Position numbers and translations under genes: made by a program. A stretch of 64,000 bases of DNA, taken from Acidobacteriota bacterium (GTDB lineage Bacteria > Acidobacteriota > Thermoanaerobaculia > Gp7-AA8). This document shows, in pieces, positions 1 to 64,000 of this stretch; position 1 is the first letter of the stretch, and every line of letters begins with the position of its first letter. The stretch spans positions 1 to 64,000 of the forward strand of contig JACPDH010000087.1 of the NCBI GenBank assembly GCA_016184115.1, written 5' to 3'. Below the pieces are notes generated by a model. It made no database searches. It saw only the letters and a program-made list of their open reading frames with translations, and had not been told where the DNA came from.

Positions 1-2
1 CG

Positions 3-1406
3 ATCTTCTCGACGATCATCGTCCTCATGACCCTCGTGATGACGATCCTCTTCGCCGGTTTCGCGGTTCTCCACCTCACGACCGCGGCGAAGACGCAGAG
101 ACGCGACCACGAGCAGTACGTCACGACGACGATGCACTTCATCAACTCGGAGCTGGAGAAGCACCTTCAGGCGGGTGAAGTCGAGAGCGTCGGGTTCGCG
201 GAGATCGACGAGGTCGTTCGCCGGGAGAATGCGTCGCGGCACTTTGGCCGCTTGATCGTGGTCGTTGCGGACGAGCGTGGGAAGGTACTTCTCGCCACCG
301 ACCGAGCGCGCGAGCTGCTGGCCGCGAATCCTCCATATCCGCAATTCTCCGGATCGTCCGGTCCTGCGAAGATCGTGTACTGGTCATCTCCAGCGAAAGT
401 GCACTACGTCCTCTCGAGGTTCGAAGTTCGAGGGTCCGCTGGTCAGGTCAGGCTCCTCCGGATCGCTCTCGACTGGTCCGACACGCAGCGCCGCGTCGCA
501 TCGATTCGCCGCCAGTCGCTTGCCGCCGTCCTTTCCGGCACGATTCTGGCGGCAATCGCAGCCGCGCTCGTAACGCGGCATGCGTTACGTCCGCTATCGA
601 TGTTCCGCGATGCGACTGAGAGTATTCGCAGTGGATCGTTTGATACGCGATTCGACCGCGAACACCTTCCCGTGGAGCTCGTAACGCTCGCCGACTCAAT
701 GCGGGGAATGCAAGCGCAGCTCAAAGAGTCATTCGAGCGCCTCTCGCAGTTCGCCGCCGAGCTGGCACATGAGCTTCGCACGCCGGTGAATAACCTCATG
801 GGAGAAGCTGAAGTCGTTCTGGCGCGGCCAAGATCGAGCGAGGAGTACCAGGACGCCCTCGCATCCAATCTCGAGGAGATGGCAAGGCTGTCTCGAATGA
901 TCGATCGCCTTCTGTTTCTGGCGCACGCATCCCGCGGCTCGGCGAGCGTCGCGATGGAGCCGCTTGACCTTGCCATCGAAGTCGACAGGGTCATCGAGTA
1001 TCACCAGGCGGAAGCGGATGACGCGGGAGTGAAGATTTCGAGAACGGGCGGCGGTGAGATCAGCGGCGATCGGACGCTTTTTCGGCGAGCGCTCAGCAAC
1101 CTCCTGTCGAACGCTGTGTCCGCTTCGACGCACGGGGGTCGCATAGGTGTGTCGATCCGCGCGACGAACGCGACGACGATCGTCGACGTGACGGACGAGG
1201 GTATCGGCATTGCAGACGACGAGCTTCCCCGCGTGTTCGAACGCTTCTACCGGTCGCAGGCTGCGCGCCAGCGCCGTCCCGAGGGGAGCGGACTCGGCCT
1301 CGCGGTCGTGAAGTCGATCGTGGAACTGCACGGCGGCACGGTGTCAGTCGCGAGCCACGTGGGTAAGGGAACGACGATGACGATGACCTTCCCTTCGATC
1401 GGTTGA
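3..1406 (+). CDS. Sensor histidine kinase, heavy-metal (CusS/CopS-like) type, 5' end outside window
   Basis: This is an inner-membrane two-component sensor. The frame is open to the left edge, so the true start lies outside; an internal ATG sits at base 27. Counting from that ATG: membrane segment about 1-20, periplasmic loop about 25-160, second membrane segment about 164-182, HAMP linker, then the dimerisation helix with phosphoacceptor His248 in AELAHELRTP. The ATPase part has the N box (SNLLSNAV), G1 (DEGIGIADDELP) and G2 (GSGLGLAVV). Overall size and order match CusS/CopS/PcoS kinases. The partner response regulator is presumably just upstream. The next gene is a phosphoethanolamine transferase, so the pair may sense metal or cationic-peptide stress at the envelope; the ligand is inference. 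Confidence 0.9.
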   Translation: MFSTIIVLMTLVMTILFAGFAVLHLTTAAKTQRRDHEQYVTTTMHFINSELEKHLQAGEVESVGFAEIDEVVRRENASRHFGRLIVVVADERGKVLLATDRARELLAANPPYPQFSGSSGPAKIVYWSSPAKVHYVLSRFEVRGSAGQVRLLRIALDWSDTQRRVASIRRQSLAAVLSGTILAAIAAALVTRHALRPLSMFRDATESIRSGSFDTRFDREHLPVELVTLADSMRGMQAQLKESFERLSQFAAELAHELRTPVNNLMGEAEVVLARPRSSEEYQDALASNLEEMARLSRMIDRLLFLAHASRGSASVAMEPLDLAIEVDRVIEYHQAEADDAGVKISRTGGGEISGDRTLFRRALSNLLSNAVSASTHGGRIGVSIRATNATTIVDVTDEGIGIADDELPRVFERFYRSQAARQRRPEGSGLGLAVVKSIVELHGGTVSVASHVGKGTTMTMTFPSIG

Positions 1407-1565
1407 TTCTCTCATCGGATGATCTCGATGACAGATCGGTAATCCTCCGGTCATCGATCCAACACTCGTCGAAACCTAGTCTTGGCGAGGTCAAGCGCGC
1501 GGACGCCGACGGCGATCAGATCGGCGCGCTGCCTTCGCAAGCCAATGACGGAGAGCCGATCACCC

Positions 1566-3290
1566 ATGCCGGACGTGCCGGCGCGCAGCCTAACGCTGCC
1601 CCGGATTCGAATCTCGCCCGAAACACTCGTCGCGGTGGCGACCGTCTATTTCGCGCTCGCCTGCAACTCGCGCTTCTGGAGTCGCTTCGCGGCCTCGAGC
1701 GGCTCGGGCGGCACGCGCACGGCGATCGCGGTTTTCGCGGCCTTAGTCCTCGTCGCAGGGATTCATGCGCTACTTCTCCTACCATTCAGTTCGCGCCACC
1801 TGCTCAAGCCGGCGCTCGCCGTTCTGTTTGCCGCGAATGCCGTCGCGATCCATTCCATCGAGACGTTCGGCGTGTACGTCGATGCGTCGATGATCCGTAA
1901 CGTACTCCAGACTGACGCGGCCGAGGCGACGGAGCTCGTCAGCTGGGGCCTTGCGCGCTACCTCTTGCTCTATGCGATTGTCCCAGGCGTCGTTCTGCTT
2001 CGGATCGAGCTGGTCAGCGCTCCACTCCCTCGAGCAGTGAGACGGCGTGCGCTGTTTCTCGCCTGCGCCGTCGCGGCTCTTGGAGTCGCGGGATTGATCT
2101 CGTTCAAGGAGATGAGCTCGTTCTTTCGGAACGACCGCGAGGCCCGCTATCTGATCACTCCCGGGAATTACGTGGTGTCGCTCGTGAGCGTCGGACTCGC
2201 GGAGGGTCGCGCGGCCGCGAACGAGCGTACGCCGATCGGAACGGATGCCTCGCTTGGCTCCACCTGGCGCTCGGGTGAGCGCCCTATGCTCCTCGTGCTC
2301 GTCGTTGGCGAGACGGCGCGCGCGGAGAGCTTCTCGCTCAACGGGTACGGGAGGGAGACGAACCCACGGCTTCGCGCCGTTCCCGGGCTCATCAATTTCT
2401 CCGATGTTTCGGCCTGCGGCACGAGTACCGCGGTCTCCTTGCCATGCATGTTCTCGCCGTTCGGGCGAACCAGCCCGAAGGCGAAGAGGGCCCGCGAGTT
2501 CGAGTCGTTGCTCGATGTCGTCAGGCGAGCGGGTCTCGAGGTGACGTGGCTCGACAACAACTCGGGATGCAAGGGCGTTTGTGACGGCGTCGAATCCGCA
2601 ATCGTCGGCCGGGGCGACTGGGCGCCGTCATGCTCGACGGACGAGTGCTTCGACGAGGTGCTGCTCGCCGGGGTCGACGCGAAAATCGGGTCGGGACGCA
2701 GCGCTCTGCTCGTACTTCATCAGAAGGGGAGCCACGGTCCCGCCTATTACCGCAGGTATCCCTCGGCATTCGAGCGATTCACTCCGAGCTGCCGATCGGA
2801 CGATTTCGCAGATTGCACGCGCGACGAGATCCGCAACGCTTACGACAATTCGATCCTTTACACCGATCACGTTCTCGCGGAGGTGATCGAAAGGCTCGAC
2901 GCGGCATCTGGTGGCGTCGACACGGCGATGCTCTACGTTTCTGACCACGGAGAGTCACTCGGAGAGAATGGGATCTACTTGCACGGGCTGCCGTACTCGA
3001 TGGCGCCGAGCGCGCAGACAAGGGTCCCGATGATCTTCTGGGCCTCGCCGCAGTTTGCCGCGCGGCTTCCGATGAGACTGGGCGAGCTTGCACGCGCGGC
3101 CTCGAGCCGCCACCACTCACACGACAACCTCTTTCACTCGGTGCTTGGCGCACTCGACGTCCGAACCGAGATCTACGACGCCCGTCTGGACGTGTTCGCC
3201 ACGGGTCAACACTCCGTGGAGCCGGGTACAAGTCTCGCCTCGGCGGCAAGGCATCCCGACGACGGCGGCATAACGACCAACGCACGGTGA
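1566..3290 (+). CDS. Phosphoethanolamine--lipid A transferase (EptA/MCR-like)
   Basis: This is an inner-membrane sulfatase-fold enzyme that moves phosphoethanolamine from phosphatidylethanolamine to lipid A in the periplasm. The N-terminal third holds about five membrane segments. The catalytic part shows the first metal site in VVGETARAESFSLNGYGR, the nucleophile Thr in ACGTSTAVSLPCMFS, a His site in HQKGSHGPAYY and the second metal site in VSDHGESLGENGIYLHG. Paired cysteines (GCKGVC, CSTDEC, SCRSDDFADC) match the family's disulfides. Start choice: ATG 1566 has a GGAGAG about 10 bases upstream; ATG 1545 is in frame but has no ribosome site. It lies 159 bases after the kinase gene and is probably controlled by it. 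The product would lower surface charge and raise polymyxin and metal tolerance. Confidence 0.88.
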   Translation: MPDVPARSLTLPRIRISPETLVAVATVYFALACNSRFWSRFAASSGSGGTRTAIAVFAALVLVAGIHALLLLPFSSRHLLKPALAVLFAANAVAIHSIETFGVYVDASMIRNVLQTDAAEATELVSWGLARYLLLYAIVPGVVLLRIELVSAPLPRAVRRRALFLACAVAALGVAGLISFKEMSSFFRNDREARYLITPGNYVVSLVSVGLAEGRAAANERTPIGTDASLGSTWRSGERPMLLVLVVGETARAESFSLNGYGRETNPRLRAVPGLINFSDVSACGTSTAVSLPCMFSPFGRTSPKAKRAREFESLLDVVRRAGLEVTWLDNNSGCKGVCDGVESAIVGRGDWAPSCSTDECFDEVLLAGVDAKIGSGRSALLVLHQKGSHGPAYYRRYPSAFERFTPSCRSDDFADCTRDEIRNAYDNSILYTDHVLAEVIERLDAASGGVDTAMLYVSDHGESLGENGIYLHGLPYSMAPSAQTRVPMIFWASPQFAARLPMRLGELARAASSRHHSHDNLFHSVLGALDVRTEIYDARLDVFATGQHSVEPGTSLASAARHPDDGGITTNAR

Positions 3291-3321
3291 GGGGAATCTC
3301 CCGCTCGGCGGGAACGCAACC

Positions 3322-3939
3322 ATGACCACACTCAAGGCATTGGAGATCTGGACGGCACAGTCAGTCTGTGACGTCGGCATTCTGTTGTCATTCGTCTCGC
3401 TCTTGCTGCACCTTGGCCGCCCGTACTTCGAGCGGATTCTCGGACGGCTCACGCTGCGCGTCGCGGCCGACCTCTGGTGGCTCGCGTATGTTGTGCTGCG
3501 CGACGGAACGCTCCTGGTCGCCGCGCTGTGCGGGCTCTGGTGTCTCAATCTCGATCTGATGGCCGATATCAAGATCGCATTGCCGTTCGTGCCGCTCGCG
3601 ACGGTCGCGTTGGTGATTGCGCTCGCGCTCAAAGTCTTCGGAAACGCCGAGGATCTCAATCGACGTTACCGCGGCGTGGTGCTCTGGGTTGCGCTGGCCG
3701 CCTTCCTCAACATGATCGGTTACGTCTTCGTGATGGAGGCGCCCGGGCCTGAGTACGCGGTGGCGAGGCAGCCTTTCTGGCAGGCGATGCGGGCGCTCCG
3801 CTCGAATGCGAATCCCGACCTCGCCGTTGCGACGTTCTACGTCACGCTGCTGCTGATCGGTGGCGTGACGGTCTTCGCGATCGTTCGCAGTTTCGGTCTG
3901 CTCCGTGCGATCCCCAGCGCGGAACGCGACGATGTTTAG
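3322..3939 (+). CDS. Integral membrane protein of unknown family, paired with ferredoxin
   Basis: I do not recognise the family. The 205-residue product has about five hydrophobic spans (roughly 16-30, 56-76, 83-102, 117-136 and 175-197), short loops and one membrane-buried His (LLLHLGRPYF). Its last bases overlap the start of the ferredoxin gene, so the two are translationally coupled. The position directly upstream of ferredoxin and multiheme cytochrome genes suggests an inner-membrane anchor or quinone-interacting module that hands electrons to the ferredoxin or the periplasm. That role is inference: no heme-binding His pairs like those of NrfD or cytochrome b561 are visible. Confidence 0.7.
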   Translation: MTTLKALEIWTAQSVCDVGILLSFVSLLLHLGRPYFERILGRLTLRVAADLWWLAYVVLRDGTLLVAALCGLWCLNLDLMADIKIALPFVPLATVALVIALALKVFGNAEDLNRRYRGVVLWVALAAFLNMIGYVFVMEAPGPEYAVARQPFWQAMRALRSNANPDLAVATFYVTLLLIGGVTVFAIVRSFGLLRAIPSAERDDV

Positions 3940-4189
3940 AATCGTCCTTCAGGCGAAGGTCTGCGTTTCGTGCGGCATCTGTGTCGACGTTTGCCGGCCG
4001 GTCGCGCTCGGCCTGCGGACGTTCAGGAACAACGGAGTCGAAGGCGCGCGGCTCAGCGCGTCTCTTCCGGTGGCGGAAATGGGGACGTTTCCCTACATGC
4101 GCGATGCGGCGCGATGTGACGGTTGCATGCTCTGCGTGAACGAGTGCCCCGTCGAGGCGCTCTCCATGACTTCGATCGCCCCGATGTGA
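3932..4189 (+). CDS. Small 2x[4Fe-4S] ferredoxin
   Basis: This 85-residue protein carries two four-cysteine cluster motifs, CVSCGICVDVCRP near residue 11 and CDGCMLCVNECP near residue 65, both ending in the Cys-Pro typical of bacterial [4Fe-4S] ferredoxins. No signal peptide is visible, so it should be cytoplasmic or on the inner face of the membrane. The ATG at 3932 lies inside the last codons of the membrane-protein gene (overlap of 8 bases), which explains why it needs no strong ribosome site of its own. The longer in-frame start at 3905 would lie deeper in that gene and adds an unconserved-looking leader. It probably works with the upstream membrane protein as an electron carrier. Confidence 0.85.
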   Translation: MFRIVLQAKVCVSCGICVDVCRPVALGLRTFRNNGVEGARLSASLPVAEMGTFPYMRDAARCDGCMLCVNECPVEALSMTSIAPM

Positions 4190-4475
4190 AGGCGGCCGCT
4201 CGTCGACCCTCGCGTCTGATGTCATCGCGAGGAGAGCGGTAAGGCGCCGGACGATCAGTGCAAGATTACCGAATGGTAATGAAGCGCTCCGCTCTGCGTG
4301 CCGCTGGACAGGTCGATCACGTGAGGCGGTGTTCGCGAACACGTTTGCGCTGCCTGTCAGTCACCTCGAGGCAGGCGCGGAGTCACCGCTGGTACCTCGA
4401 AGCTCGTCTACGATTTTCGACATTCGGAGCGAGCCTAACATGGGACGCTCCGACTCAGTCGAAGGAGGAACAACA
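4190..4475 (+). other. Intergenic region upstream of the cytochrome operon
   Basis: There are 286 bases without a convincing gene. It probably holds the promoter of the cytochrome cluster, but I see no clear -35/-10 pair. An in-frame extension of the cytochrome reading frame back to an ATG at 4329 exists, but it lacks a signal peptide at its N-terminus and a ribosome site, so I treat it as noncoding. Confidence 0.5.
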
Positions 4476-6254
4476 GTGGACAGAAAGCGACTCGTGCTCG
4501 CGTCGAGCATTCTCGCCATCGTCGTCAGCGTGCCGGCAATTGCCCGCCCTCGTCCCGTTACAAAGGCGCCTCGCGCCGAACAGGCCGAGCGACTCAAACA
4601 GACTCTCATCTCCGCATATGGTATGGAGGCGGCGACTGAGCCCACGTACATCGGCTCCGAGTTCTGCCTCGCCTGTCACACCAGCTACGCGACGTGGCGG
4701 GATGGCCTCCACGCGACGATGCACGCCGACCTTCCGGACGATGCCGGTTCGATGAATCCCGCGAACGGCATCATCTTCGATGCCAACGGCAACGGAGTCG
4801 ACGACTTCAAGGACGGGCTCGACTTCAATGCGATCTCCTCTCCGTTCGATGCCTACAAGCCCAATGCGCCCATTCTGAAGTACGTGGCGGGCGAAGCGTA
4901 CCCGTACCGAGTCACGATCGGCACGGTCACCTACAAGATGTTGATGAAGGAAGGGGGCTTCTTTCAGCAGCGTCTCATCACGCGGATTCCGGTCACCGAC
5001 GGAGCCGCCGATGGTCTCAGCCGCAGCTATTACATGCTGCCATTCGCGTATTCTCCGAAGTTGAAGAAGTACGCGACCTACAACCCGGACAAGTGGTGGG
5101 ACTCGACCGGTGCGCCCAAAGTCGTTGCGGGAATGACGGCGGCGCAGGTCATCGGCATCGGCCGCTCGTGGACCAAGGCGTGCGTTGGCTGCCACGTCAC
5201 GGGCTATAGCGTACAGAAGACCGCGAATGGCGACTGGGCCGCCGACGCTCCGCCCGCCGCACTATACAACTCGGGGGACCGGCACTACGTCGATCTCGAT
5301 CTCGATGGCAACCGCGAATTCGCAGGCGTCGGCTGTGAGTCGTGCCACGGCCCAGGTTCACAGCACGTTCTCGGCGGACCGAATCCGTCGAAGATCCTCA
5401 ACCCGAAGAACCTCCCGCGCGAGCAGCAGGTCTGGCTCTGCGCGCAGTGCCACACGCGCGGGAAGTCTGTTCCCGCAGGCGAGCACGATTACGCATACAA
5501 CGAGAGCGCCAACCACGGTTACCGCATCGGCGACAACGTGTGGGACTACTACCACGATGAGGCCGGCCTCTGGCCCGATGGAAAAACACCGAGCAAGGGT
5601 GAGCAGCAGTATCAGGCGCACGAGGACAGCAAGCACTTCACGAACGGATTCCACCTCGTGCTCTGCAGTGAGTGCCACGATCCGCACAGCGGCGCGCGCG
5701 GCATGCCGGTCACATCGGTGCTCAGCGAAGGCGTGCAGATCTCCACGAGTTTCGCTGACAACACGCTATGTCTTTCCTGCCACGCCACGCACGGTCCGTT
5801 CGAGTCGCTGACGAAGAGCGAGATCGCTGACGTGGCGACGAATCGCGACAAGATCAGCCGCGTCGTCAGCGCGCATACGAACCACCCCTACGCTCCGGAG
5901 CGAATGCTTGGCATGTCGCGCTGCACGACGTGCCACATGCCCCGCACCGCGAAGCGTGACTGGGAGTACGACGAGACTTCGCACACGATGGAAGCGATCA
6001 GTCCGCAGAAGACGATGCTCTATCAGGACAAGGGCGGCATGCCTTCGTCGTGTGCAGGTAGCTGCCACTCGATCAAAGCAAACGTCTACGAGCTGGGCAC
6101 CGACCCCACCTTCAAGAAGTGGGACGAGGCCTGGGACAAATCAAACGCGTCGATGCTCCTCAAGTACTTCGGTCCCGGTGGCATCTGGTGGGACAGCGAC
6201 GTGACCAAGAGCGGCAATACGACGGCTGCTGCGAAAGAGGGACGCGAAGACTAG
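4476..6254 (+). CDS. Periplasmic or secreted octaheme c-type cytochrome
   Basis: The start is GTG 4476, behind a strong AAGGAGG at 7-8 bases; this places a Sec signal peptide (about residues 1-24, SSILAIVVSVPAIARP) at the N-terminus. The mature protein has seven CXXCH heme sites (CLACH at 64-68, CVGCH, CESCH, CAQCH, CSECH, CLSCH, CTTCH) and one expanded site, CAGSCH, near the C-terminus, giving eight possible hemes. The opening sequence (YIGSEFCLACHTSY) resembles cytochrome-c554-type multihemes. Two acidic loops (DANGNGVDD and DLDLDGN) look like calcium sites. It precedes an MtrB-like porin and a decaheme protein, so it may be the outer partner or a terminal reductase of that conduit. No lipobox is seen, unlike MtrC. 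Family assignment beyond multiheme cytochrome c is uncertain. Confidence 0.88.
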   Translation: MDRKRLVLASSILAIVVSVPAIARPRPVTKAPRAEQAERLKQTLISAYGMEAATEPTYIGSEFCLACHTSYATWRDGLHATMHADLPDDAGSMNPANGIIFDANGNGVDDFKDGLDFNAISSPFDAYKPNAPILKYVAGEAYPYRVTIGTVTYKMLMKEGGFFQQRLITRIPVTDGAADGLSRSYYMLPFAYSPKLKKYATYNPDKWWDSTGAPKVVAGMTAAQVIGIGRSWTKACVGCHVTGYSVQKTANGDWAADAPPAALYNSGDRHYVDLDLDGNREFAGVGCESCHGPGSQHVLGGPNPSKILNPKNLPREQQVWLCAQCHTRGKSVPAGEHDYAYNESANHGYRIGDNVWDYYHDEAGLWPDGKTPSKGEQQYQAHEDSKHFTNGFHLVLCSECHDPHSGARGMPVTSVLSEGVQISTSFADNTLCLSCHATHGPFESLTKSEIADVATNRDKISRVVSAHTNHPYAPERMLGMSRCTTCHMPRTAKRDWEYDETSHTMEAISPQKTMLYQDKGGMPSSCAGSCHSIKANVYELGTDPTFKKWDEAWDKSNASMLLKYFGPGGIWWDSDVTKSGNTTAAAKEGRED

Positions 6255-6338
6255 ACGCTGCTATGGCGGCGAAATTCCGGGAGGGTGGGCGCGACCGCGC
6301 CCACTCTCCGGAGCTCTCTATGAGAGGAGAAGGCGATC

Positions 6339-8171
6339 GTGTCCATTCGCAACGTTCGATTCCTCGGCCTAACCATCGCGACGATTCTGTTGATCACCGG
6401 TTCCGTCGCCGCGGGTGACTGGACCGGATCGGTCGGATTCTCGCTTACCGGTCAGTCCGAAAGCGGAAATCCTGAAAGCTTCGCCACGCAGTCGGACCTG
6501 CAGGATGGCGCTTCGATCGAGAGTCTCTCGCTGACGAATGGCGAGATCCGATTGAACGCCTCCGGCTTCGCCGCGCAACCTGCGGGGAGCGTGGAGCTGA
6601 TCGTTCGTCCGCAATCACCATGGCGATTCGACCTGCGTCACGACACGCGGCGCTCGCTTTTCGCGCTGACTGCGAGCGATTCACCACAACGACGGGACGA
6701 CTGGTCGATCGATCGCTGGACGGCCAGCGGTTCGTACGACGGGCTCCGGCTCGCGAGGCTCGGTTTGTCGCTGCGCCGCGTCGACCGGCGCGGTGAGATC
6801 ACGCAGCCGTTCTTCGGTCTGAACGAGCAGTATCTGCTCTCCCGCGATGTCGATGACACGACCGACGAGGCGACGTTGTCCGTCGAGACGAAGACTCTTC
6901 CCGCGCGCATCATCTTCGAGCAGTCGTTCACGCGCTATGTGCGGCGCGACCGTCGGAGCCCCGCCGGCGCGAATGCGATCGGCGGCGTCGACCCCGATCT
7001 CCTCGCCGCCGCGTCGAGCACCCGCGACGACGAGTCGCTGTTCCCGACGTCGCGTCTCATCACGACCTGGGCGACCGAGCGAGTGCAGGTTGCAGGCACG
7101 GCGACCTGGTCTCCTGCGCAGCTCGACGGTAGCGGCGTCACCTCCTCGACATTCGCAATCGACGGAGGTTCGCGCGGCACTGTCGAGCTCATCGACGACG
7201 CCGTTTCCAAGGCGGACCGCGAGCTCTTCGGCGCCGATCTGCGCTTCGCCTGGCGCGTCGCGCCAATGGCGCTCGTTCGTGTCGATGCGAGCACGAGCGA
7301 CACGTCGACCGACGCTTCCCTAACAGGAGAGAGAATCCTCAGGATGCTGAGCCCCGAGGGGTCGCTAAATGAGGTTCGCGCACCGATCGACGAAGCGACG
7401 ATATTCGATCTCAGCGAGAGTCGTCTGCGCGTCGAAGTGGAGACCGGGCGCGATCGCTGGACGACGTGGGGCGGGGGCTTCCTTGCCGAGCGCGACACGA
7501 AATGGACGCTTCCCGGCGAGCCGTCTGCGCCGAGCCGTAACAGCCGTTCGACTGCCGGAGCCATTCTCGGAGGGCGGTATCAGTCCACGGCGCTGATGGT
7601 GTCGGCGGAGCTCGAGCATGGCACGTTCGAACATGAGCTTTTCCGCACCGATCCCCGCACGGTCGACCGCCTCACAGTCCGAGGTCGCAGCTCATTGGCT
7701 GGCGGGTGGAGCACGAGCGTGCAGGGGCGGGTCGAGCGCTCCGAAGCGGATGACGGCGATGCGGCTGACCGCGATTCCAGCTCGATCGGCGCGAACCTTG
7801 CGTGGCTCTCTCCCGACGGTCGCCGAGGCCTCGGCCTCGACGTCGACCTGTTGGACGTGCGGACCGAAACGCTGCTCTCCGCCTCGACCTTGCCCTCGAT
7901 CTACGACATCACGGCGTTGAGTACGACCCTGTCCGCGCACGCGTCGTTTGGAAGAATGCGCATCTCGGGGTCCGCATCGCGCACGAAGGACGCGGGCGAC
8001 ACGTGGCCGCTCGAAGCATGGAACGCGCGCGCGCGCATCGGGTACGAGATCCTCCCTAACGCCGAGATCAGCCTGTTCGGAGAGAGCTGGTCGTACGACG
8101 AAACGCGAGCGGACGCAGACGATTATGACGTAAGGCGGTTTGGGGTTTCAATTCTCTGGAGGCTGCGATGA
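6339..8171 (+). CDS. MtrB/PioB-like outer-membrane porin of a porin-cytochrome complex
   Basis: The 610-residue protein starts at GTG 6339, behind GAGAGGAG, with a signal peptide (LGLTIATILLITGSVAAG). The rest alternates short polar and hydrophobic stretches typical of a large beta-barrel, with repeated charged turns (RRDRRSP, DDGDAADRDSS), and ends in an aromatic-rich strand (FGVSILWRLR). In MtrB/PioB families the barrel sheathes a periplasmic decaheme cytochrome so that electrons cross the outer membrane. The N-terminal CXXC of Shewanella MtrB is absent. The stop overlaps the start of the decaheme gene (ATGA), so the barrel and its cytochrome are translated together. The call rests on length, barrel character and this coupling to a decaheme gene; a plain barrel of another family is the main alternative. 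Confidence 0.72.
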   Translation: MSIRNVRFLGLTIATILLITGSVAAGDWTGSVGFSLTGQSESGNPESFATQSDLQDGASIESLSLTNGEIRLNASGFAAQPAGSVELIVRPQSPWRFDLRHDTRRSLFALTASDSPQRRDDWSIDRWTASGSYDGLRLARLGLSLRRVDRRGEITQPFFGLNEQYLLSRDVDDTTDEATLSVETKTLPARIIFEQSFTRYVRRDRRSPAGANAIGGVDPDLLAAASSTRDDESLFPTSRLITTWATERVQVAGTATWSPAQLDGSGVTSSTFAIDGGSRGTVELIDDAVSKADRELFGADLRFAWRVAPMALVRVDASTSDTSTDASLTGERILRMLSPEGSLNEVRAPIDEATIFDLSESRLRVEVETGRDRWTTWGGGFLAERDTKWTLPGEPSAPSRNSRSTAGAILGGRYQSTALMVSAELEHGTFEHELFRTDPRTVDRLTVRGRSSLAGGWSTSVQGRVERSEADDGDAADRDSSSIGANLAWLSPDGRRGLGLDVDLLDVRTETLLSASTLPSIYDITALSTTLSAHASFGRMRISGSASRTKDAGDTWPLEAWNARARIGYEILPNAEISLFGESWSYDETRADADDYDVRRFGVSILWRLR

Positions 8172-8986
8172 TCGCTGGACTGGTGCTGTCTTTCCTGCTC
8201 GCCGGAGGAGAGGCGCCGCTGCCTTTGATGAATGACTGCGCCGGCTGTCACGAAGACCAGGTGGCGCAATTCAGCACCGGACGGCACGGGCGCGCGATGG
8301 CCGCGCGCTCGAGCGAGCTCCTTCAGCAGTCGTGCGCTTCCTGTCACTCCGGAGCCGCGAAGCACCTCGAAGATCCTTCGAGCGACTCGATCGAGCGTAT
8401 CCCAGGCGCGCCGGCGTGTGCGAAGTGTCATTCATCCGCCGAAAGCACGATCCAACTCGGAACCCCCGGTCACGTCCGCAATAAGGTGAGTTGTCTCGAT
8501 TGTCACGCCGGGGGCCACGAAACGAGCGAGCGCGAGTCGCTCCTCCGATCGGACTCACGCGAGTTTTGCAGCGGATGTCATCGACCGGAAGCGGCGCGCT
8601 TCGAGCTCCCGTTCGCGCATCGCGACGAATCACGCGAGCCGATGGACTGCATGAATTGCCATTCGATCCACGGCATCGGAAGGGTGAGCAGGCTTGGAGC
8701 GCTCGATAAGAACGGTGCGTGCGTCGAATGTCACGGAGAGCTCGCGGGGCCGTACGTGTTCGAACATCCGCCGCGCCAGGTCGAGGGGTGCGGCTCCTGC
8801 CACGACGTGCACGGATCACCGAATCCGCGTCAACTGCGCCGGCACAGCGTCGCGCTGCTGTGCGCGGAGTGTCACGGTGACTTACCGCGATCGCACGACG
8901 CCACGTCTGCCCGTTATCGAAACTGCACCGGCTGTCACTCTGCCATCCACGGTTCGAACCGCGACGCGCGCCTCTTCGACCGGTGA
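8168..8986 (+). CDS. Decaheme c-type cytochrome, MtrA/DmsE/PioA-like
   Basis: The 272-residue exported protein has ten CXXCH sites: CAGCH, CASCH, CAKCH, CLDCH, CSGCH, CMNCH, CVECH, CGSCH, CAECH and CTGCH. Ten hemes in about 250 residues is the density seen in MtrA and DmsE, which form a heme wire inserted in the MtrB barrel. The N-terminus is a short signal peptide (MIAGLVLSFLLAGGEA). Its ATG overlaps the porin stop by four bases. Typical family phrases are visible, such as the site just before GGHETSE and the HSIHG and DVHGSPNP segments. It is somewhat shorter than Shewanella MtrA, and no extra reductase domain is seen. Confidence 0.88.
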   Translation: MIAGLVLSFLLAGGEAPLPLMNDCAGCHEDQVAQFSTGRHGRAMAARSSELLQQSCASCHSGAAKHLEDPSSDSIERIPGAPACAKCHSSAESTIQLGTPGHVRNKVSCLDCHAGGHETSERESLLRSDSREFCSGCHRPEAARFELPFAHRDESREPMDCMNCHSIHGIGRVSRLGALDKNGACVECHGELAGPYVFEHPPRQVEGCGSCHDVHGSPNPRQLRRHSVALLCAECHGDLPRSHDATSARYRNCTGCHSAIHGSNRDARLFDR

Positions 8987-8988
8987 GT

Positions 8989-9056
8989 GGTGGGCAGCTG
9001 GGGTCAAGCCTAAACTCGAAACTCGACGGCCAGCGCGCTGGGCGTTAAGCCCAGCG
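8989..9056. repeat. GGTGGGC/GGGGTCA repeat and hairpin after the cytochrome operon
   Basis: Directly after the decaheme stop codon lies a segment starting GGTGGGCAGCTGGGGTCA and continuing with two AAACTCG blocks. It aligns base for base over most of its length with the reverse complement of the 40-base repeats found after the sigma-factor gene at 38.6 kb. A perfect 8-base hairpin follows at 9036-9056 (CGCTGGGC, loop GTTAA, GCCCAGCG). It has no T-run, so it may be a mobile short repeat that doubles as a transcript end. Confidence 0.55.
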
Positions 9057-9087
9057 ACCCTCGGGCTCTGCTCCGCGTACTCACTCG

Positions 9088-9103
9088 TGTGAGATCCGTC
9101 ACA
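9088..9103. promoter_or_regulatory. CRP/FNR-type palindrome upstream of the copper-efflux operon
   Basis: The site reads TGTGA-GATCCG-TCACA, a perfect match to the two half sites of the CRP consensus, and the dyad extends one base on each side (GTGTGA/TCACAC). Its centre is about 60 bases upstream of a weak -10-like TAGGAT (9147-9152) transcription start, the spacing of a class I CRP site. By base composition I would expect well under one such 10-base match in the whole window. No crp gene is in the window. Confidence 0.5.
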
Positions 9104-9166
9104 CATGTTGAGCCTCTGCGGGTGGATTCGGGAATAGTGAAAGGCCTAGGATTGTGTTCGCTCGTG

Positions 9167-9586
9167 ATGTCGCACCTCGGCTCGGTCCCGACTTCCCGGT
9201 TCGTCAGCTCCCGCAGGACGCTGGCGGTGGCCGGGGTCGTGTCGTTCCTGGGCGCGTTCTTCGTAGTTCCGCTTTACGCCGCGATGATGATCTGCAGCAT
9301 GCCTTGCTGCCATCAGGGAGAGCAGGGCGGTCGCGTTGCGATCGTCGCCTCTGAGATGCCGGGGTGCGAATCGCAATGCACGATGCGCGACGTCTCGGCG
9401 ACGACGATGGTCGATCCCGTGATCCCGTCGCCGACGAAAGACGGCAATGCCCTGTCGATCGATAGCGAGCTCGTCGCGGCCGTCGACCTTCCGCTGCCTC
9501 GACCACCATTGGAACGCGACCGTGGTTCATCCCCATCTGGTGGCCACGCGGCGCTCCACGTCCTGAACTCCATCTTCCGTATCTGA
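9167..9586 (+). CDS. Small exported Cys-containing leader protein of the cus operon (CzcI-like in position)
   Basis: The 139-residue protein has one N-terminal membrane or signal segment (AVAGVVSFLGAFFVVPLYA), then a Cys/Met/His patch (MICSMPCCHQG, PGCESQCTM) that could bind copper, a Pro-rich middle and a hydrophobic tail LHVLNSIFRI. I do not recognise a named family. Four other small proteins in this window share the plan and tail and also lead metal operons. GTG 9164 and ATG 9167 are adjacent possible starts, both about a dozen bases after a -10-like TAGGAT, so the leader would be very short. The cusC-like gene follows after 69 bases. Confidence 0.68.
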   Translation: MSHLGSVPTSRFVSSRRTLAVAGVVSFLGAFFVVPLYAAMMICSMPCCHQGEQGGRVAIVASEMPGCESQCTMRDVSATTMVDPVIPSPTKDGNALSIDSELVAAVDLPLPRPPLERDRGSSPSGGHAALHVLNSIFRI

Positions 9587-9655
9587 TTTCGCGGTCTTCC
9601 GTTCCCGTGTCCGTGACGCGCCGATCTAGGTGCGTCTGTACGCAAAGGAGACCGC

Positions 9656-11065
9656 ATGTCGTCGTTTCGTTTTCAATTCATCGTTGGTTTTGTTTCGCTG
9701 ATCGCTCCGCTCGTGGCGATCGCTGACACGCTCGCCGATCAAGCGGCGCGCGCCGCGCTGCGCGACTCGCAGCTCGAGGCTCTCGTCGACGAGGCGCTCG
9801 CCAACGCGCCGGAGATCGCGACCGCCCGGGCGAGCGTCGACGCGGCGGAGTTCCGGATCATTCCCGCGGGCACTCTCGCCGATCCCTTCCTCTCGACGAC
9901 TTACCAGAACGACGGTCGCTCGATTTCGTTCGGCGACGCCGAGGGAAGTTTCCTCGGGCTGATGGGGAGCCAGGCGCTACCCTGGCCCGGAAAGCTCCGC
10001 CTCGCGAGTGACGCGGCAGCGAGCGAGGCGAAGGAAGTCGAGCGCGGGGCGCTCGGGCGCGCGGCCTTGACGATTGAAGCGCGCGTCCGCAACGCCTGGT
10101 ATGACCTCGTGCTCGCTCGCGCGATCGACGCGATCATTGACGAGCGGCGTACGGCGACGGCTCAGATCGAAGCGTCCGTGCGCGAACGGTATGCCGCCGG
10201 ACTCGCCGAGCAGCAGGACGTGCTCCGCGCACAGGTGGAGCTGATCCGAATCGACGAGTTGAAGACGACGCAGGCCGCAACGATCGCGAGCCGGCTCGCC
10301 GAGCTCAACCGGCTCGTCGGAACGCCGCAGGATCGTCCGGTCGAGACGCCGGACAGACTCCCGGACGATGCGACGATCGCGGCGCTGGCCGATCTGATTG
10401 CCGCATCGATGGCGCGCAGTCCCGAGCTCGCGTCATCCGAACAGGCGATCGAAACGAGTCGCATTCGTGTCGAGGAAGCAAAGAAGAACTTCTATCCCGA
10501 CTTCACGGTCAACGCGGGCTACATGAATCGCGGTGGCTGGGAGATGGGGCCGATGTGGCAGGTCGGCGTCGGCGTGAACGTGCCGATTTGGATCGACCGC
10601 AAGCAGAGAAACCAGGTGGCGGAGGCCGAGGCGATTGGACGCGGGCGAAGCTCGGAGCGCGACGTTGTAATGCGAGAGCTCGAGCTTCGCACCCGGGAGC
10701 GCAGCATTCAACTCGATGCCGCGCTTCGGGTGGCGGCACTGTACAGAGACAAAGTTCTCCCGCTCGACGTGATCTCACTCGAGTCGGCGCTCGCGAGCTA
10801 CCAGTCGGGCAAACTGCCGTTCATTACGGTACTCGACGCGCTTAACACGCTCTACGCCGATCGGTCGGCGCTCGAAAGCCGATTCGCCGAGAGTGCGAAA
10901 TGGCGCGTCGCGATCGACGAGGCGAGTCTTCAGCCCACCGCCATGGCAGGCGCCCCGTCGATGGGGACCTCGGGCATGGCTGGCAGCGTGGGCGCCGGAT
11001 TCACGCAGTCCTCCGCAGCGAATTCAAATGCAACGAGTGGCTCTTCGATGAGCTCGATGAGGTGA
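9656..11065 (+). CDS. Outer-membrane efflux factor (TolC/CusC family)
   Basis: This 469-residue protein is the outer-membrane channel of the Cu/Ag pump. It has a signal peptide (IVGFVSLIAPLVAIAD) and two copies of the family's long helix pair, each with the usual pattern of Ala/Glu/Arg-rich coiled coils (about residues 40-220 and 250-440). The ribosome site AAAGGAG lies 5-6 bases before the ATG. The C-terminal 45 residues are an unusual Met/Ser/Gly-rich tail (AMAGAPSMGTSGMAGS) that might bind Cu(I). No lipobox, unlike E. coli CusC. It is followed after 5 bases by the adaptor gene, so it is the first structural gene of a CBA operon. Confidence 0.88.
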   Translation: MSSFRFQFIVGFVSLIAPLVAIADTLADQAARAALRDSQLEALVDEALANAPEIATARASVDAAEFRIIPAGTLADPFLSTTYQNDGRSISFGDAEGSFLGLMGSQALPWPGKLRLASDAAASEAKEVERGALGRAALTIEARVRNAWYDLVLARAIDAIIDERRTATAQIEASVRERYAAGLAEQQDVLRAQVELIRIDELKTTQAATIASRLAELNRLVGTPQDRPVETPDRLPDDATIAALADLIAASMARSPELASSEQAIETSRIRVEEAKKNFYPDFTVNAGYMNRGGWEMGPMWQVGVGVNVPIWIDRKQRNQVAEAEAIGRGRSSERDVVMRELELRTRERSIQLDAALRVAALYRDKVLPLDVISLESALASYQSGKLPFITVLDALNTLYADRSALESRFAESAKWRVAIDEASLQPTAMAGAPSMGTSGMAGSVGAGFTQSSAANSNATSGSSMSSMR

Positions 11066-11070
11066 TCACG

Positions 11071-12453
11071 ATGAACACGAAACTACCCTGGTTCCTAACA
11101 GTCCTTCTCGCGGTCGCGCTCGTATTCGTGGTGATCACGCGTCCGGCCAGCCAAGGTGACGGTAGCGGTAAAGCGGGCGAAAAGAAGGTTCTCTACTGGG
11201 TCGACCCGATGAATCCGGAGAACAAGTCCGACAAACCGGGCAAGGCGCCCGATGGGATGGACCTCGTTCCGGTGTACGACGAGGAGAATGCCGCCCCTGC
11301 AAAGGCAGAGAAGAAGGTTCTCTTCTGGGTCGACCCGATGCACCCGGCGTACAAATCGGACAAGCCGGGGACGGCTCCCGACTGTGGCATGGATCTGGTT
11401 CCTGTCTACGAAGGTGACGAAGGGCCCGAAGGGTCTCAGTCGGATGTCGAAGGCTATTCGAAGGTCAAGCTAACGACGCAGCGGCAGCAGCTCATCGGCG
11501 TGCAGACCGGTGTCGCGGAGACGCGCGCGATCGGCCGCAGGGTCCGCACCGTCGGCCGCGTGGCGGTCGACGAGACGCGGCTCCACAAGATCACGACGAA
11601 ATTCGACGGCTACATCGAGAAGCTCTACGTCGACTACACGGGCAAAGAAGTCCGCCGAGGCCAGCCACTCTTCTCCGTTTACAGCCCCGAGCTTCTCGCG
11701 ACGCAGCAGGAGTACCTCCTCGCGCTGCGTGCGGCCGACCAGTCGCCGCTTCTGCTCGAGGCGGCGCGTCGGCGTTTGCAACTGTGGGACATCAGCAGCG
11801 ACGACATCCGCAAGCTCGAAAAGACGGGCGAGACGCGCAAGAACCTGACGATCTACTCGCCCGCGAACGGGTTTGTCATCACGAAGAACGCGGTCGAAGG
11901 GGCTCGCATCTTGGCGGGCGAGCCAATGTTCGAGATCGCCGGTCTCGACCGCGTTTGGATTCTCGCCGACGTCTACGAGTCGGAGCTTGCGGCGGCGAGG
12001 CTAGGGGTTCGCGCTGCGATCACGCTGTCATACCTTCCAGGCCGCACGTTCGATGGCACGGTTACTTTCGTGACTCCGACCGTCGACTCGATGACCCGGA
12101 CCGCGAAAGTGCGTGTCGAAGTCGACAACCGTGACGGCGCACTGAAGCCTGAAATGTTCGCCGACGTCGTGATCCAGGAGCCGGAGCGCAGCGTCACCGT
12201 GGTTCCGGAGTCCGCAGTGATCTCCACGGGAACACGCTCCGTGCTGTTTGTCGTGAAGGACGACGGCATGTTCGAACCGCGCGAGATCGAGACAGGCGTC
12301 AAGAGCGAGCGCTATGTCGAAATCCGGAGTGGCATCGAGCCGGGCGAGAAGGTTGCTACGCAGGCCAACTTCCTCATCGACTCGGAATCGCGACTGAAGG
12401 CCGCACTGGCACAGATGAGTGGGCCCGGCGGTCATAGCGGGCACGGTCAATGA
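11071..12453 (+). CDS. RND periplasmic adaptor, CusB-like, with two N-terminal heavy-metal-binding segments
   Basis: The 460-residue adaptor bridges CusA and the outer-membrane channel. After a membrane anchor (residues 4-22) come two tandem copies of the heavy-metal-binding motif (about 39-67 and 77-106). The second keeps DPMHP and APDCGMDLVP; the first reads DPMNP and APDGMDLVP, so it has lost the His and Cys. The canonical first Cys (YTCPMHP) is absent from both. The remainder shows the barrel-sandwich, helical hairpin and beta-barrel order of CusB (from about TRQRQQ-like KLTTQRQQLIGV at 130), and the tail GPGGHSGHGQ is His-rich. ATG 11071 follows the cusC stop by five bases and places the anchor at the N-terminus; upstream in-frame starts lie inside cusC. 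Confidence 0.88.
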   Translation: MNTKLPWFLTVLLAVALVFVVITRPASQGDGSGKAGEKKVLYWVDPMNPENKSDKPGKAPDGMDLVPVYDEENAAPAKAEKKVLFWVDPMHPAYKSDKPGTAPDCGMDLVPVYEGDEGPEGSQSDVEGYSKVKLTTQRQQLIGVQTGVAETRAIGRRVRTVGRVAVDETRLHKITTKFDGYIEKLYVDYTGKEVRRGQPLFSVYSPELLATQQEYLLALRAADQSPLLLEAARRRLQLWDISSDDIRKLEKTGETRKNLTIYSPANGFVITKNAVEGARILAGEPMFEIAGLDRVWILADVYESELAAARLGVRAAITLSYLPGRTFDGTVTFVTPTVDSMTRTAKVRVEVDNRDGALKPEMFADVVIQEPERSVTVVPESAVISTGTRSVLFVVKDDGMFEPREIETGVKSERYVEIRSGIEPGEKVATQANFLIDSESRLKAALAQMSGPGGHSGHGQ

Positions 12454-12472
12454 GCGCCGCGGGAGCAGAACA

Positions 12473-15400
12473 ATGATCGAAAAGCTGATCCGCATCTGCG
12501 CCACAAACAAGTTCGCGACACTGACGATCGTCGCAGCGCTCGTCTTCATCGGCATGTGGTCGATGCAACAGATCGCGCTCGACGCGTTGCCCGACCTCTC
12601 CGACACGCAGGTCATCATCTATTCGCGATGGGACCGTAGTCCCGACATCATCGAGGATCAGGTCACCTATCCCATCGTGACGTCGATGCTCGGCGCACCG
12701 AAGGTGAAGACCATTCGTGGCTTCAGTGATTTTGGATACTCGTATGTCTATGTGATCTTCGAAGAGGGGACGGATCTCTATTGGGCGCGCAGTCGCACGC
12801 TCGAGTACCTCTCGAAAATCCAGCCGCAATTGCCCGACGGCGTACGGACCGAGCTCGGACCCGATGCGACCGGCGTCGGTTGGGTGTTCCAATACGCACT
12901 CGTCGACAAGAGTGGGAAGCACTCGCTCGCCGACCTCCGGTCGCTACAAGACTGGACGGTGCGTTACGCCGTGCAGGCCGTGCCTGGTGTCGCCGAGGTA
13001 GCGTCGTTAGGCGGATTCGTCCGGCAGTACCAGATCACGGTCGACCCGAACCGGCTCTCCTCGTACGGCATCCCGCTGATGCAGGTGATGGAGGCGGTGC
13101 GGTCGTCGAACAACGAAGTCGGCGGTCGCCTCGTCGAGTGGGGCGGCGCCGAATACATGGTGCGCGCACGCGGATACGTGAAGAAAGTCGAGGATCTCGA
13201 GGAGATCGTCGTCAAGACTGATGAACGGGGAACCCCAGTAAGGTTGAGGGACGTTGCGAGCGTGCAGCTCGGTCCGGAAATCCGCCGCGGTATCGCGGAG
13301 CTCGACGGCGAGGGTGAGGTGGCGTCGGGTGTCGTCGTCATGCGGCACGGCGAGAACGCGCTCAAGGTAATCGAACGCGTGAAGGAGAAGCTCGCCGACA
13401 TTCAGAAGACGCTGCCGGAAGGCGTGGAGATCGTCACGACCTACGATCGATCGGAGCTCATCGAGCGATCGATCGAGACGCTCAAGCACGAGCTGATCCT
13501 CGAGATGATCATCGTCTCGCTGGTGATCCTCATCTTCCTCTGGCACATTCCCAGCTCCGTCATCCCGATCGTGACGATTCCGGCTGCGGTGATTTTGTCG
13601 TTCATTCCGATGCAGATCTTCGGGATCAACGCGAACATCATGTCGCTCGGCGGGATCGCGGTCGCGATCGGAGCGCTCGTCGATGCGGCGGTCGTCGTCG
13701 TCGAGAACGCGCACAAGAAGCTCGAATTGTGGGAAGCCGAGGGGCGAAAGGGAGACTACAAGGAAGTTCTGATTACCGCCATCCAGGAAGTCGGACGCCC
13801 GAGTTTCTACTCCTTGATGGTCATCGCGATCGCGTTCATCCCGATCTTCGCACTCGAAGCACAGGAGGGACGGTTGTTCCGCCCGCTCGCCTTCACGAAG
13901 AATTTCGCGATGGCCATCGCGGCGATCCTCGCAGTGACGCTCGATCCGGCGATCCGGTTGCTCTTCACGCGCATGAAGGAGTTCCGATTTGCGCGCCGTC
14001 AGGGCGAACTTCGCGAGGATGGCACGATCCACGAGGAGGCGAAGGGCGTGCTCGCCTCGATTGGGCGAGGGTTCATACGTGGTGCCGAGAAGGTGACCAA
14101 TGCGGTCCTCGTCGGGAAGATGCATCCTGAGGAGAAGCATCCGATCTCGAAGATCCTCTTCAAGGTGTACGGGCCGCCTGCGCATTGGGTGTTGAGGAAT
14201 CCGCGGTTGACGATCGGCATCGCACTCCTCGTCGTCCTGGCGACAGTGCCGGTTTACAAGAAGCTCGGCCACGAGTTCATGCCGCCTCTCAACGAAGGGT
14301 CGATCCTTTACATGCCGACGACGCTTCCCGGGATCTCGGTGACCGAGGCGACCGCGCTTCTGCAGAGACAGGACCAACTCCTGAAGACGTTCCCGGAGGT
14401 CGAACGGGTCTTCGGTAAGGCCGGTCGCGCCGAGACCTCGACCGACCCGGCTCCCTTCGCGATGATGGAGACGGTCGTCATCCTCAAGCCGGAGGAGCAG
14501 TGGCGGTCGAAGGAACGCTGGTATTCGGACGCTCCCGAGTTCATTAAGCCGGTCTTGCGACCACTCTGGCCGGAGACGATCTCGTGGGATGAGCTCGTCA
14601 ACGAGATGAACGACAAGCTCACGCTGCCGGGACAGACCAACGCCTGGACGATGCCGATCAAGAACCGCATCGACATGCTCACCACAGGCGTCCGCACTCC
14701 AGTCGGAATCAAGATCTTCGGTTCCGATCTCAAGGAGATCGAGCGAATCGGCCAGCATCTGGAAGGGGTTCTGCAAACCGTTCCCGGAACGCGCAGCGTC
14801 TACGGCGAGCGCACCGCGGGCGGGTACTTCGTCGACTTCGACCTCAATCGTGTACAGATTGCGCGTTATGGCCTAACTGTCAAGGAAGTGCAGGACGTCA
14901 TCATGACCGCGATCGGAGGCGAGAACGTCTCCACGACGATCGAAGGACGCGAGCGTTATCCGGTCAACATCCGTTATCCGCGCGAGATGCGCGACGACGT
15001 CGACAAGCTCGCCCGGACGCTGGTTCCGACGATGGGCGGCGCTCAGGTTCCGCTTGGCCAGCTCGCCACGATCAAGCTACTGGAAGGTCCGGCGATGATC
15101 CGTGACGAGGACGGGAAGCTTTCGGGCTACGTCTACGTCGACGTCGACACGGCGAGCCGCGACCTCGGCGGCTACGTGGAAGACGCGAAGAAGGCCGTCG
15201 ACGCGGAGCTCAAGCTCCAGCCGGGATACCTGCTCGCCTGGAGCGGACAGTACGAGGCGATGGCCCGCGTGAAGGAGAAGATGAAGGTCGTCCTTCCGCT
15301 CACCCTCTTCGTCGTCTTCGGGCTCATTTACATGAACACGAAGTCGCTGATGAAGACGAGTATCGTCCTGCTGGCCGTGCCGTTCAGCGCCGTCGGCGCA

Positions 15401-16276
15401 ATCTGGCTGCTCTACGCCCTCGGTTACAACGTCTCGATCGGTGTGTGGGTCGGATTGATCGCCCTGTTAGGTCTCGATGCAGAGACGGGCATCTTCATGC
15501 TGCTTTACCTCGATCTGTCCTATGCCGACGCGAAAGCGAAGGGGCTCCTGCGAAACCGGACCGACCTCAACGAGGCGATCCTCCATGGCGCCGTGCAACG
15601 CGTGAGGCCGAAGGTCATGACTGTCGCTTGCGCGTTCTTCGGCCTCGTGCCGATCATGTGGTCGACGGGCGCCGGCGCCGATGTCATGAAGCGTATCGCC
15701 GCGCCGATGATTGGCGGACTCTTCACGTCGTTTCTGATGGAGCTGCTCGTCTACCCGGCGGTCTATCTATTGTGGCGCAAGCGCGAGCTTCCTCGGGAAG
15801 AACACGTGAATGAGACCGGCATCGCTTGGCGACACAAGCTGTCGATCGCCGTCGGCGTGATCGTTGCGATCGCAATTGCGCTCTGGATGTTCTTAGGCGG
15901 CAAGGAACAGCAGTCGCTTTTCCCGAAATACGAGGCGGTGAGGCTTGCTCTCGTCGCGAACGACCATGCAGGCGTGAAGGCGCGTGCCGCGGAGCTCGCC
16001 GAGGCGGCGAGGAGCTCGAATCAGGACGGCGTCGCACAGTCCGCGGTGAAGGTCGCGGAGATGAGCGAGCTCGAGACGTCACGTGAGGCCTTCGGGGCTC
16101 TGTCCGACGCGATGATCGCCTACCGCTCGAGCTCCGATGAAGGACCGAAGCCGCAGGTGACGTATTGCTCAATGGTCAAGCGTTCATGGCTTCAGCCGAA
16201 GGGCGAAGTGAACAACCCTTACTACGCGGACGACGCGATGCGCACCTGCGGCGAAGTCAAAGAGGAGGCCGAGTGA
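12473..16276 (+). CDS. RND pump CusA-like (Cu/Ag), with C-terminal DUF3347-type domain
   Basis: This is the inner-membrane proton-driven pump of the operon. TM4 carries AIGALVDAAVVVVENAHKK, the monovalent-cation (HME-4, CusA) signature, rather than the DFGxxVDGA of CzcA. The porter region has the Met-rich APFAMMETVVILKPEEQW and GHEFMPPLNEGS segments expected of Cu(I) relay. After the usual end at about residue 1110 there is an extra membrane segment (SIAVGVIVAIAIALWMFLGG) and a domain of about 120 residues ending TYCSMVKRSWLQPKGEVNNP and CGEVKEEAE, which matches DUF3347. That fusion makes the protein 1267 residues instead of about 1045. ATG 12473 is preceded by GGGAGC; the longer reading to 12419 overlaps cusB. 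Confidence 0.92.
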   Translation: MIEKLIRICATNKFATLTIVAALVFIGMWSMQQIALDALPDLSDTQVIIYSRWDRSPDIIEDQVTYPIVTSMLGAPKVKTIRGFSDFGYSYVYVIFEEGTDLYWARSRTLEYLSKIQPQLPDGVRTELGPDATGVGWVFQYALVDKSGKHSLADLRSLQDWTVRYAVQAVPGVAEVASLGGFVRQYQITVDPNRLSSYGIPLMQVMEAVRSSNNEVGGRLVEWGGAEYMVRARGYVKKVEDLEEIVVKTDERGTPVRLRDVASVQLGPEIRRGIAELDGEGEVASGVVVMRHGENALKVIERVKEKLADIQKTLPEGVEIVTTYDRSELIERSIETLKHELILEMIIVSLVILIFLWHIPSSVIPIVTIPAAVILSFIPMQIFGINANIMSLGGIAVAIGALVDAAVVVVENAHKKLELWEAEGRKGDYKEVLITAIQEVGRPSFYSLMVIAIAFIPIFALEAQEGRLFRPLAFTKNFAMAIAAILAVTLDPAIRLLFTRMKEFRFARRQGELREDGTIHEEAKGVLASIGRGFIRGAEKVTNAVLVGKMHPEEKHPISKILFKVYGPPAHWVLRNPRLTIGIALLVVLATVPVYKKLGHEFMPPLNEGSILYMPTTLPGISVTEATALLQRQDQLLKTFPEVERVFGKAGRAETSTDPAPFAMMETVVILKPEEQWRSKERWYSDAPEFIKPVLRPLWPETISWDELVNEMNDKLTLPGQTNAWTMPIKNRIDMLTTGVRTPVGIKIFGSDLKEIERIGQHLEGVLQTVPGTRSVYGERTAGGYFVDFDLNRVQIARYGLTVKEVQDVIMTAIGGENVSTTIEGRERYPVNIRYPREMRDDVDKLARTLVPTMGGAQVPLGQLATIKLLEGPAMIRDEDGKLSGYVYVDVDTASRDLGGYVEDAKKAVDAELKLQPGYLLAWSGQYEAMARVKEKMKVVLPLTLFVVFGLIYMNTKSLMKTSIVLLAVPFSAVGAIWLLYALGYNVSIGVWVGLIALLGLDAETGIFMLLYLDLSYADAKAKGLLRNRTDLNEAILHGAVQRVRPKVMTVACAFFGLVPIMWSTGAGADVMKRIAAPMIGGLFTSFLMELLVYPAVYLLWRKRELPREEHVNETGIAWRHKLSIAVGVIVAIAIALWMFLGGKEQQSLFPKYEAVRLALVANDHAGVKARAAELAEAARSSNQDGVAQSAVKVAEMSELETSREAFGALSDAMIAYRSSSDEGPKPQVTYCSMVKRSWLQPKGEVNNPYYADDAMRTCGEVKEEAE

Positions 16277-16368
16277 GGAAGGCTCTTCAATTCCTTCGGG
16301 ATGCCCGTGAGCGTGGAGGTAGCCGAGCAGCGCTTGGCGTTGGGTGTGCAGGCTGCTGCGCGCTTCAC

Positions 16369-16423
16369 GCCGGAGGCGTGAGAGAGAGTAGCCCCGGGTC
16401 GCCGTAGGCGACCCGGGGTGGCT
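16369..16423. repeat. Hairpin repeat (REP-like) between cusA and the DUF3347 gene
   Basis: Two hairpins sit in the 219-base gap. The first is CACGCC-gga-GGCGTG. The second is a perfect 12-base stem, CCCCGGGTCGCC with loop GTA and GGCGACCCGGGG, flanked by TAG and TGG. The same frame (TAGCCCCG ... CGGGGTGG) surrounds the hairpins at 45.7, 49.8 and 50.1 kb. It could stabilise the cusCBA message or end it. The rest of the gap (16277-16368 and 16424-16495) shows only a ribosome site (AAGGA) for the next gene. Confidence 0.6.
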
Positions 16424-16495
16424 ACGAAAAACTAGTACGGCACCCCAGAGAGGTGCCAGCAAACAAACGTTGATTCAAGGAAAGGACCGAACGAT

Positions 16496-16981
16496 ATGAA
16501 CCATTCAAGAATCCTCATCGCTACCACCCTGATGACCCTGTTCACATCATCGTCCATGCTCGCGCAACACGATCATGGATCACATCAGACCTCGAAGCCC
16601 ATGAAGCAGGCCGCCGCAAAGCAGGACGATCACGTTTTTGCGAGTTACGAGGAAGCTCGGCTGGCGCTGATCAAGGGCTCGATGCCCGAGCTCAAGACCG
16701 CCGCCCGACACATCGGTCTCGCGGCGAAAAGCGCGAATCAGTCGAAGATCTCCGAGCTTGCCGCGAAGCTCGAGATCGCGGTGGACCTCAAAGCAGCGCG
16801 CGCGGCGTTCGCTCCATTGTCAGACGAAGTCATCAAGTACCGCGAGACCCGCTGCTGCGACAGGCCCGTGGTCGTCTACTGCTCGATGGAGAAGAAGTCG
16901 TGGGTTCAGCCCGCGGGCGACATCGGTAACCCATACGTCGACGCAGCAATGCGAAAGTGCGGGGAGATCAGGGAGGATTAG
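16496..16981 (+). CDS. Exported DUF3347-type copper-associated protein
   Basis: A 161-residue secreted protein: signal peptide (IATTLMTLFTSSSMLAQ), a short His-rich linker (HDHGSHQ), then one DUF3347-type domain with the motifs YEEARLALIKG, ARAAFAPLSDEVIKY, VVYCSMEKKSWVQPAGD, IGNPYVDAAM and KCGEI. The same domain is fused to the preceding CusA, and the two share the end motif closely, so one likely arose from the other. In other bacteria the domain occurs at the end of CusB-type adaptors and next to copper pumps, probably as a periplasmic metal carrier. A Cys pair (RCCDR) in the middle is not seen in the CusA copy. Confidence 0.8.
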   Translation: MNHSRILIATTLMTLFTSSSMLAQHDHGSHQTSKPMKQAAAKQDDHVFASYEEARLALIKGSMPELKTAARHIGLAAKSANQSKISELAAKLEIAVDLKAARAAFAPLSDEVIKYRETRCCDRPVVVYCSMEKKSWVQPAGDIGNPYVDAAMRKCGEIRED

Positions 16982-17048
16982 TCACACGGGCAACGCTGGG
17001 CGGACCTGGTCCGCCCGGCGAACTGAGAGGCCGACGCGCGAAGCTCGC

Positions 17049-17123
17049 TGCGAGGCCGGCTGCGAAGGCGGATTCAGTCAGAACGGTTGTGGCGGAATGG
17101 TTGAAGAAGAGCTCGCCGTCTGA
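17049..17123 (+). pseudogene. C-terminal remnant of a Cys-rich (TCCC/GCGGM) protein gene
   Basis: The last 24 codons before a TGA encode CEAGCEGGFSQNGCGGMVEE plus ELAV. This matches the C-terminus of the two full-length Cys-rich proteins in this window (NQKGCGGMTEEHLVL and ARNGCGGMDENDIQF), including the spacing of the earlier Cys pair. Upstream, the frame runs into the 3' end of the DUF3347 gene with no start codon and none of the conserved middle (TCCC.CN.SK..WG). It is therefore the tail of a third copy, lying 27 bases before an intact copy, probably left by duplication and deletion. Confidence 0.6.
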
Positions 17124-17150
17124 TGCGACGGCGATGAGAAGGAGCAGGAA

Positions 17151-17702
17151 ATGTCGCGAAAGGAACTGAAACCAAGGCCAAGCCGGGCCCTGATGCTTGC
17201 CGGTATCGTCGGAAGCGTCGTTGTCGCTGCCGCGGCGTTCGTCGGGCTTGTCATCATGCCGCACGTGGAGCATTCGGCCGCGCATGCAGGCAGGCAGCCA
17301 GGCTCGCCGGGGCTTACGTCCGTCGGCGAGATCGCGTTCGACGATGTCGAGCGGCAGTCGAAGGAGCTCATCGGCTACTACAACACGATTCAGCTCACCG
17401 CGGAACAGGAAGCGATCAAGCTGCGAGCCCTCGAGGGGCGACCCGCGGCTTGCTGCAAGAACTCGAATGCCTACACCTGTTGTTGCAAGTGCAATCTCTC
17501 CAAGACGGTGTGGGGCCTTGCGAACTACGCGATCGCAGAGCGACACGCCTCGGAATCCGGAGTCAATGCTCTCGTCGATGCCTGGCTCGCGGCCGTGAAT
17601 CCATCAGGCTATGAAGGCGAGACGTGCTACCAGGGGGGCTGCGCCCTGCCCGGGAACCAGAAAGGATGTGGCGGGATGACGGAGGAACATCTCGTCCTGT
17701 GA
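17151..17702 (+). CDS. Membrane-anchored Cys-rich protein, undescribed family (TCCC-CN / GCGGM)
   Basis: The 183-residue protein has one N-terminal membrane anchor (about residues 15-36) and a periplasmic domain with many cysteines: AACCKNSNAYTCCCKCNLSK, then ETCYQGGC and QKGCGGM. A paralogue with the same pattern lies at 19.6 kb. Shared landmarks between the two are a Tyr-Asn-x-x-I start of the domain (YYNTIQLTAEQ), the CC..TCCC.CN.SK..WG core, VNPSG, and the closing Cys cluster. I know no assigned function; the number and clustering of Cys suggest Cu(I) or Zn binding, or a disulfide-rich fold. The ribosome site is AAGGAGCAGGAA. It follows the cus operon and probably belongs to it. Confidence 0.75.
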   Translation: MSRKELKPRPSRALMLAGIVGSVVVAAAAFVGLVIMPHVEHSAAHAGRQPGSPGLTSVGEIAFDDVERQSKELIGYYNTIQLTAEQEAIKLRALEGRPAACCKNSNAYTCCCKCNLSKTVWGLANYAIAERHASESGVNALVDAWLAAVNPSGYEGETCYQGGCALPGNQKGCGGMTEEHLVL

Positions 17703-17717
17703 TTGGCTACTTCATGG

Positions 17718-17740
17718 CGTGACGGCTGCATTTCGTCACG
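17718..17740. promoter_or_regulatory. Inverted repeat upstream of the leader-protein gene
   Basis: CGTGACG and CGTCACG flank a 9-base spacer, about 60 bases before the next gene's ATG. It could be an operator for the following operon, but no promoter hexamers could be placed with confidence next to it. Confidence 0.3.
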
Positions 17741-17797
17741 GGATTGCCGTGGCCGCGAGCCGGTTCCGGACGTACCTTTGTAGAAGGCGAGGCAAGA

Positions 17798-18169
17798 ATG
17801 CGACAGATTCGCCATCGAACGATCGCACCGCTGCTTATGGTGGTCCTGCTCGGGATCGCTTCATTGCCTTTGTGCGCCGAGCTCGGACGCTGCCCGATGC
17901 GCGCGTGCCACACTTCGATCGAGCCCACATGTTTCGCCGACTCGGGTTGCTGCTGCGAATCGTCGTGGCGTTCGACGCCTGCAACGGAGGCGATCATCGG
18001 TGCCTCGGCAGAGGCGGCGAAGCGAGCTGGCCCTTCCGATGCATCGGTTGGCCCGGTTCGCGACGTGAGAGTTCATGCGTGCCCGCCGATGATCGGAGCA
18101 TTGTCCGATTCTCGAAGCATCCGAAGCAGTCATCCTCTCTTCGTGATTCTCCACACGCTTTTGATCTAG
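17798..18169 (+). CDS. Small exported Cys-rich leader protein
   Basis: A 123-residue protein with an N-terminal signal segment (APLLMVVLLGIASLPLC), a Cys-rich patch (GRCPMRACHTS, TCFADSGCCCES), a low-complexity Ala/Ser middle and a hydrophobic tail LFVILHTLLI. It resembles in plan the small proteins at 9.2, 25.2, 31.3 and 38.9 kb. The start at 17798 has GGCGAGG upstream; an in-frame ATG 54 bases earlier would bury the signal. An overlapping plus-strand frame (17719-18195) is Arg/Ser-rich and looks noncoding. It heads a run of six tightly spaced genes ending in a cyclase. Confidence 0.65.
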   Translation: MRQIRHRTIAPLLMVVLLGIASLPLCAELGRCPMRACHTSIEPTCFADSGCCCESSWRSTPATEAIIGASAEAAKRAGPSDASVGPVRDVRVHACPPMIGALSDSRSIRSSHPLFVILHTLLI

Positions 18170-18274
18170 GGACTCTCCCTGCACGTCTTGTGTGACGCAG
18201 ATCTGCGAACAGTCGTGCTCACGAGCGTAGCTCTGCAATGTTCGCGGAGCGCAGCTCGCTGACGGGAGGATCCA

Positions 18275-18739
18275 ATGACAACCATTGAGCTCGAAGTGTC
18301 CAGCCCTGAGCGGCTGAAAGCCATCGTCCTGGAAGACAATGTGGCGTGGGGCGTGCTTCCCCGCGCGCTCGACGACGACCCGTACGGTCGCCGGCTAGCC
18401 TTCGAAGTGGAGATACGCGGATTTCACGTGCATCCGAATGGCCCGCTGTCGGCGCTGTGTGCGCGATGTAAGAAGGTACTGGTCGACCTCTTGGAGGTTG
18501 CCCAGTGGGTCGCGCCTGATAAGTGTCCGCGGCAGCACAATGGCCATCAACAAGGAGGGCACACCCGTTTTTGTTTCTCGCCGATCGCGCAGTCAGGCGG
18601 GCGAGTCCGAACCACACGCGTGAAGATCGATCTCAATTGTCAGAGCACGCACGACGGGCACGTCGACGAGGGCTGCGACATCTGTCTCCAGAGAACGGGA
18701 AGGCGACTGGCGGCACTCGGTGCAAGGCGGCTCGAATGA
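18275..18739 (+). CDS. Hypothetical Cys-containing protein
   Basis: I do not recognise this 154-residue protein. It has no signal peptide, an acidic N-terminal half (SPERLKAIVLEDNVAWG) and seven cysteines in the second half, including CARCKK and CDIC, which could form a metal site. A good ribosome site (GGGAGGATCC) precedes the ATG, and its TGA overlaps the next gene's ATG (ATGA), so it is likely real and co-translated. Base composition matches its neighbours. Confidence 0.6.
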   Translation: MTTIELEVSSPERLKAIVLEDNVAWGVLPRALDDDPYGRRLAFEVEIRGFHVHPNGPLSALCARCKKVLVDLLEVAQWVAPDKCPRQHNGHQQGGHTRFCFSPIAQSGGRVRTTRVKIDLNCQSTHDGHVDEGCDICLQRTGRRLAALGARRLE

Positions 18740-19638
18740 CGCGGCAAAAGACGATGCTCCTTCTCGGCGTGATCGTGCTTGCAGGATGCGCGTCGACGAT
18801 GACGATCCACCCGCCTAACGATGATCGGCTGCTGTTCACGGAGGTCGAAGGTGCGGGAGCGCGGACGATCGTGTTTCTGCCGGGGCTGCTCGGAACGACG
18901 AGCTACTGGAAGGCGGGAGACCTTGGCATGCTTGCAGATGGGAACAGGCTGCTCTTCGTCGACCTGCTCGGCTTCGGACAGTCGCCATGGCCCAGCATCC
19001 CATATACGCTCGACGTACATCTCGATTGGCTGCGGCGCACACTCGTCGCACACGGCGCGACCGAGGACGTCGTGCTGGTGGCGCACTCGTTCGGAGCCGT
19101 CGTGGCGGCGTACTACGCCGAGCGCTATCCGAACGACGTCGGCGAGCTGGTTCTTTTCGGTGCACCGGTGTACGGAAGCGAAGACGAGGCGCGTGCGCGC
19201 GTCGGTCGGATGTCGGCACTCGCGGGCCTGCTCGTGAACAACAGACCAGTCGCGCGCATCGTGTGTGCAATTCACAACGTGACGATCCCGATCGCGCGGC
19301 GGCTCGCTCCCGGGCTGCGGCGGGACCTCCCACCGGCGGTGGCGCGCGACGCAACGCTCCATCACTGGCCTTCACTCGACGGAAGCGTTCGCAACGTTAT
19401 CCTCACCCGGCCGATGTCCATCGCGTTGCGCGGCGCGAAGGCTCGAGTCACATTCGTTTACGGCCGGCAAGACGACGTGTCGGATCCGGGCAGTGTCCGC
19501 GTTCTTGCCAGTGAGGTCGGAGGTACGATCGTCGAAACTGACGATGAGCACGGAAGCTATTGGAAGAACGCGGGAACCATTCTCGAACACCTGCTGTCCC
19601 ACGAAAAGGCATCGAAGACGGTTAAGGAGAATCCATGA
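18736..19638 (+). CDS. Alpha/beta-hydrolase lipoprotein
   Basis: A 300-residue serine hydrolase. It begins with a lipoprotein signal (LLLGVIVLAGCAS, lipobox LAGC), so it should be membrane-anchored in the periplasm. The fold shows the oxyanion segment FLPGLLG, the nucleophile elbow AHSFGA, an Asp in YGRQDDVSD and the catalytic His in DEHGSYW. It is clearly related to the hydrolase at 36.3 kb (shared LLFVD-LGFG-SPWP and LRRTLVA-GAT). The substrate is unknown; a place inside a metal-related operon is unusual for this family. The start at 18736 overlaps the previous stop, and its stop overlaps the next start. Confidence 0.85.
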   Translation: MTRQKTMLLLGVIVLAGCASTMTIHPPNDDRLLFTEVEGAGARTIVFLPGLLGTTSYWKAGDLGMLADGNRLLFVDLLGFGQSPWPSIPYTLDVHLDWLRRTLVAHGATEDVVLVAHSFGAVVAAYYAERYPNDVGELVLFGAPVYGSEDEARARVGRMSALAGLLVNNRPVARIVCAIHNVTIPIARRLAPGLRRDLPPAVARDATLHHWPSLDGSVRNVILTRPMSIALRGAKARVTFVYGRQDDVSDPGSVRVLASEVGGTIVETDDEHGSYWKNAGTILEHLLSHEKASKTVKENP

Positions 19639-20144
19639 GAGTTGCAATCCATTGGTGTGTCGCCTCAGTGCTGCTGACGATGATTGCAGTTGGCACTGCT
19701 GCAGCCCGGGATGTTCGGAAGGTCGGTAGTCCCGCGAGCACGAAGGATCCTGGCACGTACTCGGGAGGAGAACCGGAGTTCGGTCCCGTGGAAGCGCAGA
19801 CGCGGAAGTTCATCGAATACAATCGAACGATCCGCCTCACGCCAGCTCAACAGAGCGTGAAAGACGAAGCGCTCTCCGAGTTGAAGGCAGTCTGCTGCGA
19901 CGACTTCCCGGCGTCGACCTGCTGCTGCCCTTGCAACTTTTCGAAGTCGCTTTGGGGCATGGCGAATCACCTCATTGCCGACGAAGGCCATGATTCCGCG
20001 CAGGTTCGCAACGCGGCAAAGCTCTGGGTCGCCTATGTCAATCCTTCCGGATTCAGCGGCGATGTCTGTAAGGCGGGTGGATGCGACCTTCCGTTCGCGC
20101 GCAATGGTTGCGGAGGCATGGACGAAAATGACATTCAATTCTGA
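19635..20144 (+). CDS. Secreted Cys-rich protein, same undescribed family as at 17.2 kb
   Basis: A 169-residue protein with a cleavable signal peptide (VASVLLTMIAVGTAAA). The mature part aligns along its length with the protein at 17.2 kb: FIEYNRTIRLTPAQQ, AVCCDDFPASTCCCPCNFSK, SLWGMANHLIA, YVNPSGFSGDVCKAGGC, ARNGCGGM. Nine cysteines lie at matching positions. One copy is anchored and one secreted, so they may work in different places. It is translationally coupled to the hydrolase (ATGA). Function unknown; metal binding is inference from Cys spacing and neighbours. Confidence 0.78.
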   Translation: MRVAIHWCVASVLLTMIAVGTAAARDVRKVGSPASTKDPGTYSGGEPEFGPVEAQTRKFIEYNRTIRLTPAQQSVKDEALSELKAVCCDDFPASTCCCPCNFSKSLWGMANHLIADEGHDSAQVRNAAKLWVAYVNPSGFSGDVCKAGGCDLPFARNGCGGMDENDIQF

Positions 20145-20152
20145 GGTGCGCG

Positions 20153-20329
20153 ATGGATTGTTGTGACGGAGGGCGTCCGAGGTCGACCCGAGGGTTGCTG
20201 TTGTTCGGTATCGCGCTCGCGGTGTTGATTGTCGCGGTCCTGATTGCTCGAGTCTCGGGGGCGGGCGATTCCTCTCGCGACGAAGCCGGGCGGCATGCGC
20301 AGGAAGGCACCCGCGAGGCGGGCCGATGA
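20153..20329 (+). CDS. 58-residue single-span membrane protein
   Basis: A short reading frame fills the gap between the Cys-rich gene and the cyclase and ends by overlapping the cyclase start (ATGA). It encodes MDCCDGGRPRSTRG, one long hydrophobic span (LLLFGIALAVLIVAVLIA) and a charged C-terminal tail. The CC near the cytoplasmic N-terminus is notable in this metal-related operon. A weak ribosome site (GAGGTG) precedes the ATG. The coupling and clean topology favour a real gene; no family is recognised. Confidence 0.6.
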   Translation: MDCCDGGRPRSTRGLLLFGIALAVLIVAVLIARVSGAGDSSRDEAGRHAQEGTREAGR

Positions 20330-20970
20330 GCGCGAGGAGCATTCTCTTCGCGGATCTCGCGGGTTTTACCGCGATGACGGAGATTCACGGCGACGACGGT
20401 GCGGCATCCGTCGCGCTTCGGTTCTATGAGATGGCCGTGCAGGCGCTCTGCGGTGACGCCCGGATCGTCAAGACCATCGGAGACGCGGTCATGGTTGTTG
20501 CGACCCGACCCGAGGATGCGCTGTCGACCGTGTTGGCACTGAAGGCGATCGTCGACGCGGAGGAGAACTTTCCGTCGCTCCGAGCCGGAATCCACTGCGG
20601 CCTTTGCGCCGAGAGGGCTGACGACTTCTTTGGTGCCGTCGTGAACCTGGCTGCGCGGATCGCCTCATTTGCCCGAACGGGGCAGATTCTTTGCAGCGAC
20701 GAGTTCAGAAGAGAGGTTTCCACGCTGCAGGGGGTGCCCTTCGAGGCCCTTGGCCCCGAGACATTCAAGAATGTCAGCGAGCCGGTGACTGTTTTTCGCC
20801 TAATTGGCAAAGATGAAGAAGCGCTGCGCGTCGTCGATCCCGTTTGCCGGATGCACGTCGACCCCGTCCACGCGCCCGCACGACTCGTCCTCGGGGGCAA
20901 GACGGTCTACTTCTGCTCCCTCGGGTGCGTCGAGCGTTACGCACGCTCTCCGAAGCACTACGGGGGATGA
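20326..20970 (+). CDS. Class III nucleotide cyclase fused to a YHS metal-binding domain
   Basis: Residues 1-160 form a class III adenylate/guanylate cyclase catalytic domain: the metal Asp in FADLAGFTAM, the second metal Asp in KTIGDAVMVV with the preceding Lys in the purine-specifying region, and the Asn/Arg pair in VNLAARI. Residues about 165-214 are a YHS domain (VDPVCRMHVDP, YFCSLGCVERYARSP), a Cys-based metal site common in copper and heavy-metal proteins. There is no membrane segment. The combination suggests that cytoplasmic metal controls cyclic nucleotide synthesis; this is inference. It is the last gene of the operon, coupled by ATGA. Confidence 0.85.
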   Translation: MSARSILFADLAGFTAMTEIHGDDGAASVALRFYEMAVQALCGDARIVKTIGDAVMVVATRPEDALSTVLALKAIVDAEENFPSLRAGIHCGLCAERADDFFGAVVNLAARIASFARTGQILCSDEFRREVSTLQGVPFEALGPETFKNVSEPVTVFRLIGKDEEALRVVDPVCRMHVDPVHAPARLVLGGKTVYFCSLGCVERYARSPKHYGG

Positions 20971-20983
20971 CACCGATCGTCTG

Positions 20984-22264
20984 TTACCCACCTGTGGCGT
21001 CCGGGATGGTCCGAGATACCGCGAGGATGGCCTTCAATCCCTCGCCGAAGCGTGCGATGCTCTCGCGATGACGATCGAGCTCGCCGTAAGGCAGGTAACG
21101 GACGCCTAACGACCTCACATGGCGAAATGCCGGGCGGCCGAGTTGAGCCGCGACGTCCGGTTCGCGATCGTCCGGTGCAACCAGGAACAGCGTGAGCCGT
21201 GTCGAGGGCGCTCCATACGCGAGATCGAGCAGTCGGACGATTCCGGAGTAGATGCTCGTCGTATGCTCGACTTCGAAGGCCGCCACGATCTCCTGGTCCT
21301 TCAGCCATAGTACGTCGATCAGCCGGATCGCCTCCGCACCGGAGATGCTGGCGATTGCAGGAGGGAGTTCGTCGACGCAGCCATCGGCAAGCGTGCTACT
21401 TCCCCAGGGGCGCGATCGATCGTTCGCCGCGATGTGAACCTGAAACCCGAGGTCCCGGCCCAGATCTCGCAGCCAACCCTGAACCTTGGTGTGGCTATGC
21501 TCGCCGGCGCGTTCGATTCGGGTAGCTCTCGTCGCTTTTGCGGATTCACGGACAGTCGCGAGGTCTGCTTCCCACGCCGCTCGGGCTTCGTCGGAGTGGT
21601 CACTTTCGGGAGGCAGTGGATACCGCCCCGTCCCGACATCGAATAGGAACCCGGCGACGGCACCCAGGTCGTTGGACAACAGCTCGCGGTGGTCGTCGTT
21701 GAGCCGCAGCATGCCCGTCCGCATGGCCAGGTAGTCGTCCCACCGGCCGAGCCGGACTCGCGCGCCGGTGAGCGAAGCGTAGCCTCTCGCGATCGCTGTG
21801 TTGAATGGCGGAACGATCGTCGGGTGAAGGAAGTAGAGGAGATTTGCTGCCGCGGGGCCGAGTCCCTTGATCTTTCGCGAGTCGAGCGCGTGAATGGCGT
21901 CGATCACACCCTGCTCCGCTGTGCAGCAACAGCAGGCGTCGAGGAACCGTCCGAATGCGCGCTGGTTGTCCGGTGCCTCGTAGATGTCAGGGATGCGCAA
22001 TTTCGGCTTCCAGAGAAACGCATGATCGGCCCCTCGGAAGATCTGACGTTGTTCCGCGACGGATCGAACCACTGTCTCGAGAGCGGAGCCGCGATACGTG
22101 TTTCCGAACGAGCCCGCCTCGATCTGCTCCACGACGACCTGGAGACCTCGCTTGATCGACCGGAAATTCTTGAGGCGTTCGTCCCAGAGAAACCAGGTGC
22201 GGTATGTGCCACCCATGTCATCGCGCCATCGCGCGATGACCGTACGAAGATCTGACTCGTTCAT
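20984..22264 (-). CDS. PD-(D/E)XK nuclease-like protein with helix-hairpin-helix-like segment
   Basis: A 426-residue cytoplasmic protein. The C-terminal half carries a nuclease-like core: [20 protein letters not shown] (Asp, then Glu-x-Glu) followed by [14 protein letters not shown], as in PD-(D/E)XK proteins. The catalytic Lys is replaced or shifted, since the strand reads FEVEHT. The middle has [15 protein letters not shown], which looks like a helix-hairpin-helix DNA-binding motif, and a run of four Cys (DACCCCT). No methyltransferase of a restriction system adjoins it. It may be a solitary DNA repair or defence nuclease. The start has GAGGAAC upstream. Confidence 0.55.
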
Positions 22265-22285
22265 GCCTGTTCCTCGCGATCAAGT

Positions 22286-22993
22286 CTAACCGCCAGCGGC
22301 TCGCGGAGAGGCGGAGATGAATTGGAGCGTTCCGAAGGTCGTTTGGATGCGGTGGCCCGCTCTCGCGGTAAAGCCAGCGCTCTCGAGTATCTCCGGCAAG
22401 CGACCTTCGAAATTGTCGCGTGTGGTCTCGACGCCGTCGAACCGCGACAGCATCTTCGAGGCGATTCGCGCATAGCGTCCCTCGGGTTTCCCGAAGTCAG
22501 CGACGTGAAGCTCTCCACGCGGAGCCAGAACCCGCCGGATCTCCTCGAACGAGCGTCGCTTCTGGTCTATGGTGAGATGGTGGAAGAGAAGGCTCGACAC
22601 CACTCGATCGAAGGCGCCGTCGGGAAACGGGATCGCATCCGCCATGCCGTGGGCAAACCGGACGGAAACACCGGCCGCCCTCGCCTTTCGCTCCGCGATC
22701 GACAGAATCGCGGGATCGCCGTCGATTGCCGTGAATTCGGCGGCGGGGTGCAGGAGGCATCCGAGAATGGCCAGCGTGCCTGTACCGCATCCCAGATCGA
22801 GGACTCGTGTGCCTCCAACGATCGAGGCCTGCTGCAGCAACGTCGTCTTGATCCTTTTCTCGCGCATGCCAAGTCCGACGACTGTGTCGTAGAGAGGCGT
22901 CAGGATGCGAAAGCGCAATGCGTGAACATAGGGCGATTGTGGCCACGATTCCTCGCGGTCCGTGCCGGTCGAGAGCTCTCCCTCTCTGGTCAT
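22286..22993 (-). CDS. Class I SAM-dependent methyltransferase
   Basis: A 235-residue soluble enzyme with the Rossmann SAM-binding motif VLDLGCGTGTLA (about residues 64-75), the acidic post-I loop TAIDGDP, motif FPDGAFDRVVSSLLFHHL and FEEIRRVLAPRGELHVADF, as in UbiE/Methyltransf_11/25 proteins. The N-terminus (YVHALRFRILTPLYDTVVG) is also typical of UbiE-like members. Substrate unknown; the conserved Cys set of ArsM arsenite methyltransferases is missing. A strong AAGGAGG precedes the ATG. It lies 21 bases upstream of the nuclease-like gene, probably one transcript. Confidence 0.85.
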   Translation of the reverse strand: MTREGELSTGTDREESWPQSPYVHALRFRILTPLYDTVVGLGMREKRIKTTLLQQASIVGGTRVLDLGCGTGTLAILGCLLHPAAEFTAIDGDPAILSIAERKARAAGVSVRFAHGMADAIPFPDGAFDRVVSSLLFHHLTIDQKRRSFEEIRRVLAPRGELHVADFGKPEGRYARIASKMLSRFDGVETTRDNFEGRLPEILESAGFTARAGHRIQTTFGTLQFISASPRAAGG

Positions 22994-23118
22994 TCAGTCC
23001 TCCTTTGTGCCAGCAGGCCGCGCCTGCTCGGCGAAAGTTCAATCGATGCGCTCATGTACGGTCTTCGGTCCAGGATGAGCACGGTGCAAGGGGCTGCTCG
23101 CGTAGCAATACGATTGCT

Positions 23119-24426
23119 CTAGAACGGATGCGCGCCGTGCGCTCCGATGGTGAATAGAAGCTGGAGCAGTAGCTCGTCGGCTGCCTCCTGCCCTGCGAAT
23201 TCCGATCGCCGAAACTGCCAGCGAAGCTGGCTGAACTCGCTCGGGCGAAACGTGAGGATCGCCGACGCGCCCCGATCCGTCAGGTGTGCGTCTGTTGCCC
23301 GATCCGATCGGTCGAACCTGATTCCAGCTGTCCATCGGCGCGAGAACTGGTAGTCCGCGGGGGCATACCAACCAAAGGCGCGCTGGTCTCCGCCCTCCTC
23401 CTCGCGATCGCTCCAAATGAGCTCCGACCTTGCCGCGAACGACTTGTAGATCGAGCGCGCGAGGGGACGCCAACGATAAGTCACGTCCACGCCATAAAGC
23501 CGGGTCAGGAACCCCGATCCCTCGTCGTTGTGCCCGCGTGCCCCAGAGAGACCCAGCTCGATGTTGTTCGACTCCGACAGGTCGAGGTAGCTCTTTACAT
23601 GACCGAGCATTGCGACGTCGCTGCGGTCCGATGCCTCAAAGAGCGTTCCGGAATCGCCGCGGAAGATCTCCCCGGTCGCCTCCATGACGACCGGGCCAAC
23701 GCCGAAGAGGCGGCTCACCGATATCCCGGCGTCCTTGATTCCCGTGTCGGGTTCGTCGGTCGCGCCTCCGAGGAGGTTGAACATGACGATGGGCCGATCG
23801 GCCCATGGCAGCGAATGGTTGTGAAACGCGTTGAGGCGACCAAACGTTGCGCGCATCTTGCCTACCCGCGCCAGAAGTCCGGCAGGCAAGGCGGTGAACG
23901 ATGCGTAGCCTTCCTCGACCTCGACGCCTTCTTCGCCGAACGCGAGGAAGAAGTCGGCTCGAGCGTACGGATCGATGACAGCCTGAAAACTCGCTTCGCT
24001 CTCCTGGAGTGTCCAGGAGGGAAGCGCCGCGATCGCGGGGCTCTCCGCCGCAGATCCCGTCGCGCCGAGGAGATTTCCGATCACGCCGATGTCGGGATTA
24101 AAGGTTCCCCCCTGGCTCCTCGAAGCGGATCTGACGTCGTGCGTTGGACCGGTGTAGGGTGAAGGCGGTTCCGCCGACTCGCCGACCAGGCCGACATCGC
24201 TCATGTCGAGCGGTTGTGGCACGTCGGCAGGAGCCTTCGAATCAACGGGCGACGCCGAATCGTCGGAGGCACGCAGCGCGGCGAGCTCGAGTTGGAGCAG
24301 GCGGACCTGTTCTTCGAGCGTTAGGACGCGGCTACGAAGGTCGTCGCTCACGGCATCGTCGGCGCGCATCGTTAGGGCGCCAGTGAGCAGCAGTAGTACG
24401 GTGCACAGCGAGATTGATCGAAGCAT
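23119..24426 (-). CDS. Outer-membrane beta-barrel protein with N-terminal coiled coil
   Basis: A 435-residue exported protein: signal peptide (ISLCTVLLLLTGALTMRA), a short heptad coiled coil (LRSRVLTLEEQVRLLQLELAAL, about 30-55), a Pro-rich linker, then alternating amphipathic strands to the C-terminus, which ends in Phe (IGAHGAHPF). The design resembles OprP/O-like porins. The GAHGAHPF ending and a conserved FGRLNAFHNHSLPW loop hint at a metal-related family. It follows a lipoprotein gene by 21 bases and shares its transcript. A GGAGGAATT site supports the start. The transported molecule is not known. Confidence 0.72.
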   Translation of the reverse strand: MLRSISLCTVLLLLTGALTMRADDAVSDDLRSRVLTLEEQVRLLQLELAALRASDDSASPVDSKAPADVPQPLDMSDVGLVGESAEPPSPYTGPTHDVRSASRSQGGTFNPDIGVIGNLLGATGSAAESPAIAALPSWTLQESEASFQAVIDPYARADFFLAFGEEGVEVEEGYASFTALPAGLLARVGKMRATFGRLNAFHNHSLPWADRPIVMFNLLGGATDEPDTGIKDAGISVSRLFGVGPVVMEATGEIFRGDSGTLFEASDRSDVAMLGHVKSYLDLSESNNIELGLSGARGHNDEGSGFLTRLYGVDVTYRWRPLARSIYKSFAARSELIWSDREEEGGDQRAFGWYAPADYQFSRRWTAGIRFDRSDRATDAHLTDRGASAILTFRPSEFSQLRWQFRRSEFAGQEAADELLLQLLFTIGAHGAHPF

Positions 24427-24447
24427 GAAAGAATTCCTCCAGCAGGT

Positions 24448-24873
24448 TTAGAGTCCGGTAATCTCGACGAGCCGCCCCTTCATGAATGCGAGGCGCACGA
24501 CCGTGGCGTTGTGCGGGATTCCTGCCTGGTTGAATGCGGAGGCCTTCATGAGCCAGGTCTCGACATTCGTGTCGCTATGGAGCGTTCGAGCGAAGGGCCG
24601 GCCAACTGCAGCGAGCGCCTCATCTGGCGCCATGCCCCGCACTACGATGCCCTGACGGATTGCCTGCGCGATGTCCACTGTCAGAGCTGGATGGCTCCGA
24701 ATGAACGCCTCTCGACTCGCTTGGGTTGCTTGTGGCTCGACACTGCTGCAGCCGGAAAGGAGAACGACGGTAACGACGAGTGTCGTCAACAGGCGGAAGC
24801 GCGCGAGCGGTTGTCGACGTCGGTAAGAGCGCGAGTCGTGCTCGCGCCGGGATTGTCGCGATTTCGAATCCAT
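24448..24873 (-). CDS. Lipoprotein with SmpA/BamE-like domain
   Basis: A 141-residue lipoprotein. The signal (LLTTLVVTVVLLSGCSS, lipobox LSGC) follows a basic leader, and the rest has IRQGIVVRGMAPDEALAAVGRP followed by TW, the pattern of SmpA/BamE-type domains that bind outer-membrane proteins. It may help assemble the adjacent barrel protein. The start at 24873 is preceded by GAGGAGGAAAG; a longer reading to 24906 would contain that site inside the gene. Confidence 0.72.
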   Translation of the reverse strand: MDSKSRQSRREHDSRSYRRRQPLARFRLLTTLVVTVVLLSGCSSVEPQATQASREAFIRSHPALTVDIAQAIRQGIVVRGMAPDEALAAVGRPFARTLHSDTNVETWLMKASAFNQAGIPHNATVVRLAFMKGRLVEITGL

Positions 24874-25010
24874 GGAACTTTCCTCCTCATCTCCGCGAAC
24901 GCGCATCCGCTCGCAGCCAGTGCCCGCAGGTCGCTGTGCGCTCGAGATGAGCGGCCGCCTCGTTCAGGGGTACACGAACCCCGACACGGGATGCCGCGGT
25001 GAGGAGGGGA

Positions 25011-25403
25011 TCAAATGAGGAGCGTGCGATCGAGCAGGTGAAGACCGACGTCACAATCGCAGCGTATTGCCCCGTGAGCGATGTCATCGCGGTGTGTGCT
25101 TCGAGCTAAACGAAGCACCGACGGAAAACCAAGCTCGGCAACGTACGCGTACGGCAATCCCTCCGCGGCAAGCGGGAGGCACTTGCCCGGAATGGGTGAT
25201 TGAGGCGCCGTCGACCTTGCCGGACTCTCCGTGCCCTGATGATTCTCCAACCCAATGAGCTTCGATGCCGCATCGCAGAGAGGCATCGATTCGCCTGAGT
25301 GGTGATGGGGCACGAGACAACAGCTCAACAGCACCGCCAGCGCGAGCGCTGTCGCAAACAAGTTCGCCGTTACGCAGGTGGCAGCAATCGCACGATCACT
25401 CAC
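25011..25403 (-). CDS. Small exported Cys/His leader protein
   Basis: A 130-residue protein starting at GTG: N-terminal hydrophobic segment (LFATALALAVLLSCC), then LVPHHHSGESMPLCDAASKL, a Pro/Ser-rich middle and a tail GAIRCDCDVGLHLLDRTLLI. The head and tail match the protein at 31.1 kb (LGCCVLP..H...MPMCQTAAGL and GAVRCDQDVGLRLILLDTFRI), so the two are homologues. The Cys and His groups suggest metal binding. It is first in an operon with the lipoprotein and porin, and is divergent from the TonB-receptor gene. The -10-like TAAGCT lies about 11 bases before the GTG, so the leader is at most very short. Confidence 0.68.
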   Translation of the reverse strand: MSDRAIAATCVTANLFATALALAVLLSCCLVPHHHSGESMPLCDAASKLIGLENHQGTESPARSTAPQSPIPGKCLPLAAEGLPYAYVAELGFPSVLRLARSTHRDDIAHGAIRCDCDVGLHLLDRTLLI

Positions 25404-25568
25404 GGTCTTGTTCTAGCTTACACCTGGAAGAGCGGAGTCGACCAACCTCGTGGCGCTGAGAGCGCTCGTGCCGCTGTCGACGAGAGTTTGGGGGGGGCGC
25501 GAGTTCCTCGTGGCTCGTCGCGCTCTTTTCCGGCGCCGATTCGACGTGCCTGCGGCGTGCGGTAGTCG

Positions 25569-25618
25569 TCGAATATTCGATACGTCTCGCTTGACAACGA
25601 ACGAAACAGGGGTATGAT
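25569..25618 (+). promoter_or_regulatory. Sigma-70-type promoter and palindrome before the TonB receptor
   Basis: TTGACA (25591-25596) and TATGAT (25613-25618) are separated by 16 bases, a near-consensus housekeeping promoter reading into the receptor gene. Ten bases upstream of the -35 is a perfect 12-base palindrome TCGAATATTCGA (25569-25580), a possible operator shared with the divergent operon. Repression or activation by a metal sensor is plausible but not shown. Confidence 0.65.
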
Positions 25619-25666
25619 CCCGTCGTCGTAGTTGAGAATTAGTCGCAAAGTTAAGCGAGGTCAATC

Positions 25667-27859
25667 GTGAATCTCTTCAGAAGTTCTGGAATCCTCCTGT
25701 CAATCGTCCTCCCCCTGGCCGCTCAGGAAGCACCTGTGCCGACCGCTGCGCAGCCTCCCGTCCTCGAAGAGGAAATCACCGTTACGGCGACTCGTACGGA
25801 GCGCCCGGCCTCATCGGTCGCGGGAACTGTGTCAGTGGTCTCGGATCGCGAGCTTGGCGAACGCCTCGCGTCGGACCTGCAGGATCTGGTGCGCTTCGAA
25901 CCTGGCGTCAGTGTGACCGGCGATGCCAGTCGATACGGCGATACTGGCGTGAACATTCGCGGCATCGAAGGAAACCGCGTTCTCATGCTCGTCGATGGCG
26001 TTCGCGTCCCTGACGGTCTCGAAGGCGCGATCCCTCTCGGTCGCGACTTCGTCGATCTTTCGTCGCTCAAACGGGTCGAGATCCTGCGCGGACCTGCATC
26101 CGGGCTCTATGGAAGCGATGCCATCGGCGGTGTCGTCTCGTACATGACGAAGGATCCCGCCGATTTTCTCGCGGAGACGAACCGAGGGTGGGGGATGTCC
26201 CTTTCGACGCAGTACGATTCAGCGTCGAACGGTGCGAGCGAAACGCTGAGTTACGCGCGCCGCGACGGCGCCGTCGAGTCGTTACTTCTCCTCACGCGGC
26301 GCGACTCGAGTGAGACCGAGAACAACTCCGCGCTGTCGCCTAACCCGCAGGACGACGAGCTGACATCGGTCCTGGCGAAGCTCGTCTACCGCGGCCGCGA
26401 GAACCATCTTCTCCGGCTGACCTTCGATGGCCTGGAGCGCAGCACCTCGACAGACATCGTGACGGCGCGAACTTCCCTTCCTGGACCGCCCGGCAGCAGG
26501 ATTACGTCGCAGCTCGCCGACGACGATCGCTCGCGCTATCGCCTCAGCCTGTCCGACCAGTACGGCGCCGGCTCGCGTCTCTTCGACACACTGACGTGGA
26601 GTGTGAGCGCGCAGCGAGGCGAGACCACCGAACATGTCGACGAAAAGCGCTTCCGAGGCTCGACGGCGCTCTTGCGCGTAACGGACAATCTCTTCCGCCA
26701 GGAGTCGCTCGGGGCGGACGTCTATAGCGACCGCTCTGCCAATCTGGCCGGGACGCATCGAATCAGCATCGGCGGAGACATTCTGGCGACCGAGACGACT
26801 CGCTTTCGTGATCGAACCGAGATCGACCTCGCCACCGGTGTCTCCACGAAGAACGTCGGTGGCGAGCAGTTTCCCTACAAGACGTTTCCCGACACGACTA
26901 CGGTTAGGTCGGGACTCTACGTCCAGGACGAGTGGGCACTCCCTGGCGGGCGCGTGTCGTTGATGCCTGCGATGCGCTTCGACTCTTACAGCATGAACCC
27001 GCATCCCGACGAGGACTCCGGTCGTCAGAACCCCGGTGGACTCGAGGTCGAGTCGTTCCACGACTACGCCCTCTCACCGAAGCTCGGAATCGTAGCGTCG
27101 CTCCCGAGCGCTCATTCCGTCTTCCTGCACTACTCCCGTGGATTCCGCAGCCCGCCGATCGACAACGCAGCGATCGCCTATACGAACTACGCCTTCGGCT
27201 ACGAGATCCTGCCGAACGCCGGCCTTCGCGCCGAAACGTCCGATAGCCTCGAGGTCGGAATCCGAGGCGCGGGATCGTTCGGATCGTGGGAACTGACCGG
27301 CTTTTACAATGAGTACGACGACTTCATCGATACGGCGTTTGTCGGTATGAATGGCGGGCTCCAGCAATTCCAGTATCGGAACATTGGAACCGCGCGAATC
27401 CGAGGTATCGAAGGGCGAGGGGCGTTGTCACTGCATGCGCTTCGCGAGAGTCTGCGTAATGTGGCCATCCGAGGCGCGCTCGCATACGCGGATGGTGACG
27501 ATCTCACGAACGACAAGGCACTCGCAACCGTCGATCCCTTCGAAGTGACGGCAGGTCTCCACTACAGCCCGGGACGGTTGGGGCTCGAGCTGACTGCCAC
27601 CTGGGCGGACGAAAGAACGTATGTCGAAGAAACGCGAACGGGGTCGGCCACTCGGCGAACTCCCTCCTTCACGGTGGTCGATCTCGTCGCGCGATATGAG
27701 CTCACCACGGACATTCGCCTGACTGCGGGACTCTTCAATCTCGCAGATGAGGAGTACTGGCGATGGTCGAATGTCCGCTTCACCGGCGCCGGCGGAAACG
27801 TCGACCGGTTTTCCGAGCCGGGTCGCAACGGGCGCGTAGGAATCGAGCTTCGTTTCTGA
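25667..27859 (+). CDS. TonB-dependent outer-membrane receptor
   Basis: A 730-residue receptor. After the signal peptide comes a TonB-box-like EEEITVTATRTER, then the plug domain (VNIRGIEGNRVLMLVDGVRV, VEILRGPASGLYGSDAIGGV) and a 22-strand-type barrel ending in Phe (VGIELRF). The plug sequence resembles heme/hemoglobin and cobalamin receptors. The next gene encodes an exported CbiX-like protein, so cobalt, a tetrapyrrole or another metal complex is a likely cargo; the substrate cannot be set from sequence. Start GTG 25667 has GCGAGG upstream and lies about 40 bases after the predicted transcription start. Confidence 0.9.
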   Translation: MNLFRSSGILLSIVLPLAAQEAPVPTAAQPPVLEEEITVTATRTERPASSVAGTVSVVSDRELGERLASDLQDLVRFEPGVSVTGDASRYGDTGVNIRGIEGNRVLMLVDGVRVPDGLEGAIPLGRDFVDLSSLKRVEILRGPASGLYGSDAIGGVVSYMTKDPADFLAETNRGWGMSLSTQYDSASNGASETLSYARRDGAVESLLLLTRRDSSETENNSALSPNPQDDELTSVLAKLVYRGRENHLLRLTFDGLERSTSTDIVTARTSLPGPPGSRITSQLADDDRSRYRLSLSDQYGAGSRLFDTLTWSVSAQRGETTEHVDEKRFRGSTALLRVTDNLFRQESLGADVYSDRSANLAGTHRISIGGDILATETTRFRDRTEIDLATGVSTKNVGGEQFPYKTFPDTTTVRSGLYVQDEWALPGGRVSLMPAMRFDSYSMNPHPDEDSGRQNPGGLEVESFHDYALSPKLGIVASLPSAHSVFLHYSRGFRSPPIDNAAIAYTNYAFGYEILPNAGLRAETSDSLEVGIRGAGSFGSWELTGFYNEYDDFIDTAFVGMNGGLQQFQYRNIGTARIRGIEGRGALSLHALRESLRNVAIRGALAYADGDDLTNDKALATVDPFEVTAGLHYSPGRLGLELTATWADERTYVEETRTGSATRRTPSFTVVDLVARYELTTDIRLTAGLFNLADEEYWRWSNVRFTGAGGNVDRFSEPGRNGRVGIELRF

Positions 27860-27934
27860 TGACGGACGTCGGCGCTTTCGATCGCTGAGCCCGCTGACCG
27901 CACGCCGGACACCCTAACAATGAGGACCTCACGT

Positions 27935-28909
27935 ATGAAGATCCGCCTCTCGATTCTATTGGTTACGCTCGCCGCGCTGCTCGCTCTGCCGATTCGCGCC
28001 GTTGACGTTTCCAACTACGGAATCCTCCTCCTCGCGCACGGAGGAGGTCCCGACTGGAACAAGCGCATCGAAGAGCTCGTGCACACGCTGGATGCGAGCG
28101 CGCCTGCTGACGTCGCGTTTGGTATGGCTCAACGAAGCGAGATCCAGGCAGCCGTGACCCGTCTCGAAGGACGAGGCGTCGGTGCAGTCATTGTCGTCCC
28201 GCTTTTCGTGTCGTCACACAGTTCGGTGATCAGCGCGACAGAATACCTTCTCGGCGTGAGAGACGAGGCACCGCCGGAGCTTGCGCGATTTGCGAGTATG
28301 AAACATGGCCACGGGGCACACGGTGCTCACGAGAACGCGAGCGTCGATCCCAGTGCGCTGCTGCCGGTCACGAGCGAGGTTCCGATTCGTTGGTGCTCGC
28401 CGCTCAATGACGCACGCGTCGTCTCGGAGATCCTGCTCACGCGGATTCGCTCCGTGAGCACGGACCCGACGAACGAGGTCGTGATCGTCGTGGCACATGG
28501 ACCCGTATCCGACGAAGAAAACGCTCGCTGGCTCAACGACATGAAGACGATCGTCGGGCGTCTCGATCCGGCCGGCGCGTTCCATCGAACGGAGTACCTC
28601 ACGGTTCGCGATGATGCGCCGGAGCCAATCCGCTCCGAGGCGACGGCCGAGCTGCGCGCAAAGGTCAGCGCGGCCGGAATCGATGGAAAGCGAGCGCTCG
28701 TCGTTCCACTCCTCGTGTCGCACGACGGTATCGAGCGAGGTATTCGAAAGCGGCTCGAGGGTCTTGAATACGTCATGCCATCGAACGGTCTGGTCCCCGA
28801 CCCACGCATCGCCGAGTGGGTGCTCGAGACGGCGAAGAACGCCACCGAGGCCGCAATCGTCCGGACCGATGCCCAGACAGACGATAACAATCACGGGGCG
28901 AGCCGATGA
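27935..28909 (+). CDS. Exported CbiX/SirB-like metal chelatase-fold protein
   Basis: A 324-residue protein with a signal peptide (LSILLVTLAALLALPIRA) followed by two CbiX-type halves. The first has ILLLAHGGGPDWNKRIEEL and VIVVPLFVSSHSSVI; the second has VIVVAHGPVSDEEN and ALVVPLLVSHDG. CbiX/SirB enzymes insert Co or Fe into sirohydrochlorin in the cytoplasm, so export is unusual. A His-rich loop (KHGHGAHGAH) divides the halves. It may bind or deliver metal to the product of the TonB receptor upstream. The start at 27935 fits a GAGGACC site better than ATG 27920, which has none. Confidence 0.75.
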   Translation: MKIRLSILLVTLAALLALPIRAVDVSNYGILLLAHGGGPDWNKRIEELVHTLDASAPADVAFGMAQRSEIQAAVTRLEGRGVGAVIVVPLFVSSHSSVISATEYLLGVRDEAPPELARFASMKHGHGAHGAHENASVDPSALLPVTSEVPIRWCSPLNDARVVSEILLTRIRSVSTDPTNEVVIVVAHGPVSDEENARWLNDMKTIVGRLDPAGAFHRTEYLTVRDDAPEPIRSEATAELRAKVSAAGIDGKRALVVPLLVSHDGIERGIRKRLEGLEYVMPSNGLVPDPRIAEWVLETAKNATEAAIVRTDAQTDDNNHGASR

Positions 28910-29034
28910 GACCCGTCGGCATTCGATGCATCCGTTGCCAGTCGTGCTGTATTCACTTGGTGATTGGCACACTCCAGGTCACTGGTCTCTGTTCTTCATG
29001 TCGTTCGTTCGCTGGAGAACCAGCAACCGCTTGA
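28906..29034 (+). CDS. Possible 42-residue Cys-rich (zinc-ribbon-like) protein
   Basis: A tiny reading frame starts inside the CbiX stop (ATGA) and ends at 29034. It encodes six cysteines in two groups, CIRCQSCC near residues 8-15 and CSSC at 29-32, the spacing of a zinc ribbon. Translational coupling and the Cys pattern favour a real gene, but it is too short for certainty and has no recognised family. If unreal, the stretch is simply the intergenic region between convergent operons. Confidence 0.35.
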   Translation: MRPVGIRCIRCQSCCIHLVIGTLQVTGLCSSCRSFAGEPATA

Positions 29035-29050
29035 AGCGCTTACATCGCGC

Positions 29051-29572
29051 TCAACGGGTGACCCTGCAGAAATAGACGACGGTCTTCGTTTCGTTGCGCT
29101 CCGCAACCCAGTGCTCGATCCCGAGCCCTTTTGTCTTGTCGAGCAGCGGAGCGGGAAGAAACGGAGCGATGACCGCGTGAATCGAGCCGGGGGCGAGTCG
29201 TTGCAGCTCGCCGATCACGACGTGCACTGGTTGCTCGCCGCGGTCGAGAAGCGCGGCGATCTCGGTCGTCCCTGCAACGCGATCCTCGGCGAACCACGTC
29301 GGGCGTTCCCTGTTGTACGTGGTCGCGCTCAGGCCGTCGAGCGGATCCTGGCCAACCGCTGCGCGGAACCGGTTGATCATCGTGCCGACCTCGACATTGC
29401 CGACCTGCGCCGCTTGTTGAAGTGTCGCGATCCGCGCGACGGTCCTTCGAAGGAGCGGATTGCGAAGCTTCACGAACGCACTCGAGAGCTCGAGGAGTAT
29501 TGGCTCGAGCTGCGGATAGGCGTCGAGAAGTTGCGCGACCCTCGTCTGCGGGGTGATGAGCAGATCAGCCAT
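29051..29572 (-). CDS. DUF1858/DUF2249-type protein
   Basis: A 173-residue soluble protein. Residues 1-70 match the DUF1858 pattern (ITPQTRVAQLLDAYPQLEPILLE, then LRRTVARIATLQQAAQVGNV), and the C-terminal 75 residues look like DUF2249/TusA-like (QPVHVVIGELQRLAPG, LGIEHWV). Such proteins often accompany DUF438/hemerythrin proteins and respiratory or nitric-oxide genes in other bacteria. Here the DUF438 gene is directly upstream and overlaps by 8 bases, so the pair is co-translated. The catalytic Cys of TusA is absent. Confidence 0.72.
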   Translation of the reverse strand: MADLLITPQTRVAQLLDAYPQLEPILLELSSAFVKLRNPLLRRTVARIATLQQAAQVGNVEVGTMINRFRAAVGQDPLDGLSATTYNRERPTWFAEDRVAGTTEIAALLDRGEQPVHVVIGELQRLAPGSIHAVIAPFLPAPLLDKTKGLGIEHWVAERNETKTVVYFCRVTR

Positions 29573-30812
29573 TCGTCTCGCTCCTGTACTCCAGGATTCG
29601 CTGCTCGCCTTCGAGCTCGCGATACGGCGTCACGTTCTGAGAAACCTCGAGCGTGCCGAGGTACTCGCCCGCGTCATTGCGCAGGGCGAAGTATTCGATG
29701 TGGATCATGCGCGGGCCCATCTGAATCCAGAACGGCGCACGCGACTCGCACCCGCTGCGGAAGTCTTCGAGGATCTTCTCGACGATGTGCGCGCTCGCGG
29801 GCGGATGGCAGTGCTTCACGCTGCGCCCCAGGATTGCGCGGCTGCGCGTGAAGATGCGCTCACGCCCCTGGGAAAAATAGCGAACTTTGTCTTCGTGGTC
29901 GACGAAGGTGATGTCGACCGGCAGCGTGTCGAGGATCTTCTCGAGCGCTTCGACGGGGATCCTTCCCGTTGCGAGCTGCACGATGCCATCGGCCGCCCCG
30001 CCGTTAGGCTTCGCCTCGCGTGCGGCGTCGCGTGCCGGAGCCCATTCGACGTTCGGCTCCACGAGGCAATAGCCGTAGTCCATCGTCTGCAGGTGCACCT
30101 GGAGCCACTCGCCTTCGGTAAGCTTGTCAAGAAGCACGGGAAGGAGGATCTGCTCCTCTTTGTCCACCATGTCGCGAATCGCGCGGAGCGCGGGCGCGAC
30201 GACCAGCTCGACGCCCGCCTCAAGCTCCTCGGGATTCACCGCGTCCATCGCCAGAATCGCGAGGCTTCCGTCGAGTTGCTCCCGGATCTGGTCGTGCTTA
30301 CCCCACATCACTTCCGACGGGCCAGGGAAGCCGTACTTCTCGAGGAAGGGAAAGAGGAGATACTCCTTGCGCTTGTAGTGCTTGTCGACGTCCATGAGCC
30401 GGTTGAGCTTCCCGCGGATCGAGAGAAGCGCGCTCTTCGCCACGCGATCGTCCAGCTGCGTCAAGGGGGCGAGATCGTTCTCGATCTCCCCGGCGAGCTC
30501 GACGAGCGCACGATTCTCCGCGAGCAACAGCTCGCACGGGTGCCCCGGTTCCAGCTCGTGGCGCCGGCGAAGATCGAGGTTGTTCTTCAGAACGTGCGAA
30601 TGCGCATCGCAGTGCTCGAGAATCTCGCTCACTGGAATTCCCTGCGAAATGAGCTCCTGCTCGACCTCGATCACCTCACCCGGCGGCGTGTCGTGAATGT
30701 GCTCTTCCAGCTCGGCCCTCAGCGCGTCGGGGCTTTCACCCGCGTGAAGGCGAAGGATCAGGTCACGCAGCAACGCCTTACGTTGGCGCGAATTGTCGAT
30801 AAGCTCGCTCAT
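29565..30812 (-). CDS. Hemerythrin/DUF438-PAS protein
   Basis: A 415-residue soluble protein. Start 30812 begins MSELIDNSRQRKALLRDLIL (DUF438); the in-frame start at 30869 gives a nonconserved leader. Middle residues hold a hemerythrin-like iron site: HCDAHSHVLKNN, ENRALVELAGEIEN, DKHYKRKEYLLFPFLEKYGF, WGKHDQIREQL and MVDKEEQILLPVLLDKL. The C-terminal 120 residues are a PAS domain (ILDTLPVDITFVDHEDKVRYFS, GRSVKHCHPPASAHIVEKIL, YFALRNDAGEYLGTLEVSQ). Likely senses or binds oxygen or nitric oxide. It pairs with the DUF1858/DUF2249 gene. Confidence 0.82.
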   Translation of the reverse strand: MSELIDNSRQRKALLRDLILRLHAGESPDALRAELEEHIHDTPPGEVIEVEQELISQGIPVSEILEHCDAHSHVLKNNLDLRRRHELEPGHPCELLLAENRALVELAGEIENDLAPLTQLDDRVAKSALLSIRGKLNRLMDVDKHYKRKEYLLFPFLEKYGFPGPSEVMWGKHDQIREQLDGSLAILAMDAVNPEELEAGVELVVAPALRAIRDMVDKEEQILLPVLLDKLTEGEWLQVHLQTMDYGYCLVEPNVEWAPARDAAREAKPNGGAADGIVQLATGRIPVEALEKILDTLPVDITFVDHEDKVRYFSQGRERIFTRSRAILGRSVKHCHPPASAHIVEKILEDFRSGCESRAPFWIQMGPRMIHIEYFALRNDAGEYLGTLEVSQNVTPYRELEGEQRILEYRSETNG

Positions 30813-31135
30813 GGTCGGATGCTCGCGGGTTCGGTTGTCGAGCGCGCCGCGGCACCGGGACGACGTCATCTATCCGGGCGCGGCCGTTGTCGTCTGAGGA
30901 ATGCTAGAGCGGCGTGTGCCACTCTCCAATGTCCAAAGTCACGCCAGGGAGGCGAAACGCGATCGGTAATAGAAATTGGCCAAGCGAACGTGCGACGCTT
31001 CCATCGCCCTCGTTTTGCGGTCTGGCGAAGGACTGGGGGCCTTCAAAACGGATCGGTGACATCTGTGAGCTTTGTGCCACTTCTGGCGCACGTTTTTGAA
31101 CCGAGCTCTCCGTTTCGCGTAATATCAACTCTCCC
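30813..31135. other. Divergent intergenic region
   Basis: This 323-base stretch separates the hemerythrin gene (minus) from the leader-protein operon (plus). It holds the promoter at 31096-31125 for the plus operon. A 20-codon extension of the hemerythrin frame and other short frames look noncoding. A TGGCAC near 30915 resembles half of a sigma-54 site but the -12 element does not fit. Confidence 0.5.
31096..31125 (+). promoter_or_regulatory. Promoter giving a near-leaderless transcript
   Basis: TTGAAC (31096-31101) and TAATAT (31120-31125) are 18 bases apart. The GTG start of the next gene is 10 bases after the -10, so transcription should begin within a few bases of the start codon. No Shine-Dalgarno site is present, which agrees. 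Confidence 0.5.
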
Positions 31136-31537
31136 GTGAACCGGTCTGCTATCGCTGCCGCCTGGATCATGTCGACGACGCTTCCGCTCGTCGCGGCGGC
31201 AGTGTTCGTCCTCGGTTGCTGCGTCCTGCCATTTCATCGCGTCGTTCATTCACTCATGCCGATGTGTCAGACGGCGGCGGGTCTCGTTCACGAGCATGAC
31301 GACGATCATCATCCCGTCTCTACGCCGGCGAACGAGAAGAAGGATGAACGCGCCAGCCGGTGGTCTCCGTCCGACGTGACGACCAGGCAAGGTTCCGAAT
31401 GGCTGCCGGCGCATGTTGCTACCGTCCATGTCGCGCAGACCCGTGCCGCGAATCGCAGTTTCATCAGCCTTGGGGCGGTCCGGTGCGATCAGGACGTCGG
31501 ACTGAGGCTGATTCTCCTCGACACGTTTCGAATCTGA
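31136..31537 (+). CDS. Small exported His/Cys leader protein of the copper-oxidase operon
   Basis: A 133-residue protein: hydrophobic N-terminus (LPLVAAAVFVLGCC), VLPFHRVVHSLMPMCQTAAG, a His/Asp cluster (HEHDDDHHP) and a tail GAVRCDQDVGLRLILLDTFRI. Head and tail match the protein at 25.0-25.4 kb, and the plan matches three others. GTG 31136 is used because the promoter sits 10 bases upstream; the next in-frame start would shorten the signal. The metal-binding lipoprotein gene follows after 135 bases. Confidence 0.7.
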   Translation: MNRSAIAAAWIMSTTLPLVAAAVFVLGCCVLPFHRVVHSLMPMCQTAAGLVHEHDDDHHPVSTPANEKKDERASRWSPSDVTTRQGSEWLPAHVATVHVAQTRAANRSFISLGAVRCDQDVGLRLILLDTFRI

Positions 31538-31672
31538 TCCCACCTCTACGGTGACGCGCACCGCATTTTCGCGGCGGCGCTCCCGTTCCTTGCGCATCGC
31601 ACCGACTCGTTGATCGTGCCCGACGGTGCGATCGCGTCCGGCCTGAGCGTCCAACATTTCCCGGAGGAAGTC

Positions 31673-32431
31673 ATGAAGGTACAGATAGTCGTCTTGATGT
31701 CGCTCGCGCTTCTCTTCCTCGCCGCGTGCTGCGGGAAGCAGAGCGTGGCCAGCAGGAGCGCTGCCGCATTGCGCGACGCCGAGGCGAAAGGAACGCCCGT
31801 GGAAGCGGCTCCCCACGGCAGCCACGATCCGGCAACTGCCGAGACGCCGGCGACGATTGATATCGAGGCGATGGACGAGAAGGAAACGCACGACCTCTCC
31901 ACGCCGGATCACATGGCCGGCATGAAGCACGGCCACGCGGACGCAGCGAACGTGAGGCCGAAACATGGGCAGCATGGCCAGACGCCGCCGCCCAAGGGCC
32001 GATCCGCGATCGAGCACGACGCGATGCAGCATGGCGCGGCGCAACACTCCACGGCGCATGGCGGAGCCACGCCGCCGTCCGGCACACCATCCATCTCGGT
32101 CGATGAACAGGCGGCCGACGCCGACACCGGTAAGGCAGCTGCGGCACTCCAGCCCGATCCGCTCGACACTCCCTCGGGAACGTCGATTACCGACGCGGCA
32201 CGCTCGGCGGAGATGGCGCAGATGATGTCGTCCGGCGGACACTCGATGGTCCATGGCGAGTACGTCCACAAGGACGTGGGTCGGACAGTCGCGCCGATGC
32301 AGCACGACACGTCAGCGCACGAGGAGAAGCCGGTCTACACGTGCCCGATGCACCCCAACGTGCGCAGCGGGAGTCCAGGCGCATGCCCGAAGTGCGGAAT
32401 GACGTTGATCAAGAAGAAGGAGACGCACTAG
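31673..32431 (+). CDS. His/Met-rich lipoprotein with C-terminal heavy-metal-binding domain
   Basis: A 252-residue lipoprotein: signal with lipobox LAAC (LALLFLAACCGK), a long low-complexity stretch rich in His, Met and Asp (HMAGMKHGHADA, HGQHGQ, HDAMQHGAAQH), then the heavy-metal-binding motif YTCPMHPNVRSGSPGACPKCGM at the C-terminus. It should hold copper in the periplasm or at the outer membrane. ATG 31673 is preceded by GGAGGA; the longer frame to 31610 has none. The outer-membrane factor gene begins directly at the base after its stop. Confidence 0.82.
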   Translation: MKVQIVVLMSLALLFLAACCGKQSVASRSAAALRDAEAKGTPVEAAPHGSHDPATAETPATIDIEAMDEKETHDLSTPDHMAGMKHGHADAANVRPKHGQHGQTPPPKGRSAIEHDAMQHGAAQHSTAHGGATPPSGTPSISVDEQAADADTGKAAAALQPDPLDTPSGTSITDAARSAEMAQMMSSGGHSMVHGEYVHKDVGRTVAPMQHDTSAHEEKPVYTCPMHPNVRSGSPGACPKCGMTLIKKKETH

Positions 32432-33871
32432 ATGAGATGCGCACCCTTGCGCTTTGCCCTACTGGTTGGAGCGATCGTCCTGGGCGGCTGCGCGAGCGTC
32501 CCTCCGGATTCCGGTTTTGGCGACGTTCATCAGGCGGTGGCCGATCAGACGGGTCAGTCGATCGCATGGAACCCGAAGGAGCCGGTGGGAAGCCCGGCAT
32601 CCGATGATGCCATTCTCCCGCTTCTGAAGGACGAGCTCACTGCCGACCGTGCCGTGCAGATCGCCCTCACCAACAATCGCGACCTCTTGGCGACGATCGA
32701 GCAGCTCGGTATCGCGCGAGCGGACTTTCTCGCGGCGAGCACGATTCGCAACCCCATCCTCGACGGAGAGATCCGCTTCCCGGGCGGCGTGGAGTACCCG
32801 TTCGAGTTGGGCCTCACTCAGTCGCTCATCGACCTTCTACAGCTTCGGACGAGGCGAGCCGTGGGTGCGGCCGCATTCGAAGCGGCGAAGTCGCGTGTCA
32901 CCGGGGCGGTGGTCAACTTTGCGGGTGAGGTCAGAATCGACTACTTCGATGTACAGGCTTCGCGGCAGATCCTCGCGCGCCAACGCATCATCGCGGAGGC
33001 GGCGCGGTTGTCGGTCGAGATCGCGATGCGCCAGCACACCGCGGGGAACATCTCGGACCTCGACCTCGAGAGCGAGCAGGCGCTCTACGAACAGGCAAAA
33101 CTCGACCTCGCCCGGGTCGAGCTGTCGGCTCTCAAAGCTCGCGAACGCCTGATCATCGACCTCGGGCTTCTCGACGCAGCGGCCGAGCTCGAGCTGCCTA
33201 ACGGCTTCGATCAGCTCCCCGAGAACGAGCCGCAGCTCGAGGATCTCGAGGCGACGGCGATCGAGCGGAGAATCGACGTGCGCCTGGCGCGACAGGAGCT
33301 CGAAGTGGCGAGCCTCGCTCTGCCTGCCGCGGCGCGAAGCGAGGTTCTCGAAGAGCTCTCGCTCGGCGTCCACCACGAACGAGAACCCGAGGGAAGCTCG
33401 AATACGGGCCCGGCACTCGAGATCCCGATTCCGATCTTCAATCGCGGGGCGGCACGACGGGAGCGTGCGATCGCCACGATGCGCGCGGCGCAGCAGCGCC
33501 TCGCTGCATTGACAGTCAACGCCCGATCCGAAGTTCGCATCGCTCGCGAGGAGTTGGTCGAGGCGCGCGCCCGCGCGGAGTACCTGCGCGACGTGGTTGT
33601 ACCGCGTCGTCAGCGGATTCTTTACCTCACGCAACTCGAATACAACGCGATGCTTCGCGGCGTGTATCAACTCATTGAGGCGAAGCAGAGCGAGGCGAGC
33701 GCACAGCACGACTATGTCGTCGCACAACGCGACTACTGGGTCGCTCGGACGGGTCTGGATGCCGCAATGAGCGGCGTGTCGGCGTTCGCCGTTCGCGACG
33801 AAGGTCGTGACGCCGCGGGATCGGGTCTCTTCATCGGCGCGAACCGGAGTGAATCGAAGGAGAACCACTGA
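32432..33871 (+). CDS. Outer-membrane efflux factor (TolC family), lipoprotein
   Basis: A 479-residue TolC-like channel with a lipoprotein signal (FALLVGAIVLGGCAS, lipobox LGGC), as in CusC and OprM. Two helix-pair repeats follow (for example NNRDLLATIEQLGIARADFL near 75, and RIDVRLARQELEVASLALPA near 290). No adaptor or RND gene is nearby; the neighbours are a metal-binding lipoprotein and a multicopper oxidase. PcoB/CopB-like roles are usually filled by other folds, so this is either an export channel that borrows a pump from elsewhere or a copper-related variant. Confidence 0.85.
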   Translation: MRCAPLRFALLVGAIVLGGCASVPPDSGFGDVHQAVADQTGQSIAWNPKEPVGSPASDDAILPLLKDELTADRAVQIALTNNRDLLATIEQLGIARADFLAASTIRNPILDGEIRFPGGVEYPFELGLTQSLIDLLQLRTRRAVGAAAFEAAKSRVTGAVVNFAGEVRIDYFDVQASRQILARQRIIAEAARLSVEIAMRQHTAGNISDLDLESEQALYEQAKLDLARVELSALKARERLIIDLGLLDAAAELELPNGFDQLPENEPQLEDLEATAIERRIDVRLARQELEVASLALPAAARSEVLEELSLGVHHEREPEGSSNTGPALEIPIPIFNRGAARRERAIATMRAAQQRLAALTVNARSEVRIAREELVEARARAEYLRDVVVPRRQRILYLTQLEYNAMLRGVYQLIEAKQSEASAQHDYVVAQRDYWVARTGLDAAMSGVSAFAVRDEGRDAAGSGLFIGANRSESKENH

Positions 33872-33873
33872 TC

Positions 33874-35235
33874 ATGCTCTCGAGAAGAAATCTTCTGTTT
33901 TCGAGCGTTGCCGCCGCGGCGGGATTGCTGAGCCCGAGACGAATGCTCGCGGCGGCCACGACTACTGCTCCGGAAAGACGAAATCCATCGGTCGTTACGC
34001 CTAACGGGTCGAGTCTCCCGTGGCGCTGGGAGGATGGCTGCAAGACCTTCCATCTCATCGCCGAGCCGGTCGTCCGCGAGTTCGCGCCGGGGATGAAGGT
34101 CAACTGTTGGGGTTACAACGGCCAGACGCCCGGGCCGACGATCGAGGCGGTCGAAGGCGACCGGGTCCGCATTTACGTCGAGAACCGGCTACCCGAGCCT
34201 ACTTCGGTGCACTGGCATGGCGTGCTGCTGCCTAACGGGATGGACGGAGTTTCCGGGCTCAATCAGCGGGCGATCGGTCCCGGAGAGACATTCAAGTACG
34301 AGTTCACCGTGAAGCAACACGGCACGCAGATGTACCACCCGCACTTCGACGAGATGGTGCAGTTCTCGATGGGGATGATGGGCTTTCTCATCTTCCATCC
34401 CAGGAAGCCGCAACGGCGCATCGATCGCGACTTCGCAATCTTCCTGAACGAGTGGTTCATCAAGCCGGGGACGTCCACGCCCGATCCGGCGATGATGCTC
34501 GATTTCAACGTCTTCACCTTCAACAGCCGCGTCTTCCCCGGAACGGAACCACTCATCGCGCGGCTCGGCGATCGAATCCGCATTCGCGTCGCGAACATCA
34601 GCATGGACTCGCACCCCATCCACGTTCACGGACACACGTTCCGCTGGACCGGAAGCGACGGCGGGCCGCTCCCTGAAACGGCCTGGATACCCGAAACGAG
34701 CATCAATGTGCCGCCCGGTACGACGCGCGACGTGGAGTTCGTCGCGGACAACCCGGGTGACTGGGCACTCCATTGTCACAAGGTCCATCACACGATGAAT
34801 CAGATGGGGCACGGCCTTCCGGTGATGACGGGCGTCGATCAATCGGGCGTATCGGAACGATTGAACGAGCTCATCCCGGGCTACATGGCGATGGGGAGTT
34901 CCGGCATGGGCGACATGCCGGACATGGGGCTGCCGCGCAACACGCTTCTCATGGGTTCGCATACGGGCAACGCGGACGGCCCCTTCGGTTCGATTTACAT
35001 GGGAGGGATGTTCACGATCCTGAAGATTCGCAAGAACCTCAAGAGCTACGAAGATCCAGGCTGGTACGACCATCCCGCCGGAACCGTTGCGTCGCCGGCT
35101 GGTACGACGTCGAGTCCGGAGAAGCCGGCGTCGAAACCGCACGAGCATCATTCGTCGAATCAGGGCACGCCTACGGGCGAGTTCCAGGTGGTGCGAGCGG
35201 CTGCGTGCTCGACGCCAATGACGGGGAGGAGATGA
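33874..35235 (+). CDS. Multicopper oxidase, Tat-exported (CopA/PcoA/CueO-like)
   Basis: A 453-residue enzyme that probably oxidises Cu(I) to Cu(II) in the periplasm while reducing oxygen. It begins with a Tat-type signal (SRRNLLFSSVAAAAGLL). The four copper sites are visible: HWHG, YHPHFDE, HPIHVHGHTF and HCHKVHHTMNQM, which supplies the type 1 ligands Cys, His and Met. The tail is rich in Met (YMAMGSSGMGDMPDMG) and His (HEHHS). Size is typical of two-domain-like compact oxidases. It starts two bases after the outer-membrane factor stop. Confidence 0.92.
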   Translation: MLSRRNLLFSSVAAAAGLLSPRRMLAAATTTAPERRNPSVVTPNGSSLPWRWEDGCKTFHLIAEPVVREFAPGMKVNCWGYNGQTPGPTIEAVEGDRVRIYVENRLPEPTSVHWHGVLLPNGMDGVSGLNQRAIGPGETFKYEFTVKQHGTQMYHPHFDEMVQFSMGMMGFLIFHPRKPQRRIDRDFAIFLNEWFIKPGTSTPDPAMMLDFNVFTFNSRVFPGTEPLIARLGDRIRIRVANISMDSHPIHVHGHTFRWTGSDGGPLPETAWIPETSINVPPGTTRDVEFVADNPGDWALHCHKVHHTMNQMGHGLPVMTGVDQSGVSERLNELIPGYMAMGSSGMGDMPDMGLPRNTLLMGSHTGNADGPFGSIYMGGMFTILKIRKNLKSYEDPGWYDHPAGTVASPAGTTSSPEKPASKPHEHHSSNQGTPTGEFQVVRAAACSTPMTGRR

Positions 35236-35238
35236 CCG

Positions 35239-35883
35239 ATGAAGCGAATCGTGAAGCTCGGTCTCATCGCGACGATGGCCGTTGCGTTGTTAGGACTATT
35301 CGTGTTCGTGCGAACGCTTCGCTATGGATTCAGCGCGCTCGACGAGCCGATGGCCATCGAGACGTTCATGGCGAAGACGATGCGTCACTGGGCCGTTCCG
35401 TCCGACCTGCGCGACGCGAAGAACCCGCTGCCGCTGACGCCGGAGCTCCTCGCAGAGGCGCGGACGCACTTTGCCGACCACTGCGCCACCTGTCACGGCA
35501 ACGACGGAAAAGGCGAGACGTCACTCGGGGCGAAGATGTACCCACCGACTCCGGACATGACGCTTTCCGCGACACAGTCGATGTCCGACGGTGAGCTCTT
35601 CGCGACGATCGAGAACGGCATTCGCCTAACCGGGATGCCGGGATTCGGCAGCGGCACCGCGGAATCGGCGCGAGGAAGCTGGTCGCTCGTTCATTTCATC
35701 CGGCACATGCCGAAGCTCACCCCCGAAGAGCTCGTGGAGATGGAATCGCTCAACCCCAAGTCTCCCGAGGAATGGGAGGCACTGAAGGCGGAGGAGGAGT
35801 TTCTGTCCGGAGGCGGCACGGAGAAAACCGCCGTCACCTCATCACAATCAAAAGAACAACAGCCACAACCGCATCACCACTAA
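35239..35883 (+). CDS. Mono-heme cytochrome c
   Basis: A 214-residue exported protein with an N-terminal anchor (LIATMAVALLGLFVFV) and one c-type heme site, CATCHGNDG, at about residue 80, with a likely axial Met in RLTGMPGFGSG. A class I cytochrome c fold of the c6/cbb3 type is expected. The tail is acidic, then His-rich (PQPHHH). It follows the multicopper oxidase by 3 bases, so it may be its electron donor or acceptor. Confidence 0.85.
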   Translation: MKRIVKLGLIATMAVALLGLFVFVRTLRYGFSALDEPMAIETFMAKTMRHWAVPSDLRDAKNPLPLTPELLAEARTHFADHCATCHGNDGKGETSLGAKMYPPTPDMTLSATQSMSDGELFATIENGIRLTGMPGFGSGTAESARGSWSLVHFIRHMPKLTPEELVEMESLNPKSPEEWEALKAEEEFLSGGGTEKTAVTSSQSKEQQPQPHHH

Positions 35884-35896
35884 GGAGATCGTTGTC

Positions 35897-36196
35897 ATGC
35901 GTAAGATTCTCATGCTTCTGTCCCTCGTCCTCTTCGTCAGTTCGTTCGCATACGCCCACGACGAGCACGCGAACAAATTCCTCGGAACCGTCAAGTCGGT
36001 CAAGGACAACAACCTCGAACTGTCGTTCGAAGATGGCGACACGAAGACTGTCGTCCTCACCGAGAAGACCGTGATCCTCAAGGGGAAAGAAAAGGCTGAC
36101 CGATCCGCCCTCACGGAAGGAGTCCGCGTGTCGGTCGAGATCGACAAGGAGAACAAGGCGATCACCATCAAGCTCGCGACAGATCCTCCGCAATGA
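35897..36196 (+). CDS. Small exported beta-barrel (DUF5666/OB-like) protein
   Basis: A 99-residue protein with a signal peptide (LLSLVLFVSSFAYAH), then HDEHANKFLGTVKSVKDNNL and alternating strands to the end. The pattern resembles DUF5666 or OB-fold proteins such as the CusF type. The His/Glu cluster after the signal cleavage site might bind metal. It follows the cytochrome by 13 bases, ribosome site AAGGAG, and closes the operon. Confidence 0.75.
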   Translation: MRKILMLLSLVLFVSSFAYAHDEHANKFLGTVKSVKDNNLELSFEDGDTKTVVLTEKTVILKGKEKADRSALTEGVRVSVEIDKENKAITIKLATDPPQ

Positions 36197-36338
36197 TCGC
36201 ATCACCGCGATCTACATTGGATCCGTCGCGGCGGCAATGGACGGCATCCGCAAGGTGATGGGACCGCAGTTTGCAGCTCGATAGTGTCGTGTAAAGGCCG
36301 GGGGTGAGAGCGCCGTTGAAGTTGCAGGTGGACGATCA

Positions 36339-37286
36339 ATGAGCATACCGCGACCAACCATGACCCGAATTCGACGGTGGGTGATAGGTAGCAGCATCGC
36401 AGTCACCGGATTTTTCGGACTCGTCGAGGTTCTGGCCGGCATGAATGTGAGGCGTGAGCGCGACGCGCGGCGAGCGTTAGGCGATCGTCTCTACGTGGAA
36501 TCCCTTGGGACTCGCGATCCCATCGTGTTCATCGCGGGACTGCAGGCATCGACTCGTTACTGGGGCAGTACGTTCGACCCGCTCGGGTCGTCTCATCGTC
36601 TCCTTTTCGTCGACATGCTTGGATTCGGCAGGTCGCCGTGGCCCGACGTCGACTATGGCTTGGATGTCCAGCTCGAGTGGTTGCGTCGCACGCTGGTGGC
36701 GAAGGGGGCAACCCACGACGTGATACTCGTGGGTCACTCGTTCGGCGCGATCATCGCGGCGCATTACGCGGCGCGATATCCCGACGACATCCGACACGTC
36801 TATCTACTCGGCACGCCGGTGTACGACTCCGTGGACGAGGCTCGCGAGCGGATCCACGACATGTCGCACCTCGCGGCGTTGTTTGCACTGAACCCCTTCC
36901 TGGCGCGTGAAGGGTGCATGGGCGTCTGTGCGTTTCGTCCGCTCTGGAGGGTGACGCTTCCGTATCTCCGGCCGGATCTTCCACCCGAGGTCGCGATCGA
37001 TGGCGTCTCGCATCATTGGGCGTCGATTCACGGATCGATCCAGCACATTCTTTTACGCACGCGCGTTGCGGATGCTGTGAAGCAGATCGGTCGGAAGGTG
37101 ACCTTCCTGCACGGTCGTAGCGACGACGTTACCGCGATCGGAAAAGTGCGGGGTCTCGCGGCGGCGACCGGTGCAACCGTCATCGAAACTCCAGGCGGTC
37201 ATCACGGCTATCGCACCCCACTGCTGCGCATCCTTGCGACTGATCCGGCCGTAGGCCGCCTCCGGCGGCAACCCGTCACGGAGTGA
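36339..37286 (+). CDS. Membrane-anchored alpha/beta-hydrolase
   Basis: A 315-residue hydrolase, paralogue of the lipoprotein at 18.7 kb. It has an N-terminal anchor (VIGSSIAVTGFFGLVEVLAG), the nucleophile elbow GHSFGAIIAAHYAARYP, an Asp in LHGRSDDVTA and the catalytic His in GGHHGY. Shared features with the paralogue include LLFVDMLGFGRSPWP and LRRTLVAKGATHDVILVGHS. Substrate unknown. A GGTGGACG site precedes ATG 36339; ATG 36360 is an alternative. Each hydrolase in this window sits close to metal-related genes. Confidence 0.82.
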   Translation: MSIPRPTMTRIRRWVIGSSIAVTGFFGLVEVLAGMNVRRERDARRALGDRLYVESLGTRDPIVFIAGLQASTRYWGSTFDPLGSSHRLLFVDMLGFGRSPWPDVDYGLDVQLEWLRRTLVAKGATHDVILVGHSFGAIIAAHYAARYPDDIRHVYLLGTPVYDSVDEARERIHDMSHLAALFALNPFLAREGCMGVCAFRPLWRVTLPYLRPDLPPEVAIDGVSHHWASIHGSIQHILLRTRVADAVKQIGRKVTFLHGRSDDVTAIGKVRGLAAATGATVIETPGGHHGYRTPLLRILATDPAVGRLRRQPVTE

Positions 37287-37432
37287 CCGCGCTACGAGAA
37301 CACGGTGCATTTCGGGTGGCGGAAGCTCCGCGGCCACGTGGTTCGAGCTCGAAGTGGAAAGAATCCTTCCCATCCGTCACGTTTTCCTGGCAGCTCCGTC
37401 TTTGTTGGCGAGAACCACGTGACGGAGGATCC

Positions 37433-38536
37433 ATGAGAGTCGCAGGAATCGCATTCGAGCCCGACGTCAGTCTGGCCATGCAAGGGGATGAGCAAGCGTA
37501 CGGACGTGTCGTCGAACGATGCGCGGCGACCGTTTGCTCGATCGCCCTGGCAATCGTCCGCGACGTGCACGCCAGTGAGGACGTGGCGCAAGAGGTCTTT
37601 CTATCGATCTGGACGAACTTGCGCCGCCTCCGCAATCCGGAGAGCTTCGTACCCTGGATTCGTCAGGTAACCCGCAATCACGCCTACGACTGGCTTCGGA
37701 AACGGAGCCGGGAAGTTCCTTCGGACGTCCAGATCGCCGCGGCGGTCGACGCCCGCCTTTCTGCCGTCGATCAACTCGTCGATGAGGAAGAACGGTCAGT
37801 TCTGGAGCGCGTCATCGATGAACTTCCGGACGAAGCGCGCGAGGCGGTCATCCTCTACTACCGAGAAGGAAGCTCTGCGCGTCAGGTTGGCGTTCTGTTA
37901 GGCGTGTCCGAGGAGGCAGTGCGGCAGAGGCTGTCGCGAGCGCGCGGCCGCATTCGCGACGAGATGTTGAGCCGTTTCGGGCGGACCGTCGTTCGCACGA
38001 CTCCGGGAGCGGCGTTCGTCGGCGCAGTGGCCGCGGCGCTCGCCGTCGCCGCGCCAGGCGCATCAGCGGCAGTTCTGGCGACGGCCGGATCTGCAACCGG
38101 GAAAAGTTCTGGTCTTCTGCTCGCAGCGAAAGTGGTCGGTGTTGGAGCGATCACCGGCCTCGTCGGGGCCGTGATGAGCTCACATCATCTCGGAGCGCCG
38201 TTCGATGACCAGGAGAAGCGGGAGCTGAAGTCGTTTCACCACGTCGTACTGGCGGTGCAGCTCGTCGCCCTGGGAGCGCTCGCCGCCGCCTCGCGGCTTC
38301 CGGGTGCACGATGGTGGGGCCTCGGCGTCTACCTCATCTGGCTCGTGGGGATCGTTTCGTTCTACCGCGTCCGGCTGCCTCGAATCCTTGCGCGACGCCA
38401 CGCGTGGGAGCGTGCGGTCGATCCGACCGCCGCGGCGCGGCATGCGACCGATTGGAGGAACGGCGAGATGGGGACTGCGCTCGGCGCCGGTGTTGGCGGC
38501 GGGATCATCATGTTTCTGCTCTATCGCTGGCTCTGA
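37433..38536 (+). CDS. ECF sigma factor fused to a multi-span membrane domain
   Basis: The N-terminal 175 residues are an ECF sigma factor: region 2 (DVAQEVFLSIWTNLRRLRNP, WIRQVTRNHAYDWLRKRSRE) and region 4 (LPDEAREAVILYYREGSS, ARQVGVLLGVSEEAVRQRLS). Then come about five membrane segments to the C-terminus (for example LLLAAKVVGVGAITGLVGAV and WWGLGVYLIWLVGIVSFYRV). The membrane part could act as a built-in anti-sigma that holds the factor at the membrane. Start 37433 has GGAGGATCC; longer readings overlap the hydrolase. The stop lies just before a 34-base inverted repeat. Confidence 0.85.
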   Translation: MRVAGIAFEPDVSLAMQGDEQAYGRVVERCAATVCSIALAIVRDVHASEDVAQEVFLSIWTNLRRLRNPESFVPWIRQVTRNHAYDWLRKRSREVPSDVQIAAAVDARLSAVDQLVDEEERSVLERVIDELPDEAREAVILYYREGSSARQVGVLLGVSEEAVRQRLSRARGRIRDEMLSRFGRTVVRTTPGAAFVGAVAAALAVAAPGASAAVLATAGSATGKSSGLLLAAKVVGVGAITGLVGAVMSSHHLGAPFDDQEKRELKSFHHVVLAVQLVALGALAAASRLPGARWWGLGVYLIWLVGIVSFYRVRLPRILARRHAWERAVDPTAAARHATDWRNGEMGTALGAGVGGGIIMFLLYRWL

Positions 38537-38545
38537 AAAGGTGGA

Positions 38546-38686
38546 AGGTGGGGTCACACCGAAAGTTGAAAGTTTAGCGAGGGCTGCGGGCGCTAAACTT
38601 TCAACTTTCGGTGTGACCCCACCTCTTGCCCACCACCTCTTGCCCAAAACTTTCAACTTTCGGTGTGACCCCACCTCTTGCCCACC
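38546..38686. repeat. Perfect 34-base inverted repeat plus a 40-base direct repeat
   Basis: Two arms of 34 bases (38546-38579 and 38591-38624) are exact reverse complements around an 11-base loop. The right arm continues as a 40-base unit (38595-38634), which repeats exactly at 38647-38686 after 12 bases. The unit ends in GGTGTGACCCCACCTCTTGC. A related copy lies after the cytochrome operon at 8.99 kb. The element follows directly after the sigma-factor stop and could end its transcript. Confidence 0.75.
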
Positions 38687-38770
38687 CCCAGCATTGGTCC
38701 CATGGTGTCTGGCCCGGTGGTCACTTCGAATGTCGGTGCGATTCGTCTCCATTTCGGCACGAGCCTTCGC

Positions 38771-38798
38771 TTGACCTTGGTTCCCGGATGTGTATCAT
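38771..38798 (+). promoter_or_regulatory. Promoter giving a leaderless transcript for the czc operon leader
   Basis: TTGACC (38771-38776) and TATCAT (38793-38798) are 16 bases apart. The ATG at 38807 is only 8 bases after the -10, so the message should start at or next to the start codon. There is no Shine-Dalgarno site. Confidence 0.6.
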
Positions 38799-38806
38799 CG
38801 CCCTCC

Positions 38807-39151
38807 ATGTTCGTCGGCACGGTCAGGGGGCGCAAGCTCTCCGTGATCTCGTTTCTCTTCGTGCTCGCAGTGTGCGCAGCGTTCGCGGCGCACGAACGGC
38901 TGCACGAGATGGAGATCGCCGCCGGCGGGCACGCTCCGGAGCAGCACGACGGCGTGGCTCACGACCATCCCGGAATCGCTCCGACCGGCCCACTCGTCAC
39001 GAGCCTTCTCGTCGCAGTTGGGATCGTGCTCGTGACACCCACCTTACTCCTCTCGCCAGGCCATCCCAGCGCCCCGCGACACCTTTGTGCGGGACCACCT
39101 CGCGATAGCGGCGGCCGCCTCCACGACATTCTCTGCGTTTATCGCGTCTGA
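38807..39151 (+). CDS. Small His-rich membrane leader protein of the czc operon
   Basis: A 114-residue protein: N-terminal membrane segment (LSVISFLFVLAVCAAFA), a His-rich loop (HERLHEMEIAAGGHAPEQHD, HDHPG), a second span (LVTSLLVAVGIVLVTPTLLL) and a tail GGRLHDILCVYRV. It resembles the other four leader proteins in plan and tail and, like CzcI in Cupriavidus, precedes an RND operon. The start is set by the leaderless promoter; the frame upstream contains repeat DNA. The czcC-like gene follows after 77 bases. Confidence 0.68.
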   Translation: MFVGTVRGRKLSVISFLFVLAVCAAFAAHERLHEMEIAAGGHAPEQHDGVAHDHPGIAPTGPLVTSLLVAVGIVLVTPTLLLSPGHPSAPRHLCAGPPRDSGGRLHDILCVYRV

Positions 39152-39228
39152 TCCTCCCTCCATCGAACCGCATCACCCGTTCACGGGATACGTGTACCAC
39201 TCACACCTTCATTCGGAGGAGGAGAATC

Positions 39229-40506
39229 GTGCATTTCACACGCTACTACGCGGCGATCGTCTTCGTTCTGGCGGTCGGCAGCGCTGCAGGACAGCAAACC
39301 TCGGCGGGCGCCGCGGCGTCCGGAGAGCTTTCACTCGAACAGGTGCTGTCGCTCGCCCTAACGCGGAACCCGGAGCTTGCCGCCGCGGAGCGGGAGATCC
39401 TTGCGAGAGGAGGGCGAGCACACCAGGCCGCAGCGCTTCCCAATCCTCAGCTCGCCGGCATCAGCGAGAATCTCGGCGGCGACGACGTCCTCACGGGTGG
39501 AGTGCAGTCGACGCTGCAGCTCGAGCAGCTCGTCGAGCTAGGTGGCGATCGCTCCGCACGTCGCGCGATGGCCGGTGCCGCGCTGGAGCTGGCCCGCTGG
39601 GATCTCGCTGCGCGAGGCCTCGACGTCGTCGCGCGCGCCACGAGCGCGTTCGGCGAGGTGCTCGCCGCACAGCGACACGTCGAGCTCGCCGAGGATACGG
39701 TACGCCTGGCGGAAGAAGTGCGTGCAACCGTCGCAGCGCGCGTCGAGGCCGGAAAGGTTTCGCCGATCGAGGAGACGCGGGCCGAAGTTGCCCTCGCGAC
39801 GGAGCGCATCGAGCGCGACCGTGCGGTCACGGAGCTCTCCAGCGCCCGGTCCCGGCTCGCGGCCATCTGGGGCGACACCACGGTCGGGTACGAGCGCGTC
39901 GCCGGCGAGCTCGATGCGACTCGCGAGTTTCCACCGCTCGACGAGATTCTCGCCCGTCTCGATCGAGCTCCCGATCTGGCGCGGTGGGACGCGGAGATCG
40001 CCGAACGCGAAGCAATTCTCGAAAGCGAGCGTGCACGCGCGATTCCCGACCTGACCTTGAGCGGCGGCTATCGCGAATTCGAGCTTGGTACAAACGCGTG
40101 GGTCGCCTCCGCATCGTTCGCGCTCCCGTTGTTCGACCAGAACCGAGGCGCGAAGACCGAAGCGAGCGAGCGGATTGCAAGGGCCAGGGAAGAGCGTCGC
40201 GCGGCGAGCGTGCGGATCCGTCAGAAGGTCGGCGAAGCGCATGGATCGCTCGTACGCTCCGAGAACGAGGTCAGGAATCTCCGCGACGAGGTCGTTCCAC
40301 GAGCCGAAAGCGTCTACGACGCGATCAGCGAAGGCTACCGCCTCGGAAAGTTCGGCTACATGGAAGTTCTCGACGCGCGACGCACTCTCGCCGCCGCCCG
40401 CGGACAGCTCCTTCACGCCCAGGCCGACCTATGGCATGCGGCGGCCGAGCTGCAGCGCCTCACATCGACACCGACAATCGAAACCTCGAATGGAGAACGA
40501 CAGTAA
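39229..40506 (+). CDS. Outer-membrane efflux factor (CzcC-like, TolC family)
   Basis: A 425-residue TolC-family channel. GTG 39229 has a strong AGGAGGAG site and leads into a signal peptide (AAIVFVLAVGSAAGQ). Two helix-pair repeats follow, from ALTRNPELAAAEREILARGG near 45 and APDLARWDAEIAEREAIL near 245. No lipobox. The stop overlaps the next ATG (TAATG), so the adaptor is coupled. A long plus-strand reading in another frame through this gene is a shadow. Confidence 0.86.
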   Translation: MHFTRYYAAIVFVLAVGSAAGQQTSAGAAASGELSLEQVLSLALTRNPELAAAEREILARGGRAHQAAALPNPQLAGISENLGGDDVLTGGVQSTLQLEQLVELGGDRSARRAMAGAALELARWDLAARGLDVVARATSAFGEVLAAQRHVELAEDTVRLAEEVRATVAARVEAGKVSPIEETRAEVALATERIERDRAVTELSSARSRLAAIWGDTTVGYERVAGELDATREFPPLDEILARLDRAPDLARWDAEIAEREAILESERARAIPDLTLSGGYREFELGTNAWVASASFALPLFDQNRGAKTEASERIARAREERRAASVRIRQKVGEAHGSLVRSENEVRNLRDEVVPRAESVYDAISEGYRLGKFGYMEVLDARRTLAAARGQLLHAQADLWHAAAELQRLTSTPTIETSNGERQ

Positions 40507-41966
40507 TGAACGCGCGATCCAGGATCCTTGCAGTTCTCACCACAATGACACTCCTCCTCGGCCTCGCCGCGTGTGGTCGCACTCCCTCGCAGGCGAACGA
40601 AGGCGAGGGCAAAGGCCCTCACGGTGGCAAACTTTTGTCCAAAGGCGATTTCTCGCTCGAAGTGAAGATCTTCGAAGAGGGCGTCCCTCCGGAGTACCGT
40701 CTCTATGCATTCGACACCGGAAAACCGTTAGCCCCCTCCGCCTTCGAGGCGACGATCACGCTCGCACGCCTCGATCGCACCGACACGATCAACTTCTCGC
40801 CTCGTGGCGACTACCTGCTCGGCGACAAGGAAATCGTGGAGCCTCACTCCTTCGACGTGACCGTGAAGGCGAAGCACAACGGCGAGGCCTATGACTGGAC
40901 GTTCTCCTCGTACGAGGGAAGAACGGTGATCAAACCCGAGGAGCTCGCGGCCGCGGGAGTCGTGATCGAGAAGGTCGGATCGGCGTCGATGAAGAACGTG
41001 ATCGAGCTCCCCGCGCAGATCGCGCTCAACGCCGACCGAACGGCGCACGTCGTCCCGCGCCTTGCCGGTCTTGCGACCGAGGTCCGAAAGAACCTCGGCG
41101 ACCGCGTCGTGCGCGGCGAGATCATGGCGGTGCTGGACAGTCCCGACCTCGCGACCGCCAAAGAGGCGTACGTCGAATCGGTGCACCGTCTCGAGCTCGC
41201 CCGGATCTCAGCCGAGCGCGAGGAGTCGCTCTGGAAGAAGAAGATCTCGTCCGAAGAGGACTATCTGATCCGGCAGCATGCGCTGGAAGAGGCGAAGCTC
41301 ACGCATCAGGCCACGTCGCAGCGTCTCGCGGCATTCGGCGTTCCGGCGGAGGAAATCGCCGGACTCGAGAAGGCCCAGGGAACTCTGGCCCGCCACGTGC
41401 TGCGCGCGCCTCTCAGCGGCGTGGTCATCGGCAAGCACGTCACCGTCGGGGAAGCGGTCGAGGCCACCGAGACCATCTTCACCGTCGCCGACCTTTCGAC
41501 GGTGTGGACCGACATCACGGTTCCGGCCAATCAGTTAGGCGCCGTGCGAACCGGCCAGCAGGTCGAGGTGCACTGGGACGACGAGGACATCAAGGTCCCC
41601 GGGAAAGTGACGTACGTCGAGGCGATCGTCGGCGAACAGACGCGCTCGTCGCGCGCGCGGGTCGTCATCGACAACAAGGACGGCGTCTGGCGCCCCGGCA
41701 TGTTCGTCAACGTGCACCTGACCGAAGACGAGAGCATCGTGCCGATGGCCGTCAAGGCCGAAGCGCTCCAGACCTTTCGCGATTGGGATGTGGTCTTCAT
41801 CAAAGTCGGTAACACGTTCGAAGCGCGGCCGCTCGAGCTCGGTCGCCGTGAAGGTGAGTGGGTGGAGGTCGTCTCCGGCCTGACACCAGGCATGGAGTAC
41901 GCGTCGAAGAACAGCTTCGTCCTCAAGGCGGACGTGCTCAAGTCGGGCGCGAGCCACGACCACTAG
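40506..41966 (+). CDS. RND periplasmic adaptor, CzcB-like lipoprotein
   Basis: A 486-residue adaptor. It starts with a lipoprotein signal (LTTMTLLLGLAACGR, lipobox LAAC). Residues about 35-135 form an extra beta domain (KGPHGGKLLSKGDFSLEVKI, EYRLYAFDTGKPL) known from CzcB-type adaptors. A barrel-sandwich and hairpin follow (LGDRVVRGEIMAVLDSPDLA, RAPLSGVVIGKHVTVGEAVE), then beta-barrel and membrane-proximal domains. The tail SGASHDH is short and His-containing. Four lines of its reading frame upstream of 40506 lie over the czcC-like gene and are not part of it. Confidence 0.88.
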   Translation: MNARSRILAVLTTMTLLLGLAACGRTPSQANEGEGKGPHGGKLLSKGDFSLEVKIFEEGVPPEYRLYAFDTGKPLAPSAFEATITLARLDRTDTINFSPRGDYLLGDKEIVEPHSFDVTVKAKHNGEAYDWTFSSYEGRTVIKPEELAAAGVVIEKVGSASMKNVIELPAQIALNADRTAHVVPRLAGLATEVRKNLGDRVVRGEIMAVLDSPDLATAKEAYVESVHRLELARISAEREESLWKKKISSEEDYLIRQHALEEAKLTHQATSQRLAAFGVPAEEIAGLEKAQGTLARHVLRAPLSGVVIGKHVTVGEAVEATETIFTVADLSTVWTDITVPANQLGAVRTGQQVEVHWDDEDIKVPGKVTYVEAIVGEQTRSSRARVVIDNKDGVWRPGMFVNVHLTEDESIVPMAVKAEALQTFRDWDVVFIKVGNTFEARPLELGRREGEWVEVVSGLTPGMEYASKNSFVLKADVLKSGASHDH

Positions 41967-45161
<3,195 letters not shown>

Positions 45162-45168
45162 TGAGGCG

Positions 45169-45678
45169 ATGGGTCGAGGCCCGATTTACGCGCTCGGTGC
45201 GGCGGCGCTGTTTGGACTGAGCACGCCGCTCGCAAAGCTCCTGTTAGGGCGCGTCGAGCCGCTCGCGCTCGCGGCGCTCCTCTACCTCGGGTCGGGATTC
45301 GGGCTCGCGTGCTGGCGGCTGCTCGCGCGCGGGCGGGCGCGGTCCGCCGCAAAGCTCCAGCGCTCCGATCTCGGCTGGCTCGCCGCGGCCATTGCCGCAG
45401 GGGGAGTCGTCGCACCGATCCTCGTTCTCGCCGGCCGCGAGCGGACGACCCCGGCATCGGCGTCGTTGCTCATCACCGGCGGAGTCGTGAACGCCACGAT
45501 TGCGATTGCGGGCGGCGTGGAGCTCCCCGCGAAGCCGGTGATCGCTGGCGCGGCGCTTCTCGGATTCGCGAGCTACGGCGTCAGTCTCGCGCTCTTCGTC
45601 GCCGCGCTGCGCGAAGTCTGCACGGTGCGTGGTGGCCCCGCTGTGCGGGGCCGCATTCTGGATAGCTCCGCGCGTTAG
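45169..45678 (+). pseudogene. EamA/DMT transporter, internally deleted and truncated by a hairpin repeat
   Basis: The first 105 residues read as the start of a DMT-superfamily permease (MGRGPIYALGAAALFGLSTP, about four spans). At SASLLITGGVVNATIAIAGG the sequence jumps from the end of span 4 to what is normally the second half of the protein, missing roughly 60-70 residues. It then runs FASYGVSLALFVAALRE and the last 18 residues come from the repeat that begins at 45633. Intact relatives are about 290 residues with ten spans. It is therefore probably nonfunctional. It follows the czcA-like stop by 7 bases. Confidence 0.62.
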
Positions 45679-45957
45679 CGCGGGGTGGAGGGAACGGACG
45701 ATGATCCGAGCCGCGGCGCGCACGATCTGAGTCGACAGCAACACCACGCTCGACGCGAAGGGCTACTGGCCCCGCACTGCGGGGCCGCATTCTGGATAGC
45801 CCCGCGCGTTAGCGCGGGGTGGAGGGAACGAACGATGATTCGCGCCGCGGCAGCGGCGCCGTCTGCGGCGTCGCGCGTCAGCGCGACGTGCCCTGGATTA
45901 CGCCCCTCGCGCCGCGGACGCGTCGCGCACGATCTGCGTCGACAGCAACCCCACGCT
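45633..45957. repeat. Two tandem REP-like hairpin repeats
   Basis: Copy 1 (about 45633-45752) and copy 2 (about 45768-45957) share, in order: GGCCCCGC-n-GCGGGGCC, GCATTCTGGATAGC, the hairpin CCGCGCG-TTAG-CGCGG followed by GGTGGAGGGAACG, ACGATGAT, and an end GCACGATCTG.GTCGACAGCA. Copy 2 has an extra middle of about 70 bases with more hairpins. The core hairpin recurs at 49.8 and 50.1 kb, and a related one at 16.4 kb. No gene is visible up to 46033. Confidence 0.65.
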
Positions 45958-46033
45958 CATCGCTCGAACTTCAACCTTCTTGCCTGAAGTCCATGCCATC
46001 GCGGCCCGAGGCGCAGTTAGGCGACCGCCGCGT

Positions 46034-46702
46034 TCACCTGCTCTTGGTCCTCCGGAACGGGAAGACCCACCACCCGAATGCCGGCACCTGGCGCGTCTGG
46101 AGCCACACCTTCCCCTCGCCGCGGAATCGACAGACGAATCCCTCGCCGGAGAAGAAGAGCGACTTGTACCCGCCGAGCTTCGTCACGTCGTACTGGAGTC
46201 CTTCGGTGAACGCGACGATGTAGCTCGTATCGACGATGTAGTTTCCCTTCACGTCGATCTCGATGATCCCGCCGTAGGTGTTGAACCAGAGGTCGCCTGT
46301 TCCCGAGCAGCGGATGAGAAAAAGCGACTCGCCTGAAAAGAAACCCTTCACCAGCCCCTGCCACTTCGACTCCACCTTGATGTCGCTCGACGAGGCGACG
46401 AAGCCGGAGCTCTGCAGATAGATGGTGGAGCTCTGGAGCGTGGTGTGCACCATGTCGCCAGGGGTGGCCGGTGCAATCCCGATCTCACCCGGTCCGCCTG
46501 CGGCGGTGAACTCGTTGATGAAGATCGATTCGCCGGTGAGCAGGCGGCCTAACCCGCCCCTCATCTTCGTCTTCATCTCCATGTTCGTCGACATCGTGGC
46601 CATGGCCGACGCTTCGACTTTCAGCGTCTTCCCGGCGGGCACCTTCACAGTGAGAAAACTGAAATCGGGCCGGCAGTCGATGGTGTGCTCGAACGCGCTC
46701 AT
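46034..46702 (-). CDS. AIM24/TIGR00266-family protein, copy 3
   Basis: A 222-residue beta-rich protein of the AIM24 family, with LKVEASAMATMSTNMEMKTK, GESIFINEFTA, PGDMVHTTLQSSTIYLQSSG, GESLFLIRCSGTGDLWFNTY and GNYIVDTSYIVAF. The function of bacterial members is unknown; the fold resembles a trimeric double-stranded barrel that may bind membranes or lipids. Start 46702 has AAAGGAAC; the longer frame to 46720 does not. It is the last of three tandem copies in the minus-strand operon. Confidence 0.82.
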   Translation of the reverse strand: MSAFEHTIDCRPDFSFLTVKVPAGKTLKVEASAMATMSTNMEMKTKMRGGLGRLLTGESIFINEFTAAGGPGEIGIAPATPGDMVHTTLQSSTIYLQSSGFVASSSDIKVESKWQGLVKGFFSGESLFLIRCSGTGDLWFNTYGGIIEIDVKGNYIVDTSYIVAFTEGLQYDVTKLGGYKSLFFSGEGFVCRFRGEGKVWLQTRQVPAFGWWVFPFRRTKSR

Positions 46703-46733
46703 GATCGTTCCTTTCTCCATGGCCTAACGGCGA

Positions 46734-47411
46734 TCAGCGGGGCTTGAGCATCGGACCGAGCAACCGCCCGAATCCTCGGGCGTTGTGCGACTGGCACCAC
46801 ACCGTCCCGCGGCCCGTGAACTTGCAGACGATCCCCTCGCCTCCGAGGATCGATTGCATCCAGCTCTTTCCCGCCTTCGTCGGCGTGAACGAGAGGGTTT
46901 CCTGAAACGCGACGATGTGTCCGGTGTCGACGATCGTCTCGCCCGCGACCTCTACCGGGTAGATCGCGCCGAACGAGCTGAGCAGGACCTTGCCGGTGCC
47001 CTTGAGGTGAACCCAGAACATCCGCTCGCCCGAGAGGAGCGTCTTCATTCCCTGCCAGCCAAGGTCGATCGTCACGCTCGGCTCGCATGCGACGAAGGAT
47101 CCTCCCTGCACGATCAGGCTCTCTCCCTTGAGGTCGTACTCGAGCATGTCGCCGGCAAGCGTTGCCGCCACCCACACCTCACCGCCGTTCGAGCCCGCGC
47201 TGAAGTGATTGAGGAAGAATGATTCGCCAGCCATCATGCGCCGGAGGCCTTTCATGAGGCCGCCGCCGCTTTTCTGCTGCGTGGTGGTCTTGATGGCGAC
47301 GTTTCCCGACATCGCGATCATCGCGCCACCTTCGGCGACGAAGCTCTCTCCGGGTCCGAGCAAAACCTTCGCCGCCGAGTTTCCAGGTCGATGGATCAGT
47401 TCGAGTCGCAT
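46734..47411 (-). CDS. AIM24/TIGR00266-family protein, copy 2
   Basis: A 225-residue paralogue in the middle of the triplet. Family landmarks are LLGPGESFVAEGGAMIAMSG, RRMMAGESFFLNHFSA, DMLEYDLKGESLIVQGGSFV and ERMFWVHLKGTGKVLLSSFG. A C-terminal segment is basic (RLLGPMLKPR). It lies 13 bases after copy 1 and 31 before copy 3. The three copies differ at many places, so the triplication is old. Confidence 0.83.
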   Translation of the reverse strand: MRLELIHRPGNSAAKVLLGPGESFVAEGGAMIAMSGNVAIKTTTQQKSGGGLMKGLRRMMAGESFFLNHFSAGSNGGEVWVAATLAGDMLEYDLKGESLIVQGGSFVACEPSVTIDLGWQGMKTLLSGERMFWVHLKGTGKVLLSSFGAIYPVEVAGETIVDTGHIVAFQETLSFTPTKAGKSWMQSILGGEGIVCKFTGRGTVWCQSHNARGFGRLLGPMLKPR

Positions 47412-47424
47412 CGAGAGTTTCCTT

Positions 47425-48096
47425 TCAGTGGATCTTTGGATTGAGCCAGCGCACGAGGCCGCTCAGACTGCGCGTCTGGATGACGATCTTTCCCTTCCCC
47501 TCGATCCTCATGACCAGCCCTTCTCCGCCGAACAGACTGGAGAGCAGCCCGCCGGCGAGTTGAAGGCGAAGGCGGAGCGAGGGATCGTAGGAGACGAGAT
47601 GCGCCGTGTCGACGATGTACTCCCCTTTGACCTCGCGCTCGAGGAGCCCGCCGTAGGCGCCGTACCATACCGTACCCGTCCCGCTCACGAGAAGGCGGAA
47701 GAGTCCCTCGCGCGCGATGAGCGAGCGCAACCCGGCGTATTGAAGCGAGACGTTGATCCCTGACGTCGAGGCAATGTATGCGCCGGGCTGCATGCCAATC
47801 GCTCCGCCGGTTAGGCGCACCTCCCGCATGTCGCCCGGCGTCCCCTGCGCCAGCGTGATGCGCTTCGGCGCCGAGGTGCGATTCGTGAAGACGCTCACGA
47901 AGAGCGACTCGCCTCCGAGGAACTTGCGAGCGAGTCCCTTGAAGAAGCCTCCGTTGAATTTCGCCTCGAGGTCGAGATCGGCAGCCATCGAAGCCATGGC
48001 ATCCGACTCCGCGACGATCGACTCGCCCGGAGCGAGCTCCACGTCGAGGTACGCAAATGAAGGGGAGCCGTGAATGGTCGTTTGCACGCGCTTCAT
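47425..48096 (-). CDS. AIM24/TIGR00266-family protein, copy 1
   Basis: A 223-residue paralogue with LDVELAPGESIVAESDAMAS, RKFLGGESLFVSVFTNRTSA, ARE-like GDMREVRLTGGAIGMQPG and GTVWYGAYGGLLEREVKGEY. Its ATG overlaps the M48 peptidase stop (ATGA), which couples the two. Likely a peripheral membrane or periplasm-facing protein, but no signal peptide is present. Confidence 0.83.
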   Translation of the reverse strand: MKRVQTTIHGSPSFAYLDVELAPGESIVAESDAMASMAADLDLEAKFNGGFFKGLARKFLGGESLFVSVFTNRTSAPKRITLAQGTPGDMREVRLTGGAIGMQPGAYIASTSGINVSLQYAGLRSLIAREGLFRLLVSGTGTVWYGAYGGLLEREVKGEYIVDTAHLVSYDPSLRLRLQLAGGLLSSLFGGEGLVMRIEGKGKIVIQTRSLSGLVRWLNPKIH

Positions 48097-49226
48097 CCTT
48101 TCCGCTGCTGTGCGCGGCGCACGGCAGCCTTGAGTGCATTCAGGTCGAGATCGAGCGGCCGGACGGCGCCTTTTTGCATCTTCCCGGTCTTCTTCTCGAG
48201 AGTCGCGATCCGCTCGTCGGTCGTCGGGTGAGTCGACAGCAGGGCGAGAGAGCCCGGAATCGATCCGCCCGCCCGGCGCTCCTCGTCGCGGAGAATCCGA
48301 AAGAAGCTGAGCATGCCGGAGGGATCGATCTCTGCCGCGACGAGCGAGCGTAAGCCCACCTCATCCGCCTCGCGCTCGAACTCGCGCGAGAAGGTCATCG
48401 TCATGAGGTGCGCGCCTCCATCGATCAACACCGCGCCGATTCCGGTGGCGTCGCCGAAGAACGTCTGCAGGATCGTGTACAGGCCGAGGCTCGAGATCAG
48501 TTGCCGAACCGAGTGCTGTCGCTCGACGTGTGCGATCTCATGTGCCATCACGCCGGCGATCTCGTCGGGCGACGACGCCTTGAGTACCAGTCCGCTGGTC
48601 AGCACGAGCCGTCCGCCCGGCAGGGCGAAGGCATTGATCGCTTCGTCGTCGGCAACCGCGAGCCGGTAATCGTAGCGGTCGTCGCCGGACGTCGCCGCCA
48701 ACCGCTGCGCGACGCTGTCCAACGGCGCGACGATCTCGCGATCGTCGAGTAGTCGCTGGGTGGCGATGACTTGCGCGTACGCAACGTCCCCGACGCGCTG
48801 CTCGAGCTCCGGCGGGAGCCTGCGCGCGATTGCGGCCACGAGTGGATCCTTCAGCGCGAAGAGTCCGCCGATCAGTGCTGCGACGACGGCCGCGGCGATG
48901 GCGAGTCGCGCCCACGCGAACGCTCGCCCTTTCTGAATCGCGGCGATGTCCGCGGCCATCCCCGCGTCGGCCCGCAGGTCGCCGTTGGCGAGAATCGCCG
49001 TGTCGGTCGAGTAGATCGACCAGTCGGGCGCGTCGGGGTGAGAGAAGAAGAAGAGCCGGTCACTCGCGCCGCCGGCGGTGAGCTTCAGCTTCGCCAATGG
49101 CAGTTCCATCGCGGGCGAGCCGTCGGATGGCTCGAAGCGGAGCCGCGAAGGACCGATGTCGATCGTTCCGGTCATCCTGCCGCCTTCGAAGCGAGGATGA
49201 AACGCGGCGCCCTCGTACGTGCTCAA
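48093..49226 (-). CDS. M48-family zinc metalloprotease, membrane-anchored
   Basis: A 377-residue protease. An N-terminal beta-like domain (EGAAFHPRFEGGRMTGTIDI, about 1-75) precedes one membrane span (LAIAAAVVAALIGGLFALKD) and the catalytic domain with the zinc motif MAHEIAHVERQH (HEIAH) and a third ligand in EREADEVGLRS, as in HtpX/Oma1/BepA-type M48 enzymes. The start is TTG 49226: an in-frame stop lies just upstream, and a TATAAT sits 8 bases before it. ATG 49175 is possible but would cut the N-terminal domain. It heads the operon with three AIM24 genes. Confidence 0.82.
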   Translation of the reverse strand: MSTYEGAAFHPRFEGGRMTGTIDIGPSRLRFEPSDGSPAMELPLAKLKLTAGGASDRLFFFSHPDAPDWSIYSTDTAILANGDLRADAGMAADIAAIQKGRAFAWARLAIAAAVVAALIGGLFALKDPLVAAIARRLPPELEQRVGDVAYAQVIATQRLLDDREIVAPLDSVAQRLAATSGDDRYDYRLAVADDEAINAFALPGGRLVLTSGLVLKASSPDEIAGVMAHEIAHVERQHSVRQLISSLGLYTILQTFFGDATGIGAVLIDGGAHLMTMTFSREFEREADEVGLRSLVAAEIDPSGMLSFFRILRDEERRAGGSIPGSLALLSTHPTTDERIATLEKKTGKMQKGAVRPLDLDLNALKAAVRRAQQRKG

Positions 49227-49234
49227 GACGATGG

Positions 49235-49240
49235 ATTATA
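49235..49240 (-). promoter_or_regulatory. -10 element before the M48 gene
   Basis: TATAAT on the minus strand lies 8 bases before the TTG start, so the transcript would be leaderless or nearly so. The -35 is poor. An in-frame TAA within the element rules out an upstream start. Confidence 0.4.
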
Positions 49241-49287
49241 CAGGGAGGGAAAGTGGACGAGGACTCTCGGGCGACGCGAAGCCTCGA

Positions 49288-49575
49288 CTACTCGTCTTTC
49301 GTCACCGTGAAGTACTCTTCGCCAGCGGAGGCGTTGACGCAGTTCGCGAGCTTCTCGATGTCCACACTCGGACCCTTGTGTCGGCTGCCCAGGCTCGAGT
49401 ACTTGTCCCAGCAGACATCGAAGTGCGTTTCGACGGCGGCCTTGCACTTTTCGTCCGTCTCGCAGAGGGTCTGCATTTCCTGTCGCACGTCTTTCTTGGC
49501 GGAATTGAGGTTGTAGGTTCGAACTCCGAAAAAAAGTCCCAGTGCGATCACTACGCCGAAGAGTTTGCGGGCCAT
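49288..49575 (-). CDS. Small exported protein with four cysteines
   Basis: A 95-residue protein with an N-terminal hydrophobic segment (LFGVVIALGLFFGVRTY) and a short helical domain with four Cys (TLCETDEKCKAAVETHFDVC, ANCVNASAGE), likely two disulfides. No family recognised. Start 49575 has GAGAGAG upstream; the longer frame to 49770 runs into repeat DNA. It precedes the M48 operon on the same strand. Confidence 0.65.
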   Translation of the reverse strand: MARKLFGVVIALGLFFGVRTYNLNSAKKDVRQEMQTLCETDEKCKAAVETHFDVCWDKYSSLGSRHKGPSVDIEKLANCVNASAGEEYFTVTKDE

Positions 49576-49710
49576 ATCGACTCTCTCGCTTTCCAACCGT
49601 CCGATTTTTGCGGCGGACTCTACCACACCATGGAGCCTTGACACGGTGACGGGGGACGCGAGCGAAGGGGAGCGAAGGGTCAAAGCTTCTTTCTTCCGAC
49701 CACAAGGAGA

Positions 49711-50240
49711 AAACAGAAGCTGACCCCCCGCGCGCAACGCAGAAAATAGGAGATCTGACCCCGAGCCCACCTTCGCCGCGGAAGCGGCGACCTCTGGCTA
49801 GCCCCGCGCGTTAGCGCGGGGTCCGCGACGGACGAACGATGAAGCGCCGCGGCAGCGGCGCCGTCTGCTTGCGCCGTGCGTCAGCGCGGCGCCTTCGACC
49901 AGAAGGCTCCAGGCCGGTTCGCGGGGAACACCCGCGATCATCCGCATCAAACAGAAAAGAGAAGACCTGACCTCGCAGGCACCCCCGGCTCGATTGCGGA
50001 CTTCAGGCACCGCCAGACTACGGTTTCGAGGTCTGACCCCCGATACAGAACATTGAAGATCTGACCCCGTCGCCTACACCGTCTTCTTCGCCGCGGAAGC
50101 GGCGACCTCTGGCTAGCCCCGCGCGTCAGCGCGGGGTCCGCGACGGACGAACGATCAAGCGCCGCGGCAGCGGCGCCGTCTGCTTGCGCCGTGCGTCAGC
50201 GCGGCGCCTTCGACGCGGAGAAAACAGAAGCACCGACCCC
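49711..50240. repeat. Gene-free region with two 129-base modules and six short TGACCCC repeats
   Basis: Between 49576 and 50375 I see no gene. Two 129-base modules (49771-49899 and 50086-50214) differ at only two positions by eye. Each has CCGCGGAAGCGG, the CCCCGCGCG-TTAG/TCAG-CGCGGGG hairpin, GCCGCGGCAGCGGC and GCGCCGTGCGTCAGCGCGGC. Around and between them are six copies of a short element ending CTGACCCC or close to it (near 49721, 49755, 49967, 50033, 50061, 50233), usually after AAACAGAAG or GAAGATC/T. This resembles REP clusters. Confidence 0.7.
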
Positions 50241-50375
50241 GTGGTAACCCCGCGTTTCGCGTTGCCAACCTCCTGAGCGGCGCGGTGCCTCGAGCGTTCG
50301 GTGACCGGACCCGTCGACAACGACTGATCGAAGGCATAAGCTGGCTCCGTACGGTCCTTGAAGAAGGAGGCCGAG

Positions 50376-52505
50376 ATGCTCGCACCGCACGTTCGGGGCG
50401 CAATCCTCTCTCTCTTCGTGATCACCGCGATTCCGGTCCTCGAGGCTCACGCTGGTGGTGAGGCGCAGCCGATACGGCGCATCCCTGTCGGCGCTGTGAT
50501 TCGATCGACACCTGAGACAGGAGGGCGAATCGTAGCGCGCGAGGCCGCGATCGCGACAGTCGAAGCGACGTGCGGCGAGGTCGAGCCGAACGAACAACCT
50601 TCTCAGGCGAGCCCGGCATCAGTGCCCGGAGAGTGCAGCGGCAATGTGTCTGCGAATGACGCGAGCTCGATCGAGATCGACTACGGCAGCTTCAACGATG
50701 GTTTGGAAGACCTGTTCGTACTCAACCTCGCAGGGCCGGCACAACTCAAGATCGAGCTGACCTACTCGAGCCCCAGCGCCGACCTCGACCTCTTTCTCTT
50801 CACGGTGAGCGGCAACACGATTCACTTCATCGACGGCTCGGCGACCGACGGCTCCGGAAAGCCGGAGATGATCTCCCTTCCGGTTGCGGAGCCTCCAGGC
50901 ACGTACTACATCGGAGTCTCGTCGTTCTCCGGCTCGTCGCCGTACACGCTGAAGATTTCGGCGCCAGGATACTCGGACAGTTGTACTCCCACCGCGACGT
51001 CCGTTTGTTTGAACAACGGCCGGTTTCGTGTCACGGCCGACTGGCAGACGAGCGATGGCCAGTCCGGCAGCGGCCGCGCCGTGTTGCTCACGCACGAGAC
51101 AGCCTACTTCTGGTTCTTCAGCGAGACGAACGTGGAGGTCGTCGTCAAACTGCTCGACGCGTGCGGATACAACGGCTATTTCTGGGTCTTCTCCGCCGGG
51201 TTGACGAACGTGCGTGTCGTGCTCACGGTCACCGACACGCTGACCGGTGCGACGAAGAGCTACACCAACCCACTCGGAACGAACTACGCGATTCCACCCG
51301 ACGTCACCGCCTTTTCCACATGCAACCCCGGCTGTTCGGTCAGCGTCTCGCCGACGAGCCAGCAATTCAGTGCGTCGGGAGGTACGGGGAGCCTGACCGT
51401 CACGGCCGGCAACGGCTGTCCATGGAACGCGACGAGCAATTCATCGTGGCTGACGATCAACTCGGGATCGTCCGGCAGCGGGAACGGCTCGGTCGGCTAC
51501 ACGGTTGCCGCGAACGCGACGACGAGCCAGCGGACCGGAACGATCACCGTGGGCACCTCTACAGCGACGATCACGCAGGCTGCCGGTTCGAGCGCGTGTA
51601 CGTATACCGTCACTCCCACGTCGCAGCAGGTCGGAGCGGCGGCAGGTTCAGGCGGTGTGACGGTCACGGCGCAGAGCGGCTGCAGCTGGAACGCCGCGAG
51701 CAACGTATCGTGGCTCACGATCACGTCAGGCGCCTCGGGCAGCGGCAACGGCAACGTCGGATACTCTCACGCGGAAAACACGGGAACGTCGTCACGCAGC
51801 GGAACGATGACGATCGCCGGAAAGACGGTGACGATCACGCAGCTCGGTGCTCAGCCTAACTGCACGTTCGCCGTCCCGCTGACGTCGAAGTCGTTTACCT
51901 GGTGTGGTGGCGACGCGAGCACCACGGTCACGACGCAATCCGACTGCTCGTGGACGTCGAAGAGCAACGCACCTTGGATCACGGAAGTGATCCTGTCGGA
52001 CAAGGGAACCGGTTCCGCGTCGTTCTCCGTCGCGGCGAACACTTCCGGGAGCTCGCGCCAGGGTACGGTCACGATCGCGGGGCAGACCGTCACTGTGACT
52101 CAGGCGGCGCAGAGTGGTGGAGGTTCCCACGACGGCCTCTGGTCAGGCATGACCGACGGCAATCGCCCGGTCGAAGCCTGCGTGGCGAGCGATCAGCTTC
52201 AAATGCTGCGGATCACGGTGCGACTGACGCTTCCGGGCCTGGGGTCGTCGTGCACGACGAAGATCGTCAGGCTCAACTCGCCGGTATCGCTCAGCGGGAA
52301 CGACTATGCCGCCGGGGTGAGCGCCTATCCGGAGATCTCCAACGTCTTCACGACAGTGAACGGCTCATTCCCGTCGGCGACGACGATGTCCGGATCATGG
52401 GGATCGTTCTCGGATGCCTGGTACATCTTCTGCGGATCGTCGATTGCATTCGGCACGGGAGGAACGACGCTCGCAGCTGGGAGCTTCACGGCGACGAAGC
52501 AATGA
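50376..52505 (+). CDS. Secreted protein with PPC-like and three BACON-like domains
   Basis: A 709-residue secreted protein. After the signal peptide come a PPC-type beta-sandwich (LEDLFVLNLAGPAQLKIELT, SADLDLFLFTV, GTYYIGVSSFSG; about 90-195), a jelly-roll-like stretch, and three tandem BACON-type repeats of about 85 residues. Each has CxxxVxPTSQ, a conserved Cys, then SWLTI or equivalent, GSGNG.VGY and GT.T.....TITQ. The C-terminal 130 residues are unassigned. Such proteins bind glycans or mucin in Bacteroidetes; here it may be surface adhesion. Start 50376 has GGAGG at 5 bases. Confidence 0.8.
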   Translation: MLAPHVRGAILSLFVITAIPVLEAHAGGEAQPIRRIPVGAVIRSTPETGGRIVAREAAIATVEATCGEVEPNEQPSQASPASVPGECSGNVSANDASSIEIDYGSFNDGLEDLFVLNLAGPAQLKIELTYSSPSADLDLFLFTVSGNTIHFIDGSATDGSGKPEMISLPVAEPPGTYYIGVSSFSGSSPYTLKISAPGYSDSCTPTATSVCLNNGRFRVTADWQTSDGQSGSGRAVLLTHETAYFWFFSETNVEVVVKLLDACGYNGYFWVFSAGLTNVRVVLTVTDTLTGATKSYTNPLGTNYAIPPDVTAFSTCNPGCSVSVSPTSQQFSASGGTGSLTVTAGNGCPWNATSNSSWLTINSGSSGSGNGSVGYTVAANATTSQRTGTITVGTSTATITQAAGSSACTYTVTPTSQQVGAAAGSGGVTVTAQSGCSWNAASNVSWLTITSGASGSGNGNVGYSHAENTGTSSRSGTMTIAGKTVTITQLGAQPNCTFAVPLTSKSFTWCGGDASTTVTTQSDCSWTSKSNAPWITEVILSDKGTGSASFSVAANTSGSSRQGTVTIAGQTVTVTQAAQSGGGSHDGLWSGMTDGNRPVEACVASDQLQMLRITVRLTLPGLGSSCTTKIVRLNSPVSLSGNDYAAGVSAYPEISNVFTTVNGSFPSATTMSGSWGSFSDAWYIFCGSSIAFGTGGTTLAAGSFTATKQ

Positions 52506-52515
52506 TTCACTCCGC

Positions 52516-55500
52516 CTAATTCCGCCTGACGGGACGCCTGCGGCCTGGCACGGTCGGCTGGAGTGAGACGCGCTGCACTCCCGTGACCGCGGAATTGCCG
52601 GCGGGTTGGAACGAGCGGATGCTTGCCTCGCCCGTCTTGTTGTCGACGGTCAGAAGCGTTGCGACGACGAGACCGCCCGTCCCCACCGGGGTGACGACGC
52701 ACTGCACGTTCACCCGGTCCTTGTTCCGATCGGTCGCTTCGAGTCCGAGGGCGCTGAAGATGCTGTCGAGAGAGATCTGTCCCCTCGCGGGCAGCATGAT
52801 GTCATTGCTCGCGATCGGATGCGTGCGGTTGCCCGCCTCGTAGAGTCTCACGCGGACCGTTGCCGCCCTGCCGGAGAGCTCGTCGAGGATGAGCGTCGAT
52901 CGGGATCCACGAGTCGAATCGGTCGATTGTTCCAGTCCGTCGACGAAGAGAGGTTTTGCGGTACTCGAGCCGCTGATCGCCTCGGAGTCGAGCGAGGCGA
53001 CGGGGATCGCGTCGCCTGAGGCTCCGCCCGGCAACTCGGCGACGATGCGCGCCCAGATGCGGCCGCGTCCGGTGACCGACACGAGCACGAATCCGCGCGC
53101 TGTCGCGCCGGGAGCGATCCCGAAAAGTTGCTCCGCGGCGCTCGTGTAGTCGCGTGCCGTTCCTTGCGTCAGGTCGACTATTGCTTCGTGCGACGTATTG
53201 CTCACGCTGTCGCGGAAGGTGAGGGAAAAGCTTGCGGTGGAGTCACGAGGTGCCGCAAGCGTGAGTACCGTCCTCCACGTCTGAGGAATCCCCGGAGCAA
53301 CGGCGACTCCGTTGACGAGGTAGGGGACGACGAGCGACTCAACGGCCGATGCGCCGGAAGACGCCGCCGACTGGGTCCTGGTCACGGACGAGAAGTCGTA
53401 ATCGCGAGCGAGCCTGCTCGCGGCGGGCCCAGCAACGGCGAGCCGGCTGACGAGCATCGCGCCACTCTCGTTTGCGGTGCTTCTCACGAGCGCAGTGGCG
53501 ACGACGGCGCCACCTCCTGCGATCGTCTCAATCTCGGCGCGCCCTCCCGTCATCGACTGAGCGCCTAATGCCTGTGCGACGCCCGCGATGTCCGATCTGC
53601 CGAAAGGTGGCACGGTCACGTTCCGCTCTCCTACTTTCGTCCCCTGCGCGTCGAAGAGAGTCACGCGAACCGAGGTCGCCTCGCGGCCCGTCGTTTCGGC
53701 GAGAGTCAGGTCGGTCGTCAACGCGCTCGACGCGATGATCCCAGCGAGGAAATGAGGCGAGCCGATGCGCGCGCCTTCTCCACTCATCGCGACGGGGACG
53801 ACGAAGCCGCGGCTCCCGCCTCCCTTTTCAATCGTCTCGACCGACGCGGCGACGACGAGCGTCGAGAGCCTTTCGGGGGCGGCACGGATCTCCAACTGTC
53901 CCGACAGAGGTGCGGAGACTCCGAGAACCTGGGCGAGGGGATCGGTGAGCGTGACGACGTCGTTCGGCGGGACGATCACGGTGGCGCGTTTCACCTTTGT
54001 TCCGTCGAATCCGTTGGTATCCGAGGGGGTGAACGTAATCTGCGCCTGTGTCGCCTCACCACTGACGTTGGTGATCCGGATGCGGGAGACGACTTTTCCC
54101 CCGGTTGGAAGCAGGCGCGTAGTGACCACCGGGACGATGTAACTCCGGTCGCCGGGCTCGGGGGCCGGACGTCCCGTCGTCGTCTCGAGTGCGCCGCTGT
54201 CCTGCACCAGGAGTCGGGCCGACTTTCCGTCGCGCGTCACGACGGTGAGGAACGTGTAACGGGGGAGAGCGGACCCGTTAGGCGCACGGGTTCGTTTCGT
54301 GTAGAGCCGCAGCGGCCTGAAACTTCCTGCGGGAATCGGACTCGCATTCCAGCCCGCCTCCGGAAGAAGCCACATTTCGGGTGCCACGAAGCCGGTGAGG
54401 TCCATCGCCTGGCTGCCTGGGTTGAGGATGTCGACACTCAGGGCAGGACGATCGGAGTCGTCTCCTGCCTTCGCGGGGAAGACGGCGTAGTCGGACTCGA
54501 TCCCACCGACGAGGAATGCGGGTGTCGCTCCCGTCCCCGGGCCGACGCGGAGGCTCACCCATGCCATCGGGGTGACTGCGAACGGCTCTCCGGGCGTGGC
54601 GAGCGTCAGGAGTCCCTGGTAGCTGCCAGGTGCCGTGTTAGGTGGACCCGAGAAACGAAGCTCGAGCGTCTTCGGCTGGCCGGGCTGAAGGGTGAAGAAC
54701 GAAGCGTCACCGCCCAGCGGGTCGATGACCTGGAAGAAGGGGACGGAGCTGATCTCCTGTCTCCCCACGAATACAGGCACGGCGGCGGGTCCGATGTTCT
54801 CGATCGTGAAGCTCGAACGGCTGTCTTCGAGCCGCTCGCCGATCGCAGCCATTACAGGGGTGGGCGGGACGCTGAAGACGACGTTGGGCCGGCCCGCGAC
54901 GGCGTTTACGCTGCGCGACGAAGACCATGCGGACATTCTCGATCCGTCACAACCGGCGACAGCCCGAACGCGGTGATGGAAGCTCCCGATCGAGGGAGGG
55001 ATGAACGACGCGGCCGTCGACGTCGTTTGCTGCCGATCGATGATGCTCTCGAACGAGGAGTCGCTCGCACGCTCGATGATGTAGCTTCCCGCCGGGTCGA
55101 GCTCTTCGACATCGGCCCAGGCAATGGCGTAGACCTGGCCGAGCGCGATGTCGCTGCGCGGCGCGAAGACGATCGAAGTCGCGGGCGGTGCCGCGCAGCT
55201 CCGCCCCGTCGTGAACGAGAAGACCGAGCTCGCGGAACTGGCGGCCGCGTTGCAACCCGAGCGCGCGACGATTCTCCAGAAGTATGTCGTGTTTGGCAGG
55301 AGGTGCGGAATGTCGAGCTTGTCGCCGATCGTACCGCTGGCGATGAGCGACGGAGGATTCTCCTTTCCGAGCTGGAGCTCGTAGCTTGCGGCACCGGAGG
55401 CGGGCACCCACTCGAAGGTCGGATTCTCGGAAACCTCGGATGCTCCGTTAGGCGGCTGCTCGAGCGAGACTGCGCCGACCGCTCCGCAGGCGCCGTCCAC

Positions 55501-55938
55501 CATGAATGAGCGCGTGGTGCTGCGCGAAGTCAGAGAACGGTCGCACTCGGCGTGAGCCACCACGTACCAGTAGTACTTCGTGCCGGGTGCAAGGCCGCTC
55601 GCCGTGACGCTCGTCGTCGTGAGCCCCTCCGCGTAGGGTGCTGGCGGATCGAACGGTCCGAGAAAGACGTCGTACGCGGCGGCTCCCGCGGCCGCCTGCC
55701 AGGATAGCTCGACGGTCGTGCCGACTTCCGGCGACGACCGCTGCCGCGCCATCGACGCGCTGTCGATTCCGGCTTCGGGGCAGGGCCTAGGCGCCTGCGC
55801 CGCCAGCGAGAGTGGGTTCGAGCACGACAGCGCGAGTATGGCGAGGCGCGCCGCGCGAGCGAGCCATCCTCGCCGCATGCGTGTGCCCGGTACCGTTCGT
55901 TCTGCCGGAGCTCGATGCCGCCGAGATCGCAGCGTCAT
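52516..55938 (-). CDS. Very large secreted protein with FnIII-like N-terminal repeats (pair B)
   Basis: A 1140-residue secreted protein. The N-terminal 330 residues hold about three FnIII-like units (SWQAAAGAAAYDVFLGPFDP, TYFWRIVARSGCN). The rest has large beta domains (RIRITNVSGEATQAQITFTP, RGFVVPVAMSGEGARIG, LFVDGLEQSTDSTRGSRSTL). The second half is homologous to the protein at 58.5-61.3 kb. No enzyme motif is seen; it is likely an extracellular surface or matrix protein. Start 55938 overlaps the NHL stop (ATGA) with GGAGGAGCG upstream, so it is coupled to its NHL partner. Confidence 0.78.
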   Translation of the reverse strand: MTLRSRRHRAPAERTVPGTRMRRGWLARAARLAILALSCSNPLSLAAQAPRPCPEAGIDSASMARQRSSPEVGTTVELSWQAAAGAAAYDVFLGPFDPPAPYAEGLTTTSVTASGLAPGTKYYWYVVAHAECDRSLTSRSTTRSFMVDGACGAVGAVSLEQPPNGASEVSENPTFEWVPASGAASYELQLGKENPPSLIASGTIGDKLDIPHLLPNTTYFWRIVARSGCNAAASSASSVFSFTTGRSCAAPPATSIVFAPRSDIALGQVYAIAWADVEELDPAGSYIIERASDSSFESIIDRQQTTSTAASFIPPSIGSFHHRVRAVAGCDGSRMSAWSSSRSVNAVAGRPNVVFSVPPTPVMAAIGERLEDSRSSFTIENIGPAAVPVFVGRQEISSVPFFQVIDPLGGDASFFTLQPGQPKTLELRFSGPPNTAPGSYQGLLTLATPGEPFAVTPMAWVSLRVGPGTGATPAFLVGGIESDYAVFPAKAGDDSDRPALSVDILNPGSQAMDLTGFVAPEMWLLPEAGWNASPIPAGSFRPLRLYTKRTRAPNGSALPRYTFLTVVTRDGKSARLLVQDSGALETTTGRPAPEPGDRSYIVPVVTTRLLPTGGKVVSRIRITNVSGEATQAQITFTPSDTNGFDGTKVKRATVIVPPNDVVTLTDPLAQVLGVSAPLSGQLEIRAAPERLSTLVVAASVETIEKGGGSRGFVVPVAMSGEGARIGSPHFLAGIIASSALTTDLTLAETTGREATSVRVTLFDAQGTKVGERNVTVPPFGRSDIAGVAQALGAQSMTGGRAEIETIAGGGAVVATALVRSTANESGAMLVSRLAVAGPAASRLARDYDFSSVTRTQSAASSGASAVESLVVPYLVNGVAVAPGIPQTWRTVLTLAAPRDSTASFSLTFRDSVSNTSHEAIVDLTQGTARDYTSAAEQLFGIAPGATARGFVLVSVTGRGRIWARIVAELPGGASGDAIPVASLDSEAISGSSTAKPLFVDGLEQSTDSTRGSRSTLILDELSGRAATVRVRLYEAGNRTHPIASNDIMLPARGQISLDSIFSALGLEATDRNKDRVNVQCVVTPVGTGGLVVATLLTVDNKTGEASIRSFQPAGNSAVTGVQRVSLQPTVPGRRRPVRRN

Positions 55939-58502
55939 GGCAGCGCTCCTCCAATGCCCGCGGGCGGACGGCAACCGATCGTCGTGATGAACGATCTGAC
56001 CTCCGAGCTTGCGCTCCTCGCGGGGCTACAGTAGGGATCTCCCTTCGCGACGACCTTCCAATAGTACGTCGTGAGAGGTTCGAGGTTCGAGATCGACTGC
56101 GATGTAGCCGTGATGTCTTCGGCCGCGCGTCGCAGCGGTGGACTAACGGTATCGAGATAGACGTCATAGCGAAACGCGCCGGGGGTCGGGCTCCAGCGAA
56201 GCAAGGGAGAGATGCTGACACCGCTCGAGCCGTTGGCGGGAGAGGTGAGCTGGGGCGAGGAGATCCCGACACACGCGAAGATGCGCCGTACGCGATTCGC
56301 TCCGGAGTCGACGATGAACAGGTCTCCCGTGGCGTTGACGGCCAGGCCGGCAGGTCTCGCCAGTCCGGCCGCGGTCGCGGGACCGTTGTCTCCCGAGTAC
56401 CCGCCGAAGATCGAACCGCTTTCGATCCCTGCGTACGTCGTGATCACTCCCGTCTGGGCGTTGACCCTGCGAATGCGGGAGTTGGACTCGTCAGCGATGT
56501 AGAGATTGCCCATGTGGTCGACGGCGATGCTCGTGGGGTTCCAGATCTTTGCCGCGGTCGCGGCCCCGCCGTCGCCACCGAACCCGAATTGACCGCTTCC
56601 GGCGACCGTGGTGATCGTCCCGCTCAGGTGATCGACGCGGCGGATGCGATTGTTCGCCGAGTCGGCGATGAACAGATTGCCATTCGCATCCACTCTTATG
56701 TCGGATGGCAGGAAGAGCTTCGCCGCGGTTGCGGGCCCGCCGTCACCCGAAAAGCCCGCGGCCGAGGCGGTGCCTGCGACCGTGGTAATGATCTTCGTGA
56801 CCGCGTCGATTCTGCGTACGCTGTTGTCGTCGATGAGGAAGAGGTTGTCGAGCGAATCGATCGCGAGGCCCGAGACCGAGCCTAACCCTGCCTTCGTCGC
56901 GGGGCCACCGTCGCCTTTTCCGCCCGTGCCGCCGCCGGCGTAGGCGGACGCGAGCCCGGTTACGGCGTCGACGCGCCTGATTCGCCGGTAGCTCGGGTCG
57001 GCGACATAGAGATTGCCGGCGCGATCGACCGCGACTCCTGAGGGATAGGCGCCGATGCCGCTGAAACCCGCGCTCGGCGTGCCACCTCCGGCGATCGTCG
57101 TGATGAAGCCTGTCGATGCGTCGACGCGGCGGATGCGACTCGCGTGCTGATCGGCGATGAAGACATTGCCCAATGCGTCGAGCGCGACGCCTCGGCTCCG
57201 CGTGATCTCGGGGGAGCCGCTCAGCGAAAGAATTGCGTAGGTTGCCGGTCCCCCATCGCCGATGAAGGCGTTGCCCGATGGCCCGATGCCGGCGATCGTC
57301 GATACGAGACGTGTAGCAGCGTCGATCCGCCGCACTCGTTCCTGCGACGTTTCCGCCACGAATAGATTGCCAGAAGCGTCGGTGGCAATCGCATCCACCT
57401 CGAGGTACGCGGTCGTTGCGGGGAGACCATCGTTCCGATCGCAGCACGGCCCTCCGGCGATCGTCGAGATGATTCCGGTGATGCCATCGACGCGTCGCAC
57501 GTGGCTCCCGTTGATCTCACCAATCAGGACGTTTCCGATCGCGTCAACCCAGACATCCCGCGGCCCGTGCAGCGCCGCCGCGGTCGCCTGACCCCCATCG
57601 CCGGTGGAGCCGAACGAGCCGTTTCCGGCAAAGGTCGAGATCAGGCCGGAGGTTGCATCGATCCTTCGAACACGCCGGTTTTGATAGTCGGCAACGTACA
57701 CGTTGCCAGCCGAGTCAGCGGCAATACCGCGCGGACCATAGAGCGATGCAAGCGAGCCCGGGCCTCCATCGCCCGAGAAGCCATTGGTCCCGTTCCCCGC
57801 GATCGTCGTGATCCTCCCGTTAGGGTCGATGCGGCGAATCCTGATGTCGCCGGAATCATTGACGAATACATTGCCGAAGCGATCGGCGGCGACGTGAGTC
57901 GGCCACACCAGGCGCGCCGCGGTCGCAGGGCCGCCATCGCCCAGACCCGAGCCCGAGCCACCTGCGAACGTCGTGATCTTTCCCGTTACGTGGTCGACTC
58001 GTCGAACTCGGTTGTTGAAGGTATCGGCGATGTAGATGTTGCCCGAGACATCCGAAGCGACGCCGGAAGGTTTATTGAGCGCCGCAGCCGTGGCCTGCCC
58101 TCCATCGCCGCTCGAGCCTAACGACCCCGTGCCCGCGATCGTGACGATGACACCGCTCGAGGCCGCGACGCGCCTGATCTGATGCCGCTCCGGTTCAGCG
58201 ATGATGATGTTGCCCTCGAGGTCGACGTGGATGTCTTCCGGCGCGTAAAGCGCGACCGCCGTCGCCGGGCGTCCCTCGACCGTTCCGCCGCCCGCGAAGG
58301 TGAAGATCGACTGCGCGTGAACCGCCTGCGCTGCGGGGATCAAAAGCAAGCCTGCGAGGAGTGCCACACCGGATCGCGTCACCTCGAGCTCCTTGGCGGA
58401 GCGACTCCGGCCACGATTCCGAAGGTAATCGCTGCCCTTGCTCAGCGCGCTGACGAGCGACCGGAGCCAGGCGGCGGGCTTCGTCGATCGCATTGCGCTC
58501 AC
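55935..58502 (-). CDS. Secreted NHL-repeat propeller protein with C-terminal FnIII-like domain (pair B)
   Basis: An 855-residue exported protein with a long basic leader before its signal segment (GVALLAGLLLIPAAQAVHAQ). Twelve NHL units of about 52-56 residues follow (TIAGNGTNGFSGDGG, then GNVYVADYQNRRVRRIDATSG), enough for two six-bladed propellers. The C-terminal 95 residues are an FnIII-like module (LTSPANGSSGVSISPLLRWS, YYWKVVAKGDPYC). NHL propellers bind proteins or sugars. The start overlaps the stop of the preceding large gene (ATGA), and its stop overlaps the next start. Confidence 0.83.
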   Translation of the reverse strand: MSAMRSTKPAAWLRSLVSALSKGSDYLRNRGRSRSAKELEVTRSGVALLAGLLLIPAAQAVHAQSIFTFAGGGTVEGRPATAVALYAPEDIHVDLEGNIIIAEPERHQIRRVAASSGVIVTIAGTGSLGSSGDGGQATAAALNKPSGVASDVSGNIYIADTFNNRVRRVDHVTGKITTFAGGSGSGLGDGGPATAARLVWPTHVAADRFGNVFVNDSGDIRIRRIDPNGRITTIAGNGTNGFSGDGGPGSLASLYGPRGIAADSAGNVYVADYQNRRVRRIDATSGLISTFAGNGSFGSTGDGGQATAAALHGPRDVWVDAIGNVLIGEINGSHVRRVDGITGIISTIAGGPCCDRNDGLPATTAYLEVDAIATDASGNLFVAETSQERVRRIDAATRLVSTIAGIGPSGNAFIGDGGPATYAILSLSGSPEITRSRGVALDALGNVFIADQHASRIRRVDASTGFITTIAGGGTPSAGFSGIGAYPSGVAVDRAGNLYVADPSYRRIRRVDAVTGLASAYAGGGTGGKGDGGPATKAGLGSVSGLAIDSLDNLFLIDDNSVRRIDAVTKIITTVAGTASAAGFSGDGGPATAAKLFLPSDIRVDANGNLFIADSANNRIRRVDHLSGTITTVAGSGQFGFGGDGGAATAAKIWNPTSIAVDHMGNLYIADESNSRIRRVNAQTGVITTYAGIESGSIFGGYSGDNGPATAAGLARPAGLAVNATGDLFIVDSGANRVRRIFACVGISSPQLTSPANGSSGVSISPLLRWSPTPGAFRYDVYLDTVSPPLRRAAEDITATSQSISNLEPLTTYYWKVVAKGDPYCSPARSASSEVRSFITTIGCRPPAGIGGALP

Positions 58503-61345
58503 GGCCGCCTGACTGGCCGCGTACGGACTGGTGCTGGCGGGGCGGGCGCGACCGGTGCCGCGAGCGAAGGACGCGTCGCGGGTATCCCTCCCGTTGGCGT
58601 AAGCAGATACGTCTCCAAATCTCCTGTTCGATTGTCCTGCGCGACCGCGAGCGCCGTGACCAGCCCGTCTCCACCGACGGACTGCACGACGACCATCACG
58701 TTGGTTCTGTCTTTACGGCGCTCGTCGGTATCGAGTCCAAGCTGCGCAAAAACAGTATCGAGGCGCACCTGCTGCATCGCGCCGATCGAGATCTGCTTTT
58801 CGGCGATCGGGTTGACGCGGTTGCCGGCTTCATACAGCCTGACGAGCGCCGTGGCGCTTGCGTTGCTGATCTCGTTGATCAGAAGGAGCCATCGTGTTCC
58901 TCGGTTTGGGTCGACCGACTGCTCGAGCCCTTCGATGAAGACGGGTCGCGAGGCACCGTCCGCGCCGCTCGCCGCCTGAGATACTGTGGGGACGACTGGT
59001 ACGGCCGCGGCAAGGGAAGGGGGATTCGAGCCGACGGCTGCCGACGCGATCCCGCTCACGACCTTTCCACCCGGATCCGTGCTCTCGACGAACATCGTTC
59101 CCGCGAATGCGTCGAGAATGCCGAACAGCTCCTTGACGACGTCCGCGAAATACGTCGTTCGTCCTGCGGAGACGACGACGGGTTGCGGCGCACCGACGGG
59201 CGCCCCGAGTGGGGTGGCGAGCGTGACCGTAAAGGTAGTCGCGCTCGAGCCGCTCGGAGCGGAGAGGCTGAGCGAAGTCTGGTAGAGATAGGTCTGGAGG
59301 CTGCTGATGAGCCCGCTCACGACCGATGGGATCACGTACTTCGTCGTCGTCGCCGTCGCTGTGCGCGCCGTCATCCGTGCCGGCCACCGCACGCGTTGCG
59401 GGAACGACGCGAACATCTTCGCCGCCGCCGCTCCCGATTCCTCTTCGGATCCGAGGCTCCAGCCACGACCTGTCGCGGGATCGGTGATCACCAGCGTGCC
59501 GACGACCGAGCCGCCCCCTGACGTCACCGCAATTCGGAGTCTCGCCCCTTCGATTGTAGTGCCACCGCCTAACTGTTTGACGATGTTAGGGAGGGTGAGG
59601 TGTCCGTAGGGCGAGATCGCCGCCGCGCTCGATCCCAGAACCGAGCCGTCGGCGCGGCTGAGTGTCACGACCACGCTCGCCGAGCCTGGGTTGATCACGG
59701 TTCCTGCCGATTGGGCGCCGCCCGAGGTCTCGGTTAGCACGAGATCCGCCGTCATTCCTGCGCTAAGCGCGAGCCCTGTGATCACGTGACTTTGTTGCAG
59801 GCGGGCCCCTTCTCCCCGCGACACGACCGGAACGCGAAGAACGTAACCTCCGTTCGCGCTCGACGTTGGTGTGAAGACCGTGGAAGTGACGGTGAGGCTT
59901 CCGTAGCGTGAGGCGCCTGAAGGCGGATCGACCGGGCGAATCTCGATCTGCCCCGACGCCGGTCTCGAGGCGCCGAACACGAGGCGAAGCGGATCGCTGA
60001 GGGTGACTTCGTCGTTCGCGGGAACGACGACGACTGCTCGCTTGATCTTCGAGCCATCGAAGCCGTCGGCCGCGGTCGGTGTGAAGAAGAGCTCAGCATT
60101 TAACCGTGCGTTGCTCGAATTTCCGAGGCGGATGCGAGAGTAATTGTCGACACCGCCGTCGAGCGTCTCCGAGACGGCGTCGGGGACGATGTGCGAGCGA
60201 GTCGAAGAATCGAGCCGCGCCCTCGTCGCGGTGAGCGACGCGGTGTCATTGTCCTGCACGAGAAGTCGGGCGGACTGCCCGTTCCTGCTCGTGACGGTGA
60301 AGTAGGTGTAGCGAGGGAGCGACGATCCGGCGGGCGCCTTGGCCCGATCGGTCGTCAGCAGCACCGGCGCCGAGCCGGCCGCGGCGATCGGCTGTGCGTT
60401 CCAGTTTGTGTTAGGCGTAAGCCAGAGCTCGGGGCCGACCGTGCCGCCGAGCTCGAGCTGCGACGAGCCTGGGTTGCGGATCGTGACGGGGAGCGGAGGC
60501 CGCCCCGAATCGGGCTGCCCTGCGGCGAATCCAGGGAGGAATGCGTACTCGGTAGGGATTCCGTTGATGCGGAACTCGGGAGAAACGGAGTCCGCGACAC
60601 CCACTTTCACGCTGTAGAACGAGTAAGGCGTGATGTTGAACGGATCAGCATTCTCGCCCGCCGGCGCTGTTGCGACGAGGAATCCCTGAAACGCCGCGGC
60701 GCTCCCGGTCGGGACCTGGGAAGGTACCACCTCGAGCTCGAACAGCTTCGGCGTATGGGGTGGAAGATGGATCTCGGTCGTACTTCCACCGAGTGGATCG
60801 CGAATCGTGACGTATCCTCCGGTGGAGGCGAGACTCACGTCATTGAGATCGCGGGTCGTCAGATTCTCGATGCGAAAGGATGTCTTCTTCCCCGCGGCCG
60901 ATTCGCCGATCGCGACGAAGATCGGCGCCGGGGGCACCGTGAACACCACGCTCGCCAGTCCACGAGCGACGCTGACTGTGATGGGTGTCGAGAAGGCGCT
61001 CGCCTTCGACGGGTCACACGATGGCACGGCGCGGACTCGAATCTGGAAGTTCCCCTCGCTCGTGCTGAGGAACGAGGCCGCGCTACCGTCGACGAGTTGC
61101 CGGTCAACGAGCGTCGACCCGTTCGTCACGTTGTTGCGTTCGACTTCGTAGTAGCCCTGCTCCGTTAGGCCGGGAGACTCGCTCCATCCGACCGTGTACG
61201 TGGCGCCGGCGCCGACCGCAAGGGGAGGACTGTAGAGAATCGAAGGCACGGCAGGTGTCGTGCATCCTTGCGCGGCGGCCGGTGAGGCCGGCGCGATGGC
61301 GGCAATGCCGAGGACCAGGACGAGCGGAACGGCCCGACGGCGCAT
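58499..61345 (-). CDS. Very large secreted protein, FnIII-like (pair A)
   Basis: A 948-residue secreted protein with signal MRRRAVPLVLVLGIAAIAPA. It starts with one FnIII-like unit (VGWSESPGLTEQGYYEVERN) and continues with beta domains homologous to the 52.5-55.9 kb protein (NYSRIRLGNSSNARLNAELF, YVLRVPVVSRGEGARLQQSH, VFIEGLEQSVDPNRGTRWLL). Its partner has three N-terminal repeats where this has one. Start 61345 has GAGAGGAG; a longer frame to 61654 overlaps the TPR fragment and is noncoding. No catalytic motif is seen. Confidence 0.78.
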   Translation of the reverse strand: MRRRAVPLVLVLGIAAIAPASPAAAQGCTTPAVPSILYSPPLAVGAGATYTVGWSESPGLTEQGYYEVERNNVTNGSTLVDRQLVDGSAASFLSTSEGNFQIRVRAVPSCDPSKASAFSTPITVSVARGLASVVFTVPPAPIFVAIGESAAGKKTSFRIENLTTRDLNDVSLASTGGYVTIRDPLGGSTTEIHLPPHTPKLFELEVVPSQVPTGSAAAFQGFLVATAPAGENADPFNITPYSFYSVKVGVADSVSPEFRINGIPTEYAFLPGFAAGQPDSGRPPLPVTIRNPGSSQLELGGTVGPELWLTPNTNWNAQPIAAAGSAPVLLTTDRAKAPAGSSLPRYTYFTVTSRNGQSARLLVQDNDTASLTATRARLDSSTRSHIVPDAVSETLDGGVDNYSRIRLGNSSNARLNAELFFTPTAADGFDGSKIKRAVVVVPANDEVTLSDPLRLVFGASRPASGQIEIRPVDPPSGASRYGSLTVTSTVFTPTSSANGGYVLRVPVVSRGEGARLQQSHVITGLALSAGMTADLVLTETSGGAQSAGTVINPGSASVVVTLSRADGSVLGSSAAAISPYGHLTLPNIVKQLGGGTTIEGARLRIAVTSGGGSVVGTLVITDPATGRGWSLGSEEESGAAAAKMFASFPQRVRWPARMTARTATATTTKYVIPSVVSGLISSLQTYLYQTSLSLSAPSGSSATTFTVTLATPLGAPVGAPQPVVVSAGRTTYFADVVKELFGILDAFAGTMFVESTDPGGKVVSGIASAAVGSNPPSLAAAVPVVPTVSQAASGADGASRPVFIEGLEQSVDPNRGTRWLLLINEISNASATALVRLYEAGNRVNPIAEKQISIGAMQQVRLDTVFAQLGLDTDERRKDRTNVMVVVQSVGGDGLVTALAVAQDNRTGDLETYLLTPTGGIPATRPSLAAPVAPAPPAPVRTRPVRRP

Positions 61346-61397
61346 GGTCTCCTCTCGACGGGTTTGGATCGTTCTCTCTACGCACGATAGCTCCGAC

Positions 61398-61694
61398 TCA
61401 GCGTAGATGCCAGTGATCGAATGGAGGCACTCGCGCGAGGACCGCTTCAGGCGCACCGAAGCGGCACGTGCCAATGTGCCGCCGTCCCCCCGTTCCGCCC
61501 CATAAACTTCGCCTCGGCGAGATGATCTGCTCCCCCGTCTCGATCGCCTGGAGGTTTGCCGAGGCTCCGTTGTGTCCCGGATCGAAGCGGAGAACGTTCG
61601 TGTAGCTCGCCCTTGCCTCGTCGCAACGGCCGAGTCGTGCAACTGCGTTCCCACGGTTCTGGAACGCCTTCGATGATGCGGGAACGATCGCCAT
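61398..61694 (-). pseudogene. TPR-like fragment
   Basis: A 98-residue frame immediately follows the NHL stop. Its first 55 residues have a TPR pattern (SKAFQNRGNAVARLGRCDEA, SYTNVLRFDPGHNGASANL). The rest looks random (Gly/Arg-rich). No ribosome site precedes its ATG, and the TPR pattern extends upstream of it to the NHL stop (EASLAMAIVPASSK), which suggests the front is missing. It looks like the tail of a lost TPR gene between the paired genes. Confidence 0.4.
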
Positions 61695-61715
61695 GGCGAG
61701 GCTTGCCTCGGCTCG

Positions 61716-64000
61716 TCACTGCCCCGAGAACTGCCCCGGAGCGGCGCAACTGGTTGCTGTCGTGAATGACCGCACGGCGGACTCGCTCGTGCGTGTGGGA
61801 GTGCAATAGAGGTCGCCTTTGGCTACGACCTTCCAGTAGTAGGTCGTAAGTGGCTGCAGATTCGCGGGTGAAAACGAGCCTCCGGTCACGTTCGCTTCGG
61901 CGATCACTCGGGGGGGAGAGACCGTGTCGACGAACACGTCATAGCGAAAGCTCCCCTTTACCGGACTCCATGCGATCCGCGGGACGGTCGAGACGCCGTT
62001 CGCTCCATCCGCCGGTGATGACAACGTCGGTGCGATGAGCGCGCGACACTTCGGGACATAGCGAATCGCGAATCGCTGAAAGATCTCGTCGCTTTGCGCG
62101 ATGTACAGATTGCCATCGGCATCGAGCGCGAGCGCCTCGGGCGCACCGACCGCGGCGCTCAGAGCCGGACCCGCGTCGCCGCTCGATCCCGACAGTGACC
62201 CGCTTCCCGCGTAGGTAGAGATCGTGCCGTTGACGACGCGCCGAACCCTGCCGACGCAGGCGTCGGCAATGTAGAGCGTTCCCTCACTGTCGACGGCTAC
62301 GTCAGCTGGACACTTCAGCGATGCGAGAGTTGCCGGACCACCGTCTCCCGAGTAGCCGGCGGTGCCATTCCCGGCGACGGTCGATATGCGCCCGTTAACG
62401 ACGTCGATCCGCCTGACGCGACTGTTGCCGCGGTCGGCGAAGAAGACGTTTCCAGCCGAATCGACGGCCACGCCCCAGGGATTACTGAGTCGCGCCGCCG
62501 TTGCAGGGCCGCCGTCTCCGGCAAATCCAGCCGTACCCACTCCGGCGATCGTCGTGATGATGCCGCTTTCGAGGTCGACACGCCGAATGCGATGGTTGTG
62601 CGCATCCGCGAGCAGCAGCGCCCCCCCAGCGTCGAACGCCATTCCTCGTACGTTCTCGATCTGCGCGCTCGTCGCCGGGCCGCCATCGCCCGAGTCGCCT
62701 TCGCGACCCGTGCCAGCGATCGTCTCGATGATGCCATCCAGGCCGACGCGGCGGATTCTCTCGTTCTGCGAGATGTAGAACACGCCGGATGGAGCCACGA
62801 CGACATCCGCGGGAGTGAACAAGTCGGCGGAGATGGCCGGGATTCCGTCGCCGTTGTAGCCACGTTTTCCCGTGCCGGCGAGCGTCGTGATGCGGGTCGT
62901 CGCGGCATCGACCCTGCGGACAAGATGGCGTTGGAGCTCGGCGACGAAGAGGTTCCCCGCGTCGTCGACATCAATCCCCTCGGGAGCGGAAAGGGTTGCA
63001 TTGATTGCAGCACCTCCCTCCCCGGATGGTGGAGGCGTACCGCCGGCGATCGTGGTGATGACGCCGGACTCCCGGTCGATGCGCCGGACTCGGTTCGGGT
63101 CGGTCTCATCGAATGAGAAGCCGGGAGTGTATGAAAAGTCGCTCGTGACGATGAGCAGGTTGCCCACCCCATCCACGGCTAGGCCCTTGGGTTGCGTTAG
63201 GCGCGCCTCGCTCGCCGGACCGCCGTCGCCCGTCGTTCCCGACGAGAAAGCCTTGCCCGCAATCGTGCGTAGAATCCCCGAGGGCTCGACGACGCGAATC
63301 CTGTCGCGCCCGTCGGAAATGTACACTTCGCCACCGGTGCCGGCACAGACGTCGAAAACGTCGATTTCAGCCTGTGTGGCAGGGACTCCGTCGTCTCGAC
63401 TCGACCCGCCTCCCGCGAATGTCGTCACGATTCCATTGGCAATCCTGCGGATGCGCCGTGCGGTCTGGTCCGCAACGAAGACGGCGCCGACGTGATCAAC
63501 CGCGATACCGTTCACCGTGCCGAACGAGGCTGAGAGCGCCGAGCCTCCATCGCCTCCCGAGCCGAACTCACCGTTTCCAGCGATGAGTCGAAGGCGCCCA
63601 TCAGCGGGATGCACTCTCCAGACGCGATTGCGCGCGAAAAAATAGAATGCGCCCTGAGCGTCGACTTCCACGTCACCGATGAATCCGAGGAACGCGCTCG
63701 TGGCGCGAACGCCATCGGCCGGCGTGTCGTCACCTTTACCCGCCACGGTGGAGATTTTCAACGTCGCCGCGTCGATTTTCCGGACGGCAAAGTTCGTCGT
63801 GTCGCCGATGTAGACATTGCCGGCTGAGTCGACCGCCACGCCTTTAGGCCGGTAGAGAGACGCGCCGACAGCGGGCCCGCCATCGCCTCGGTATTCGCCT
63901 CCTCCGTCGCCGGCGATCGTCCGGATCAGCCCCGAGTCGGCGTCGACACGGCGTACCCGATTCGCATCCGTGTCGGCGATGTAGATGTCGCCATCGGGGC
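61716..64000 (-). CDS. Secreted NHL-repeat propeller protein (pair A), N-terminus beyond window
   Basis: The frame is open to the right edge. At least eleven NHL units are visible (TTIAGVGTAGFAGDGG, then GNVFFADRGNSRVRRIDVVN), followed by an FnIII-like module (LSSPADGANGVSTVPRIAWS, YYWKVVAKGDLYC) as in the 55.9-58.5 kb protein. The C-terminus ends SGQ. It is the first gene of a two-gene cassette that is repeated downstream. An in-frame ATG at 63839 is internal to an NHL unit, not the start. Confidence 0.82.
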   Translation of the reverse strand, partial: PDGDIYIADTDANRVRRVDADSGLIRTIAGDGGGEYRGDGGPAVGASLYRPKGVAVDSAGNVYIGDTTNFAVRKIDAATLKISTVAGKGDDTPADGVRATSAFLGFIGDVEVDAQGAFYFFARNRVWRVHPADGRLRLIAGNGEFGSGGDGGSALSASFGTVNGIAVDHVGAVFVADQTARRIRRIANGIVTTFAGGGSSRDDGVPATQAEIDVFDVCAGTGGEVYISDGRDRIRVVEPSGILRTIAGKAFSSGTTGDGGPASEARLTQPKGLAVDGVGNLLIVTSDFSYTPGFSFDETDPNRVRRIDRESGVITTIAGGTPPPSGEGGAAINATLSAPEGIDVDDAGNLFVAELQRHLVRRVDAATTRITTLAGTGKRGYNGDGIPAISADLFTPADVVVAPSGVFYISQNERIRRVGLDGIIETIAGTGREGDSGDGGPATSAQIENVRGMAFDAGGALLLADAHNHRIRRVDLESGIITTIAGVGTAGFAGDGGPATAARLSNPWGVAVDSAGNVFFADRGNSRVRRIDVVNGRISTVAGNGTAGYSGDGGPATLASLKCPADVAVDSEGTLYIADACVGRVRRVVNGTISTYAGSGSLSGSSGDAGPALSAAVGAPEALALDADGNLYIAQSDEIFQRFAIRYVPKCRALIAPTLSSPADGANGVSTVPRIAWSPVKGSFRYDVFVDTVSPPRVIAEANVTGGSFSPANLQPLTTYYWKVVAKGDLYCTPTRTSESAVRSFTTATSCAAPGQFSGQ

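Follow-up and report, generated by a model that had tools for sequence, protein, structure and literature searches.

An octaheme, barrel and decaheme cassette of Acidobacteriota as a candidate porin-cytochrome conduit

Five genes located between positions 3322 and 8986 of a 64,000-nucleotide stretch of Acidobacteriota DNA (contig JACPDH010000087.1, hereafter the window) raise the question of whether two multiheme cytochromes, a large barrel protein and a membrane protein/ferredoxin pair together form one electron conduit across the outer membrane. The preliminary description of this locus had proposed such a conduit with its own ferredoxin module.

Gene content of the locus and assignment of the proteins

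Inspection of the open reading frames of the window revealed all five genes at the positions previously noted, each on the + strand. The membrane-protein/ferredoxin pair at 3322-4189 is present as described, and consists of a small membrane protein with about five hydrophobic segments (3322-3939, +) and a ferredoxin with two [4Fe-4S] motifs matching Fer4 families above cut-off (3932-4189, +), the two genes overlapping by 8 nt. Downstream are the genes of an octaheme c-type cytochrome (4476-6254, +), a predicted outer-membrane beta-barrel of distant MtrB/PioB type (6339-8171, +) and a decaheme cytochrome of the DmsE/MtrA family (8168-8986, +). The best start of the octaheme gene is GTG at 4476, with AAGGAGG upstream, and the barrel gene also starts with GTG, preceded by GAGGAGAAGG. 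The coupling of the decaheme gene, with its 10 CXXCH motifs, to the barrel gene was borne out, its start overlapping the barrel stop codon through ATGA. No anomaly in G+C content was found in the gene island (0.62-0.65 versus 0.635 for the window), and a scan for promoters and terminators gave sites no more numerous than in shuffled sequences.

The decaheme protein is MtrA/DmsE-like according to its profile matches. TIGR03508 matched it over its full length (E 4e-45) with 154 bits, below the curated cut-off of 192 bits, and the MtrA chain 6r2q_A matched residues 21-266 (E 6.2e-17). The score with NF041028 was 124 bits, versus a curated cut-off of 325.

The barrel protein (610 aa) gave, as a single sequence, no match in Pfam, NCBIfam or PDB, and PF11854 did not match it at E 1; weak PF11854 matches were found in two of its 11 relatives, the best at 0.0014. 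A PDB search with the 11-row barrel profile found nothing. When the family was compared by hhalign with an MtrB reference set composed of five PF11854-positive barrels from the same class, the result was 98.4% (E 4.8e-15) over 548 columns, versus 10.9% (E 0.0028) for the reversed-sequence control. Thus, the expected match to MtrB/PioB profiles failed for the single sequence but held for the family in the profile-profile comparison, by which the family is a distant MtrB/PioB homologue and the 610-aa protein is predicted to be a beta-barrel. The window barrel lacks the N-terminal CXXC present in Shewanella MtrB, and contains no cysteine at all. The GSU2204 profile NF041027 matched seven of the 11 relatives and not the window barrel; GSU2204 was ruled out as the family of this barrel, with an hhalign value of only 3.8% against a genuine member. 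This genuine member (519.5 bits, passing NF041027) belongs to a GSU2203/GSU2204 pair encoded elsewhere in the same genome, on contig C110. The AlphaFold2 model of the barrel from the single sequence was not usable as a fold (mean pLDDT 31.5).

The octaheme protein carries a Sec signal peptide and seven CXXCH motifs plus one CX3CH, a pattern present in all 33 members of its family; its earlier description as an octaheme stands if the CX3CH site is counted, and does not by CXXCH count alone. A lipobox is absent across the 33 members, including the window protein, save for a doubtful VVAC in two orphan members. Among solved structures, the best match of the family profile was OcwA (6i5b, E 2.2e-21, best stretch at positions 290-563), with 6qvm also close. 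TIGR03507 (OmcA/MtrC) did not match the octaheme at E 1, and PF22113 reached 21.7 bits, below its cut-off of 30. Neither a CXXCK heme motif nor a TIGR04315 match was found in it. The AlphaFold2 model with five sequences gave no usable fold (mean pLDDT 32.9).

Conservation of the three-gene cassette

A survey of 396 Acidobacteriota genomes revealed that the octaheme gene adjoins the barrel and decaheme genes in 20 of the 23 strong barrel loci, a clustering beyond chance, and the three genes therefore constitute a conserved Acidobacteriota cassette. No other locus examined in the phylum had all five genes in this order, so that of the gene order in the preliminary description only this three-gene set is conserved in related genomes. 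The barrel and decaheme genes overlap or are separated by 11 nt or less in 20 of 21 other loci; the sole exception is L140, whose upstream start is uncertain. All 20 other complete cassettes have the order barrel-decaheme-octaheme, from which the window order, octaheme-barrel-decaheme, differs. In five sister loci of the same class (L143, L144, L145, L032 and L028), the related barrel and decaheme are partnered by an OmcA/MtrC decaheme scoring above the curated cut-off, which indicates that the octaheme fills the slot of MtrC.

The octaheme is not tied to the conduit, since octaheme genes also stand alone, at 12 loci with no barrel nearby. The window octaheme has one of these stand-alone octahemes as its sister, rather than the octaheme that accompanies the nearest barrel (AU p 6e-11). 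This placement, together with the different gene order, suggests that the outer cytochrome has been exchanged at this locus.

Proposed electron route and alternative readings

With a probability of about 0.7, the octaheme, barrel and decaheme genes encode a porin-cytochrome conduit through the outer membrane, fed from the menaquinol pool and with the octaheme as a non-MtrC outer partner. This reading follows from the combination of an MtrA/DmsE-family decaheme, a family of MtrB/PioB-homologous barrels and an OcwA-like octaheme in the place of MtrC/OmcA, and the conserved clustering supports both the conduit and the partnership of the octaheme with it. Electrons from menaquinol would most likely be delivered by multiheme inner-membrane oxidoreductases. 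The genome of the window encodes an NrfH scoring above the curated cut-off, an NrfH-like 6-heme protein and CbcL-like multiheme fusions, all of them candidate feeders of the wire. The electrons would then cross the outer membrane through the MtrA-like decaheme, which we infer to be threaded in the MtrB-like barrel, and the secreted octaheme would dock on the outside of the decaheme/barrel, where it could act as the terminal reductase or as a relay facing the acceptor. The flow would be outward, with metal oxides or other acceptors outside the cell being respired.

The earlier proposal that the ferredoxin and its membrane partner take over the role of CymA and carry cytoplasmic electrons to the conduit is very improbable. 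In its favour, a gap of 287 nt separates the pair from the octaheme gene downstream, which is on the same strand, no terminator-like site was found in this gap, and the two genes of the pair are conserved together. However, the membrane protein family, which occurs in 20 of the 396 genomes (two of them marginal), adjoins the conduit only in the window. Eighteen other loci carry the pair as a self-contained unit of two genes among unrelated and varied neighbours, never beside the conduit; the ferredoxin follows the membrane protein at 11 of these 18 loci, and a twelfth shows one cluster. None of the 20 other complete conduit loci carries the pair, and in two further genomes, G073 and G112, the pair and the conduit are both present but on separate contigs. 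The pair was thus discounted on synteny as a part of the conduit, and the two genes are most likely unrelated neighbours that form a separate conserved unit. The membrane protein had no match in Pfam or NCBIfam, and its family showed no conserved heme-holding histidine, no CXXCH and no PF03264 match; a cytochrome b was ruled out by the lack of such a histidine. Moreover, a cytoplasmic ferredoxin would need a periplasmic carrier, which the pair does not encode, and the quinol-oxidising multiheme candidates elsewhere in the genome offer another supply. The neighbouring ferredoxin is therefore probably not the electron source, which corrects the view that ferredoxin drives the wire here.

The position of the octaheme leaves more room for doubt, because without a lipobox nothing in its sequence anchors it outside, and it could be periplasmic. 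It might be an enzyme or relay for a soluble acceptor (nitrogen, sulfur or other) that exchanges electrons with the decaheme from inside, the outer end of the conduit being bare or occupied by another cytochrome. Compatible with this are the orphan octaheme genes with no barrel nearby, the soluble reductases included among the relatives of OcwA, c554 and NrfA (PMC6703420), and PioAB and MtoAB, which function with no outer cytochrome (PMC4245776, PMC8805035). Nevertheless, a periplasmic octaheme appears unlikely, as the gene occupies the same position as OmcA/MtrC in the sister loci and its product has neither the CXXCK heme of NrfA or octaheme tetrathionate reductase nor a TIGR04315 match. An inward conduit that oxidises Fe(II) or another extracellular donor, like PioAB/MtoAB, is less probable still: flow direction is not fixed by the sequence and MtrAB homologues run both ways (PMC8805035), but the OcwA-like octaheme and the CbcL/NrfH-type quinol proteins point outward.

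Returning to the outward conduit with an external octaheme, we tentatively propose, with somewhat less than even confidence, that a lineage-specific Mtr-like conduit acquired as its outer terminal reductase an octaheme of the OcwA/c554 type, which has no kinship with MtrC/OmcA, and that this outer cytochrome is also an exchangeable module, replaced here by an octaheme of a stand-alone lineage encoded upstream of the barrel. Should the octaheme serve as the outer reductase, another cytochrome superfamily would have supplied Mtr-type conduits with an outer partner, and the barrel-decaheme core would be a socket for different terminal reductases. If true, extracellular respiration in Acidobacteriota would also gain a set of marker genes missed by MtrB/MtrC profile searches.

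Comparison with known systems

The locus resembles MtrCAB of Shewanella oneidensis in its MtrA/DmsE-family decaheme, its PF11854-homologous barrel family and the adjacent multiheme cytochrome in the outer position. The differences are a barrel too distant for PF11854 itself and devoid of cysteine, an 8-heme partner outside the OmcA/MtrC family and with no lipobox, and a gene order, octaheme-barrel-decaheme, that is barrel-decaheme-octaheme in the other cassettes. MtrCAB 'Group 5' of Acidobacteriia (Baker et al. 2022, PMC8805035) comes from the same phylum and is likewise an Mtr-type conduit that lacks a neighbouring inner-membrane quinol oxidoreductase, but it encodes a genuine MtrC and, after mtrB, a periplasmic tetraheme, whereas the window has an octaheme and no MtrC.

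The Geobacter Pcc system (OmbB-OmaB-OmcB; PMC4245776) likewise combines a porin with a periplasmic and an outer cytochrome. Its 8-heme periplasmic protein and 12-heme outer lipoprotein are phylogenetically unrelated to the Mtr proteins, and heme counts (10 and 8 in the window) and the lipobox, lacking here, set the two apart. The GSU2203/GSU2204 pair of Geobacter shows distant matches, through NF041028 for the decaheme and NF041027 for seven of the 11 barrel relatives, although the window genes remain far below both curated cut-offs. OcwA of Thermincola potens, a cell-surface terminal reductase (PMC6703420), is similar in its heme domain, but it has nine hemes, is located at a Gram-positive cell surface and has no barrel partner, in contrast to the eight sites of every member of the octaheme family. 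Octaheme tetrathionate/nitrite reductases and NrfA differ from the window octaheme, which lacks the lysine-ligated CXXCK of NrfA and the TIGR04315 match of Otr, and the membrane protein/ferredoxin pair, with no c-heme motifs and no PF03264 match, differs from the CymA/NrfH/NapC quinol dehydrogenases.

A further precedent comes from the same phylum. Conserved, syntenic clusters of multiheme cytochromes with predicted barrels have been reported in Thermoanaerobaculia, including a metal-oxide-reducing isolate, and have been proposed to serve metal-oxide reduction in Thermoanaerobaculum aquaticum (PMC8528874). They speak for a conduit at the present locus and may be the same cassette as that of the window; similar clusters are already known in Acidobacteriota, and the window holds a variant and not a new kind of system.

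The decaheme and its barrel

The window corresponds to contig C112 of a 4.4-Mb Acidobacteriota genome, and the five open reading frames reported at 3322-8986 (forward strand) in the preliminary description were all found in its sequence. The decaheme (8168-8986), with ten CXXCH motifs, is matched along its whole length by the DmsE/MtrA model TIGR03508 (E 4e-45; 154 bits, below the curated 192), and also matches 6r2q_A, the MtrA of the solved MtrCAB complex (E 6.2e-17). Three further full-length decaheme genes of this family are present in the same genome, each adjoining a large predicted outer-membrane protein: an MtrAB-type pair on contig C59 (L101), whose barrel is a genuine PF11854 member (E 5e-86), a GSU2203/2204-type pair on C110 (L102), whose barrel is a genuine GSU2204 one and exceeds the cut-off (519.5 bits), and a pair of weak type on C42 (L100) with a weaker barrel match.

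When the barrel (6339-8171) was compared with MtrB/PioB profiles, the check proposed earlier, the outcome was divided. As a single sequence it had no match in Pfam, NCBIfam or PDB, but a profile-profile comparison (hhalign) of 19 barrel relatives with five PF11854-positive barrels of the same class gave a probability of 98.4% and E 4.8e-15 over 548 columns, versus 10.9% and 0.0028 for the reversed control against the same five. The low-complexity composition of the barrels inflates such scores, because the family matched its own reversed copy at 79.8% and 1.5e-5, though not as far as 4.8e-15. Relatives in the same class share 26-38% identity; 7 of 11 are matched by NF041027 (GSU2204) and two of 11, weakly, by PF11854. 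From the profile-profile comparison, we take the family to be a distant homologue of MtrB/PioB. Shewanella MtrB carries an N-terminal CXXC, whereas the window barrel contains no cysteine.

The octaheme cytochrome and its possible exchange

The third gene (4476-6254), whose best start is GTG 4476 preceded by AAGGAGG, encodes an octaheme cytochrome with seven CXXCH and one CX3CH, a pattern found exactly in all 33 relatives. No CXXCK was found in it, and the Otr and OmcA/MtrC models gave no match. The best solved relatives of the family profile were OcwA (6i5b, E 2.2e-21), a cell-surface terminal reductase of Thermincola (PMC6703420), and then 6qvm (4.3e-10). The N-termini of the relatives resemble signal peptides, as judged by eye, and none of the 33 has a lipobox, apart from two orphan members in which a VVAC is a doubtful one. 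Outside the heme motifs, five histidines are invariant and a further two are common, counts that would fit the presence and the absence of open coordination at some hemes alike. A 943-aa protein with 15 CXXCH (L052, 7232-10063) is partly related to this family and seems to be a fusion that carries additional hemes.

Among the 396 phylum genomes, 23 strong barrel loci (barrel profile E < 1e-40) were found, and an octaheme gene adjoins the barrel-decaheme pair in 20 of them, the exceptions being G118 and two genomes with the octaheme on another contig (G100 and G123). The 20 complete loci outside the window all have the order barrel-decaheme-octaheme, with barrel and decaheme overlapping or separated by at most 11 nt; L140 is the sole exception in spacing, owing to an uncertain start. 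The order octaheme-barrel-decaheme occurs in the window alone. The octaheme sits in the place of MtrC, since related barrel-decaheme pairs of the same class hold an OmcA/MtrC decaheme (TIGR03507, 367-485 bits) at the partner position.

The octaheme tree places the window protein as sister to an octaheme of genome G036 that stands alone (58% identity, support 100/100), while in the barrel-decaheme tree the window joins the cassette of that same genome (81/81, within the starred clade of 12). Constraining the window octaheme with the G036 cassette octaheme was rejected (AU p 6.4e-11). This conflict and the unusual gene order suggest that the outer cytochrome of the window conduit was acquired from the stand-alone octahemes. 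Twelve of these were seen, some on short contigs that may end before a partner is reached (L130 starts near a contig end).

The ferredoxin pair and electron supply

The membrane protein (3322-3939) and ferredoxin (3932-4189) had been proposed as the conduit's own electron feed, replacing CymA. The membrane-protein profile is present in 20 of the 396 genomes, two of them marginal, and a two-cluster ferredoxin directly follows in 11 of the 18 other loci, a twelfth showing one cluster. The pair is flanked by different, unrelated genes at the various loci (peptidase, sulfatase, citrate synthase, isocitrate dehydrogenase, DUF2339 and others), no barrel or decaheme lies near it in those 18 loci, several of which are on short contigs, and in two genomes holding both (G073 and G112) pair and conduit are on different contigs. 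The membrane protein family has no conserved histidine. Most likely, then, the pair merely adjoins the conduit and is not part of it. It could share a transcript with the octaheme, from which it is separated by 287 nt; no terminator-like site was found within this gap. An acidobacterial membrane protein-ferredoxin pair outside any Pfam family was observed at L053 (9394-10083) and L075-L091, but at L085, L086 and L088 the gene beside that of the membrane protein encodes a four-cluster Fe-S protein.

Better candidates for the electron feed than the ferredoxin are encoded elsewhere in the genome: an NrfH (L103, 9681-10205; 164.8 bits, cut-off 134) and, on contig C53 (L104, 8795-15337), a run of three genes, the first of which encodes 503 aa with 6 CXXCH and a region resembling NrfH. 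The following multiheme proteins (657 aa, 11 CXXCH; 965 aa, 21 CXXCH) each have a formate-dehydrogenase-gamma-like C-terminal cytochrome b region, a CbcL-like architecture. A similar pair of multiheme/cytochrome b proteins, by size and heme count, adjoins the cassette of G075 (L112, 8994-13631).

Surroundings and relation to known conduits

The conduit sits among metal-resistance genes. A copper/heavy-metal type RND efflux set (outer-membrane efflux protein, membrane-fusion protein and CusA-like pump) is located at 9656-16276 and a second one (CusB-like fusion protein and RND pump) at 32432-45161, along with a multicopper oxidase (33874-35235) and a CBB3-type cytochrome domain protein (35239-35883). 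At the contig start (27-3290), a histidine kinase adjoins a phosphoethanolamine transferase of the EptA type, the two forming a pair for lipid A modification.

Of the conduit with its own ferredoxin module, the conduit is retained, on the decaheme family, the distant barrel homology and the conserved cassette, and the ferredoxin feed is not, the pair occurring elsewhere without a conduit. The locus is supported as an Mtr-like porin-cytochrome conduit, and is not classed as MtrCAB because the outer-partner and PF11854 tests failed. A full-text search of open papers for an octaheme with MtrAB in Acidobacteria returned PMC8805035 only, an absence that is weak evidence. Porin-cytochrome conduits have already been reported in Acidobacteria for Holophaga (PMC7399161), and Group 5 MtrCAB conduits for Acidobacteriia (PMC8805035). 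Syntenic multiheme/barrel clusters have been described across Thermoanaerobaculia, among them Thermoanaerobaculum aquaticum, which reduces metal oxides (PMC8528874), and these clusters may be the same cassette as that of the window.
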